A DNA stretch of 64,000 nucleotides from Buxus sempervirens. Its lineage: Eukaryota; Streptophyta; Magnoliopsida; Buxales; Buxaceae. Below are positions 1 through 64,000 of this stretch, piece after piece. How positions within the stretch are numbered: position 1 is the first letter of the stretch; every line of letters begins with the position of its first letter. A model generated the notes under the pieces. It was not told where the DNA came from, searched no databases, and saw only the letters and a list, made by a program, of their open reading frames with translations. Made by a program: the position numbers and the translations under genes. The stretch is from the NCBI GenBank assembly GCA_947561395.2, contig OX387194.1:25077536-25141535 (forward strand). The letters are read 5' to 3'.

Positions 1-1752
1 GAAACATAGACAATATCCTAAACAAGCACCTAAGAGCATTAGCAGCAGATCCCGTATTCACCTCCCTTTCCTTAAAATAAGAAATTAAATAGCGATTTTG
101 ACAAAAAATTACCACCAATAACTTCCTTATCCCTGTTTCATTTCCCTAATATTTTAAATGTGCAACAGCAATTCATCAACCGTAAACACCAAAAATCTAT
201 CACCCACACCCATTCTTTCCTCTCTCACAAAAAAGGAAAAAAGAAAAAGGGTCGACGCTGTAGCAGGCGATTTTTGGTTTCTCCAATGAAATCCACCGCC
301 GACTCTCTCCGACGCCCATTCTAACCAATGCACAATCAAGATAGGAGAAAGAACCATAGAGCTCCTGGTTCATGCGCAACTATGGTCTCCAGGGATTCTG
401 GGTCAGAGAAGGCGGAGAATGAGCATGAGATTGAGAGAAAGAGAGAGTAGGTGTCTAGAGAACTGACTGCTTAAGAATAAGGGGAAAAGAAAAAAAAAGA
501 AAGAAAAAAGGAACAAAGAAACCGACCGATCAGAAAGTGTCGACTTAGTATGGATCGTCGCTGTGTTCTCGACTAATGAGTTGCAGCAGCACCATCTTGG
601 GCAGACGATCTATTCGAGCTGAAGCACCCGGAAAACCCTATATCGAGCTTTGATTGGTCCAGGAGAAGTAATGATGCAAGTGGAGAGGGTTGGGTTGGGT
701 TGGATCCTATCTAAAATTATTAACCCAAACTCAAATTGACCTGTACTAAACCCAAACGCAACCCTAAACTATTTCTTAAGTTGGAGTCAGGTTCTAAGTG
801 GCTCAAATTTATAACGGAAAATGGGTTTTTAGTGATATTTTTCAAAATAATTCTGATTTAGTTGTCCAATTCTTATTAATTGATAATTAATAATATTTTT
901 TAAACATAATTAGAAATTTACTGTTTAGAAAAAATATCTTCCGAAAATACTTTCAAAAGACTTGCAAACTTCAATTGTAACAAAATGAGTAAAACGGTTT
1001 TGAAAGTGTTTGGAGGGTATTTTTGAAAGAAATTTCTCATGAATAGTAAAATAGCATTGATTTGTAATTATTTTAAAAAGATATCACTAATTCTCAATTA
1101 ATAAGAATTGAATGACTGAATCTGGATTATTTTAGAAAAGTATCACTAAAAACCAATTCTCCCAATTAATAAGATCTTTTATAGGGATTTGGCTAGTTTC
1201 AACGGCCAATGAATCAAGGTTTCAACAAAACCTATGCTTCTATTTATCAGAAATGAAAATTTGGTGTGATTAAACGTGACTTCTTGAGATTGCTTGACAA
1301 ATTGAAATTTTTACATCCAACTCTGGTGGTGCACAGGACAATGCCAATAAACATATTAAGATAAAATTCATTAGCTTCTAAAAGTGGAGGTTCCATATAA
1401 TGCTTAGTTCCCACTTGACTTGGATCTTTGAACACTAACCAAAACAAAAGTAAATCAATAAATTCAATTACACATAGAAAAAGAAAGAGTTTCCCAACAT
1501 ATTGAAGGTTAGGGCTGCCAGCAAATGATGCATATTCAAGCTTTTGCACCTCACCGTTGTGGTCAATGGTCATGGATGCTGTGCAGCTCAAGGTGTGCTA
1601 CATCCTCAAAGCTCATTGTCGGACTGAGTTCATTGAATTTGTAGAACTACCCCCTTTTCAAGTCATGAGTTGGCCTCAAAAGCTATAGATTCAAGTAATA
1701 CTGCTAGAGAATAGCAACATTGCACACCAGAATTGAAATTGGCAGCAAGGTG
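1..1752. other. Unassigned DNA, no supported gene
   Basis: I recognise no gene here. The reverse strand at 1247-1591 is open for 114 codons but starts with TTG, has no family signature I know and is followed by ordinary AT-rich DNA, so I do not call it coding. A TC/GA-rich stretch at 420-520 and the sequence at 590-660 could be the 5' flank of a former gene. The segment is contiguous with 5016-5990 apart from the LTR inserted between them. Confidence 0.5.
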
Positions 1753-2546
1753 TGTAAAACCCTGAATTTTTGAATATAGTAATATAATAAATAAATCTAA
1801 ATATTGGACAATAAGTTAGATAAATATGAAAATATTAAGGTATAAAGAATTAATCCAAGTATTAGGGGATTAGCATGATGTTTCAGGTATGTATGTATTA
1901 ATAATTAAATAAATGATAGTAATTACGAGTTATTGGGAATTAGAATAGTAATTTAAATTAACTGGAAGATTAATTATAGATTTGACTTTAATTAATAGTA
2001 ATAGGAAAGTGAGGAATTAATTTAGAATAAATGGGGAAATAAGTCAAATATGAAGTTTGGGAAATATAGGTATTAATCCAAGTGTGTATCATGGCCAAGA
2101 ATATTATAGATAATAAATTTGAAAATTTTAGAAGAAATCCAATGGGTGGATATGAACTTAACAAGAGAGGGGTATTTTGGTCAATTCCTACTAGTTATTG
2201 GTTAATAATTAAATAGATTAATTAAATTATTATTAGACTTGAAAAATTATGTTAAACCTACGTTGGGTTTGTATTGACTATTCATAATGATATTTATAGC
2301 TTAATAAGTGGGAAAAGGGTATATTGGTAATTATAGTTGATTAAGAACCTTACGTTGAGGAGATGAGAAGTTTTAGTAATAATTAGAAATATGGGAATTA
2401 ATTTGCACGAAATTTAGGAAATAGTAGTTTTTCTTATATTGGATTTGAGAAAAAGAAATTAGAAGGAGTTGTAGAAGACTAGGAATTCGAGTGGGTTTAA
2501 TTAGAAAGTTTCCAAACCCTATTAAGACTTCAATTTTGGATGAGCA

Positions 2547-2554
2547 TATAAAAG
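2547..2554 (+). promoter_or_regulatory. LTR TATA box (1753-5015 copy)
   Basis: TATAAAAG about 795 bp into the LTR, followed by a purine-rich leader. Its position and strand fit the U3/R promoter of the element. No transcript start can be read from sequence alone. Confidence 0.6.
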
Positions 2555-3194
2555 AGAGACTTTAGGGAGGAATTAGGGTTTCTTTCAATTAAATCATATA
2601 GAGGAAAAGAGGAGAAAAGAGGGCTTTCACGTTTGGGGAATTTAGAGAGAGAATGTATTGTAGAAATTTCTGACCAGCGTTCATTAAAGTGCGATCTAGA
2701 AAAATCCGACCATTTTCAGCAGCATCAAATTTGAGGTTTTATTCAAGACTGGTGGAGTTTCAATCTGAACTATAGAGATGGTGTTATGAAGTCTTTAGAG
2801 GGGTGTAATAATAGCAAATTTCGGTAGTAACTTGAAGAGATAGATTTTGCGTTTTGAGGCAAGTAGTAACACTCCGTTTTGTTTTATCGTTGCATGATTT
2901 CATGTTTAGTCGTTTGAGTTTGCTTTGGAATTAATATATGATGATTTGAGATACTAAACCATATATTTTACACAATAGATTTTGTAGGTTTTGATCGACC
3001 TTACATGTGGCTCATGAATATTGTCGAGCATGTTTAAAGTATTAAGTTTCCTTAGGTTTTTATTTAGATTTATTGTAAACCTATTTTTAGATGAGTTTGA
3101 AATGATCTAGCATGTTTAGAGGTTGAAATATATGATTTAGAAGTGATTTGAGGAGTTAGTTTGATGTTTGATGCATAAAAAACTAGAACTTGAG

Positions 3195-3426
3195 CATGAT
3201 CGCCTAAGCAATCGAGGTTGTGTATTACTTAGAAATAAAGAAAAATTAGGTCGCCCAGCCAATCGCCTAAGTGATGGGCTAAGCAATTGTGTAAACGAGT
3301 AATTTCAGGGTAGGTTGCCTGCATGGTCGCCTAGGCGCCCACCTGAGTGCCCGTTGTTTACAAAAATTTCGTTTTAAGCTATTAGGCCACCCAGCATGGT
3401 CGCTTGAGTGACGAGGCTAAGCGACC
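3195..3426 (+). repeat. Degenerate 'CGCC-AAGCGA' word repeats in family-B LTR
   Basis: This zone repeats words such as CGCCTAAGCAATCG, CGCCCAGCCAATCGCC and AAGCGACC at irregular spacing. The same relative place in other family-B copies carries related words (34208-34395, 58683-58735) or a strongly amplified GGCGCC/CGCGCC version (63465-63755). It is GC-rich against an AT-rich LTR. Confidence 0.6.
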
Positions 3427-3787
3427 TCATCGAAATTTTGATTATGCACCAAATTAAATGTTATTTCATAACAAAATGATTTTAAAATGGATTTAAAAAT
3501 CTAAACCAAATAATTTTAGGGGGGGTTCAATTGTTTAAATAATTCTTTTGTGTTTTAAACAAATTGAAGAATGATTAAAGTTTGTTTGCAAATTGGTTGT
3601 CTGATTTGAAAATAAAATAGGGTTTTCGGTTATTTAAAAAAAAATCGATCTGGTTGATTTCTACATCTGTAAATCATATTGTTTAGACATGATTCAAGTC
3701 TTGAACAAACTACTTTATCTATATGCGAGATATGAATTATGGATTTATGCTCTTCCATGTATCATGGAATGATTTATAGACCATGAT

Positions 3788-4320
3788 GGCAATGTGAGAT
3801 TTGTTTACCATCTGCGGATGAGATTTGATTACCTCTTGCGGGAGAGATGGGTTACCTCTTATGGGGGAAATGTAATCACGATGTGATTGCATCCTACAGG
3901 GGAGATGTGCATGTTACCACCTGCGGATAAGATGTGTTACCTCCTGTGGGGGAGATGTAGTCCAAATTGGATTGCATCTTGAAGGGGAGAGACCTCCTGT
4001 GGGGGAGATGTAATCATAATATGATTGCATGCCATAGGGGAGACGTGTGAGTTACCTCCTGCGGGAAAGACGTGTTACCTCATGTAGGGGAAATGTGATT
4101 ACTACGGGATTGCATCCCACATGGTAGATGGGTGTGTGAGTTACCACTTGAGGGTGATGAAGCTATCTCTTGTGGTAGATGTAGGTGCCATGTGTTCACT
4201 TTCTATGGTTGAGTTATGTTATCTCCTGCAGGGGGTGCCTGTGGTCTTAGTGATGTGCATTCTCCTCTGGAGGAGGTGTGGATACTATGTGTTTACATCC
4301 TAAAGTAGAGGTAGGCTACT
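3788..4320 (+). repeat. Imperfect short repeats, 'TTACCTCCTGCGGGGGAGATG' type, 3' part of LTR
   Basis: Alternating imperfect copies of a ~20-bp word (TTACCTCCTGYGGGGGAGAT) and a second word (TGATTGCATCCYAYAGGGG) fill this stretch. They lie about 700-1200 bp before the LTR 3' end. The equivalent place in other copies has a different word: CCACCATGAGGG at 42880-42985, GTAGTGAACYNNNTTCACC at 34640-35030, CACCCTCATGGTGG at 37455-37545 (reverse copy). Confidence 0.65.
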
Positions 4321-5015
4321 ACCTGAAGGCGAGCCTTTATTACTGATTATATATGATTTGTTTTTCAATTGATTGATCGATTTAGCCATATTTTTTATAA
4401 GAATGGTTTTGAAAAAAAAATACCAATATGACATGATTTAGAATGATGAATTGTTTTAGGAAAAACTATTTGTATTAATTTGGGGAAAATTTTAGATTTG
4501 ATTTATACAGCTCTATCTCCTTGATTTGACGATATTTGTGATATTGTTTTGCAACTCATGGAAGGTTTTTAAAGGATATATAAACTGTTTTCTTGCATGC
4601 GTATTGCTACTTACTGAGATTTTATTTTCACCCTTGCTTTAAAATGTTTTATTTCGGGTGATCTTGGAGAGGACACCTTGGGTTAATTTGATAGTGGGCT
4701 TGAAGTGTAGAATATCCAGAAGTCAAGAGTAGCATTTTGATGTAGGTGTTTTTATTTTCCTAAAATATTAGTAGGTGATTTAGTTAAGTTTTGGGAATTA
4801 GTTAAGTTGTAGTTTGCCCTGTTAATTGAATATTTGATATAGTAGTAAGATTCTGATTCTAATGAGTAATTTAAGCTTCTTAGCACTCTAATAAATCTTC
4901 GTTCTTTTATTATCTACCTTTTGAGCTGATTGTGATGTACCACGAATTAATGCCTTGATCCGAGTCAACAAAAAAATATTATAAATAAAAAAAGACCCAG
5001 ATTTGGTGTGTTACA

Positions 5016-5997
5016 AGGTGTCTAAAGGTGCTTCAGTGCATACAGGACATGTTGAGAATGGTCATAAGAATGACCATCTACACTTTAAAAAGGAAAGAAG
5101 CAAGTGAATAGGCATGATGAAGTAGCTACGCTATAAAAGACTGGGCATGCGATTTTTATGGCTTCTTAAAAAGGAAAAAGAAAATCCATACCTATTCACA
5201 GGTTGTTGTCCTTCTCATCGTTCTTGTAAGTCAATGTCCTGATGCGGCATCGCCTGATTGTATTTGTAGCAAAGGAGCCACCATTAGGAGAGGTTGCTAC
5301 GCCAATAGGGGTCAAAGAAGAAGATGAGAGCATTGGACTCATGATAGATCTACGGAAGAATCAAGTTAAAGAACAAGGAATAAGCGTGGTTTTGGAAGAA
5401 TGGAGTGGAGAAGAAGGGTTCCAAGTGTAGCTACATTTAACCTTGGTTTTTATAGACAGTCTTTTTGGACTGTAAAGTGACAGCTTAGCCTAACCCATGC
5501 TCAAGTTTGGGCTTAAAATTAAGCACCGACCAAACTCAAACCCGAACTAAAACCTTGGATCCAGCTATTATTTGGGTTGGGTTGGGTGGGTTTTGGGCGG
5601 TTCGAGTAAAACTTATAGCTCTAAGGAGAACCCTATACTGAGCTTGATTTGGGACCAGCAACCACAATTGATCCTAAAGATTTCTGATTCAATCTTGGAC
5701 TTGCAAAAGAGGGATTAGAGACTTGTGAAGGGAGACAAGAGATAGGTTAGGCATCGAAGAAATAAAAATATTTTTATAAAAGTTAGCAATCACAATAGCA
5801 AGGTAAGTTAAGGGAAATATAAATTGTAACTCTAAAGCAAGCATTGTAAGAACTACCATTAGTGGAGCGTTCTTTCTAAGAAATAACCCACTAAGGGAGT
5901 ACAACCTTAAATACATATCAAAAAATACAACATTCAGCCACAATGCTATCAAATGAAGCCCACGGCCAATAACAAAAATTCGTTTCCCCTCCCTGCT
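5016..5997. other. Unassigned DNA after the solo LTR
   Basis: No gene recognised. The forward frame 5242-5430 (62 codons, ATG start, acidic) has no family signature and no splice context that convinces me. GGGTTGGGTTGGG-type repeats at 5570-5600 resemble those at 690-705. Confidence 0.4.
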
Positions 5998-7116
5998 TTA
6001 GTCTTTCTCAATTTCGTCCTCATCGTCATCCTCATCTTCATCCTCTTGATCCTGGTCAAGAGACAATTGAAGTTGAGCCACTGCTTCTTGTACCTCTGAA
6101 AGCTGACGGCTATGCGTCTCTTGAGTAGATCGAATCAGCAATAGTTCTGCGTGCGATTGTTGCTGGGTTGCATGAATCCTTCGCAAATATTCCATAACGG
6201 AAGATGGATCAAATGAAGCAGCAGCCGAAGAAGAACCAGCATGGGAGGTTCCTGCCTGGGAAGCTGCTTCACAAGGTCGACGAGGAGCAGTTAATCGAGT
6301 AGCGGCAGTAGAATGAGCAACACTCTGTGCTACGGTGGTAGGCCCAATAGGAGGTGGAAGCACTATAGGGTGCTCAATTTATGGAATTATGACTCCAAGT
6401 CCGTGCAGGAATCGGGTAATGAGGCAACCGAAAATCAGTTTTCGCTTCCTGGTGATGTGCTCTGCGATACGTAGCATCGCAGAAATTCTATGCGAAGGGA
6501 GGTCTATTGAATGACCTTGGAGTAATGCATAAAAGAACTGAAGTCTCTGGAGTGGGAGAGTATGTAAATGAGCCACCGGGGATATGTTGGTGCTCATAAT
6601 CCGAAGAATAACCGACCGAGGAGTTGGAAGATTATCAACCACTAGATGGGTTCCACGGAAATACGTTGTACTGTTGCGCACAAAAGATGCCATCTCATGA
6701 GGTGATGCGATGTCTGTTTCACTATAAGGATATCTAGGCTCAATCACTCTGGGTATCTCTAGTACTTGAGAAATGATATCAGGGGTGATCGAAAATGTTT
6801 GACCTCGAACATACATGGAAAATGCTGGAGGACTATTGGACCAACCATGTATGTTTGCATAGAACTCCCGAACTATGATGGGTTGAGGAGGTGTAAGATC
6901 TTTGAGCATAGGAGTCCAACCCCTAGAAGTAAAAACAGAAGTTATAGTGGGATCAAGCTCTTTGACTATTACCTCCCGCTCTAACAGAAGAGGCCGGTTG
7001 TGAAGGTGATCGCGAAACCTACCTTGTGCATGGCGGTCTAAAAACACTAACTCGTCTACTGGAGGAGGTTTTGTGTTAGACCTAGAACCACCGGTGGTTT
7101 TGCATCTTTTAGGCAT
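5998..7116 (-). pseudogene. Retroelement gag-like / 'putative plant transposon protein' ORF, interrupted by one stop
   Basis: Two consecutive reverse-strand open stretches are one protein. The first runs from ATG at 7116 (MPKRCKTTGG...) to TAA at 6381-6379. The second continues in exactly the same frame from 6378 to the stop at 5998. Together they span about 372 codons. The N-terminal part has the phrases REFYANIHGW and MYVRGQTFSITPD, typical of the putative plant transposon protein domain found in many plant LTR elements (I believe Pfam PF20167). The C-terminal part has a Ser/Ala-rich linker, a probable coiled coil rich in Gln (about residues 300-345) and a long Asp/Glu tail (QDEDEDDDEDEIEKD-like). 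The single nonsense codon makes this a recent pseudogene, or a read-through ORF. No protease, RT or integrase is seen nearby. Confidence 0.72.
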
Positions 7117-7993
7117 CTGCAAAAAAAAATTTAGAACAACATCCTGTAAAAACAATTAATAAAAGATGCATGTACGTAATTGTAAAAAGAACATTGGCAT
7201 AGGATGTAAAAGTATGAAGCAAGTGCATAATAGGAAAGAAAAGGTTCACAGTCTCCTCAAACTAGAAATTCATAGGATGTCAAAGTATGAAGCAGTTGTC
7301 CCAACTCTCATTGAGTCAAATAAGTAAGAATGTACATGCTACTGGACTAATTAAAAGACCACATATATCTAGGAAATATTAATGTTTATATCATTTAGAC
7401 ACTCTAGTAGCTATAACATAATGTTGTCAAGTTCCCCTCATTCACGGTGGAATAATGCAATGACAGATGCAAACTTCAGGAAGTGGGTTTCTGGAAATTG
7501 ATAATGCTTATCCATAAGTAAAGAAAGGCTACCCATACCCATAAGGAGTAGCCCCTCTGAACGGCCTGTCCTAATACTCATAAGATGTTAGCCTACTGGC
7601 TATCTGGTACAAAAATGATTATAGCACTTTTACCAAACTTTATGTAAGATATTTAATGTAATTACTATTTCAACAATTGTAGGAGTATAAATGACATAAA
7701 AAGAATAGTGTTTCCTTGTAGGTAAATGTAACTTCCAAATTTTCCGACCACTTTAGTGGAGATTTACCAACAGAAACAGAAATGATAGATTTCATTGAAG
7801 AAAAAGGAGCAATTACATTTACACCTAGTTAAGGACGTCAGGGCCTTAACCCTCAATTACCAAACATGCAGCGAGAGACCAATCAATAGAAATCCAACAA
7901 TTTTCTTTAACTTGCAGTTGTTCACTGGAAATTTAGGTCATAAGGGATGTTTACTTCTTATTGTTAATGTTGCTGTATATTATGGAGGCATTC
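7117..7993. other. Unassigned AT-rich DNA
   Basis: No gene recognised; presumably 5' flank of the retroelement ORF on the reverse strand. I see no promoter or LTR boundary in it. Confidence 0.4.
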
Positions 7994-8745
7994 TGTGCAC
8001 ACCTAAATCTGGGGCCTAGATCGCACATGAGGTGCACATGGAGGGTTTCGTGCGTGCCTCGGAACTTTCGGAGTTGCCACTGCCTGAGAGGTGCAGGCAG
8101 ACACGGTGTTTGCCCTATCCAGGTCTAAGTCTGGTCTGCGGCTTTTCAGACTTCTAGCTAAGTCCTCGGTTACGTCCGGGGAAAGCCCTAAGACACCCCG
8201 GCCCGCCCCGTCGGTCTAACGGGTCCCTCGGGTCTCCCTAGTTTATGAGTCAATTATCTCACTCTTCCTAGATCGATATGCTGTTTATTGGGTCTGGCGG
8301 GGCCCTCTGAAGGTGTGGGTCCCTTTTACTTTGATTTTATCTTTTTATTTAGTAAAGTGGGTCGGACCCGGGTCCCGTTGGAAGACCCGCGGATTGCCAT
8401 GGTTGGGCCTTGGGCCCAGTTGGGTTATCGGGTAACCCATTTGGTTATTTGTTAAACCTTATTTATTTACATTTTTTATTTGGACTTGATGGGATTGGAT
8501 TTGGCCCATTAGCCAAGGGTCAAGGGGCCTAGGCCTGTTTATTGAAAACAGGCCTGGTATGGGCCAGTCAAAATGTGGGCCACTCAAGTGGGCCCAAGGG
8601 GGGTCTTGGTGGGCCCATCTAGGCCCATAGTCTACTAATGGGCTAAAATAGCCCAAATAGCCTTATAAGGTCGGGTCAAGCCGATTCGGGTCGGAGTAGG
8701 TCCAACTGGGACAAAAATTAGATTTTTTAAGTTATATTTACACTG

Positions 8746-8850
8746 GCCCGTGTTTGCTATACGGGCTGCTCTTGCCCGTAAATAAAATCCGGTTTGGGCT
8801 CGCCCGTGAAACAAACACGGGCCTGCCCGGACCGTTCTGAGTTTACGGGC
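8746..8850. repeat. Palindrome zone II of the 7994-10399 LTR (GCCCGT motif)
   Basis: Three hairpin-forming units with arms GCCCGT/ACGGGC occur at 8746-8766, 8802-8822 and 8825-8850. The middle one is near-perfect: GCCCGTG ... CACGGGC. The same GCCCGT/ACGGGC arms form the promoter-proximal zone of this copy at 9664-9712. Confidence 0.8.
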
Positions 8851-9614
8851 GCAGCTAATTTTGCATTTTTGCTGCCGATTCTGCTTGAGATCAGTTCCGT
8901 GGCCTTCTCAGGTGTTCCGGTAGCTTCAGTTGGGATTCCAGATTCTTCAAAGTCCTTCCCTTTCTTCTTTTGGCCTAAAAGGCCTTCTTCTTCTTTCTTC
9001 CTCTTTTAACATGAAAACCAGCATCTTTTGGATGATCCATGATCATCTTTTGGAGGGGGGAAGTGGGAAATTACAAGGAACTCACTTAGCCTCAAGAAGG
9101 GTTCAATCCTTCCATGTCAAAGACTTAAAAAGGGTTATTTGATTAGTTAATCAAAGTTTTCCATAGACACTTTCTTTTTTCTCCTTTCTTGTAATGATCA
9201 ACCTTTTAATACCATCTTCTCATGGTACTCAAAACAGCAACTGAGTTAGTAACATTAAAAGTATTTAAAATAGACTAGAAAAGGAATTGAAATTGAAAAC
9301 ATTAGTGATAATGTCACATTATAACATCTAACATACTTACAATATGGTTTTCGCTAGTGATGATTTCCCCGGCGAATTTGGCAGGGCTTCCGCGTCCTCC
9401 AAAGATTCTAAAGTTGGGTTTGTAAGGGATTCAGTAGGTGGTTATGTTCAAAGGAAGATTAGAGAAGGTTTAGACATGGTTTTAGTGAGACAGGGGTATT
9501 TTGGGAACAAAATGGGTTTGGGTTTAGGGGTGGCAGCATTTGGGCAAAAGTTTGTCATGGGAACATTAGGGGAGGAAGGGGGAATCGGCCAAGGGATCAG
9601 GCTTGTCCAAATGA

Positions 9615-9633
9615 GGGGGGGGGGGGGGGGGGG
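9615..9633. repeat. G19 homopolymer
   Basis: Nineteen consecutive G on the forward strand, 7 bp downstream (in element sense) of the LTR TATA box. Length is likely variable and may be an assembly-sensitive spot. Confidence 0.95.
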
Positions 9634-9640
9634 CGCTCTC

Positions 9641-9648
9641 TATTTATA
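9641..9648 (-). promoter_or_regulatory. LTR TATA box (7994-10399 copy)
   Basis: Reverse-strand TATAAATA followed by GAGAGC. It lies 16 bp downstream of the palindrome array, and a GTAAGT splice-donor-like site follows ~300 bp later (near 9340). Confidence 0.6.
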
Positions 9649-9663
9649 GGCAAAAAGGCGCGT

Positions 9664-9712
9664 GCCCGTATTTAAAATACGGGCATGCCTTGCCCGTACT
9701 TTAAATACGGGC
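9664..9712. repeat. Promoter-proximal palindrome array (GCCCGTA/TACGGGC)
   Basis: Two perfect or near-perfect palindromes: arms GCCCGTAT/ATACGGGC at 9664-9684 and GCCCGTA/TACGGGC at 9692-9712. A weaker relative with CTGTATTT/AAATACGG follows at about 9827-9846. They sit immediately upstream of the reverse-strand TATA box. Confidence 0.85.
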
Positions 9713-10399
9713 GTGCTCTGCTCGTACTTCTAATACAGGTGAAAAACGCACATTTGCAACTCGCAGAATCAGCCGTACAGGACACGTGTCCCGCCGTACA
9801 GTGACGCGCGTCCTCTCCTAGAAGCCTGGCTGTATTTCAAATACGGTCCAGCACGTTTTTAAAATGTTTGGATTTCAAAACTTTATTCAATTTGATTTTT
9901 TGCAGATTTTGTTTGATTTTTCTGATTATTTTATTATAAAACGAGATTCCCTTTATTAAAATATTAATAAACACATTTATTTTATTGGTTTATTCCATTT
10001 TTTGCTGCCTTTTTGCCACATAGGCAGTTTTTCTGAAACTTCAACTGCCCATAACTTCTTCGTCCGGTGTACGATTTCAGCAAAATTAGTGTCATTGGAA
10101 CCGGCTCGAAACCACCTTTCGATTGGGATCAAGTTTGGCAGCTGAATTGGGGTCGAGCAAAAAGTCAACTTTTTGCTCCCCAAAAGTTTGACTAGCTCAT
10201 ATTTTTCTCATCTGGATTATGATTCTAGCAAACTCAGTTGCGTTGGAACCATGTTGAAATGCTCTTTTTAATGAGATGAAGTTTGAGGGCCAAATTTACT
10301 TGAATCAAAAAAGTCAATTTTTTGACCCCCTCAGGGTTTGACTTTTAGTTTGACTTTTCATTTTTTTCATTTTGGGGGTGCAAAAATCAAGTGCTAACA

Positions 10400-10942
10400 C
10401 ATTCCTTTTATTTTACCTAGCACAATTGCAAAATTGGACATGTCTGTTATTTAGTGCACACAACCTCATATATTGAAACATGTACACACGCAATATACCC
10501 ATTTGAACATCATGAAGACGGAAAAAAAAATTTTAACAGAGCATGATACCAGAACACCACTCAATGCTTTCAAGACGAAGAAGTTGTAAACAAAAGTTAT
10601 AACCAGACAAATCGCGTGGACATGCTCGATCGTTCTCTATGCATCACCCTACTCAAGTTGGATAATGTATAACCATAGCAAAACGAAAAGATCGAAAACA
10701 CAAACAAAAAAAAATAGAGAGAGACATCTCCACATACCTGGGACGACCACGAATATGCCCTAAATACGATCCCAACAACTTCAAAGACCTACGGATTGAA
10801 GCTCAAACACTTGGAAGATGAATGGAAGTGAAACTTGGAAGGAAGGAGAGGACTTGTAACTTCCAGTGAAACGTCGCGATGTGAAGTAAAGCGTTGCGCG
10901 AATGTCCTTAGGGTTTTAATCGTATTAGTTTTTGTTTTTAGT
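10400..10942. other. Unassigned DNA before the arrays
   Basis: No gene recognised. It contains one isolated copy of the 22-bp array word (GAGGACTTGTAACTT) near 10845-10860, ~850 bp before the array at 11712. Confidence 0.5.
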
Positions 10943-11660
10943 TTGACGCTCGAGCAAGCCCAAAACCGCCACTCTCTGTTATTTTGCGTTTCTATTAGTT
11001 ATGCGTTGACGCTCGACCGAGCGGAAATCGCCCCCAAACCTCCAATCTGGGTTTTCTAAAAATTGAGCCTTGACGCTCGAGCGAGCCCAAATCGGCCCAA
11101 AACCTCCACTCTCGGCTTCTATGGGTATTGATTACCTAACCTTGACGCTCGAGCGAGCACAAATCGCACCCAAACTGCCACTCTCGAGTTTTCTGAGGTT
11201 GTAGTCATAAGCCTTGACGCTCGAGTGACCCCAAATCGGCCCAAAACCGCCACTCTTGGCTTTTCTGAGTATTGATTACCTAACCTTCATGCTCGAGCGA
11301 GCACAAATCGCCCCCAAACCGCCACTCTCGGGTTTTCTGAGATTGTAGTCTTGAGCATTGACGCTCGAGCGAGCTTAAATCAACCCAAAACCGCCACCCT
11401 GGGCTTTTCTGAGTTTTTATTACCTAAACATTGACGCTCGAGCAAGTGCAAATCACCCAAACCGCCACCCTGGGCTTTTCTGATAATGTAGAATTAAGCC
11501 TGGATGCTCGAGCAAGCCGAAATCGGTCCAAAACCGCCACTCTCGGCTTTTCTGAGTATTGATTACCTAAGCGTTGACGCTCGAGCGAGGGTAAATCGCA
11601 CCCAAACCGCCACCCTAGGCTTTTCTGAGGTAGTTTAAACCCTTGACGCTCGAGCGAGCG
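10943..11660. repeat. 72-bp tandem array with 143-bp dimer structure, 11 copies
   Basis: The core TTGACGCTCGAGCGAGC recurs at 10943, 11006, 11070, 11142, 11213, 11286, 11358, 11430, 11501, 11573 and 11643. The first two intervals are 63-64 bp and the rest are 70-73 bp. From 11070 on, successive spacers alternate: type A carries GATTACCTAA, type B carries a TTGTAG/TGTAG...AAGCC-like end. The true repeat is therefore a ~143-bp dimer. The core contains the palindrome GCTCGAGC. No gene lies within; short open frames here are by-products of the repetition. Confidence 0.92.
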
Positions 11661-11711
11661 GAATTCGCTCAAAAAACGTCGTACTTGATTTTTCCAAAAT
11701 CCTTACACATG

Positions 11712-12266
11712 CGAGGACTTGTAACAGGGCTTGAGAGGACTTGTAACAGGGGTTGTGAGGACTTGTAACTGGGGTTGTGAGGACTTGTAACATGGCTTGT
11801 GAGGACTTGTAACTTGGCTTGTGAAAACTTGTAACAGGGGTTGTGAGGACTTGTAACAGGGCTTGTAAGGACTTGTAACTTGGCTTGTGAGGACTTGTAA
11901 CAGGGCTTGTGAGGACTTGTAACTTGGCTTGTAACAGGGCTGGGAGGACTTGTAACTGGGGTTGTGAGGACTTGTAACAGGGCTTGTGAGGACTTGTAAC
12001 TTGGCTTGTGAGGACTTGTAACAGGGCTTGAGAGGACTTGTAACTGGGGTTGTGAGGACTTGTAACAGGGCTTGTGAGGACTTGTAACTTGGCTTGTGAG
12101 GACTTGTAAGAGGGCTTGTGAGGACTTGTAAGAGGGCTTGTGAGGACTTGTAACTTGGCTTGTGAGGACTTGTAACAGGGGTTGTGAGGACTTGTAACAA
12201 GGCTTGTGAGGACTTGTAACTTGGCTTGTGAAAACTTGTAACAGGGGTTGTGAGGACTTGTAACAA
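11712..12266. repeat. 22-bp minisatellite, about 25 copies
   Basis: The unit GAGGACTTGTAACAGGGCTT(GT) occurs about 25 times with few interruptions; one short unit lies at 11925-11940. Variants alternate mainly between AACAGGGCTT and AACTTGGCTT, suggesting 44-bp sub-blocks. A 22-bp unit shifts frame each repeat, so 22-aa periodic reading frames up to 200 codons appear on the reverse strand in more than one frame. Those frames are not evidence of a protein. Confidence 0.95.
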
Positions 12267-12875
12267 TGCAATAGAGGACTGTATAAGCTCTTTTTTTTTA
12301 ATTTTTTAAATCTGTATATCCAATTATTATTTTTGCAATTAACTTTAACCTTTGCGACAGTTAAAAGATCAGTTAATCTCGATACTGTAACAGGGCTCTT
12401 TTTGTGTGATACGTTTGATATTCCAGAATTTGATAGCCTAAAATTTGGCTAGCAAGAAAGTTAATAGAATCCTGAATTCAATTTCCAATTAGTGGATAAA
12501 TCAAAGTGAGCCCTTTTTTTTCAGTTTTTCCCCATTTCTGTACCTGGACAATAGAAGGTGTGATGCCAAAAATCTTTGTTCTAGCTTTGTAATAACACAC
12601 TCTCTAATAATATAGATACCCAAAAAATACACTCTTTATAGTATGTTCTTGGCAGCTATGAGATCTTAGCATCACTTCCTACCCAACATAGAAATATTAA
12701 TAAATTCTTTATCCCTTGCACTCCAATATTCATTTATTTCTGGAACGGATTGGGATACATGCTAAAGTTTAAAAAAATTAAAAATTAACACAATAAAGTT
12801 ATTCTTATTCATTGTCATGCATAAAAGGATGGCACAAAAACTTTCGACAACTTGCCATGTTCTAAGAAGTACTTT
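12267..12875. other. Unassigned DNA between array and TSA fragment
   Basis: No gene seen. A partial 22-bp array word (TGTAACAGGGCT) lies at ~12386. The left boundary of the gene-fragment cluster may lie here, but I find no Helitron or MULE terminus. Confidence 0.4.
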
Positions 12876-13141
12876 TCAAAGTGAAGCCATTGGCTTTAAC
12901 CCTTCTTCTAGAGATTTTGCTTCCCCTAGTATTTTCACTGCCGCAATACCAACAATCACACTAGCAGCTCCCCATCCCGCTATCTGGAATGAGCAAAAAA
13001 AGAAGGAATTGGTGACAGATCTCTCAAATGAATCAATATGACTTCAATATAGTAAACATTGAGTTATATGTTACAACAAACCTGTTTCACATGCTCTGGT
13101 TTTGATATGCCGAAACCAACTGCCACCGATGAAATTGTTAC
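12876..13141 (-). pseudogene. TSA: Tryptophan synthase alpha-chain, C-terminal two-exon fragment
   Basis: Two reverse-strand exons with canonical splice sites. Exon 13141-13082 (TAG acceptor, GT donor) encodes VTISSVAVGFGISKPEHVKQ. Exon 12983-12876 continues [20 protein letters not shown] and ends at TGA. This matches the C-terminus of plastid tryptophan synthase alpha / indole-3-glycerol-phosphate lyase, which in the family reads AVGFGIS.PEHV then GADGVIVGSA. The phosphate-binding GAD-GVIVGSA is altered to [10 protein letters not shown]. The ending is shorter than usual, probably a shifted frame after GLK. All N-terminal barrel exons are missing; the next sequence upstream is a copia fragment on the other strand. 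It is a captured or relict fragment, not a working gene. Confidence 0.8.
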
Positions 13142-13318
13142 CTATATGAAAAGACCAAATTAAGTGGGCTGCATTAAATAACAAAAAACAAGTTGTTAGA
13201 CATAATATACTCGAGCAATAGCCGCCCACCCAGATAGGTGACAGTTTGTACCTAACTCCTTATTATCTTATTTCTTTTAATGGAAGCTTTAATTAATCAT
13301 CAAAAAATTAAGTATTGG

Positions 13319-13690
13319 GAGATATTTGCACCAAAGGCAAACATGGACTCAATAACAGGACTTATAGTGGAGCTATATTTTTCATGACAACTTCATCAAT
13401 TCTATGTGAAATATGGATATGTTCAATGAGATTTTCTGGCAGGGCAATATATGAGACCTCCATCTGAATTCCAATCTCCAAGTAGTAAAGGGAAGGCATG
13501 CCTGTTGAAGAAATCACTAAACAGGTTCAAGTAATAACCGAGGCCTGGTTTGAAAGATTGAATAGCTCAGTGAACATGGTTGGATACATTCAGATTTAGG
13601 CAGATCACATTTTATTTGTTACACAACCAACACTTTCTATGTGGTTGATGTTGTATTGCAAATTTGTGATGTTTTCAAATTGCCAAGGTG
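13319..13690 (+). pseudogene. Ty1/copia reverse-transcriptase fragment
   Basis: The forward translation gives the order of a copia RT: IFAPKANMDS (family: TFAPVAKM), LHQFYVK then MRPPSEFQS, KACLLKKSLNRFK, a 1-bp frameshift, AWFERLNSSVNMVGYIQI, then ADHILFV. Two consecutive TAA codons replace the residues after RFK at about 13531-13536, and further stops occur upstream. It lies in opposite orientation to the surrounding gene fragments. The YVDD active-site block is not found. Confidence 0.75.
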
Positions 13691-14424
13691 AGTCTAGAAA
13701 TATACTTAACTGTCACCTGGCTGATTAGGCACTCACCCAGGTGACAAGGGGACCACAAAAAAACCTACATTAAACCAGCCTTGTCTACAGCATGCTAATT
13801 ATGTTATATACAATAGTTCGAAACAGAATAATTAATTCAACATTTTAGAATAGCATCACAGATATTATATTTTGGGTAAAAAAGAAAATTATACTGATGC
13901 TAAATAAGTTAGAAGAAAAAAAAACCTGCACATGTCCAGAAATTTAGCATATCATTTAACCCCAGTGTATTTTATTGAACCCAAAAAAAACACACAAACC
14001 AAACCAGATGGCAGTAAAATTTTGAGGGGAAAAAATGTAGAAAACACATTGACAGTTTATACACACATTAACAAGGATACAAGCTGAAGTTAAAAGAATA
14101 GGGAGGAGAGGAGAGAATGTACAAAACCAAGGAAAACAAGGAAAAATTGCTAACGGCTCATAGGGCTTGTCCAAATTTAAATTTACAAAACCAGATCATA
14201 GAGGAAAGAGAGAAAGAAGAGGAAGAGGGGAGGGGGTGGTGTTGTCACAGTGTTGTTGAAGTTGAAAAGTGACTTAAATATTTAGTTTACACAAAATTTA
14301 AACTAATATTTTGTTGAAGGTGAACAGCGAGCAACTACAAATGACCTGGGACCAACTGTCCGTTAGAAACAATATCTAAGTGAACAGTAGTGACACTTTT
14401 TGACATGATGTTCATCCAGCGGAT
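13691..14424. other. Unassigned DNA
   Basis: No gene recognised. CACCTGG/CCAGGTG words at 13717-13742 form a short palindromic pair. G/A-rich sequence occurs at 14200-14240. Confidence 0.4.
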
Positions 14425-14823
14425 GTGCAAGAGCTTTGTTCAATATTGAAAGAAGTCAATATTGTTTTCCTGGTATCTTCCCAACCCAATCTATTTTTTT
14501 GGACTTTATCACCTCACGGTTATTTCACTACAAGTTCCATATTTCTATATCCTTGTACTTCTGTTAGGAATGTGCAGCCTCCTTTTCCTCCCTCCTCCAT
14601 TTTATTTGCCCCAGGTCCTCCTAGAGTTAAAGCTTTCCTTTGGACCGCACTTCATAATGACATTAATACCCTTCGTAACCTCCAAAGGAAGAGGAAACTT
14701 CTAACAATCTCACCTAATGGATGTTTGCTTTGTCTCACAGGTGGACAAACTATAGACCATTCACAGATTCATTTGAGCCAGCAGGATCTATTAGCTCTTT
14801 TATTTTGGGCTTTATTGGATTGA
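14425..14823 (+). pseudogene. LINE retrotransposon 3'-end fragment (zf-RVT region)
   Basis: The frame gives WTLSPHGYFTT, then PPRVKAFLWTALHNDINTL, LQRKRKLLTISPNGCLLC and GQTIDH. This is the zinc-binding reverse-transcriptase C-terminal region of plant L1-type LINEs (Pfam zf-RVT); in the family: PPRVKAF.W.A..KINT, CV.C, E...HLFLHC. The Cys-x2-Cys pair is present, but the following His/Cys block degenerates after TIDHS. The frame ends at 14823 without a recognisable tail. Only this terminal piece is present, consistent with 5' truncation. Confidence 0.75.
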
Positions 14824-15283
14824 ATTGAATTTTTCTAAGGAGCCTAACTGATCTTGTCAAACAGTGGTGGTTTCCCTAGAACTCTCATCACTCTTCTCCT
14901 CTAGAACTCTCTCTTTTACTACATATTCTAGTAGAAGCAATTTTGTTTACTTTTATTGTTTAGAAAGTCTTGAACCTTTGAGTGAATCTCTAAATATATG
15001 ACTTCAAATTCCTATTATTATAGATGGTGTCCATATTGCCCTTTGTTGTTTGGAAGTGGGAAAGACATGAATTCATTCCACTTACAAGCACCCTTAATAT
15101 TTAACTTGCATGAATTCATTCCACTTACAGATTACATGCCTTGTAAAATCTTTATTCTTTCACCACATGAAAATGGAAAGGAACAAAGTAACACTCAAAT
15201 AAGAAAAATCATAGAATTCAAGAAAATTCTAATCAACACCTCACCAAGCAAAATCATAGAGTTCGAGAAATTTAGGGTTTAAC
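14824..15283. other. Unassigned DNA between LINE and UBP fragment
   Basis: Two copies of GAATTCATTCCACTTACA (15069 and 15113) and two of AAAATCATAGARTTC-type words (15207, 15249). Probably intron remnant of the UBP fragment plus LINE tail. No exon found. Confidence 0.4.
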
Positions 15284-16108
15284 CTGAGACCGGACGTAAC
15301 CACCAAATATATGTTGAATAAGTGTCATCTCCTGAGAGCTACGATGTAGTGATTTTTCTCCCCCAAATTCATCAAGGCATACTGATTGCATTGTATCAAT
15401 TGCAAACCTACAAAATCAGTACGATTATCAATCACCACACCCTTGAATGGAAACTTAAAGAACGTATAACTAACTTAAAGGCATATGAAATCCTGTCTCA
15501 TAAAACAATGCCACAAACAAATAGTAAATCCCAATCATAGATTCATATACAAGCAAGAAAAGGAACCTCGTGAATTCATGAGCATCTTCCTGTTTCCCAA
15601 AGCCAAGGTTTCCACCCATGTGTGGTAATCTAGAAGGAATACTAATTGGTGAAAAGGGATGCTGACTTTGGCTTGATCTCTCCAAATGGATTTGAAGCTC
15701 ACATAAGAAGCACCAGTCATTCCTCCTGCCTGAAGAATAAACAACAGATGTTAGAAATTGTTTGAGATTCCATCCAAAAGACAGAGGAAACCATAAATGG
15801 CTACATGTTTACATGCTCTCCGATGGCCTTTCTCCAATAAATATGCTACAAGTGGCCGAGTGCACGAAAGACATTGTAAAACAACATTCGCAAAGCAACT
15901 GCAAAGTGAATGCCACAAGTAGATGATCAAAAATGAAAAAATATGTTTTATAGCATCCAAACCGGTAGAAAATATTTAAGCAAATGATAGTATAACAAAA
16001 TATTGATGTGCGAATGGACCTGTTTCCGCAATTTATAAGGCCACAAGGTGGAAATCCAGGCTTGTCCCAGTTGAAAAGTTTAACAAATTCATCATACGGA
16101 AAGAGAAC
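15284..16108 (-). pseudogene. UBP: Ubiquitin-specific protease (UBP15-19 class), internal four-exon fragment
   Basis: Four reverse-strand exons with canonical AG/GT borders: 16108-16020, 15898-15813, 15729-15567 and 15407-15284. Together they are 462 bp, exactly 154 codons, phase 0 at both ends and with no stop. They encode [20 protein letters not shown], then the catalytic Cys box [15 protein letters not shown], the CFLCE zinc knuckle, [30 protein letters not shown] and LIQHIFGG. This is the start of the USP catalytic domain, with its Cys, of plant UBPs carrying an N-terminal MYND finger (closest in my memory to UBP18/19). The MYND part and the His-box half are absent, so no protease can be made. 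The intact frame suggests recent capture or selection on the source. Confidence 0.88.
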
Positions 16109-16922
16109 CTGAAAATTAATTGTATGAGTGTTGACAAGTTGTAGACTTGTAGTGCAACATTCACTGTATCATTAAAAAGCTCAACTTCCAAAAAAATAAT
16201 CCATCTAATTAGATTATTAACTAACTATAAACTCATTTCTTAACATAAAAAATAATAGAAATAAATAAACTAAAATTTGTTAGAAAATGCATGCTTTAAA
16301 AATAATAAGAAGAAAATTCTAAAAACTTATCAAAATTATTAAATATTTATTAATCTAAACATTAAACATACCAAGTTCACCATCAAACCAAAGCATTTAT
16401 GAGCTATCCATATCAAACAGGTACTTACCCATTTCGTAACAATAGATAATCACTTAACCATCCCAACAAATAGCAGCCTCAGGGTGATCTTGTAGTTTCC
16501 ATGGGGTGCAGAATTTTGGGCTGGCATGTTATAACAGGATCATCTATTAGGAAACCAGGTTAACTCAACCAACAATTTTACAACTTAGATCATTTATGCA
16601 ACAACTTCTATTTTCAACATTATTAATCTCTCTAACAATACACACATGTCATACAATTTCATATGTTATTCCTTGAATTTTTATGGACTTCCAATGTACA
16701 TGCCGCAAATGCAATTCAAATCAAACCAAGTATTGGCAGATAAGTCACTTAACAAAAAACATATTGACCCATCAAGTTGACATGCACTCACACATATGAG
16801 TGCTTGAAAATCAGCAAGTTGACATGCTTGGGTGGTGCACCTGTGTGTGCAATAGAAAGTAGCAAGATACAAAAACTATAGGTTTTCAAGCCAAATGCAA
16901 AGGTAAGACAAAGTGAACTGAC
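16109..16922. other. Unassigned, probably intronic remnant between UBP and RPT1 fragments
   Basis: No exon recognised on either strand. AT-rich; CATATGAGTGCTTGAAAATCAGC-like words and two AAGTTGACATGC words occur at 16770-16830. Confidence 0.4.
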
Positions 16923-17294
16923 CTATTTGTTGCCATTAGAACTTTAATATTTCCACAAGCATCAAATCCATCGAGTTGATTCACAATTTCAAGCATTGTG
17001 CCCTGAACTTCATTGTCTCAACCTACATCGTCATCAAAACGTGCACTGCCTATGGCATCTACTTCATCAAAAAAGACAATGCAAGCCTTCATCAAAACTT
17101 GCCCCATCACCAACATATTTCTGTGCAAGCTCACTTCCAATAACGCGAATGAAACAAGCATCCGTCCTGTTGGGCACAGCTCTAGCAAGGAGAGTTTTTC
17201 CGGTTCCAGGAGGACCATAGCAGAGAACAACCTTGGGAGGATCAATTCCAAGTTTCACAAATTTCTCAGGGTGAAGCATTCGCAGCTTAACAAC
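16923..17294 (-). pseudogene. RPT1: 26S proteasome ATPase RPT1 (regulatory subunit 7), single-exon fragment
   Basis: The exon has a TAG acceptor (17295) and GT donor (16922). It encodes [20 protein letters not shown], the Walker A motif [30 protein letters not shown], then after a deletion [14 protein letters not shown] (Walker B), [20 protein letters not shown] and VLMATNR. These are the central AAA blocks of RPT1. A deletion between KYVGDGA and KACIVFF removes roughly a dozen residues and shifts the frame near 17100. A TGA replaces the second Gly of the VGGDNEVQ block. Flanking RPT1 exons are missing. Clearly a pseudogene fragment. Confidence 0.88.
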
Positions 17295-17339
17295 CTAAAG
17301 AAAACAAAAACCACAAGAAATAGAACCACAGGAAGAGGT

Positions 17340-18028
17340 TTGTGTAAAAACGATAGAACAGCCAAACAGAAATCCAAACTGTCAAAACAGAAATCCAAAC
17401 TGTCAAAACTGATAGCCATATTATTGATTCCCACTTGGATATCTCAAGATCTTCTTCATCATCTGAGTTGCCTTCAGTCTGAAGGTGAGCAAAGTAAAAA
17501 TAAAAAATTTCACGATATATTACAAAAGTGGAAAATCAAAAGGGACATACAATGTTAAATCGATGCTAAGTTACAAGTGTATACACGATGGCAAAAGAGG
17601 TATTGAAAAACATGGTAAATTATCTGCCAATAGGAGACTAGAAAAAAAATACAACTATTCTATAACAAATGAAATGTTCACAAAAAGCTAGTTGAAACCT
17701 ACTTATATAAGCAGAAAGTGATATTAGAGAGATAAATTACAGCATTTTATCATCCAAATAGAAATATTTATTAATAGAATATGATAGCATTTTGAAAAGC
17801 ATGAATAAAGATTGACCTCACTAACAGATGCATATCGCTTCTTGTGACTCTTTAGCTGAAAAACAAGATATGCAGCATATGCTATGGGCATAATAAAGCT
17901 GCTAAACCTTGAAAGGATTGAGCCTAGTAATGACTGCTGAACAACACGTATCATTCCACTTTTCAGTGCATAAATTGATATTATCAACTCCGTTGCATTT
18001 CCAAAAGTAGCATTTAGGAGGCCCCCAA
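17340..18028 (-). pseudogene. CAX: Vacuolar cation/proton exchanger (CAX) two-exon fragment with internal deletion
   Basis: Exon 18028-17817 (CAG acceptor, GT donor) reads [35 protein letters not shown], then directly RFSSFIM and [11 protein letters not shown]. In CAX proteins the stretch after SILS (two membrane helices) precedes LSRFSS, so an internal block is lost at a shared 'LS'. A second exon starts at 17478 after CAG and reads TEGNSDDEEDLEISKWESII then WLSVLTVWIS, the acidic loop and next helix. A 19-bp duplication (17373-17411) repeats CTGTCAAAACAGAAATCCAA there, giving VLTVWIS twice. GNATE is the first alpha-repeat cation motif. The fragment passes straight into RPT1 intron sequence at ~17300. 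Confidence 0.85.
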
Positions 18029-18825
18029 CTGCAAGTTTCGATTTACTTCGTTAGAAAAGACCTTAGTGATAGAACAATTAATGTCATGGGCGGATATCTA
18101 CAATTTAAATCATAATAGGTATTTCAGCAGCTAGACAGAAAATCACCTGGTATATTGCTCACAATATGTATAGCCTAGATGGTCCCTTTACAAAGAAAAG
18201 TAAGTGGAGTATGCCTTTAATGCCATGATAAAAGAAGTAATTTGACCAACAGGGTTTCCTTCTAAAGTGCAGGCAGGAAACCACTAAAAGCGTATATCTT
18301 AGAAGTGATAAGACCGGCACTCGCATATACTGGTCTACGGAAAAACAAATAGCTTCATCAACAAAGTTATACTAAAAATAATAACAACTTCTAAATGAAC
18401 CACAAGATCAGAAATTTATGATTATCAACTTCATTTTTATTCCAAATGAAGTTCTAGTGGACTTATTGATTTTTGCCTAGCTGTAGCACCACAACCACCA
18501 GCTTTCTAATAGGGCTTTCAAAATGAGGTATATACACTTTGGCTGTTGCTCATTCATTTTATAGGACCATGAGATTCCACAATTGAATCAGAGAGAATAA
18601 CTAAAATTCCAGTAATTTGTGGGATCTTATCTGTATCTAGAACTAGTGTCTCAAAGAAATAATGAATTAATTGCATAAAAGCATAAACAACAGTGAGGAA
18701 AGATATATAAAGCTCTATCCATTTATATTTATCACAACTAATTTTGTAAAACGTATATCAGGCATAAATCTCAAAGCATACTTGGAGGAAAAAGGCATGA
18801 AAATATCCTATGAGGATAACCATGA
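18029..18825. other. Unassigned, probable CAX intron remnant and flank
   Basis: No exon seen on either strand. AT-rich without clear repeats. Confidence 0.35.
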
Positions 18826-19345
18826 AGTGCAGTTTTGCTAACAAGTATACCTAAGACCTTGAGCTGTAGCAAAGCACGCACTGCACACCTAGCACCTGTT
18901 GTAAGCCTTCAAACGTATAGCATAAACCTCATTAGCCAAGCATATGAATTCTCACAACTAATATATTTGCCCATGAGTGGACCTGAGACCTTAAGTTGTA
19001 GAAAAATTACAAACCTAATGATAATGAGAAATTAGTCTAAAAATATGATGCATAAGCCACATTAGCCAAACAGATGAATATTTTTTTTTAAATCAATAAG
19101 TACGAATTTTATGGGACTATGAATTAATAAACATAACTACAGGTACACAAATAGTGTACCAAGAACCCGTATCCCATTTTTGGATTACCCCATTCCAATT
19201 AAGCTAAGCTAGAACAGCCCAAGAAATCCAAACAGATGAATTTTGACAACTGGATTTGCTCATAAGTGCAACTTAGACCTTAAGCTGTAGGGAAAGTTCA
19301 CACCTCAAGAGACATGGGATTTGTGCCTAAAAAAACATAGCATAA
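18826..19345. repeat. Three ~130-bp degenerate tandem units, one split by a SINE
   Basis: The phrase CCTAAGACCTTGAGCTGTAG and variants recurs at ~18850, ~18981 and ~19270, each followed by a run ending CATTAGCCAAACAGATGAAT. The first interval is 131 bp; the second is ~127 bp after subtracting the 162-bp SINE plus duplication at 19066-19241. Confidence 0.75.
19080..19227 (-). mobile_element. SINE with 14-bp target duplication
   Basis: A 148-bp insert is flanked by perfect 14-bp duplications CCAAACAGATGAAT (19066-19079 and 19228-19241). On the reverse strand it starts GATTTCTTGGGC, has a box-A-like TAGCTTAGCTTAATTGG and a box-B-like GGGTTCTTGGTAC, and ends in a run of nine A. Poly-A tail, long direct duplication and tRNA-like A/B boxes define a tRNA-derived SINE. 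Confidence 0.8.
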
Positions 19346-19592
19346 AAGATCTCGCAATCATAGTAAACATGATATAATCCTCAGTTTATGCATGGTAACT
19401 AAGGGTTTAAGAATGGACTGCCACCATTAAACAAGTCAACTAATAAACACTATAATGGACTGGTACCAAGGGGGTGCCTCGCATTATACATAGCGGAGAT
19501 TAGTTTCAAAGAATCATGTTATTGAACATGTGACAGATAGGTCTTACCTCTTCATCTTCTTCCCCTAATCTGTGGCCGACAACTCAAGCAAG
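19346..19592. other. 3' flank of the Ulp1-like gene
   Basis: Sequence downstream (reverse strand) of the stop at 19595-19593. A GTAAGA donor-like site near 19546 may belong to a 3'-UTR intron. Nothing else seen. Confidence 0.35.
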
Positions 19593-20885
19593 TTATTCAT
19601 CATCCACATTGGTATCCTCCTGATTTGTGTTGGCTGCCTTAGATAGGATGATGTCCCGCACTTGGTTTGAAGGATGCATAATCAAGTGAGCAAGGAACTT
19701 ATCCCTAAAGTATGCGATATTACTCTGAATTCATAGAAGCCGTACTTGTGTGTTACTAGCGAAGTAATTGCTTACTATATTCCAATAAAAAATCATTAAA
19801 GTTATATACGCACCTGATCAAATGATTTAGACAAGTTGTTGCCATCCCACACCTCCATGAATTGCATCATAAAGACACCACAATCATACCTAACGGTATA
19901 TAATGACATGAATGTTAGAAGCTAACATAGGTAATTATCGAAACTAACCTAATGGCTTACCCATTGCTTTGGTGTGGGACATTAACATGACGCAACTCCC
20001 AGTGTAAAAGTGCAAGGTCATCATCACCTCCAAAGAAACGTAAGAGATCTTCCATGGACTTGGTCTACAAGTGACGAAGCGAGTGTCAATATCATAATTG
20101 TTGTAAATGTTATTAGAAAATTTCATTAATAAAAAAATCACCTGTTTCGAAATTAAAGACTTATGGCCCGCACGATATGTCCCATCGTATGAGTCAAGCA
20201 CATCTACTCTGCACTCTGCTAGGTTTAGAACTTAAAGAAACCAATGATTGCGGAGATGCAAGGGAACAAATATCTACATACAAGTAAGACAATCTTATAA
20301 GGAAAACCCATTAAAGACTCTGCTAAAGTAAGGATAAAAGCATAACAAATATAAAACAAATTGATTGTGAAGTTGGCACAATCCATTGCATCCCAAGAAA
20401 CTTACCAGATTGCATTTAACCACTGAATACCCTAGTCGCTGCGGATCGAAGTAAGGGCGCAAGGCTTCGAGAGAACCACGATTAGGATTCATTATCCAAT
20501 CCTGTATAATATATAAAAATAAATTTTATTCATTAGTGTGGACTTAAAAAACAACAATTGGAAATATGCTAATGACTACTAGTGCTGTTACAAAAAGTAC
20601 TTACGGAAACATATGTCAGGCAATAATGCCTGGTGACTTTGCGGCTACTCGATAATTGTTGTGTTTTTATAAGACACGCTCCGAAAGCATTGATAACCTA
20701 TAAAAATACAGGATGAGATATAACATATAAAATTGAACAACCAATTCATTATTCACAAGTTGTCCTTCTCATACCACACTATTAACATGTTTGTTGTCAA
20801 ACAAGCATGCCAATTCAGATGCCGACACATGAATGGAATCGAACTTGAATATAATTTCTTTGAAAAAACGAGGAGGAATTATTCA
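19593..20885 (-). pseudogene. Ulp1/C48 SUMO-protease-like gene, seven exons, one clear nonsense codon
   Basis: Exons with AG/GT borders: 20885-20775, 20697-20605, 20501-20406, 20273-20142, 20064-19961, 19889-19814, 19724-19593 (stop TAA). Phases agree throughout. The C48 catalytic set is present: His in LRNHWFL and Asp in VDVLDSYDG (exon 4), Cys in YDCGVFMMQF (exon 6). Exon 2 has KVTRHYCLTYVS, exon 3 DWIMNPNRG, exon 7 ends NTNQEDTNVDDE. Exon 4 has an in-frame TAA at 20234-20232, right after NHWFL; exon 1 begins with TGA, or its true acceptor differs. The N-terminus is missing. Ulp1-like C48 domains in plants are often carried by MULE and CACTA transposons, so this may be a transposon gene rather than a host deSUMOylase. 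It is the most complete gene in the cluster. Confidence 0.82.
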
Positions 20886-20936
20886 CTACAAACTAAAATA
20901 CATAAATAACATTCACAAGTATTCTCTTCCTTGCAG

Positions 20937-21032
20937 GGAGAGAATCTGATTGGTGTTGATAGTCATGGCATGGATTTAAGACTTTTCCGTGGTGTAGAAG
21001 CTCAAACTCTTCGTGTTCCATTCAAGAATCGG
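20937..21032 (+). pseudogene. Single captured exon, 32 codons, possibly DUF2470-like
   Basis: A stretch preceded by a pyrimidine tract and TTGCAG and followed by GTAATC encodes 32 codons in phase 0: GENLIGVDSHGMDL then RLFRGVEAQTLRVPFKNR. The pattern 'GVDxxGxDLR...LRVPF' resembles DUF2470 / FMN-binding split-barrel proteins, but this is from memory and weak. It starts 52 bp from the first Ulp1-like exon on the opposite strand, so two intron pieces are joined head to head. No partner exon found in the next kilobase. Confidence 0.5.
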
Positions 21033-21950
21033 GTAATCATGACCTAAAAAAAATTACTGACTATAATTTGCATATTTTCCAAGGCCACTGATATTATTGT
21101 TGTTCTGTAATATATATATTGCTATTCAAAGGCGTCAAAATATAATTATAGAGCTCATAGAACTGATAGTTAAAAGCATCATTTCTTAACTATTGAACGA
21201 CATATGCTTAGAATTAAGTTTAATTTCCAAAATATTAGGATATCCCTCTTGGATATCCTTTTTAACAGAAAAATAAGGATTTGAATGGCTGCAAGAAGTA
21301 GATATGTAGAGGATCTTAGGAACAAAAAATCCATGGAAGATTGAGTTTGGGACTTGAGAGAACAATTGAATCAATTTTCAGTCACACAAATATTTCATGG
21401 GAAGGGGAATGGAAATAGATGATACGGCTGTTAATTGGTTCAATCTGAACCAAAAACCAAACAAACCAAACCAAAAAACTTGGTTCGTTTATTTATTTTT
21501 TCTCTAATTTGGTTGTATTATGAAAAGTGAAAAAACCAAACTATGTTGGTTTGGCTTATGATTAAGGCTTCCATTGAATCAAATGAAAATGAAAACTGAT
21601 TTGAATAAAAGCATGTATGTGAAAACTGGAAACCAAACCGAATTTTAAGAAGTATATTAAAACTAAAAACCAAACCAAGTAATCTGAAATAACAAACAAG
21701 CATGAAACTTTACATATTTGTATTTAGTTTAACATCATTTGGGACTTGGGAGAGGCTTTCTCTCCCAAATGATGTAGACATACCCTTTTGGTTGATCAGG
21801 TGGTCCTTTATTTTAATGTGTTATATTACAATATATAGTATCATAAATTGACATAGAAACTTAACCAAACTGAAGTAAAATTGCATTTGGTTCCCATTTA
21901 GTAATTTGTTTTGTATTTCAGTTTGATTTGGATTTTGCTTTTGTGTGTGT

Positions 21951-21984
<34 letters not shown>

Positions 21985-22664
21985 ATGTGTGTCTTTGTAT
22001 TTGAGTGATTGAGGAGGAATGGCATAATACGCAAGGAACTCCTGCATTTTCAGTCACTGGTAGTATCACCAAAATAGTCTCTTTCTCCATTTGTAGGTTG
22101 TAATTTTCACTTATTGCACTTCGACTGTGAAAATGGAAACTTAACAGTTATATGGGTTATTCAGTTAGAAGGGATGATTAAATCAGTAGTTCTTGAATCC
22201 ATGTCTGGATATTTTGTTCATTGTGATGAATTACCTTCTTCTTTATAGCTGGAAGATGATGTCTAGTGATACTTTAATATTAACTAGACTAGGTTTCTCT
22301 GTAACAAAGGGAGAAACCTTCTGCAAGGGATGAATAGAAACAACCCAAAAGCTATAATTCAAAATAAACAAAAGGGAAAAAAAGGGGAAGAAAAAACTAG
22401 AAGTTGATTTCGTACTATTGATTTGAAAATACTTCATTTATTGTAACTGCATCATCTTCTGCAGGGGGTAAGCCTTAGATGCAGTAAAATTCATAGTATA
22501 AAATTTAGAAATTCATGGCAGAGTAATTAAGGCAGATTGCATCCTAGAAACTCAAAACCAGAGCACATCACCCGAAAGTCACTGATCAATTAAGTCATTC
22601 AAAAGGTTTTCTACATCATTAACTTCTATGAATAAAATAACCACTACCTTACACCTAAAATTCA
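21033..22664. other. Unassigned AT-rich DNA with a GT microsatellite and an inverted repeat
   Basis: No gene seen. A perfect 13-bp inverted repeat (ACATCATTTGGGA / TCCCAAATGATGT) lies at 21732-21775. CCAAACCAAA-rich sequence (21440-21690) has no coding signature. A (GT)n run is at 21943-21988. Confidence 0.5.
21943..21988. repeat. (GT)n microsatellite
   Basis: GT dinucleotide run with one GGG interruption. It generates an artefactual HTHTHT reading frame on the reverse strand. Confidence 0.95.
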
Positions 22665-22910
22665 TGTGGTCATTGCTCCTTTGAACAGGAAATTTTAGTA
22701 TGAACAAGTATGGCATAAAGTTTAGTTTGTAATCGGTAAGGTAAGTGGTTTAATAATTTAAGATTATGAAAAATAAAAGATACAGCATGTGGTCCTTGCT
22801 CCTTTGAAAAGGAAATTTTGGTATCAACAAGTACGGCATAAAGTTTAGCTTGTGAACGGTAAGGTAAGTGGTTTAATACTTTAAGATTATGAAAAATAAA
22901 AGATATAGTT
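22665..22910. repeat. 123-bp tandem duplication
   Basis: Two adjacent copies (22665-22787 and 22788-22910) share GCTCCTTTGAA.AGGAAATTTT, GGCATAAAGTTTAG and GGTAAGTGGTTTAATA...AAATAAAAGATA with few mismatches. Confidence 0.9.
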
Positions 22911-24050
22911 TTCTTTCATGAGAGGAGTCTTTTGGTTTCTCAACTCTTGAGCTATCAACAAGTTGTTTAAGTTCTGATGAGTAATGATAAGAAGATAGCA
23001 ATATCATAATATATAGCAAAGATTGTGGATAACTAAATATTGCTTCTATCTTGGAGGAGGTCCATGGTGCCCATTTTGTAAAACAACCACCTATACAAAC
23101 CCCTTTGATCTTGCGAGGGTGGAAAGGATGGGAGGGAAGCACAATTGTGAAGGGAAGAAGGGATGAATATGCCCTCTATAAATAATTCAAAAAAGGAGCA
23201 GCAAACACGACGTTCACGTTCAAGTTCACGTTCAGGGCACCAAACATGATTATTAAGATAGTGTGCATCAATAAAAACATTTGACTCAAACAAGGGAGAG
23301 AACTCAAACTTGAGGCCGAGCACTTGGACACTAGGATTTCTTCTAAAACCGGTGGACGACCACTTCGTTGCAGATGCGCAACCGCTGCGCCGATAGACTC
23401 CGTCTGAACCAACTTCAAAGCCGAGACACTTCAGAAGAAGCTTCGGTTGAGTAATCTGAAGAGTTCTCCGTTTTCGCAGCAGAGGAAATGGTAATAGAAG
23501 AAGAGGAAAGAGGCCGGAATCAGAAATGGGAGGGAGATTTGGGAGAGATTCGGGGAAGACGAAGCCTACCACGGAGAAGACGAACCCTCTAAAAGCCCTC
23601 ACAAATGGATTGCATACCGCATCAATTCAGTTGTTTGGAATGTACATCGTGAAACACCTTCGATGGTCTTGGAATCATGGCCAACCCTCACCGGAACACG
23701 GCTAAAAAATCAAGACGTTATTGCTGCTAAGCTGTCGGCAACTGCTATTTCTTAGACCTCTGTTGGCTTCCTATGCTTCCACCAGGGCCTTCTTCCAGTT
23801 GATTGTTGATGTTGAAATACAACGACGAAGCTTTCAGTTTGTTTGGTGCAAGTAAATGATCAAACTGGTTGATTGTCCTCCATTTTCGCAGCAGAGGGAA
23901 TGGTAATAGAAGAAGAGAGAAGAGGCCAGAATCAGAAATGGGAGGGAGTTTTGGGAGAGATTCTGGGAGAAGACGATTTTGGGCTGTCGGCAATTTCAAA
24001 ATTTAAATTTAAAATGAAAAGTTTAAACAGCCGGAACGGAAGCTGCCGTT
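22911..24050 (-). other. Possible promoter/5'-end duplication, no supported gene
   Basis: The reverse strand at 23602-23033 is open for 189 codons, but its composition (Pro/Leu/Ser-rich start, then no known domain) does not identify it. A ~100-bp segment (23468-23570) reappears in direct orientation at 23879-23980 (TTTCGCAGCAGAGG...GGTAATAGAAGAAGAG), so the same 5'-UTR/leader-like sequence occurs twice ~410 bp apart. It could be a duplicated first exon of an unknown gene. Confidence 0.3.
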
Positions 24051-24452
24051 AATGTTTGGCCAAAGATCCGTTCGTTTGGCATATGCAAGAGTCGACCACG
24101 TGGCGCAATCAAGGGAGCGCTCCATCTATAATTCCAGATCCCAGATCCACAGTCCGCAATCCGCACTAAATGCGTTATATTTTTTTGTAGTTAAAGAAAC
24201 TGGAAAAGATAATGGTGGGTTAAGATGCAATAATACAAATTGCTTTTAAATAATTTCAAAATAATCTTCATGCCATAATTATTTCAGAAACAATGTTTTT
24301 CATACCTTAACAAAGACGGTAATGTGTTAAAACTAAACATAGTTCTCTCATTATAATGGTGGGTTAAGATGCAACTGTTAGAACAACCTTTTTCCAACAA
24401 CGCCTTGAAGTTCCTTCCAAGAAATATGCGTGTCAGCATCTAAGACACCAAC

Positions 24453-24596
24453 CCAAACGTGTTTCGATCTGATAGCGGCACGCATCTTTACCTATTCAAA
24501 CATCCAATAAATGTTGGGATGATCCAAACGTGTTGAAACACTGATGGCGGCACTCATCTTTACCTATTCAAACATCCAATAAATGCGGGGACGATA
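24453..24596. repeat. 72-bp tandem duplication
   Basis: CCAAACGTGTT ... ATCTTTACCTATTCAAACAT is repeated at a 72-bp offset (copies from ~24453 and ~24525). Confidence 0.85.
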
Positions 24597-24689
24597 CCGT
24601 CATGCGCAATCGGCAGAAGCGAACGACGCATGCACCGAATCTCCCTAGCAAAAGAACCACCGCCAGGTGGTCTGTAACTAAGCATATTA

Positions 24690-25560
24690 TTTTACTAATA
24701 AATATAATATAGTTTGAATTTGAATCGGTGTCTGTAATTGCAGAATTTAATAATATATTAACTAAACGACAAAAATCAAATATCGATTAAAATCAGACTA
24801 CTCAAGCTAATTTTCGGATAAAAGGTCAAAAAAAAAAGGCTGCGCATTTATTTCATTGAAGTATTTAATTTTAATAATTAAGAAACAATAATTTTTTACT
24901 AAAATATTTAGAAATGAGTGTAATGTTAAAGGTCAAAACAAACTACGCATTTAATGTGTTTGTTCAACATTCAATTTTCATAATCAAAAAACAGTAATTT
25001 TTTACTAATATAATACAGTTTTTTGTAATAATTTTAAAAAGGCTGCGCATTTAATGCCTTTGTTCAAGTATTTAATTTTAATAATTAAGAAACAATAATT
25101 TTTACTAAAATATTTAGAAATGAGTGTAATGTTAAAAGAAAAAAAACCTGATGTTCAACATTCAATTTTCATAATCAAAAAACAGTTCATTACCAAAAAA
25201 AAAATAATAATCAAAAAACAGTTGCCTACCAAAAACAATAATCAAAAAACAGTTGACTACCAAAAAACATAATCAAAAAACAGTTGTCTTCAAAAAAAAA
25301 ATCAAAAAACAATAAGAAAAGGAAAGGAGGTGACCCGTGCGTGGGTCGTGGGAGTAAGGAAAGGGAAGGAGCGTAATGTTAAGGGCCAGTAATTTTTTAC
25401 TAATATAATATAATTTGAATCGGTGTCCGTAATTTACAGAATTTAATAATATATTGACTAAACGACAAAAATCAAACATTTTGTTTGGTGTGATTCCTAC
25501 TTTTATAAGTGTAATAGATAATAGATAATAGATAATAGATAAATAGATATATCACGACAC
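24690..25560. repeat. Nested direct repeats in AT-rich DNA
   Basis: A ~93-bp sequence (TAATATAATAT..TTTGAAT, TCGGTGTC.GTAATT, ACTAAACGACAAAAATCAAA) occurs at 24692-24785 and 25391-25483. Between them a ~98-bp sequence (AAGGCTGCGCATTTA ... GAAATGAGTGTAATGTTAAA) occurs at 24837-24930 and 25040-25137. Short ATAATCAAAAAACAGTTG words repeat at 25170-25310, and a GATAATA microsatellite lies at 25510-25545. No gene. Confidence 0.8.
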
Positions 25561-25679
25561 GTGGTAGCGGGGCAATTTTAAACCTCCCATCAACCCGCCC
25601 GAACCCTAACCCTTTGGGTTGACTCGTCTATTACTTAGATTGGGTTTACGTTGATGTTTGTCCTAACCTGCCTGACCGT

Positions 25680-25770
25680 CAACCCCAATTGAACCAGTCA
25701 ACCCATTGGGTACTCGACAATATACCCCAATTGAACCTATCAACCCATTGGGTACTTGACAATATACATT
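25680..25770. repeat. 45-bp tandem duplication
   Basis: CCCCAATTGAACC..TCAACC CATTGGGTACT.GACAATATA occurs twice in a row. Confidence 0.9.
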
Positions 25771-26364
25771 TTTTTTCCTTATAAGCGTTATATATATTAT
25801 TAATAAAGAAAAGAGGGGGAATATTCCCTCCAGATTCTTGCCCCTTTTCTTTTTCCAAACATTGCCCTCCACAAATAAAATAATCCCCCACTCTTTTAAA
25901 TGTGTTGTAACCATTTCAAGCTGCTTATTTAAGTGAGCCCACATTTTCTACACGCATAATTCGTGCAACCCCCTAGTAAACTATTAATTAAACTAACACA
26001 TAAATTAAAAAAAAGGGGGAAATTACCATACACTATGTCTTTTAAAACATTATTCCAAGATTCACTACTTTCACAACCAATTGCCAAGTTTATACTGGTT
26101 CTATAAACAAAATAACATAATGCCCTATTGCATATGTTAGAAGACACAAAAAAATGCCCCTTTTGCCCCAGGTTTATAACTCACAAACCTAGCTCTTATA
26201 CTTTAGGGTGGTTCATACAATAAATAACCTTCCAACGAACCAATCTCTTTTTAAAAACCCAACTCTTTCATTCTTCTTCAACCTTTATTTGATGCTGTGA
26301 CCCCTCTTGATTGCCATGTCTTCTTTCTATACTGAAACAACACAATTCCATGGCTTGTGATACC

Positions 26365-26426
26365 ATCACTAATATGAACCATACAACAATGTTTAATCAC
26401 TAATATGAACCATACAACAATGTTTA
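26365..26426. repeat. 31-bp tandem duplication
   Basis: ATCACTAATATGAACCATAC...AATGTTTA occurs twice in succession inside the MULE-like element. Confidence 0.9.
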
Positions 26427-27514
26427 GTTCAATGACAGTGATTAGAATTCAACTAAATGATAATCTTAAGAATTTCTTGATTGACTAAGCCTCTCTCCCA
26501 CGCCCTAGTGAAAAGGAAAATTCCCGTCATGTACTCTCCTTGTTTCTCCCCACCGTACACAAAGTGGAAAACCTGAATCTAGAAATACCCGTTACGAAAA
26601 TATCATAAACCTGCAACTTTATTAGGATTATATTTGAGATTGAGATCGTTTTAATTCTTGTTCCTCTAGTAAATGAAAATTTTATTGGTTAAGAAATGAA
26701 ATAGAAAAGATTAGAGATGGTTAGATGAGATACTGATTGCAATACCTGAATTGGGTTGTTCAATCTAATACCATTGAATTTAGAAAAAGATGATGGAAGA
26801 AGGAATGGGGAAGGCTGTTTTTGCTACACCACCACTAGTCTCGCGGTGTTTTCTTATTCTGTTCCACTTACTCTATTTTGCTTTGTTGAGTTACATGACT
26901 TAGTTTTGAGCTTGAGTTATTCACAAAAGGGGGCTTTCTTTTTCTGCCTCATATTTTTTCTTGGGGATTGTAAGCACCCAAATTTTGATCAAACCAAAAA
27001 ATGTGCTAAAAGATAGCAAAACAGATCAAAATGCTAAAGAACAAAAATTGGCCTTTTGATCAGGTGCAAATCCACCGACATACTTCTTCCTAATGATTAG
27101 GAAATTCCGACATGATTCTAACGCAACTGAGTTTGCTCAGATCGGGGTTCGGATGAAGAAGATATATGCCGGTCAAACTTGAGGGGTAGCAGAAATTGAC
27201 TTTCTGTTAAACCCCAGATCAGCTACTTAACCATATCCCAATGGATAGAGGGCTCCGATACAATTTTAACACAACTGAGTTTGCCAGAATCGGAGACCAG
27301 ATGATGAAGATATGAGCAGTTGAAGTTTCCGGGCAGTAATGCCAGAAACTGCACACTTGGCAAAAGAGCAGAAAAATATCTCAAGGGTGAATCCGTGAAT
27401 ATCAAAAATGTTAAAAAGATCTCAGGGACGAATTTGTAAATATTCAGGGGAAAATCCATAAATAATCCAAAAATCAAGATAATATCTCAGGGGCAAATCA
27501 GGAAAAATCTCAGA

Positions 27515-27758
27515 ATAACCGGAATTAATTTTCAGTTATACACAAAATGTGTATAACCAGAATCCAATTTCGGTTCATAAAGTGAAAATCCAGATTTGTC
27601 TGACAGATTTCCCAACAAAATCTCAGATTTCTCATGATTGTATGTCGGAAAAGGGCGTAACCGGAATTTTATTTCGGTTACATATAAACTTAGTATAACT
27701 GGAATTGAATTTCGGTTATACTAGTTTTTCTTCATAACCGGGATACAATTATGGTTAT
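27515..27758. repeat. Promoter-proximal palindrome array (ATAACCG/CGGTTAT)
   Basis: Five palindromic units at 27515-27539, 27553-27577, 27657-27681 (GTAACCG...CGGTTAC), 27694-27720 (TATAACTG...CGGTTATA) and 27734-27758 (ATAACCG...GGTTAT), with inner arms AAT and ATT. The last ends 12 bp before the TATA box. Confidence 0.85.
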
Positions 27759-27769
27759 TCTTTTTCGTC

Positions 27770-27777
27770 TATAAAAG
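27770..27777 (+). promoter_or_regulatory. LTR TATA box (26969-32653 copy)
   Basis: TATAAAAG followed by CTGCTCAGCAGCTC. A splice donor (CCAAG/GTAAGC) follows 275 bp later at 28045, as in the other family-A copies. Confidence 0.65.
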
Positions 27778-30045
27778 CTGCTCAGCAGCTCATTTGAAAG
27801 GGGTTAGCCATTTTTAGCCTTTAAAGCTCTCCTACCCCTGCTAGGCCACTCCTCCTTTACATCCTCATCCACTCAACCAAGCCCAAACCACATCCTATCC
27901 CCTCTCAAGCCCTTCCCTTCTTATTCCTCTTGACTTGAAACCAACGAAGGAGATTTGGAGGTGGAGCTAAGAAGAAGGCTCCAAGGTGCTATCCAAGCCT
28001 TCAAGGGGTTTCCACACACCTCCAATACAATTTCTAACCCCAAGGTAAGCATTCCTATTGGGTTTTATTTCACATATATGAAAATGGGCATATTTTAAGC
28101 ATTTGAGGGTATTAGTGTTCTTTCCATGCTATTTCCCTTCTTGGATAATGTCTTCTCTTGTTCTTGTGAGACATGGGAAAAAATCACCGGAGTGATCATC
28201 CCTCCGTCAACACACGGGCTCAACGCAAAAGTGGGAGAGTCGCCACCATTCATGATTTTGGGGTGAGAATGGACACCAAAAGATTCAAAAGTAGGCAAAA
28301 AGAGCCAAAAGAAACATTCTAGGATAAAAATAACCCTACTTGAAAATCAAATCCAGAGATGGGTAAGGGGATTAGATTATGAACGGGGGAAGGTGTTAGG
28401 CACCCCCATTCATCCACACGAAGTGGTTGCCAAGTGTATGTTCATGCTAAAAAGAAAATAAGAAGCTTGCTAAAAATCATGAAAAAGCCTTAAAAAAGGA
28501 ACAAGTGTATGATATATTCACATGAAGATCCAAATGGATTTTAGATCTTCTCTTATGTCCATATCACTTCTGGAGTATTTCAAAAGATGGAAATCAAAGT
28601 AAAAGTGGCCAAAACCAAGTTGAGGCAAATCCGGGAATTTTGGTAAAAAGTAAGGTCCTTTGTCTTGAAATCATTCAAATCCAATTTCAAATTGATTCAA
28701 ACCAACTCTATTTGAAAGATTATGATAAATAAGGAGCTCATGCAAAATCTCAAGTTAATCCGATAAAAATCCTAGGAGTTATGCTCCTTTGAAGTTGCTG
28801 TTGGGGATTTTTAAAAGTGGTAAGTGGGCAACTTTGGAAAATTGTCTAGAAAAATCCACTACATAAAAGCCCACCAAATTTGGTGTGATTGAAGTTTGTA
28901 TGGCCATCTTTCCATAGAAACTAGCCTCATACAAAAATCCCTTCGGATGTGCCTTGGGTGGTCTCCCGAACAGGCCCCGAAGATCACAGATTTACCCAGA
29001 AAAGTACAAATGAACAGTTCTGAGTAAATCGGCTACCAATAATTCAAATGGAATCCAAAAATTATGAAACCAACTGGATTTGAAAATAGACTCAAAAAGG
29101 AGTACTCAGAAATAAAAATCACTCGAATCGGAATTAAAACGAACACATGGCGGTCCGTCGAAGTGACAAGTTCTGTACTTGAACCTGAACTGTCCACTCA
29201 ACTTCGACAGAGAGGTGTCAAAAATCCGCTAGATGAAAATTCATGAACTTTGGTAGACATAAACTATACAGCCTCACCTTTCCAACGGTTCTGGAATCAC
29301 CCCAAAATTCATCCGGATGATGAAGTTATGGGCGTCCGAAGTAAGGGTACAGGTGCTGTCAAGTTAAGCCACTTTTGAAGAAAATCAAATCCGAAAATTA
29401 ATAAAATGTGTGTGATCTGTGTGAGATGAATCCAAAACCTTTGAAAAACATTTTAAAATACTCCAGAATTTGATTGAGGCCATTTATTGGAGATTTATCA
29501 CAATGAATGTAATAAATCCCCAAATGTGAGCCTATTCACCAAAAAAGTGTAATATGTGTGCAAAAGTGAAAAACCAAGCAAGATCAATACAACATGCATA
29601 TAGATTCAATAAAATAGGTTCTAGCATAGCCTAGGGTTCCGTTCCATTATCGTTTCCCTCTGTTCTCTTTAAGATAATCAAGGGTACTTTGAATATGGAA
29701 CGGTTTACAATCAATCAAAAAGGCCTTATGCTACATGGGTTCTAGCACTAGGGTCAATCCCCAGTCTCGTTTCTCCTAGATCCGCCTTCACGTTTTACGG
29801 CTAGGGGAGTCTTGAGATACTTTGAGCTGGGGAAGGATTTCCACACATACAAACAAGGCTTTACACTACAGAAAGGTAGAAGAAGAGATCTAGATCTAGG
29901 AATGTAAAGACAAAATAAAAAGAAAAGTTGAGGCTTACCTGAGTTCTGGAGGCGATTCTGCAGCGGTTTTCTTCTTCTCTTGGAGTTCTTCTTTGCGAGA
30001 ATTCAAAACAAGAGTTGTGTGCCATTTGCTTAAGGAGGAGTCTCC

Positions 30046-30053
30046 TATTTATA
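30046..30053 (-). promoter_or_regulatory. LTR TATA box (28165-30943 copy)
   Basis: Reverse-strand TATAAATAGGAGACTCC context, 168 bp downstream of the palindrome array. Confidence 0.6.
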
Positions 30054-30220
30054 GGCAAAGGTTAAGGTTAGGGTTGGTGAGAATGGTAGACACAACATAA
30101 TGTCTATAGCCCACCAACCTTAACCCTAAGGCTCTTTCCGAGATTTCCCCTCATTTAATGAGGGATATGATGGTAAAAGTGAAAAGCTCTCGGAAAACCC
30201 TAATTTTGAGCAAAACTAGC

Positions 30221-30369
30221 GTATCCGGCATGTCAGGCCGGATACACAAGTACCTTAATGTATCCGGTCTATGATGCCGGATACACTGAGGTCTACTTGT
30301 ATCCGACATTGTCCACCGGATACAAAGAAGGACACACACTTGTATCCGGCCTGAGTTGCCGGATACAAG
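30221..30369. repeat. Four tandem palindromes (GTATCCGG/CCGGATAC)
   Basis: Units at 30221-30245, 30259-30285, 30297-30325 and 30339-30369. Arms run 8 to 12 bp (the last is CTTGTATCCGGC / GCCGGATACAAG). Loops differ in sequence while arms are kept. Confidence 0.92.
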
Positions 30370-30407
30370 GAAAAAAGCCTTTTTTTCGAATTTTAACACA
30401 GGCAATA

Positions 30408-30487
30408 CTTATTTACATGTAATATCGTTTAAGTAAATGTCCTCGTATTTTTTAATCTCCATTTACTTAAGATATTACATGTAAATA
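30408..30487. mobile_element. 80-bp foldback (long inverted repeat)
   Basis: Arms of ~31 bp: CTTATTTACATGTAATATC..TTAAGTAAATG and its reverse complement, differing only by a 2-nt indel, around a ~20-bp spacer. A C13 run follows at 30496-30509. It may be a MITE or foldback relic inside the nested LTR; no clear target duplication read. Confidence 0.75.
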
Positions 30488-31490
30488 AGCAAACACCCCC
30501 CCCCCCCCCATTTGAATCCATTAAAAATAGTTCCAGACCCAAATTCCAAGTGAATAAAAAGTCAACTTTCCAGTTCTAGGCAAAATTCCGATTTTTCAGG
30601 TCTGGAAAAAAGGTTCAATATGTTAAAACCCTGGTATTCGTCAAGATTTAAAATCTCAAAAAATTCATTTATGCAATAACATTGCTAAAAACCTGATTAC
30701 CGGGAAAAATTATCTTGAAATCTTGCTTTAAAAAATATTTCATTTTCTGGGGTCAAAAGTCAACAAAATTCAACCGGAAAAAGTTTGACTATGCACAAAA
30801 GATAGAATTTGGGTCTTTCCTTTACGGCTTTGGATTCAAATGGGTTAAGTATCTCAAACCTAATGCAAAGAATTGAAAATTCCAACAAAATATTTCTCTC
30901 CTTCAAGATTTATCAAAAATCGTGCAATTTTGGGGTGTCTACAGTTCTTGAGCTCCATCTTCTTCTCCTCCTTTGGTGGTTAAACTCCTATGGAACGGGG
31001 AGTCGGCTCGGCCAATAAAGAGAGAGGGTGAGAGACCGTCTACCACGGATTAAGGATGGTCTTCAAGGCATATGCCCTTGTGAAGCTTCCTTAGTTTGTT
31101 TATTATTCAAATATGGGGAGCATGTTCCCCTCCTTTGCTTAAGTCCCTTGTACCCCATAAATCCCCTTCGCATCCTTTCTTTTAATGGTTTCACTTCCTA
31201 TTGCATGCTTGCTATTTCTTTATGTTTTGTACGATATAAAGCATGTGTGCCTAGGTAGGATTTTTTACATGAATGCCTTGAAAAGCATGATCCCTTCCCC
31301 CCTTTGATTCCTAAAAGTCCCAAAAAGTGGTCTAAAGAGGCCTCTCCCCTTTGCCTGAACTATTGTGGGCCCACACAGGCCCTAGCATACACTGAAAACC
31401 TCGAGAAATCATTCCCCCATAAAAAAAAGCCCAGAAACGTATTTTTTGTGCTTGCCCGAACACACAGGTCGGGCAAGCCTGTTTTCTCAC

Positions 31491-31622
31491 TTGACTGAAA
31501 TTCAATTTCGGTTAAGTTATATACTGTATGACTGAAATTAGGTTAAGTGTGTATACTGCATGACCGAAATATAATTTCGGTCATACTGTATACTGGTGTA
31601 ACTGAGATTGAATTTCGGTTAC
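31491..31622. repeat. Palindrome zone II of the 26969-32653 LTR (CCGAAAT/ATTTCGG)
   Basis: Units at 31491-31515, 31561-31583 (TGACCGAAAT / ATTTCGGTCA, perfect 10-bp arms) and 31598-31622 (GTAACTGA / TTCGGTTAC), plus a partial one at ~31531-31547. The motif matches the promoter-proximal array of the same copy (27515-27758). Confidence 0.85.
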
Positions 31623-33141
31623 ACCCTGTAAATGTAAAAAAAAAACCAGTTTTCAGTCCCTTAGCCCATTTCCAATCTTTTTTTTAATAAACGAATTAAC
31701 CCAATAGGGTTTCGGGTCAACCCGAGACCCAGCATTGGTTTTGGACCCAACGGGTCCAGCTTGAGAACCGTGGGCCTTCTAACGGGGCTCACTTAGTCCA
31801 AGTCACTCATTTGAATTTAAGAAAGATAATTAAATAAGTATAGTGGGCCATACCATTCGAGGCCCACCAAAAGCCCAACATGATCCATGCTTGCTAGTTT
31901 AGGACTTGGTTTGGCCGTGACCACGGGCTTGGGCCTATCGGGCCCAGCTCACTTCATGAGAAGCACATCAATCAAATAAGAAAGGGTCAAAACCCTAATT
32001 TCCTTGGCTAAAGGCCCCAAGCCCAAGGCATAGCCCATTTTGGCAAAGATTAATCAAGAAAAATTCAAAGATCATTTGGCATCCCTTGTGTGGCCTACCC
32101 AGGGGCCCACAAACCATTTCCAGGCCCACTTTTGCATGAAAATCACTTAATCCCCAACTTGAACTTTAAATAAAATCAATCAAACCAACCAAAACCAAAA
32201 GGGGTTATCCAACGTAACCACAAACAGGACTTGGGTTTTCATTAAAGCCCAAATTGGCATCTTGTGGGCCTTCCAACGAGGCCCACACAACAGACCTAGA
32301 TCACTAAGGTTAAATAAGATAAAATCAAGTAAAGGGATCCACACCAATCAGGCGGTCCCGACCAGACTTAACCAAATGTTGCATATCGGCTTAGGAACAG
32401 GGTGAGATAGACCAAAGTTGATTCAAACCAAGAAACCCATGGGACCTGTCATTCGACGAAGCAGACCGGGATGTTTACGGACTTCCCTGGACCATAACCG
32501 AGACTCTACCTTAGAATCTCAAAACCACAGGCCGCCTAATAAAAAAACCTAGGCACCCAGGTGTTTGCCTGCACCCCATCAGGTAGTGGCAACTCCAACC
32601 TTCCCGAATTACCTTTCAGGAGGCGACACCCACGCCGTGCGACCATGCGCACAGGGACCAATTTCACGACTAATCCAAGGTTTAAAAGATGGATTCATGG
32701 GTCTCAACCCATATGGCAATGCTCTACTCAAACTCTTCTTCTTAGAGAAGCCTCTTCTCTCTCTGTCTCTCTCTCGTGGAATACCTTTGAAGAGAAGATA
32801 GGGTATCTTGTTTTTCAATATCTTTGCAGAATGTTGAAGAAGGGTGGTTTTCAAAAGTAAGGGTTGAAGAAGAAGAAAGAGTTGGGCTTTTAAAAAGAGA
32901 CTGGTTTAACCTAAAACCAGTTTTTTGGTAGGTTATTTTTGTTTGAACCACCCTAAAGTATAAAAACTGGGTTTGTGAGTTGTAAACTGAGGGCAAAAGG
33001 GGCATTTATTTGTCTCTTGACATATGCAGTAAGGCATTCCGTCATTTTATTTATAAAACTGGTGTAAACTTGACAATTGGTTGTGAAGGTAGTGTATTTT
33101 GGAATAACATTTTAAATGACAGGGTGTATGGTAATTTTCCC

Positions 33142-33849
33142 AAAAAAAAATTAGTAAATTAGTTTTGAAACATGAAAACAAAGAAATGAGACTAGAAGCT
33201 TCATTTGTAGACATGTAACACATGAATATATTTGTACCTTCTTCAACTTCTAAGTTTTCACTTTTCAATCAAGTGGCTTATTGTTAGTTAAGATAATGAG
33301 AAAACATTGTAAATATGCTCAAATCCTTAGTGCTCGTTGAGCCACTTAATATTATGCAAATTTAGTAATGAGGATAGCACATTTATCAAAAAAAAATGTT
33401 TCATGATCTTTATTTTCTAAATTTTCAAAAAATAAACATCTAATTCCGAGTTAAAAATTTTTTTAAACATTCATGTTAAGAAAAAACAATTCCATGTCTC
33501 CATTTTTTTCTAAATTCTTTAAAAATGCTAAATTAAAAAGAATTTTTTAGAAAAAATTTAAATTAGAAAATTAAATGGGTTAGGTCAGGTTCAACCCGTT
33601 TAGTTGCGGGTTGGGTTGGGTTCCATGATTTTCCTACTCTATGGTAATGTAAGATACTATAATTTTAAGCATTTTAATTAAAAGTAAATGGAGGTTAAAT
33701 GATTTAATTAGATTAATTAAATCAAATTTAAAAGAAATATTTGGTTTGGTTTGATTTGGTTCGGGTTGGTTCATTTTAAGTGGACTGGTTTGGTTGGTTT
33801 AGGTTAGTTATAAGTTCATCCGAGGAACCCAAAACTTTCTGGTTGCTTG
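33142..33849. other. Unassigned AT-rich DNA
   Basis: No gene. A GGGTTGGGTTGGGTTCC stretch (33597-33613) and GGTTTGGTTTGATTTGG (33740-33760) are simple repeats. Confidence 0.4.
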
Positions 33850-35930
33850 TGGAAAGCCAGAGAAAGGAAAAACAGAAGTGAGGGAAGGAGAGCAGAGAAA
33901 GAAGAAGGAAAGAAAAGAAAAGGCCGGATCTGTAACCTTTAGTAAGTAGCATCTTTTCTACTCTTAGATTGTGTAGGGATTGTGGTTTTAATAGAGAATC
34001 ACTACTAGTTTTGTTTCAAACGAAATTTATAGTTCAGACATTTTGATTGGGATCGACGAATTTATACTTTGTAAATCATGTTGTAAACGGTTAGGTTTTG
34101 ATTCTTGATTGTTTATGAAGTTTTTCTAAGTGGTTTAGATTAAATAAAACTAGTTTTGCAATTTAAAATCAGAAAACAAAGGTTCTGTAAATTTAGGTTT
34201 TCCGGCTGCTCATCATTGGGGTCAAGCGACCAAAATCATAAGGGCCACTCAACCCAAGCACTCAAGCGATAGGTCAAGCACCCATACTTAAAGGGGGCGC
34301 CCAACACATTGTTTGAGCAATGTGTCAATAGCCCATTACAAAGTTATTAAAAAAAACCCCCCATATGCTCAAGCACAGGGTCAAACTCCCAACACATGAA
34401 AGATGTTTTTGGACACTTTTGAGTAAATTTTAATTATGGAAAGTTTTCATATCAAAGCTAATCCAAGTATGAATTTTATGGAAATTGTGTTCCTCCTTTT
34501 GCTTTTAATTAAGTTAGATGAGTTGGAAATGGTTTTGTCTGTGAATGTTACAAGCACAGTATATGGTATTTTGTTATAATAAATGGAAACTTTGAAAGGC
34601 CTGTGGCGTATGGCATGTTGATTCTATGGGTAATGAATTGATATTCACCTTAGTTGGGGGTAGTGGACTGTTGTTCACCCTAATCGAGGATAATGAACCT
34701 ACATCCACCACAAATATGGATCCTGGGGGTAGTGAACTCAAGTTCACCACATGCCTTGAGGTATTGTGAGTAGTGAACCTAAATTCACCCCAGAAGTTCA
34801 AAATGGTTAGATTGTTTATAATTGAGTATATGGAAACAGTGGTTTGTTTTTAGGGTCTAGTGGGATTGATTGTAGAATTGGATCCATGTTTAAGCCAGTT
34901 AGTGTGTTGGAGTGACTTGTGTAGAATTAATACGTTTGTCCAGCATGCGTTTCATTAATTTATGGGTAGTGGACGACCGTTCACCCTAGCTCGTGAGAAC
35001 CGGGGGTAGTGAACTAGCATCCACCACAGAATTAAGGCCACCCTATGTGCGGGTGAGCTATAGCAACCCATGAGGTCAACTTGATGGTTTAGTTTATTCA
35101 AATATGCTATAATCACTAACTCCCACTAACTAGTTGACCGGGTTGTACTTGCAAACTCATGCGTGACTCATGTTTGAGTACTCCACTTTGGAATAGTGAC
35201 CCTAGCTAGGTCTTTCCTTGTAAGCCGTGAGGTGGCGAATTGGACACTAGTGTTAAATCATCCATGGTATTCTAATCCACAAGTCCTACATTAACAAATC
35301 TTTGTTATTAGTTGTGGTTTATTGATACCGTGGTTTGGATTGATTTTGATTTTATCTTCTCATTATTTCATGACTCTTGATTACTATTGGAAATTATAGA
35401 AGACTCAGATATTGTGTTAAATAAGGATAAATTGTTATATTGTACTATAAACTTGTATCAATTGTGTTTAACAAGCATTGGCTACTTACAGGGAAGAAAT
35501 TCTCACGTGTTTTCTTTAATTGGTTTTGTTTTCAGAAAATTTTGCAGAGCGTGTACGTGTTGGGGTAGACAAAGATAATGGTTCAGATGTCTATCATCTA
35601 GAGGATTATTATTTTCCTAGCTAGGACTGGAGATATTTCTTTTATAATTTTTCTGTCTTTTGGGTCATGTAAATATTGTTTATAGAGAGAGAGTGTGTGT
35701 GTGAAACTTAGTGGAACAGTATCTGTCGACTTTTATTTTTGGATATGTATATACAGGTTTAGATTTTGTCAACACTTACACCCATGCTTTACTTGTTTTA
35801 TTTTATTTAAAATTTGGTGCAATCTGATGTTAACAATTAATCAGGTTTAAGAAGTGCTACTAGGACCTTACCTGATGTTTAGGAGCCAACATATATCTTT
35901 AATGAATATGTCCGGGTCTAGGGTGTCACA
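33850..35930 (+). mobile_element. Family-B LTR, 5'-truncated
   Basis: Ends GGGTGTCACA at 35930. It shares with the 1753-5015 LTR the order: leader, AGTAAGTAGCATC, the CAAGCGACC word zone (34208-34395), a short-repeat zone with GTAGTGAAC...TTCACC (34640-35030), then a TATAGAGAG/AT-rich 3' part. The left boundary is approximate and no duplication is seen. Confidence 0.65.
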
Positions 35931-35999
35931 CATAAGCAGGTTGAACCCAACCAAATTTATTTAAGGCCGAACCTATTTACAACTCGCCCAAACACAACC

Positions 36000-36170
36000 C
36001 AACCCGATCCATTGCTACCTCTAACGAGGCGCTTGCTTGGGAAGTACGCCAAATTGACAATTTTTTATCCTAAAATAATCTCCTGATGACATTTTTCCTA
36101 GTATTTATATAGGGAACTTTGTCTTTACCATTTTTTTCAATTTTCAAAAGAGAACCTCAACAATTCCTTG
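36000..36170. other. Helitron-like remnant
   Basis: The stretch around GCTTGCTTGGGAAGTACGCC, then TTTTTTTCAATTTTCAAAAGAGAACCTCAACAATT, resembles 54800-54845 and 56510-56670. It looks like the left part of the same small Helitron family but lacks a readable 3' end. Confidence 0.45.
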
Positions 36171-37721
36171 TGTAACACCCCCGATTTGGGCCCCCACTTT
36201 TTTTTCCCAACGGACCAAGGCATTACTTGAATGATAGAAAAACAATTATGTAACACTCCGGATCTGGTAGGTTTTTTTTTTCAATGGATCAATGCATTAC
36301 TTAAATGATAATAAAGCAATTAAGAACAAAAGCATAAATGAGATAAAGGTAAATCAGAATACGCTAATTTAAACACTCCTTCATTAATTCAAAACAAAAG
36401 TGCTAATAATCTTCAAAATAAACTCCTTAACTCAATACATTAAATTTGATATTTTTAAATGGGCAACCACATATTCTAAACACTACTCAAAACCTACCAT
36501 AAAAGAAGTAACTCCTTAACAAATCTATTAATAAAATATAAAATAAAACTAATGATCCATAAGGTGCTCATCAATCTTTTGCTGTACCCTCTATATTTTC
36601 TACATCGATTTGCATGTCCTCTCCAAGAGTATCTACAAACAAATATTGAAAACAATGGTGAGATATAAAATCTCAGCAAGCAGTAACATGCATGAAAGAA
36701 AACAATTCATATAATTTTATAAAACATTTTCATGAGGTATAACAATAAATCCAAATACCAAATATCCAAAAATAATATATCATGAATCCAAACCAAATAA
36801 AAATCCGTAATTAATCAATGCTTGCATATCGAAGTAAGCCAAATTTAAAACAACTTCCTAATATTTCAATAATAGCGGAAGACTTCAAAATAAACTTTCA
36901 ATTGTATAGACATCAATCTGAATATGAAAGGTAATTACAAACCTCAACTGGCTATCATAATGACAATCCTCCAATTTGAACTAAAAGTTAATATAAACAA
37001 ATAACCAACAATTATACAAAAATAGTAATTCCACAAGCTACAAGATATTATTCTAAACCAACAGCTATACCCTTTAGATCCCCAATGTTCGTCCTCTCCA
37101 AGCATAATTGAAAACAAAACATTAAAAACACGGAGAAAGATTGAAAGTCCCCGTAAGCAGCAATATGCATGAATAAAAATAGTCGATATGTTGCTATCAA
37201 AATACTTTTCATGAGGTACAACAATTTCAACAATAAATCCGAATAATCATAATCCATAAACAATAATCATTTAACGAATTTTTTTCCAAAACAAAATCAA
37301 ATCTAAACCATACAGTCAATCTCATCATGAGAATCAATCCAAGCCAAACAGTTGTGATATCACAGGACTCGTGAAATATGACCGCTTTAAAAGGTCATGA
37401 TCTATTCCTAACAAATCTAGTCTAAGAATGAACTGCAACATATCTGACTGTATCATCACCCTTAGGGTGGAAATATAAGAGACACCACCCTCATGTTGAA
37501 AATATAGTAGACATCACCCTCATGGTGGAAGTGGAAATTGTTGCAGCTTATCCCTTATGGAAGGCTTCTCCATCATGGAGGAAATGCATAAAGAAACTAG
37601 ACTTAATCCTAACAAAGATAATCAGACTTTACTACTAGCTAAAAATATAGATCCATAACAAGCTAAACCTACTAAGACACAAATAAACCAAAACATATGA
37701 TTCTCACGACCAAGACATATG
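36171..37721 (-). mobile_element. Family-B LTR fragment, reverse strand
   Basis: Forward strand starts TGTAACACCCCCGATTTGGG, the complement of the family 3' end. A second, similar terminus (TGTAACACTCCGGATC) occurs at 36249, so the last ~78 bp is duplicated. The CACCCTCATGGTGG word zone lies at 37455-37545. It is cut by the family-A start at 37722. Confidence 0.7.
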
Positions 37722-39055
37722 TGTAATGCCCTCTGCAAGTACCTCATTTTTGCACCCCTCTAAAAAATAGGAAAGAAAACCCTAAAAGACAGGTCAAACC
37801 CCAAGGAGTAGAACTTGACTTTCTGATCAAGCTTGAATTAATTGCCATATCCTATCTAAATGGATAGGAAATTCCAACACGGTTCCAAAGCAACTGTGTT
37901 TGACAGAATTGGAGTCCAGATGAAAGAGATAAGAGCAGAAAACCCTAATGGCAAAACTCTAAATAAATGAAGAAAGTTTATCTACGTGGCAAATGTACAA
38001 GCTACATTTGCCAAGCGGCAAATTAAGGGCTAAAGGACAAATAGGAGTAAGAAAAAGCATGAAAGAAAATATCTTGATTAAAATAATATCATTTCTTAAA
38101 ATATTTTAACATAATTAATTAAAAAAATCGAATTTCTCTCATTATTAAAAATCATGACAATCTAAGGTCATTTCAGCCAAATAGGAGAGAGAAAATGAAA
38201 ATCTAAAAAGGATACGTAAATAACCAAAATTAAATTTCGGATATACACAAAATAGTGTATAACCATAATTAAATTTTGGTTCATAGATTATTTTCTCAAA
38301 TTCTTGTGTCAAATTTCTCATTGCAAATCTTTGACAAAAATCCTTTTGATTTGATGTTAAGGTGACCAAAATTATATTTCAATAAGAAATTGCATAACCG
38401 AATTGAGATAAGCTAAAACTCAACTCATTTGTAGGGGTTCAATGATTTTGGCTCTCCCCACTCTCTCTCCCATGTATGCCCTTCTCTCCTACCCCTCTCC
38501 TTAACTCCCTAGGCTTTCTAACTCACACCAAACCCCATTAAATCTCATCCTTTTTTCATCACAACCAAGAAGGAGGCCAAGGAAGCTACTTGGGAGCTAA
38601 AAGAAGGTGCTCCTACCTGTTGTCCAGATATCAAGGAACCTTCATGCACCCCAAGAGGAATTTTTCCTCCAAGGTGAGCTTCCTAAGCATCATTTACATA
38701 ACATATATGAATTTGAGATCAATATAAGCATATTTTCATTTATGTATTAGCTTTTTACTTTAGCTTGTTTCTCCCCCCTCTTTTCTTCATTTCTTCTTTA
38801 TTTTCTTCACAAGGATGGACTCCATGGTAAGGGGAGGTAAAAGTGTTAAGTGGGAGGTTAAGAGAGTATGTTAATGTCCCCAAGAGTCCCACTTTGTTGT
38901 CTTCCTATTCTTTTCTTATTATCAGTAAAAGGAGAGCATGTTCTCCCTTCTCCCTTCTCCCTTCATGCCAATGTACCCCATAAGCTCTGCCCCCTTTTCC
39001 CTCCTTTATTTGTCTCCTTATGCATTATTAGCGTACTTCGTACATGACCTTTGCT
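37722..39055 (+). mobile_element. Family-A LTR fragment (5' part)
   Basis: Begins TGTAATGCCCTC...CATTTTTGCACCCC, matching the family-A start. It has one AACTGTGTTTG unit (~37880), a degenerate palindrome zone AACCAAAATT/AATTTCGG (38221-38395) and the CCAAG/GTGAGC donor at 38674. The TATA box seems lost. It breaks into another copy at ~39056. Confidence 0.65.
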
Positions 39056-39642
39056 CCTTGAAACGATTTTAACGCAACTGAGTTTGCTTAAATCAGAGTC
39101 TGGATGAAGAAGTTATGAGCTGGTCAAACTTGAGGGAGCAAAAATTGCATTTCTACTAAAGCCCAATTCAAATACCCAACTTGATCTTAACAAATAAAGG
39201 ATCCCAACACGGTTCCGATGCAACTGAGTTTGCTGGAATTGGAGTCCCAGAGAGGGAGATATAAGCAAAACTAGCTTCTAAGGAGCAGTTTTGCACTTCT
39301 GCTAAAAATCAGAATTTGCTGCCATACTCTAGCTTAGTGGATAGAGAATCTCGACCTGATTCTAATGCCACTAAGTTTTCGGACATCAGATGAAAAAGTT
39401 ATGGCAAGTCAAAATCTTAGGAAAACTACCCATGTGGCAAAGAAGCAAAAAATGACAAAACAGATAAAAATCGGGAATAAAATAATCATTTTTATAAAGT
39501 ATCTCGATTTTATACATTTAAAATAAATGAAAAAGTCGTATAATATCGAAAAATTGTCTCAAAATGGAGTAAAATTTGAAATCCGCGCAATTAACACGTG
39601 CGAACGGCACAATATATGTGAACGTGCCTGGTCCGCACATAC

Positions 39643-42600
39643 TGTAAAATCTCGAAATTTTAATAATATTAGAAAATTTGTTTTTCGGGAGTATTAATTG
39701 ATTTAATTGATGGGAAAGTCTAGAAAGACAGATTAAGCGGTTGAACCGGAGTTCTCAGGTGAATCCAAATGGAAAAATTGTAATTTATAAAAATAAGAAG
39801 CATTATTTAATTTTAATTAGTTGGTTTAGGGTGGTTTAATGATATGGCAAGCAAGGGCAGTCAGGGAATTTCACAAAAGTCAGATTATATAAGTTAAGGG
39901 TGATTAAGGTTATGTTATAATTTCATTAGTAACTAAATATTTTAGTAAATTTTATTAAATATAATTAAGTGTTGATGATATCTGGTTGGATGGCAAATCA
40001 GTGGATCAATGGATATTAGGGTTGTGGTGTAGGAAGTTAGGTGGAGGAGCACTACAGCAGAACACTAAAAGGGAGCTGAAGGGTTGCTTGATGAAAGCTG
40101 CTGGAGAAGTGGCCTTTCGACTCTCATTTGCTGCTGGGGGAAAGGGGCGTTTGGAGTGCCATTTGAGTGCTGGAGAAGAAGGAGCAGCAGAAGGTTGGTG
40201 GTGAGTTAAATCAGATCTGAAGAATGGAAGTTTGTGAAAAGAGATCAGTTCATAGAGGGAGTGCGATTGATCTTGTTGCACAGAATTTCGTCCCTTTCTC
40301 ATCTCAGATCAGGTAAGAACTTTTCAGTGGTTGTTTAAGTTTGATTTGGTTAGGATTATATCAAGTTTACAGTAGAGATTTGGATCAAGTGTTAAGATTT
40401 GAGATCTGAAATTTCTCTGCAGAAATTTTCAGTTCTTGGAGAAGTTTTGGGCGTGGAGAAATCTGGACATCAATGTTGGTTTTTGTTGAAGTTGGATTCC
40501 AAGAAAGTTCAAGGCAAGTAGCACCTTCAAAAATCATTTTTGTGTGTGAGTTGTGATCATTTAAAGAGTTAGAAGAATGCTGTTTTTTTCTATACCTGAA
40601 ATGGGCGACTGAACCATGATTTAGTTTTAGTCTAACTAGATTAAATCTGAAATGATAATATTGTGTTATTATGATATTTCTTATCATGTTGAAGTGTTTG
40701 AGTAGGAGGACTTTAATTCAGTCCTAAAGTTTTTATAATTTCAGCAAGTTATAAATTTGGTTGAGTGAGAAAAACATATATTGCACATCTGATATTTGGT
40801 TAGAGTAATCTAGTTCAGTACTATTGCAAGGTTGGTTCAAGCTTCATGGATTGCACAAATTGTGCTTATATGAATTCAGGTTTTGAAAATCCAGAAATTT
40901 CCAGATTTCTATTCGTACGTATATTGATATTTAAGCTGTGAATTATTATAGCTTATTTAGATTAAATCGGAATGGTGTCTTTGTGTTATTCGGATAATTA
41001 TCAACATGTTGAAGAGATTTGTTTGGTTTAGTTTAGTCCAGTCCTTTATTAATCTGAATTGGGCATTTAATCTTGAAGCTGAGGCAATTTTGATTAGAAT
41101 AAATCTAAGGGTGTTCAGGTGTAGTATTTGATTGTGTTGCAAGGTATTAGAGGTGATTAAGATGAATGATCTTAGACTATTAGAATCTAGGGAAGCTGGA
41201 AATTTTGATATGGTTTAGAGGTCTATTGAGGGTCATGGTACTAAATGCATGTTGATTTTTCTGCAGCAGATTTTGAGATTTGCTCCTAAGCTTAATTGTT
41301 GTTGTCAACTCCTTAGTTACTTCACTGGATGTTGTGCAATAGTGCATCAGATATTCTAGAAATGTTAAAGGTCTATGCAAATTATTTGGCAAATAAAATG
41401 AGATTGTTTAGATAGGTTATTTGGTTGATTTATAACTGGTTAGTGGTGCTTGGTTCGGATATGGAGGAGTAGATGATAAGAGTAAGGTGCAGCTGTTTTG
41501 TTTTTTTTTTCAGTTATATTTGCAACGGTTAAACCCTATTCAAATGGTTTCATCTAAGTTCTAATTAGCATTTTGTTCAGTAAAATTTTAGGGAAGCCAA
41601 TTTAGTGCCATGGTTAAGAGAATCATTGGGGAGACATAATAATAGGGTCATGTCTTAAATTTTTCTGCAGCATGTGGTCACTTTGAGTTTATCTTGTGCC
41701 AAGCCTATTTTACTTCTTTACCTGAGTTAGTCAAGGAAATTGGGACTCTAGAGCTGTAGATTTAAATGGAGATCAGATTTATCAAAATAGATTAAGAGTT
41801 TTGTTGAGAGACATAATACCAAAGCATGAAATAAATTTCTGCAGCATATTAGTTGGAATTCTTTGATTTTTCTTGTGTTTATTCCTTTAGTTGTTTCACT
41901 CAAGTTATTCAAAGATTAAATAGGGACTCCACAACTAATAGAAACTTATGGAATTTAATTTGACGAGAAGGTTAAGGAGAAATTGTCATTGGGAATGTAT
42001 ATATAGCAAAAGTTAGCAAATCTGAATTCTTACAATTAGAGGATTGAGACGAATTAAAGAATAGCATGGATCAAGTTAAATTTCTGCAACCTATATTAGA
42101 GTCTTTCTTATGCTGATTTTGGGTTTCAACTTGAGTTCTAACTTGATAAACCTACTTAATTAAGTTAGTTGGGCTTCAAATAGCATTCCATAATTTCTCG
42201 AACCTCATGGGAAATTAGTAAATGATATTGATTAGAGGATTGCTGAAATTTAAAAACAAGCATGTATACTATATATTCTGCAGCTTGTAAATTAATATGA
42301 ACCACTGTGCAAGTTGTGTTCTAGCCTATGGTATCCTTTCCCCTGAGATATTCAAGACGAAATTGGTATTAGGGAGCTGTTAAAAATTTCAGTTTGGACT
42401 AAATTAAATATGATTTAGAGAATTATAAGTGAAGATCTATATGAGGTGGTCGTTAGCAAAAGTAAGTAGGGTAAATCAAAGCAGTTATTAGAATTGTCTA
42501 TTGATATGAACTTAAGGCTTTTATTGAATTATTTAATTTCCTTTTACCACTTCTGATTTTTTGGAAAAGCCATTATGATCTGAAAGTTTGAATTGGCTTG

Positions 42601-43458
42601 GTTATTATTTATGGATAAAGTGTGAGGTATTCTCCTTGTATATACTAATTGCCGAAATATTTTACTGTTGAATGAACTTGGTGGCTATTTGATCTAAATT
42701 GGTATGGTTAGTTATAAAAATGACTGAAATTGCATTGAACATGATTTTAAGTTGGTTGTCAAACTATATATATTAAATTGCTAAAGTATTAAGGGTGAGA
42801 CCTTGTGTGGATCCACAGTCGAGTTGTAAGTAAATTTTGTACATTTTGTTTGGATTAAGTCTAGGGTTCCTTAGTGCATTTCTTCCATGATGGAGAGGCC
42901 TTCCATGAGGGAAGTGCTGCAGCAACTCCCTTTCCACCATGAGGGTAAGGTCACACGAGTATTTCCACCATGAGGGCAATGAATTGGTTTGTTCGAGCTG
43001 TTGCAGTATTTCGACTGGATTGTCTGGAACACTAGTGCTTAGCCACACAAAATAGACAAACTTCATGAGTCCCACTATATCATGAAATTTTTTTTTGAGT
43101 CCGTTTTATTATCGGATGTGATTGTCGAGATTGATCGGATTAACCGAGGTTAACCGTAAACTTAATTGATTACAACTTATGCATGTTTTAGAACGGTTAT
43201 AACTGTATTTTGGGCATGCATTTCTACTTGCTGAGATATTCGTATCTCACTGTTTTGTTTTGTTTTGAGATCTCGGTGAGGATGTTACCGGTGGGTATAT
43301 GCTTGGTTCAGGTGAGTTGGGAAAATTTTAGTTGTCTCTGATTATAATATTGATTATTTCATGTTTTCCTTCACTCTGATAGCGATTTTGTGTGAAAAGC
43401 TAACTCCTTGGGAACGAGTTACGGTTTATTTTACGTAACCCAGTTTCGGGGCATTACA
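39643..43458 (+). mobile_element. Family-B solo LTR inserted at a palindrome centre
   Basis: Begins TGTAAAATCTCG and ends GGGGCATTACA, with exact duplication CATAC (39638-39642, 43459-43463). It is 3816 bp with no coding domain. Internally it has repeated TTTCTGCAGCA words (~40420, 41263, 41666, 41837, 42085, 42275) and the CCACCATGAGGG zone (42880-42985). The target is the loop of a family-A promoter palindrome. Confidence 0.88.
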
Positions 43459-43532
43459 CATACTGTGCGGATCCGTCCTTATCCAAAAAGACAGCTGGCA
43501 GATTTGTTAGGATTACGCACATGGAAAATGAG

Positions 43533-43581
43533 GTCCGCACCTAGTGTGCGGACAAAGCCTGTCCGCAAACTAGGTGCGGAC
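43533..43581. repeat. Promoter-proximal palindromes (GTCCGCA/TGCGGAC)
   Basis: Arms GTCCGCAC/GTGCGGAC at 43533-43553 and GTCCGCA/TGCGGAC at 43561-43581. A third unit, CCGCACA/TGTGCGG, is split by the nested LTR (39634-39642 with 43459-43470). Confidence 0.9.
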
Positions 43582-43605
43582 GGTGCCGTCATGAAATTTT
43601 TTGCT

Positions 43606-43613
43606 TATAAAAG
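43606..43613 (+). promoter_or_regulatory. LTR TATA box (39056-45450 copy)
   Basis: TATAAAAG followed by GGGGCCC, 25 bp after the last palindrome and 280 bp before the conserved splice donor at 43886. Confidence 0.65.
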
Positions 43614-44851
43614 GGGGCCCTAGGCCCCATTGCCCAAGGTTGGCCATCTCTTTTGTCTCCACCAGGTTGCTTGCTACTAGTAACATCCCAAGCCATCCCT
43701 TTCACTCCAATCCCTATAAAATTCCCCAAAATACCCCTAAGTCTTCCGTTGTTTCTTCTCTTCTTCATATTATCCTATACAAGAGAGCAAAGGGGAAGTC
43801 TTTTGAAGCCAAGAGAAGGCTTTCAAGTTGTTGTCAACATCATTTGGAGGACCACAACACTTAAAAAAGAAGAGGTAATAACAAGGTGAGCTTCCTACCA
43901 ACCTTGTATTTGACATATATTAAATTTAAGTTTTTTTGGATATGTTTCCTTTTTAACTATTGTTAATAACTATTTCTTGTTATTTTTATTCTCACCATTT
44001 GTTCCTTCTTTTGCATGCTATGAGAGTCCCCATGGTAAGGGGGATCCCTCATACGAAAGGTGGGAGGAGTGTTTCTCCGATAAGGCAAAAAAGAGCCATT
44101 TAAGCAAATCATTATTGCTTCTTTGTTTGCTGATGTTATTTTAAAGAGTGGTTTGTCCTCTTATTGGATCTGTTGTAACCCTTATAATTAACTTCTCCCT
44201 CCTTCCCTTCCTTAGTTATTATCATTTGTCGTTCTCTTGCATGTATGATCATGTCATAAGCTTCTTGTTCTTTTAGTGTATATACAAGCACCACTTGTAT
44301 GCATGCATTTTAACATATGTCGAAAGCCTCACTTCCAGCATATTTTTACACACTAATTGAACCATGTCACACATACATTTTCATTTGTAGCATATAAAGA
44401 ACATGTTTAAGACATATTTAGACTTGTCTTATATTCATTTTTAAATGTTAGCATGAAACTTCTCATTTTAACCCATTAGCACATACTTTTTAGATCACTT
44501 CCGGCATTTCCAGCCCATTTTATACAGTATGTTCGATTCCTTAGATGTCACTCTTCACTTGCTGTTATTGGGTGCCTCACATCACTATCCCCATGCATGA
44601 TTATTTATGTATGTTTAGTTCTTGTATTTGCTCGTTGATTGGTTGAAGGGATATGTGAATGGCTTAATAAAAGAAGCTTGATTGTGGCCAAAAATGAACA
44701 TCTAAACCACTGTGGGTCTACTCAGAGACCCACAGCAGTTCACCCAGGCCTCTGAGAAGTAGGCGAACCCATCCCCATGACCATTTTAGCGTTTCTAGGA
44801 TTTCGGGCCGGATCTGCATACTCAGGGCGAATCAGGCCCGACTGCATGACA

Positions 44852-44902
44852 TGTGCGGTCAGGCCGTGACCACATAGGGTCTGCGGACGGGCCTTGTCCG
44901 CA
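44852..44902. repeat. Palindrome zone II (TGCGGAC/GTCCGCA)
   Basis: Units at 44852-44874 (TGTGCGGTCA / TGACCACA) and 44882-44902 (perfect arms TGCGGAC / GTCCGCA). Same motif as the promoter-proximal zone of this copy. Confidence 0.85.
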
Positions 44903-45450
44903 TAACTTTCTGCGAACAGAGCCAATGGACCACCAGATTTCGTTTTCTTGGGTTTAAGCCCGCTTGGTCCGACCCGAATAAGTTTAATGTAAACCATTTG
45001 GGCTCCTGAGTCAACCCAAGCCCATTTTTGAGACTCGGGCCTTAAAAGTCTTAACCCATTAATCAATTTGTATATTTAATTAACCTTTAAACTAAATAAC
45101 CAAACCCAATAATTAGGGTTACCTAACATAACCATAGCTGGGCCTTGGGCTTGATTTAGGCCCAACATGGTATCCAATGGGCCTTCCAACAGGGCCCATA
45201 TCCGACCCACTTCACCGAAAGGTAAAAAGATAAAATCAATCAAAATAAAAGGGACCTAGATAGATGGTCCCCACTCAAACTTAATAAGTTTGCATTCTGG
45301 CTTAGGAAATAAGGGTGAGACTAAGTTGACTTAAACCAGGAAAACTCGAAGGACTCGCTAAACCAGCGGGGCGGACTGGGTGTCTTCGGACTTCTTCGAA
45401 CCGTAATCGAGAACTTAGCTGGAATCTTCAAAAAGCCGCAGATCAATCAA

Positions 45451-47927
45451 ATTAAGCCAGGAAGACTTGATGGTCAATGATTTTTTTATCTAACTTTTAT
45501 CTTCTCATGTATTTATATATATAATTGCCAATCTTCTGTAGCTAAGATTTCGTGATTAACTTAATTTGGTATCCTTCATTTTTGCCATTGCCGTGAGGCT
45601 TCGATGTGGAAACGATGAAAGCTTTTTAAGAGCTGGGAGAGAAAGCTAGATCATGTCATGTCCGAAGACAAAACTTCTTGCCATTTCTCCTAGAGCACAT
45701 GAAAAACGGATTGTACCTTAACCACAGAAGTATATCATGATGTGTTGTTGGAACCCAATACCAATACAAATATTTCTTCAATTTTATCCATTATTTTACT
45801 TACATATTTGAGTGGTGGTATCGAAGAACCTCTTTTCAAATTCACTATTGTATTTATATATTTTAGTGTTTGTTTGTGAAGCAACGATCTTAGCTATTTG
45901 TCAAGCTTACAATCCTTGCAAATCCTATTGATCCACAACCATTATGTTGTTTCAGAATTAATGTTGCAGTCATCTTACAACTGTAGCAAAGGAAATGAAC
46001 ATTCTGTTATTTTCTTATGGTTTCTACCACTATTATTGCAGTCTTCCCCTTTTTCCTTTTTGCAAAAGGAAATAAAGGATTTGAAAAGGAATGTTCCTTA
46101 TTCATCAATTTATCTTGTAACAAATCAAGTTAGCCCCTTTATCCAGTTCGTCTCTACAATGTCAGAATCAGTGATGAAAAACTCATAGTTATAATTGATA
46201 TGTCAGACTACATGGAGAAATGCTCAGTTTCTAAATTGATAAGTGCTCCTCTTGGGTAACTACTGAGTACCTCTTATTAATCTGTTGAAGTGGGTATCAC
46301 TGAAGCAACAAAAACGCTAGGCATAGACGAACAATAACAACAACCAAATCCCACTTTCACCTCTAACCACATCAAATTTGACTTGACCTTAGTTGGAGCA
46401 TCCATTCAGTGAGGTGCTGCTAGTAATTAAAGAGTAAGGGATAAATATATAGGCTTGGGCAGTTTCACTTTTAAATGTTAAATTTTTGTTGGGAGATGAT
46501 GAAGGGAGATGCTCTTTACATCTTCAATAGAAATCTATAATTTCTAAGAGCGCCTTATACTACAGTTATTTCCATCCATTTGCTTTGATTGTTTATTATA
46601 CATGCTCTCTTTTATAAATGTCCTTCTAACCTACATGTTTCTCCAATAAACAAACTTATTATTTTGATCTCGCAAGAATATGTCTTCAATAGCAAATTGT
46701 TAAAACTAGTGTAAAACCAATGAGGCCCAAAAAACATGATGTTCTCTAGATCAAGAAATATGAATTAAGCTGCCCTTGAAAATAGTTTGGTAGTACTTGA
46801 TGAACTCAATATATTATAGCTGATTGTTAATAATTAAATTTTTTGGTTTATATATGTAAGGGGACGATTAGAAAATTTGTTTAGGATTCTTAATTATGAT
46901 TTCTTGCTATCAAAACACAAAATACAAGATTTTAATTAATAACTTTATATATAGTTTTCTTATAACATCTAAATAGTATCAAGAAAGTTATTTTTCTGTT
47001 TCCTTTTCACCTTTTTCTCTTTTCTTTTCTCACATACTTTTCTCACACTCTAAACATCTAAACATTGTAAATAACCAAAATCAAAAATAACATTTGGTTC
47101 TAGCTAGATGTCTGCATATACGCTCAAGATATTAATAATCATATAGCCCTAAACAGTTAATAATGTTGAGGAATAACATTTTGCACTTAGAACTACTCCA
47201 ACAGTTATTTACAAAGAACCAAATCATATAAATTTTACCCATCCCCGTGCAACGCATGGGGTGTTTGCTATTACACTAATAAAGCAAAACACAAAATTTG
47301 TTGGAATACCCAACTCTCTAGAACTGGACAAAATTTGTTAGGATACCCGACTATCTAGAACCGCACGCATGGTTAAAGAGTGACACGTCTATTTCTTGCA
47401 AATATCAATTATTGGGGATTCAAAAAGGTCATTGAGTTGGTACTTTTTGATTTGTACTTTGCACGACCAACCCTATCCAAATTAGAAGAAGAAAGATAAA
47501 AGAAATAAAAAAAAATCATTCTTACTTGAATATAAGTAAATAATAAATGCTAAAATAACAGAACATATGGAAATGGAGAGAACCTATAACTAAAGAAACC
47601 CCAATCTTGTTCGGAACTCTTCTTTTTCTGCTAGAAGCTAAATAGTTCCCATGGTAAGTTCAACAAGTGGTATATACCAAATTCAATCTTCTCAACTTTT
47701 TTGTAATAATTCTGTTAATTTCACAATTACTGCTGTCAAAAATAATATGAGCAAATAATTTATGTTCTCAAAGTTATAGCCTTTCTGTAAGTAAAGAAAT
47801 ATTGAAGTTACACAAATTCAAATACGCATTGTCAGCTACAAACAATGTTTATTAAATATTCTCCACCAAGAAAGTTTAATATTTAGCTTGTTTCCAATTA
47901 TTTTCTATAAACAGTAGACGCTAGGTG
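45451..47927. other. Unassigned DNA, no gene; contains a Helitron-like 3' hairpin
   Basis: No coding signature on either strand. The forward frame 45898-46188 (96 codons) has no known domain. At 47243-47261 an 8-bp hairpin (CCCCGTGC aac GCATGGGG, one G-T pair) is followed by TGTTTGCTAT. This is the look of a small Helitron 3' end with the final CTRR mutated. Its 5' end was not found. Two similar stretches, TTGTTGGAATACCCAACTCTC and TTGTTAGGATACCCGACTATC-like, repeat at 47298 and 47335 and again at ~56345. Confidence 0.45.
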
Positions 47928-48475
47928 CACTACAAGAAATATGCCTTTTTGCAACGAAACTATTTGCAACGATTTAAAAGTCCTTGCCATAAAGCAGTTA
48001 TTTGCCACAATTTTCCAGATCGTTGCGAATATATAACTATTTGCAACGGTGTGTATAATCGTTGCAAATACACAATTATTTGCAACGAAATACCCTTTGT
48101 TGCAAATGTTCATTGCAAAAACTGTTAATTATGACCAATACATTTCCAACAACGTAGAAGTCGTTGCAAAAAAAATAGTTATTTACAACAATTTATAGAA
48201 TCGTGGCAAATACGTAACTATTTGCAACGCAATACTCATTGTTGCAAATGTTAATTGCAAAAATTATTATTTGTGACCATATATTTGTAACGACATAAAA
48301 ATCGTTGCAAACAAATAATTATTTACAACAATTTATAGGGTCGTTACAAATACACAGCTATTTGCAACAACATACTCTTCGTTGTAAATGTTCGTTGTAA
48401 AAAAAGTTGCAAATACATAATTATTTGCAACAAAATACACTTGGTTGCAACTATTCACTATAAAAAAAGTAGCAT
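47928..48475 (+). mobile_element. CACTA (En/Spm)-type end with subterminal TTTGCAACGA repeats
   Basis: CACTACAAGAAA at 47928 is the classic CACTA terminal sequence. It is followed by more than a dozen TTTGCAACGA/ATCGTTGCAAA words on both strands, grouped in ~120-bp degenerate blocks (from ~48060, ~48225, ~48355). Subterminal repeats of this kind bind the CACTA transposase. I do not find the matching TTTCTTGTAGTG end, so it is truncated or its partner end is degraded. Confidence 0.75.
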
Positions 48476-51130
48476 TGGAGGAAGCCATTGGATCCTCTAG
48501 ACAATGTTTTTAATTCATTAATGTTTTCCTTTTACCGAAAATAATATATATAATAGGAAAACAACTAATTTAAATTAATTAATAATAATTTAAAATATGA
48601 AATTGAAAAGATATTTTAAATTATTTATTGATAGTCTTTCTAGTAGAATCGTGCGCTAGTGCTTAGACTAAAATAAATGTTTTCCTTTTCTCGTAGAGTA
48701 CACAAACTTATGAATATTCTTTTACATCATCAAAATCGTGAATTACATTTTTTCTCCATTCCGCGCGCTCGTCTATCTTCCCGCTAAATTGAGTAGATGG
48801 AAGAAGGAAGTCGATCGACGGTTTGCCGAAAGCCCTCACAATCTGCCCTACTTTCATTCGAATCTCTCCTCGAATCTCTTCTGCGGACAGCGACCGAGAT
48901 AGCTTGAAGAGCATGGAGAGAGAGAGAGAGACCGTGTTCTTTGCGGCGGAGAAAATAATTTCTGAGTCAATTTCATAGACCGTGAATCTGCCAAGCAGTT
49001 GCAGAGTTCTATTTCGAGTTCTATTTCACTCTCTTTTTATCTCTGTCTGTCGATCATCCTCATCAGGTAGAAAAATTACGATGTGAATTTGAAATTCTAT
49101 TTTGTGTTATTTGTTTTGTCTCTTTCTCTCTGTGTTTTGTGTTATTTCGTTTTGTCTTGACTCTTTGTGGTTTATGCTATTTCATCATTTCTACTCTCTT
49201 GAAGTTTGAAAGTGTGGTGTTATTTCGTTTTGTGAATTTGTTGTTTTGTTTTGTCGCATTGTGAGTGTTTGTGAAAATGCCCTGTTATTTCGTTTTTTGT
49301 CTCTGGCTGTTGTGGTTTGTGTTGTTTCTAAGAACAGCAACAATTTGGATGAATGGCTAGGCCGTCTTGCAATGGTTGGATTTTCTGTTGCTCTTAGTGC
49401 TGTTTCTAATTGTGTTGCTATTTTTTATTTCTGTTTTCAATAACAACTTGGCTCTGTTATGGTTTGTGCTGTTTTCAAGGCTGTAGCATCGATTGCCTTC
49501 AAGACACAAGCTAAATGCTGTACAGCATTTAGATCAATATTCTGTACAATGCTTTCAATAAGTGTCACTATGGGACTGATATGAATGTACAGGACTTTGA
49601 TATTTTTAGGTACATATGGATTGAACCGATGCGATTGTGTGAATACTTCCTTGATATTCCTGAGGGTGATACCTCTGTTGTTGTTACTTTCATAAGAAAT
49701 TGGTGTTGTAGAACACAAGTAGCAGACCTAAGTAGATGCTTACACGTGAAAGAATTCTATATTCATACATATAGCTTCTGATTAGGTTTCTAATGCTGGA
49801 TTCTAATTGACACTTCCGAAAAATTGATTATAAAAGACTATTTTCCATCTAGACATTGGCATTTGGCTATAAAGGATCAATCAATGGAATGACCAACAAT
49901 CAATCTCCACTTGGCGTAGAATATGAACAAAGGAAATAGTTAAACTTGAATAGATAAGATGGCAACATGGATAGAGTTTTGTCCTTCCAGAACGATAGGG
50001 GAGAAATTTGAAGCAACCAAATTCATTTGTATAGCATATTATTAGCTATTCCATAAACATCCGAATAACAATTCACATCCTTGCCTACGATAAGATCAAG
50101 GTTGATGATATTCCATGCAAATAGTGTGCAAGCACAAACATAACTAAAAAGGAAATGGAAAAAAGAAAATCCAATAAAGATGGAATTTATAAGATATCTA
50201 CATATCATATTATTGTAAGTGATCAAGATTTATCGAGTTTGTCCTTAGGTTTACAAAATCATATTTTCAAAAATATCCACACCAAACCTTGGGAAACAAC
50301 CCAATTTTATCTTATTTTTTATGTAGTCGGCTTCAAGTATATGCAATCTTCATAATTGTGGAACGAAAGCCGCAGATGACAATGATAGAGGAGCACCAAT
50401 TCCTATAGCCTCATCAAGGCTTCTAATCTTGACCTGCATTCCATAAGGATTGAATTTTGTTCATGCAAAATTTATACAAAATTTACAAGATGATCTTAGT
50501 CTAAACATGAACATTCACAATACCATGGTAGTGTCTCAAGTAGGTGCCAAAATCCATAATACTTATCATCTTCATTTTCCTAGCATTCTGAATTATTTAG
50601 GAGCTTGTTACACAAATCTATTGCCAAAAATGCTAGCCTCCACCAACTGAAAACAGAATTAAAGAGGCAACACCATCAATGAATAATATAGTTTTAGCAA
50701 TAGATCTAAGGAGCAAATGAACATCAATGAATAAAAGACGTTTGGCAACGCAAGTCCCTCCATATTTTAACTTCCAAAAAATCAATGAATAAAAGAGGGA
50801 ATTGTTAATAACTTAAAATTCATTGGAGTTTCAAGATTAATGTTTATCAGAGAGGGTTGTTCTACGAATTAAAACCCAACCATTTGATGTATTTCTGGCT
50901 AGCGTCACAACACTATCAAATTAGCAGGTACTAAAAAATTCGCACCTCCAACAATTGACAACAAAATCAAAAAAGCATATCGTTGTCTTAATTTTTAGTT
51001 TCGAGCAAAATTTCCTACTTCACAGAACATACAATAAAGGGAAAAATAACAAAGGAATTTTGTAAAACACAACACAAGTATTAGCAAATTCATGTTTTAA
51101 ACACAAGAACAAACCATGCCAGATAGAAGA
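48476..51130. other. Unassigned DNA, no supported gene
   Basis: Reverse-strand 48914-48708 (68 codons) and forward 49246-49443 (65 codons, hydrophobic) flank a CT-rich leader-like region (48910-49080) with repeated TTTTGTGTTATTTCGTTTTGT words (49100-49290). It might be an old promoter/first-exon region, but no domain is recognisable. 49800-51130 shows nothing. Confidence 0.35.
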
Positions 51131-52234
51131 TGTGCATGGTGAAATTGCACGGCGGGGCGTACGTGGTTCGGGTGCATGTCTTCTAAAGGGTAAAATGGGA
51201 AATAGGGAGTCGCTACCCCTGATGAGGTGTAGGCGGACACCTGGGTGCCTAAGTTTGTCTAATTTGATGGTCTGCGGCTTGAGATTCTAAATAAGGTCTC
51301 GGTTATGATCAGGGAAAGTCCTAAGACACCTCGGTCCGCCCTATCGGTTGACGGGTCCCTCAGGTCTTCCTGGTTCGAGTCAACTCAATTCTAACTTACC
51401 CGGTTTCTAAGCCAAACATGCACACTTTTGTTGGGCCTTGTGGAGACCACCAAAGTGGTGTGGGTCCTCTTTTAATTGATTTTATCTTTCTTAGTTAAGT
51501 GATCTGGTTTTGATTGGGTGGGCCCCGTTGAAAGGCCCTTGGATCGCTTTGTGGGCTAAGCTTAGCCCACATGTCCCTTGTGGAGCCTCAATCTAACCCT
51601 AGGAGGCCCTTTGGGCTTTGGTTGGTTTGGTTAGTTTTATTTACGGTTCAAGTGAAGGATTACATTAAGTTTTATCTTTGGATGGGCCTGGATGGTTTGT
51701 GGGCCCATTGGGTGGGCCTCACAATGGATGCCAAATAGCTTGAACTATCTTGATTAAGTTATGCCAAAATGGGCTAGGCATGAGCTTGGGGCTCATTACC
51801 TAGGCTTGGGCTTGAAAGCCAAAGACTTTCTAGGTTAGGGTTTTGAAACCCTTCCCTCATTTGGTTCAATGGGCTTGGTGGGTCCGATAGGCCCAGGCCC
51901 GTAGTCTCGGCCAAACCAACCCTAAACTTGCAAGCATGGTACAAGCTGGGCTTTCGGTGGGCCTCAAATGGTGTGGCCCACTCAATTAATTTGATTGTCT
52001 TATTTAAATCCAAGTGAGTTGTTTGGGTTTGGTGGGCCTCGTTAGAAGGCCCACACTAAATCCAATTGGACCGGATGGGTCCAAGGCCCACATTGGGTTT
52101 CTAGGTGATCCGAAAACCCTACTGGTTCATGTGGTTTAATTAAAATAAGCAAGAAAATGATAAGGGGCCAGAATTGGAAAACTAAATTTTTTGGGGATGT
52201 AACAGAACTGAGTTGTCTGCTACAAAGGAAAATG

Positions 52235-52265
52235 GGCTGATCCGACCTGAGTTGTCAGATCAGCC
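52235..52265. repeat. Palindrome zone II (GGCTGATC/GATCAGCC)
   Basis: Perfect 8-bp arms around a 15-bp loop. Unlike three other copies, the motif does not match this copy's promoter-proximal array (TGTATCCAA). Confidence 0.7.
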
Positions 52266-53971
52266 TAAAAAGGGCTTTTTTCAAGTGGGCTTGGTTTCTG
52301 GGTTTCTTGGGGGACTTTAGTGACTATGTGGGCCCCTGTGTGGGCCCACAGTGGTGCAAAGGAAGGGGGAAGACCCCATTGTTTGGTTTCTTTTGGGGGG
52401 TTTGACATCAAGGGAAGGGGAGAAGGCCTAGGGCCCTGCCTTCTCCCTTTTTTACATCAAAATCAGCAATGAAATAGGGACCTAAGTGTCCCTGTTTTAG
52501 CTCCCCTCATTTCACAAATCAGCAAGTAAATAGGATAAGTAAAAATCAAAGGAAAATCACCCAAAAGGAACATACAAAGCATGCTTTAAACTATGATGAA
52601 AAGATATGTGTTTTCACATGTTATAAGCATAGAAAGTGAGGTGTGTGTGTGCTCACATGCATGAGTGGATGGCAATACAAATGGGGGATGACCTAGCATG
52701 CTTCTAGGGTGGAGATATACACGTGTACACATTCAATACGTGCAAGTACGGAGAGACATGCTCAGGTGATTAAAAACAACAGCTACTTGGAGAGGGAATC
52801 ATGGTGGGAGATCATAAAACAGCAGGAAAAGTGGGGAAGGAACATCACATATGGGACTTTCATGCATGTGCATGCTTGGGACATGAGATCAAAAGGAGAT
52901 GGAGCCACACATAGCACTACTAACAGCAGCTAAACATGTTAATCCGACCATATGATACACCCAAAAACATGTGAAAGCAATGAGTAAACAAAAAATGTGT
53001 GTGTGTGCTTAAGTGGGCACCAACAAGGCCAATCAATGGGGCTTACCATGACCTTCATGCATTATATTAACAAGTTGGATTTGGGGTGTGTAGTGGTGTG
53101 GAAACATGCTGGGGAACAGTGGCTATTAGAGAGGAGGGGGGACATGTTACAAGCTCAAAACAGTAGCATACTAGGGGGGGTATAACAGTAGCTAAGTGGG
53201 GGAAGGGGGGAGCATGATGGTGGGATCTCATACGCACATACATGCACATTTCATACACCTTAAAACATGTTAAAAAAGAAAACCAGCCATCATGAAGACA
53301 CACACACACACACAAGAAAAAAAAAATAGATGAAAACACAAGAAAAGAGAGCAAGAGAAGGGATTATGGGGATTATAAAAGAGATAAATTAGATGAGCCA
53401 ACAAAGGGGGAACATGCTCCCCATACGAATGGATAAAAAAAAACAGAACAAAAATCTTGAAGATCCTTGAAACCACATGTTCATACACTCTCATTCTCCC
53501 TTAGAGGCCATTCGTGCACTCCCCTTACCACGGGAATTTCCATACTCAATACGAAGAAGAAAAGAGGAGAGAATAAGCACTAATATGTTATAAATGAAGA
53601 TACTAACACGCTAAGACTAAAGAATACCCTAACATGCTCATAATGTACTCTTTATATATGTGAAGTAGAATTTCATGGAAAAGCTAACCTTGAGGTCAAA
53701 TGACCTTGATGTGGTGTGTTTGAGTCTTCTTGGAGCACCTCGAGGGCTGGAGCAGCCTCTTCCAATACCAACAGCAACCTTCCAAGCTTCTTTCTTTAGC
53801 GAAGATGAGGAAGGAAGAAGAGAGGCTTAAGAAGGCTTTAGGCAAGGGTCTGTTGGGTTGAAGAAGGGGTGGAGGGCAAAAAGATGGTGTTTTTCATGAG
53901 GGGGTGTGGAGGGAAAAGGAGGAAAGCAGCCCAAAAAAAACAACCAACCCCCAACAAGTGGGCAGATGTTG

Positions 53972-53980
53972 CCTTTTATA
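53972..53980 (-). promoter_or_regulatory. LTR TATA box (51131-54560 copy)
   Basis: Reverse-strand TATAAAAGG, 11 bp downstream of the palindrome array; the splice donor follows ~290 bp later at 53688. Confidence 0.65.
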
Positions 53981-53990
53981 GGCAACTTTT

Positions 53991-54052
53991 TGTATCCAAC
54001 AACACACATGTTTGGATACACACAAAGGGCAACACACATGTTTGGATACACA
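53991..54052. repeat. Promoter-proximal palindromes (TGTATCCAA/TTGGATACA)
   Basis: One full unit at 53991-54020 with arms TGTATCCAA / TTTGGATACA and a second, half unit (ACACACATGTTTGGATACA) at 54032-54051. Confidence 0.8.
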
Positions 54053-54780
54053 TATTAGGGTAAATTTTTGATAATTATAGATTCACCCTCGGATTTGACC
54101 GACGCGATTAATTTGATCGATGTGAACTCCACGATATTTACAAATTTACCCCAGATATTTATAGATTCATCCCAGATATTTACAGATTTACCCCGGTTAT
54201 TTACAGATTTATCCCCAGATATTTATAAAAAAATAGTATTTTATTCTAGATATTTTCATTTGCTGTCCTTTCCGCTCTTTTTGCCACGTGGGCAGTTTCC
54301 TGAGCTGTTTAACTTGTCCATAACTGCTTCATCTGAACTCTGATTCTAGCAAACTCAGTTACGTTGGAATCGTGTCAAAATGCTCTATCCACTGGGACAG
54401 GATTGAGCAGTTGATTCAGCTTTTGAGCAGAAGAGCGAAACTGCTCCCCGGAAACCAGTTCTGCTCATAACTTTCTCTCCGGGATCGAGCACCCAAACAC
54501 TCTCTTTCTCCATTTTAACCTCCCCATTTTTTATCTTCAGAAGTTAATGCCTGCAACCAGACGAGAGACTGGAAGTTCGTAGAAAGTGAAGAAGAAGGAA
54601 GCTCTAGTCCACAGGATAACACAAATTAACCCTAACAAATCTCTCTCTGTCTAAAAGTTACGTGATTATTAACGTGGACTATGTACGCTTCGATAATCAT
54701 AGGTTGTTGATTCTGGAATTTAGTTATTTAACGTTCTAATTATACTAAGTTGCAGATTTAATTTAAACTTTAAAACGTAA

Positions 54781-55013
54781 TCTCTACTTCTCTTCTCTGC
54801 TATATATAAAGCAAGGCACTCCCTTGGGAAGTGTGCCAAGCAAAATGTTCATCTTTCTGCAATAGCCCTTATACATCCACTGCCAATACTTACCAATAAA
54901 AGGGTAAAAATGGTCAAAAGTGTCTCAAATCTTTCAAAACCTAACCATCTATTTTAAAACCACTCCCTCCTTTTTTTTTTTAACGTGCGTGCAGAGCACG
55001 TGGGCCCTGCTAG
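54781..55013 (+). mobile_element. Small non-autonomous Helitron (233 bp)
   Basis: Begins TCTCTACTTCTC directly after A (54780) and ends CTAG directly before T (55014), the A|TC...CTRR|T insertion rule. A perfect 6-bp hairpin (ACGTGC, 7-nt loop, GCACGT; 54983-55001) sits 8 bp before CTAG. No coding sequence, so it depends on a RepHel source elsewhere. Confidence 0.85.
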
Positions 55014-56718
55014 TATAGTTGAAAACAAGATAACACTCTTGAAAACTACCGGAAGATTTAAAAACAAATGGGATTTAAAGTTATCTAAATTTAAAACCCA
55101 AATACAAATTAAAACGCCCAAAAAAAAATTTGCAAAATTTGTTGAAGAAATAGAGGTTGCATCTAGTGACTAGATTTTCAAATACGCCTAAAAAAGAACT
55201 TGCAAAATTTGTTGAAGAAGCTATAACCACCACATACACCACTGTTCTTTCCACTTTCAAATTTAAACCCCACCCCTACTCCTGTGCTATAGTTATTAGG
55301 TCGAGGACGTGTAGTATGCACATGACACCATTAGTACTATAGAAAAGAACTAAAGAGCCTTAGCACAAATGAAGAATAATGTTGATAAATTTGAAAACAA
55401 CTTTAACCAACTAAAGTAGATAATCCATCTCTATGACCATATCTACATGTTTACGTTCAGCTTTCCTCTTGTCATTGGACCTTTTATACCTATAAAACAT
55501 CCACAAATAACAACTTTCTTTATACGCTTTTGTTTGAGTGAACGCATCAGTCAAAACAGTCCTACAATAAATATTTTTGCCTATACTTGTTATACTTAAA
55601 TTACTATGTCAAAACGACACTCCACGATATGCTGCAGCAACTTAATTAGGTACTAATATAGTTATTTTAAAATATCTCAAGATGCTTGTAAATGTAGTCT
55701 GAAGCTAGTATTCTTTTAATATACAGTATACAGATTTCTTAAAATTCCATTATTTTCTTTTTAAAATTAATAGGGGGTTTTGCATTACGGTACATAAAAA
55801 AATCACTGACATCAACAAAATGTATTATCCAAACTATTTTCTTTTTCCTTTTTCGTTTTTTTATTTTCTTTTTTTCTCTATAGTGGATGCCCTGGGGAGA
55901 CATAGGATGCTACATAGATGTATCATTCATTGGTTATGCAAAATAATTTTGACATAAAGAAACACACTTCTAAACATTTCATTACATTATATCTTGTAAA
56001 GAAAACTTTCAGCTACAAGATAAAAACTTATTACATGACACTATAAAGTCCAAGTTTCATTACTTACATAATTATACTAGAAAATTCTAATATAAATCAT
56101 CATGATCAAAGACACCTAATGTAAAGTGCATCGAAAGAATGGAGCACAACTGAATCCAATGAACATCCAATCTGAAAAAGAGGACATTATTGGATGTTTC
56201 AAATGGATATCACATACCAAAACCAACACCATTGTTATGTTTTGTCAGAAATGATGACAGTGGGTAGAGTGAAGGGTTTGAGCATCATATAAATAATGTA
56301 ATTTTACAAATTCAAATAAACAAATAAAGCAAAACAAAAAAATGTTGTTGGAATACTTGACTCTCTAGAACTTGAAGTATGACTAAAAGTGAGACAACGG
56401 CTATTCCCTTCCTCCTCATGATCACCTATATAAATCCATTCATGGATTAGAAAAAATCATTATAATTAATCAGATTATAATTAATTTAATAATCTAGAAA
56501 TTTCATGGTCTTACAGTGCTCCCTTGGAAAGCGTATCAAACTAACTAATGTTTTTTTTTCTAAAATGACCTTATAATGACATTTTGACTTATATATTTAT
56601 ATGTGTAACTTTGTTTTTCTCATTTTTTCAATTTTCAAAGGACCCTCAACAATTTTTTATGCATTGCATGACCTAAAATTTGTATCTACATGCATGCAGT
56701 ACTACAAGTGCACCCCCA
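55014..56718. other. Unassigned AT-rich DNA
   Basis: No gene. A duplicated phrase, CAAAATTTGTTGAAGAA with a flanking 'ACGCC.AAAAAA', occurs at ~55115-55150 and ~55183-55219. 56510-56670 resembles the Helitron-like stretch at 36000-36170. Confidence 0.4.
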
Positions 56719-56975
56719 CTAGTTTCCATTACATGCCCGTTATCTATGCAAGCAGGGTACACATGCAGTATTGAACCTAGGTAGATAAAATAATTAGGAC
56801 ATGTAAAAGATAATAAATTATTAAAAGGTATTTTTGAAAAGTGAAAAATGAGATAGACAAAGTTGCCCATGTTTATTCATGAGAATAAATGACATTAAAG
56901 GTTATTTTCAAGGAAAGAAAATGAAAAAGCTTGGCATGCTTTCCAAAGGGCTGTTCTTTTTGAATATAGTATAGA
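56719..56975 (-). mobile_element. Second small Helitron, reverse strand (257 bp)
   Basis: On the reverse strand: A|TCTATACTATATTC (from 56975) to CTAG|T (56719), again with A and T flanks. The 5' part (AGCCCTTTGGAAAGCATGCC) resembles CACTCCCTTGGGAAGTGTGCC of the 54781 copy. The 3' hairpin (CCCTGC ... ACGGGC) is weak, so this copy is older. Confidence 0.65.
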
Positions 56976-57072
56976 TCTATAAGCTATTATTTTGATCTCT
57001 TGGAGAATGTGTCCAAAGAATTCCATGTTTTCCTTTTAAAATATGGATTGGGAATGAAATAGACGAAGTTAC

Positions 57073-59965
57073 TGTAATGCTCCGAATCTAGGTCTAATTG
57101 TTTTATTCCAAACCTGTATCCGGAAACGCTATTTCAAAAGCCTAAAATAAAACTAAACTAGACTTAAATCAAATCAAAGTATCAGAGAGCGAATTTTAAA
57201 CTAAATCTTAATTAAAGTGTGGAGAGAATAAGAATATCCAATCTAATAACATCATTCTTAAAATTGAAAGTCTTGTAATAAAGGTCATCTACAAGTTTAC
57301 AATCTCAACTAATAAAACAAATTCATAATTCTATCTTGAAATCAAAATCTAAATCCTACGTAATAAAGTAGTCTTCTCCTTGTCACCCAAATGAATCAAC
57401 CAAGCGGCTCTAACCTAGCTGATACATCATCACCAATGAGATCTGAAAACAAAACCAATAAAAATGATGTGACATATAAAATCTCAGCAAGTAGCCATGC
57501 AAGAAAAACAATATATTTATATTTAAAAGAAAGCATGTTCTGCGAGTAACACAAGGTTCTAAAACTGAGAATACAAAACTAAAAGAGATTTATAGTAACA
57601 CAACCATATCACGATTACAATCCATAAGCCATTATAAAATTTGAGTAAAGGTATCACCACGTGTCAAAATACGCCATCATCCATTTCATGCCAGGAACAC
57701 ACAGGTGAGTAACCAATAATTTGCACAAATACCACATAAAATCTTATTACCAACACACTCGTCCAACCGAGTACACGGATTGAGGAAGTATAACCAAATT
57801 GCCAATATGTAGTGCCCTGGAACCAGCAACTGGTATCTGAAATGAGACCCTATTAACATGAAGACCCCCCCCCCCCCCCCCCCCCCAATGCAAACTAACT
57901 TGCAAAAAAAGCACGAGCGCAAATTTGAAGTAATCAACCCAAAGGAAATGCCCATCTACTATCTAGCTTAGCCTATGGATCCATATACAGTTATGCCCGC
58001 TAGACACAACTCACACATATAACAACTTAACTTGTTTACAATTTATTTATCGTTCCATATGCATATTTCCATAACCCATGATCTCAATTAAAATAATTCA
58101 AAATCAATTATCATATCTCATTCTCAAGTGATATTCATGTCTCAATCTCATTAACCCGAAATTAAACCCTTTAGAGAAAACACATTCAAAACCACGAATA
58201 AATCTTCAAACCAGATTTCGTAAATATTAACACACACGAATCATAATCATTAAAGGTTTAGACCAGTTATAGTTCACATTCATAAGCAATAATAAGTTTC
58301 CTAGACCTTGACTTAAACTTTTCAAATTAAACTATCTATTAAGATCCAAATTTCTATAGTTATAACCTAAGGTGTTAAATCTTATAATTCCTGTTATTTT
58401 TCACTTCCAGCAATTTCCACAGATCCATATTGAAGTTCAAGAGTTGATTCTACTCCCCAATTTTATGTCTAACAAAGTCTAATCCACTATTTCCACAACC
58501 TTGTTTTTTTAAACACCTATTTACATTCATCATTCCAAATTATTAGTCTAAATTCCAATTTTAATTCTGCCTGTTCCTACGCCTCAAATTAACCCATATA
58601 CAAGTGTTACAATAATTAAATTACTGTAAAAATTATTTAGTATTAATTTAGACCTAAAATCCCAAAATTATTAAATGTGGCTTAGGTTGCTTGACATGGT
58701 TGCTCAAGCGACCTGTTGAGCGCCCATACAATTCTGGCAGATTTCTAGATTTTCCAATTTCTTGATATTTGTATTATTTCATTGATTTAAATTGTTCTAA
58801 ATTTATTTCTTATTAACCTAAATCACAATCACAACCCTCTGAACCTATTTGTATCAATTTTTTTGCAAGTTTATGGTCATCTACAAAGATCAAACCTATA
58901 TTCATTAACACTTTCATAATTTTCTTTCAAAAACATGGAAACCTATCAAGGAAAAATAAACGTATCCATGAAACATTTTCGTCTAATTAAATCAATCAAA
59001 AACCAATCAAAAACACAGAAAACATGCAGTTCCTCCAGTTTTCAAGTGATTGCTATTTGCCTTAACACGCAAGAATCCATCTTCTATTGAATCCAGAATT
59101 GATTCCAAATTTTTGTTGTTTATTGCACCATCCTAGGGTTTTCCAAACAGGATCTCCACCATTCAGACTGTAGCCCTATTAGTCATGAACAAAACCTCCA
59201 AATTTGAGGTCATTCCAACGGGTGAATCTCTTCCGATCTAACTTTAATGGGTGCTAGTCGGAGGTTTCTGCAACAGCTCCTTTCTCTTGTAATCTTTTTA
59301 TTTTCTCTTTCTCTCTCTCTATACTTCCCAAACGTGTGAGCTCCCTTTTTCTCATCTTTTTTCCTCTATGTAATTTGATTAGAAGAAACCCTAATCCTTA
59401 TCTAATGTCTTACTTAAATAGACTAACCTAGCTAATAGGAGTCTAATTAGGATTTGGAGACCTTCTAAATAATTTCATCTCTCTCTCTTCCTTCTAATTC
59501 TTTTTTTAATACCTTACCTATTAAATCCGTTACTAAATAAACTCATACTTTTAATAAATTTTCGTCCATATTTTTATACCTATTTCCAAATATTACCCAA
59601 ACACCCTGTTAAGTCACTTTTTCTCCAAATTAAGGCCACTAATTAATTATAATTATCAAATTGCCATTTTTCCTTCTTTTATACTATAATTACTACCATT
59701 TAACTTCTAACCTAACCCAATCAAATTTAATCTTCTATTTTCCAATTCTTTTAATTATCTAATGATTTAATTTATTAATTTACCATTTTTGGAATTTACT
59801 GAAATACCCTTTTATCCTCCTAGATTGATTTCCTTTCAAAATTATCTTTTATTTTAAAATTATTATTTATTTTAAATTATTAATCCTCTAAATTTCCACT
59901 TTATTCATACCCCTATTTTCTTTTATTTATTTATGCCTTAATTATTATCCAAAAACCCCACCCCC
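57073..59965 (-). mobile_element. Family-B LTR, reverse strand
   Basis: Starts TGTAATGCTCCGAATC (complement of the 3' end) at 57073, preceded by GTTAC. Contains the CTCAAGCGACC word zone (58683-58735) and leader-like CT-rich DNA (59285-59340). The other end is near the CCAAAAACCCC/C-run at 59950-59965; no matching duplication is read, so that boundary is uncertain. Confidence 0.65.
57867..57888. repeat. C22-23 homopolymer
   Basis: About 22 consecutive C; the exact length is uncertain, as for any such run. Confidence 0.9.
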
Positions 59966-60179
59966 CCAAAAATAATGTAGCCACATTCTTGATTCAATAC
60001 ACTGGTCGAGGTTTGCCTAAACCCCCTTCCGCTGTTGGAGTGCCACTAAGGCTAATTAGTCTTAGTGGGTTTCAACCAAAGAAAAAAAAAAGGATTGGGA
60101 CCCTTATCCTATCAAAGATATGTCAGTTCACAAGTCCTGTGATGTCACACATCACATTGGATTTGTATTGTAATATTGA
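59966..60179. other. Junction DNA between two family-B LTR pieces
   Basis: Short anonymous segment; nothing recognised. Confidence 0.3.
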
Positions 60180-60803
60180 AACTTATGATTTGGGAAACTA
60201 TTAACCTATTGGATTTACACTTGAATCTCATTATTGCTGTTGGTTTTTCTTGGTTTGCTGTTATGGTTTTATTACTCATGAACATGCTATTATTTTGCAA
60301 ATATGCTATAAAATGTTTTATTTAATTCATGGTATTATTTGCTAAGATACTATATCTCACTATATGCTTTCGAATGTTTTGTTTTCAGATATTCCAAGAG
60401 AGGATGGTCATCTTGGGGTAGAGACATCAGGTGATACCGAGGATCACACAGAGGATTACGTAGAGGACGACTACTTTTGCTTGAGGTGGGATAGGTTATT
60501 CATATTATTAGAGGACTTATAGGGTTTTACAGATGTTTATGGTTATTAATTGAGTTGAAAGAGTTTTGAGAGTTGTAGTTGAACCTTGTTCCAGACTATG
60601 ATTAGTGAGTTTTATTTTGTTAATGTGGATGTCATGAATCTTATTTTAAGTGAAAGGTATTATTGATTAAAGTTTTAAATTCTTCCGCACTCTGATACTA
60701 TAAATTGTTTAAAATCTAGAATTAGTTTGCTTTGGGCCCAAGAATAGTACTTTGGATTAGGATTTATATTTTTAGTGAACAAATCCAGATCCGGGGCGCT
60801 ACA
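60180..60803 (+). mobile_element. Family-B LTR 3'-end fragment
   Basis: Ends CCGGGGCGCTACA at 60803. The phrase TGCTAAGATACTATATCTCAC...TTGTTTTCAGATATTCC (60338-60400) parallels CTTGCTGAGATATTCGTATC...GAGATCTC at 43230-43275 and the same region of the 1753-5015 LTR. Confidence 0.65.
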
Positions 60804-61822
60804 GTTTTTAATCTGATTAGACTATTCATGAAAATTTTTATTTTTGCTTAATGATTGTGTTCGGTTATTATGGATGTTGACTGTTATTTTATGTGAGGAA
60901 GAAGCTTGTTTGACATTTTTGTATGTTCATGAATTAACCCAAAATCTGTCGATTTGGTTGCATTGAATACAAACTCATTTCCATCTATTGTTTTTAATGG
61001 ATTAAAAAATCTGGTCACCAAGGGAAAGCTAAAAAGGAGAGAAAATAAAAGAAGAAAGATATATATCTTGCAGAATAATTAATGGTTGAATATGTTGTAT
61101 TAATTGTTTACAATTAAAGATAGTGAGTCATGCAACTTATCTTTTATATTTTGTGGTCCAAACCAAATTCACCTTCATAAGAAATAGCTTCTAAACCAGA
61201 ACTTAAAGAGTGATAGATAGGTTGCCATTTACAGTTTACGTTCACCTCGTATTAAACCCAATGTGAACGGCAATAATTTTCTTCTTTTGGGTTTAACAAC
61301 CATGTAAAAAGGGTAAGCTGGTGAGTTAAAGTTGTGTAGGTGCCTTTGTGGACCATGTCCATGTGTCTAATATTGTTTCACAATGTCAAACTATCAATGA
61401 CATGTCTTAAAATCCCAAATCTAAGTAGGAGTGGTACAATCGAAGTTGGCTTAAACTACTTCACCTTAGTCGTTCTTATGTCGTTATTGAACAGGAGAAA
61501 GGTTGGAGTCGATAAAGCGTGATAGGTAAGCAATGGCTAGAGTGAGAGATGAGAGACATTCAAGTGATCTTCATGTATGCCAAGCCAGAGAACTTCTTAA
61601 ATAGTTGAAGAATAATGTAGAGGATGAGTGAAAATGTGATGGATTGGGAAACACCAAGATATACTTTGAGAAATTTCAGTAGAAATAGAAGACTTAAAGC
61701 AATAGCCAAAAGTCTCACTCAAAGCAACCAGAGGAGGATCCCTCAAATGGAAGAGGGTTTTTGTATTTATAGAAGGGATGTACTCACAGGGACATTAACA
61801 AGGCAAGCGCAAAAGACAACTT
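60804..61822. other. Unassigned DNA
   Basis: No gene recognised. Forward frames 61340-61522 and 61624-61839 have no family signature; the part near 61800 may be degraded gypsy sequence upstream of the RT fragment. Confidence 0.35.
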
Positions 61823-62067
61823 ACCATTGCCACAACTAGTGGACAGTACCGTGACGCATTCAATGTCCTCATTTATGGATGGATTTTATGGTTATAACAA
61901 GATAAGGATGGTATCTGAAGATATGACGAAGACATTCTTTATCACACACCGAGGCACCTACTGCTATCAGGTGATGCCGTTCGAATTAAAGAATGTGGGT
62001 GCAACCTATCAACAGGAAATGACATTGTCATTCCACAATATGATGCACAGAGATATGGAAGCATACG
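61823..62067 (+). pseudogene. Ty3/gypsy reverse-transcriptase fragment
   Basis: The frame reads LVDSTVTHSMSSFMDGFYGY, NKIRMVSEDM, TFFITHRGTYCYQVMPFELK, NVGATYQQEM and MHRDMEAYV. These are the central RT blocks of Ty3/gypsy (family: LVD.T.GH...SFMD.FSGYNQI, TSFITP.GTYCY.VMPFGLKNAGATYQ). The catalytic YVDD is cut after YV by the LTR terminus at 62068. No stop is seen within the fragment, but N-terminal RT and everything downstream are missing. It is an old chromosomal element copy. Confidence 0.88.
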
Positions 62068-62672
62068 TGTAACACCCTGGTTCTAGATCAATTGTCCAAC
62101 CCCGAAGAGTTATTGTATGTGCGCCAAAGCAATAAGAATCAAGAATAATTTAAAACTTTTATTCATATCTTTATCATAGTTATTATGCGGAACATAAAAT
62201 AATAGTCATTAACAATTAATCTTAACATTTACAATTTGCTTTTGAACTCATAACTGGTTCACAACTATTGGCAACTCCTTTTACATACAATCGCCATGCT
62301 TGTCGATCTCACCAAGAGTATATGAAAAATAGTGAAAACCAAAGTAAGATATAAATCTCAACAAGTAGAAAGATGCATGAAATAAAAACAGTCTAATTTC
62401 TTTACAAAAATAAAGTCATGAGGTATAACGATTAAACCAAATCACGATAATAGTATTCAAAGCATTCATCAAACCAAACCACACATATGTAACATGACAT
62501 GACTCATGAACTGAAACCACTTAATAAGCTACTCATGTGCCCAAGTTCGCCACCTCACGAGCTTACATGATAATGGAGTTGAGATACACGGACTTCCACT
62601 CCTCCAACTACGATCAATGCGGATCACCCCCGAGATACATGGTGGGTTGGGGCGTACAATCCAATCAACTGT
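62068..62672 (-). mobile_element. Family-B LTR fragment inserted into the gypsy RT
   Basis: Starts TGTAACACCCTGG (complement of the 3' end) immediately after CATACG of the RT. It includes AAGTAAGATATAAATCTCAAC, the complement of the shared 3' region. It is cut at 62673 by another LTR in opposite sense. Confidence 0.7.
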
Positions 62673-64000
62673 GTAAGACCCTGATTTTTGGTGAGTTTTA
62701 TTTTTTTTTGTTTTGTTGTTTTTGTTTTATTATTATTATTATTATTAAAATATAGCTTGGGAGCTTGTTAACCTAAGTGGCCGGAACATGTAGGGTTTCC
62801 AGTGGGCGAGCGCGCATAGGATCAAGGAAATTGGAAAGTTATCAAGCGGCGTATGTCTCGCGAGGTAAGGATACCAAAAAGGGAAAGTAGGGTTTTGGGT
62901 TTGTATGAATACTCGTATCTTACTTACGGAAATAATTTTCGTTAGTCTCGTTATCTGGAGAGAGCTGGGCGATTTGGCGATTGCGGCTGTAATGGCGATT
63001 AGGGTTATTCCCGTGAAGAACAAGAATCGGAAGGACTAGTAGGAGTTTATTGGAGTCAGATTTCTGCGGGTTATCTCTCTCGCGAGCAGAGGAATCGTTC
63101 GGCCACCATTCCATCTTCGCGCGCAGCCGGAATCGTGCTCGGCCGATTGTGGAAGAAGCTGTTGTTCTGGGATTAAGCGCATACTGGTGAGTAGCACTGA
63201 TTTAAAACCGAGGTTTTAGTTTATTCGTGATATATTTTGAAATGCATGGTCGTATTGTGAGTTCTGGGTTTTCTCTGGAATACCGCGAGTTACGAACGAA
63301 GATTGAAAATCAATGTGAAATTAAAGATGTTTAGATTAAAACCAAAATGGGTTGGGAAGTCTTCTGGGAGCATTAGGAGTGTAATGGAGCAATAACATAC
63401 CTAAACAAACCAGCCAGAGTTGGAGATCTCGAAATAACAGAGACTCGAAATTCGCAGTGGGTATCCGCCCACTTGGCGCCCACTTGCGCCCACTTCGGGA
63501 AGTAGGCGCCTAAGAAATTTGATCTGGCGCCGAGCTCGCGCCTACCTGGCGCCGAGCTCGCGCCTACCTGGCGCTCAACTCGCGCCTACTTAAAACTGAT
63601 GTGCTTTTCTCGCGCCTATCTCGCGCTCTTCTCGCGCCTTTCTCCCGCTCAACTCGCGCTCACTTAGCGTCGAGTGAGCGCATAGTCCATTTTCGCCTAT
63701 TTTCTATCCGCCGACTGGCGCCCACTTGCGCCCACTTCAGGAAGTGAGCGCATAACCAATTATCCTTGCCGAATTTGATTTCCGACTGAACCAAGGGGGA
63801 TTTTGATGTCTTGGGGTTTATATCACTTCACCAATCACTTGTTGGTAACCTTGGAACCTGCGTTTCTTATTTAATTCCTAGGAGAATTCTAGTGGCAAAT
63901 TCTTAAAGGTTTCTAAGGATGATTGTAAGTTATTTTATACATGTTGTGCTAGATACCAAAACTCTAAGAGTTCTTAGTCGTTTTCTCCTCGAATTTATAC
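62673..64000 (+). mobile_element. Family-B LTR, continues past the window
   Basis: Starts TGTAAGACCCTGATTTTTGG. It has a CGCGAG-rich leader (62800-63180) and a strongly amplified word zone GGCGCC/CGCGCCTAC (63465-63755). The right end is outside the window, so its target duplication cannot be checked. Confidence 0.7.
63465..63755. repeat. GGCGCC / CGCGCCTACCT word array
   Basis: About 20 occurrences of GGCGCC, GCGCCCACTT or CGCGCCTAYCT words in 290 bp, several in near-perfect tandem (63520-63590). It is the GC-rich counterpart of the zone at 3195-3426. Confidence 0.8.

Follow-up and report, generated by a model that had tools for sequence, protein, structure and literature searches.

Why should palindromes gather at the promoters of long terminal repeats (LTRs), and why should their sequence differ from one related copy to the next? 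The question is raised by a 64-kb window, the whole stretch of DNA analysed here, in which a sequence-only reading had described arrays of palindromes directly upstream of LTR TATA boxes. The LTRs concerned belong to one family, family A, and to one unrelated element, solo LTR C. Relatives of family A were mapped by self-BLAST of the window, and regions were read on the sense strand. The family-A copies present are solo or broken LTRs only, and no internal region of the family was recognised within the window.

The ends expected of a solo LTR, TG..CA with a short target-site duplication, are present. The duplication is a perfect 5 bp in A5 and C, and 4 of 5 positions agree in A1. Copies A2, A4 and A6 have incomplete LTR ends. 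The limits of A1 and A5 used in the sequence-only reading were right (Table 1). A5 is 2406 bp long and A1 is ~2.9 kb without C, and the TATA box lies ~750-800 bp from the LTR start. LTR A6 is split by solo LTR E, which landed within a GTCCGCA palindrome of the A6 array; plant LTR elements are described, in excerpts of PMC6911290, as having a weak preference for palindromes. A splice-donor-like sequence can be read downstream of TATA in six LTRs, the unrelated C included. Besides that of A1 (Table 1), it is AAGGTGAGC in A2 and A6, AAGGTTAGC in A4, TTGTAAGTA (weaker) in A5 and CAGGTAAGC in C. It follows TATA by ~270-310 bp in the family-A copies with an intact TATA and by ~110 bp in C, and judging from these letters splicing may occur there. 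The family-A LTRs can be aligned over their downstream half, with 72% identity between A1 and A4 over 877 columns and 56-61% in the remaining pairs.

Table 1. Positions of LTR copies, palindrome modules (U, upstream of TATA; D, downstream of TATA) and related features in the 64-kb window
Feature	Positions	Strand	Description
LTR A1	26969-32653	+	TG..CA ends; flanks GGGAT/GGGAC, 4/5 alike; solo LTR C inside
Solo LTR C	28165-30943	-	inserted in A1; flanks AGAAC/AGAAC; unrelated to family A
LTR A2	37734-39050	+	5' part, truncated before any D module; TATA degraded
LTR A4	51130-54530	-	5' end undefined
LTR A5 (solo LTR)	7994-10399	-	flanks GAATG/GAATG
Solo LTR E	39643-43458		TGTAAAATC..GCATTACA; flanks CATAC/CATAC; splits A6
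A1 TATA box	27770-27777	+	TATAAAAG
A1 splice-donor-like sequence	28042-28050	+	AAGGTAAGC; ~270 bp 3' of TATA; sequence reading
A1 U module	27515-27758	+	5 units, ATAACCGGAATT-N-AATTTCGGTTAT type
A2 U module	38215-38290	+	motif same as that of A1
A4 U module	53991-54060	-	TGTATCCAA ... TTGGATACA
A5 U module	9664-9851	-	GCCCGTA..TACGGGC units 9664-9684 and 9692-9712; degenerate unit 9826-9851
A6 U, left half of first unit	39631-39642	+	GTCCGCACATAC; cut by LTR E
A6 U module	43464-43581	+	remainder of split unit; GTCCGCA..TGCGGAC units 43533-43553 and 43561-43581
C U module	30220-30367	-	4 units TGTATCCGG..CCGGATACA; 168 bp upstream of TATA at 30053
A1 D module	31450-31625	+	GCTTGCCCGA hairpin with own arms, then 3 CGAAATT-type units (A1 U motif)
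A4 D module	52199-52265	-	two hairpins, spacer AACTCAG; first alignable with A1 31450-31478; arms differ from A4 U
A5 D module	8746-8850	-	GCCCGT..ACGGGC units 8746-8766 and 8802-8822; imperfect unit 8825-8850
A6 D module	44852-44902	+	TGCGGAC-7 nt-GTCCGCA (44882-44902), arms of A6 U; degenerate unit 44852-44874
ACTCAG palindrome centres	8842, 30356, 44720, 44820, 52213, 52252	LTR sense strand	

The arrays upstream of TATA stand where they had been placed. The distance from the nearest palindrome to TATA is 12 bp in A1 (27758 to 27770), 16 bp in A5 (9664 to 9648, minus strand), 25 bp in A6 (43581 to 43606), 11 bp in A4 (53991 to 53980, minus strand) and 168 bp in C (30221 to 30053, minus strand), so that "just upstream" describes the four family-A copies and hardly describes C. 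Two features had been overlooked: a sixth copy, A2, with an array of its own, and a third unit of the A6 array, which is split by the insertion and continues at 43464. The units listed number nine in A1, five in A5, four each in A6 and C, and three in A4, with a few more imperfect ones seen by eye. The arms had been called nearly identical within an array, which holds for A5, A6 and C; the five units of A1 are only 62-70% like a reference unit of 37 nt. It had also been proposed that the form and position of the palindromes are kept and their sequence is not. Arms do differ between related copies: the upstream modules of A1, A5 and A6 score 16-19 against each other, and 69 to 211 of 300 shuffles did as well. 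What is kept nevertheless includes some sequence, since a CCG or CGG is present in 23 of the 25 units picked by hand (e.g., AACCGAA, GCCCGTA, GTCCGCA and TATCCGG), the set on which all unit features were counted. Copy-specific motifs are likewise seen in A1, A5 and A6, but A1 and A2 carry one motif, and this pair is the only case of a fixed motif common to one subfamily by descent.

Farther into the LTR, 0.8-1.8 kb past TATA, each of the four family-A copies that extend to this part has a second palindrome module, which the sequence-only reading had passed over. The distance from TATA is ~0.8-0.9 kb in A5, ~0.9-1.1 kb in A1 (C not counted), ~1.25-1.3 kb in A6 and ~1.7-1.8 kb in A4.

The predicted excess of palindromes over dinucleotide shuffles is present in the window and in most upstream blocks. 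Window-wide, 42 palindromes score at least 11, the threshold used. Twenty shuffles that kept dinucleotides within 500-bp blocks averaged 4.45 and never exceeded 10. In the 300-bp blocks 5' of TATA, none of 300 shuffles came up to the observed total for A1, A5 or C, and one did for A4. The count was three for A6, whose block is partly the inserted LTR E, and 37 for A2, which is not significant. Downstream blocks of the same length gave counts of 0 (A1), 1 (A6), 4 (A5) and 9 (A4) of 300, and part of this downstream signal is supplied by TGGGCC palindromes of the conserved LTR tail, which are of another kind. A comparison of upstream blocks with 1275 sliding windows of the 64 kb found 13 windows as high or higher for C, 52 for A5 and 54 for A1; A6 (115), A4 (194) and A2 (273) are not outstanding by this measure. 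The top 2% of palindrome content forms eight regions, five of which overlap modules (A5 D, A1 U, C U, A1 D and A4 D). The rest are the tail of LTR A4 and two regions elsewhere, 48151-48500 and 63401-63750. The region at 63401-63750 is a CpG-rich palindrome and 22-bp tandem array of the GGCGCCGAGCTCGCGCC type.

The tails themselves (31700-32600, 8050-8700, 51190-52130 and 44960-45470) are rich in TGGGCC/GGCCCA palindromes and in AAACCCTA, which we take to resemble the site II (TCP) and telo-box motifs of plant promoters. They also contain a hairpin, GGGCC-TTCCAAC-GGGCCC, in which A5 shows a paired change. Tail sequence 31658-32650 had no match in a plasmid collection. A search with the conserved U3 pattern returned two viral-contig and four bacterial-contig loci; none is similar to the window, and these were rejected as chance hits.

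What sets the downstream modules apart is their relation to the upstream array of the same LTR. The upstream arms recur in the downstream module of the same copy in three of four copies, as the CGAAATT type in A1, GCCCGT in A5 and GTCCGCA in A6. The best local alignment between the two modules of a copy scores 53 in A1, 42 in A5 and 33 in A6, and in no case did any of 300 shuffles score as high. Modules of different copies among the same four LTRs, paired in 12 combinations, score at most 26, and the true pairing is the best of the 24 possible. The upstream modules were also run, unguided, over ~1270 windows of 150 bp. A5 and A6 each had their own downstream module as top match; for A1, the upstream module of A2 came first and the copy's own downstream module second. 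The match is absent in A4, where the score is 16, 29 of 300 shuffles are as high, and the best match within the LTR lies elsewhere. Decay of CpG in A4 may hide a match, and reversing it would yield an ATCCGA core in both A4 modules. In C, a palindrome scan revealed no downstream module with C arms, and the first downstream hairpin of A1, GCTTGCCCGA, has arms unlike those of A1 U. Four copies test the pairing, and it rests on three of them. What is new in the finding is this pairing, in which a downstream array repeats the copy-specific arms of the upstream one; searches of the open-licence PMC literature turned up no account of a second palindrome array downstream of TATA within one LTR, an absence that carries little weight.

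Several matches between copies also exceed all 300 shuffles. A2 U matches A1 U (82) and A1 D (39) because the motif is common to A1 and A2, and A1 U matches A5 D at 26. The pairs C U with A4 D (28) and A4 D with A6 D (29) have in common a hairpin with central AACTCAG/ACTCAG and are not U-D pairing.

The downstream array could instead be part of a second LTR promoter, with one array for each promoter. Two TATA boxes are cited for barley BARE (excerpts of PMC3485330), and TAAATATAA in A5 and TAAATGTAA in A1 start within ~10 bp 3' of the downstream array. A clear TATA right after the array was not seen in A4 or A6, however, and we consider this arrangement very unlikely.

The pairing could also arise by mutation without any function. 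Template switching at hairpins, during replication or reverse transcription, would perfect palindromes, and arrays would be exchanged in the same way. The similarity between upstream and downstream modules extends over the 7-nt spacers, in local alignments of 48 bp in A5 and 24 bp in A6, so that copying between arrays would account for the match without any factor. The first downstream hairpins of A1 and A4 can be compared over 14 pairs in register. Six pairs are unchanged, three differ by double changes that keep pairing, one has gone from C-G to T-G, three are paired in one copy only and one is paired in neither. Double changes at paired sites are the outcome of template-switch correction. 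By global alignment, the arrays of A1 and A2 are 66% identical and their flanks 50% and 52%, as cassette exchange would predict. The claim that these two arrays are more alike than their flanks is weak in that it depends on global alignment; local BLAST gives similar values for the array (68% over 203) and for flank pieces (66% over 201, 68% over 149 and 63% over 331). The 5' flank of A1 is closer to those of A4, A5 and A6 (56-60%) than to that of A2 (50%), yet its array motif is common with A2 only. Mutation without function leaves unexplained why arrays stand at the same two places when other parts of the LTRs are mostly 38-62% identical. It also leaves the retention of CpG unexplained, and we judge it rather improbable.

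CpG retention is marked in the modules. The A1, A5, A6 and C modules have observed/expected CpG of 0.87-1.41; the value for the whole window is 0.53, and two other stretches of LTR have 0.51 and 0.32. CpG is kept in four of the five upstream arrays measured, those of A1, A5, A6 and C, a set that did not include A2. The exception is A4, the modules of which have lost nearly all CpG (observed/expected 0.0 and 0.25). The pattern CCG-N2-AA-N7-CGG, written post hoc, has five matches against a shuffle mean of 0.30, and all five are in modules of A5, A6 or C.

The sequence-only reading had also seen a fast-turnover module in U3. Pairwise identity among A1, A4, A5 and A6 is 33-53% in the upstream arrays, 53-62% in the 5' flank and 38-51% after TATA. 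The arrays have diverged more than the 5' flank and about as much as the region after TATA, and the idea that they evolve faster than the remaining LTR was dropped.

The palindromes may act in RNA rather than in DNA. They would then be stems of sense-strand hairpins serving dimerisation, contact between the two modules or export. The upstream and downstream arms would match because they can pair with one another, and the downstream array would lie near the 5' end of the RNA and the upstream array near its 3' end. Sense-strand mismatches in the 25 hand-picked units are G.T in 17 cases and A.C in five, the direction expected for sense RNA, although 11 of the 17 G.T pairs come from the A1 arrays, whose units have a common ancestry. 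ACTCAG is central in six palindromes with different arms, in each case on the LTR sense strand. A4 D has two of these and A5 D and C U one each; the remaining two are in the A6 D region, one of them in a degenerate hairpin. This regularity was noticed post hoc. Predicted folding is strong, with z down to -10.5 on the sense strand. The sense strand has the lower z in A1U, A1D and A4D and the antisense strand in A2U, A5D and CU, whereas the two strands are nearly level in A4U, A5U, A6U and A6D; any palindrome folds on either strand. No Rfam family was detected at threshold in the window. We regard a function in RNA structure as rather unlikely.

The ACTCAG centres bear two further observations. 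The A6 palindrome at 44710-44735, which holds the ACTCAG centre at 44720, has other arms, CTGTGGGTCT..AGACCCACAG. The complement of ACTCAG is the core of a conserved U3 motif, GCAACTGAGTTTGC. Pairing of AACTCAG with the CTGAGTT of GCAACTGAGTTTGC was considered post hoc and is not claimed; the window has 27 ACTCAG, of which six are in the U3 motif and six are palindrome centres.

A set of paired cis-regulatory arrays for a putative dimeric factor with lineage-specific specificity is the best explanation, and one in which our confidence is middling. The palindromes would be dyad-symmetric sites with a half-site core of CCG/CGG, bound by a dimeric sequence-specific factor that controls the LTR promoter. 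One array would lie just 5' of TATA and, in family A, a second 0.8-1.8 kb downstream, 3' of the splice-donor-like sequence and possibly within an intron of the leader or within a long R/U5 region. A single factor would read both arrays of an LTR lineage, hence their common arms. Arms would differ between lineages because the specificity of the factor has diverged or because different factors are in use, and units would spread by duplication and exchange of arrays. The factor could be a host protein or encoded by the element. We infer the factor, its dimeric binding, its control of the promoter and the intron. In favour of this explanation are the palindrome excess at both places, the match of arms within A1, A5 and A6, the retained CpG, the double changes that keep pairing between A1 and A4, and the precedent of the Sirevirus motifs described below. 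Against it stand A4, the lack of a matching downstream module in C, the matches that cross copies, the arms common to A1 and A2, the deviating first downstream hairpin of A1 and the similarity of the spacers. The sequence-only reading had offered three functions, a dimeric-factor enhancer, a structural barrier and a hairpin source of small RNA. The dimeric factor is favoured among these because a matching second module fits it best.

A bolder form of this explanation is that each long-LTR lineage encodes, or has captured, its own putative dimeric protein, and that palindromic operators, clustered in the LTR on both sides of the transcription start, co-diverge with it in the manner of VANC proteins and their targets in VANDAL DNA transposons. 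We think such self-recognition unlikely; if true, the specificity of each lineage could be read from its paired arrays. If the two arrays prove to be paired throughout the genome, this would separate selection for a common reader from the simple growth and decay of palindromes. Lineage-specific regulators of their own promoters would then become directly testable in plant retrotransposons.

A Pfam scan of open reading frames in the window covered 24 of the 25 frames of at least 100 aa, with 11703-12305 left out, and matched only Transposase_32, zf-RVT and Na_Ca_ex, none of them tied to family A. The Transposase_32 (PF20167) match is a 258-aa open frame at 6379-7155 on the minus strand (E 7.7e-26), and fragments at 14404-14823 and 17724-18050 match zf-RVT and Na_Ca_ex. 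The window also has large tandem arrays near LTR A5 (10943-12265), with periods of 22/44/66 and 72/144, and a self-complementary stretch of ~350 bp (72%) at 816-1162 that is foldback- or MITE-like. A possible kind of element-encoded factor comes from a plant LTR retrotransposon lineage, Tat/Retand (Ty3/gypsy), which is defined by pol phylogeny and an antisense TRP28 frame: antisense TRP28 (PF04195) proteins of Retand elements are predicted to bind DNA (excerpts of PMC11963269). PF04195 has no match at E 0.001 in the 24 scanned frames, and "palindrom" appears in PMC11963269 only in one cited title.

The hairpins could also persist as a source of small RNA for host silencing, the element retaining them because its promoter needs them. 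Hairpin-forming palindromes of maize Sirevirus LTRs are reported to be such a source in a 2016 study cited in excerpts of PMC10760457. Those palindromes are likewise clustered in the regulatory part of the LTR; small RNAs are known there, whereas the present arrays are known from their letters. The arrays here fold strongly. A role as silencing source alone would not retain them in the element, and we think it quite doubtful as the main explanation, with which paired operator arrays could nevertheless coexist.

The sequence-only reading had considered such a module undescribed, and this does not stand: besides the LTR hairpins and small RNAs cited in PMC10760457, repeated motifs (RM boxes) are known from Sireviruses. 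By analogy with these motifs, the palindrome module is of a kind already described. Sireviruses are Ty1/copia elements whose LTRs, according to excerpts of Bousios et al. 2010 (PMC2829016), carry element-specific palindrome arrays that form CpG islands and end shortly before TATA. A CGG-CCG core is given there for 12 of 13 elements, and nine of the 13 have further motif copies in the linker, for the most part 5' of the ENV gene. The arrays of A1, A4, A5 and A6 likewise end 11-25 bp before TATA (168 bp in C). The CGG/CCG core is common to the units here, in 23 of 25, and the clusters measured are CpG-rich with the exception of A4. A second, distant cluster of the same motif is also common to both, in the nine of 13 Sirevirus elements of that source and in three of four copies here. 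The Citrus Sirevirus motif given in the same excerpts, AATCCGGCTWRCCGGATT, resembles the C arms by eye.

Differences from the Sireviruses of that source concern placement, number and size. The second cluster is inside the LTR downstream of TATA here and mostly upstream of ENV there. Sireviruses have at least eight motif units per element, whereas three to nine per LTR are counted here from LTR sequence alone and only A1 reaches eight. The LTRs listed in the excerpts are 0.54-1.68 kb long, compared with 2.4-2.9 kb here. The genus is recognised by LTR length and a TATA near the LTR middle, and the present LTRs depart from both. Other marks of the genus are multiple polypurine tracts, a conserved 5'LTR/PBS junction and a copia-type pol, and given the misfit Sirevirus membership is not claimed.

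A second system for comparison is found in the VANDAL DNA transposons, in which arrays of VANC target motifs occur in upstream regions and introns (excerpts of PMC5735166 and PMC10398659). As in the present LTRs, the motif arrays are short and noncoding; those of one copy change in concert, and related copies have different ones. VANDALs differ in being DNA transposons with a TE-encoded factor, an anti-silencing protein that binds the motif and removes methylation, and no palindromic form is stated for the VANC21 motif YAGTATTAY in those excerpts. If the present lineage is not Sirevirus, arrays of this kind would extend to another group of LTR retrotransposons and would be linked to the co-divergence of motif arrays seen in VANDAL.
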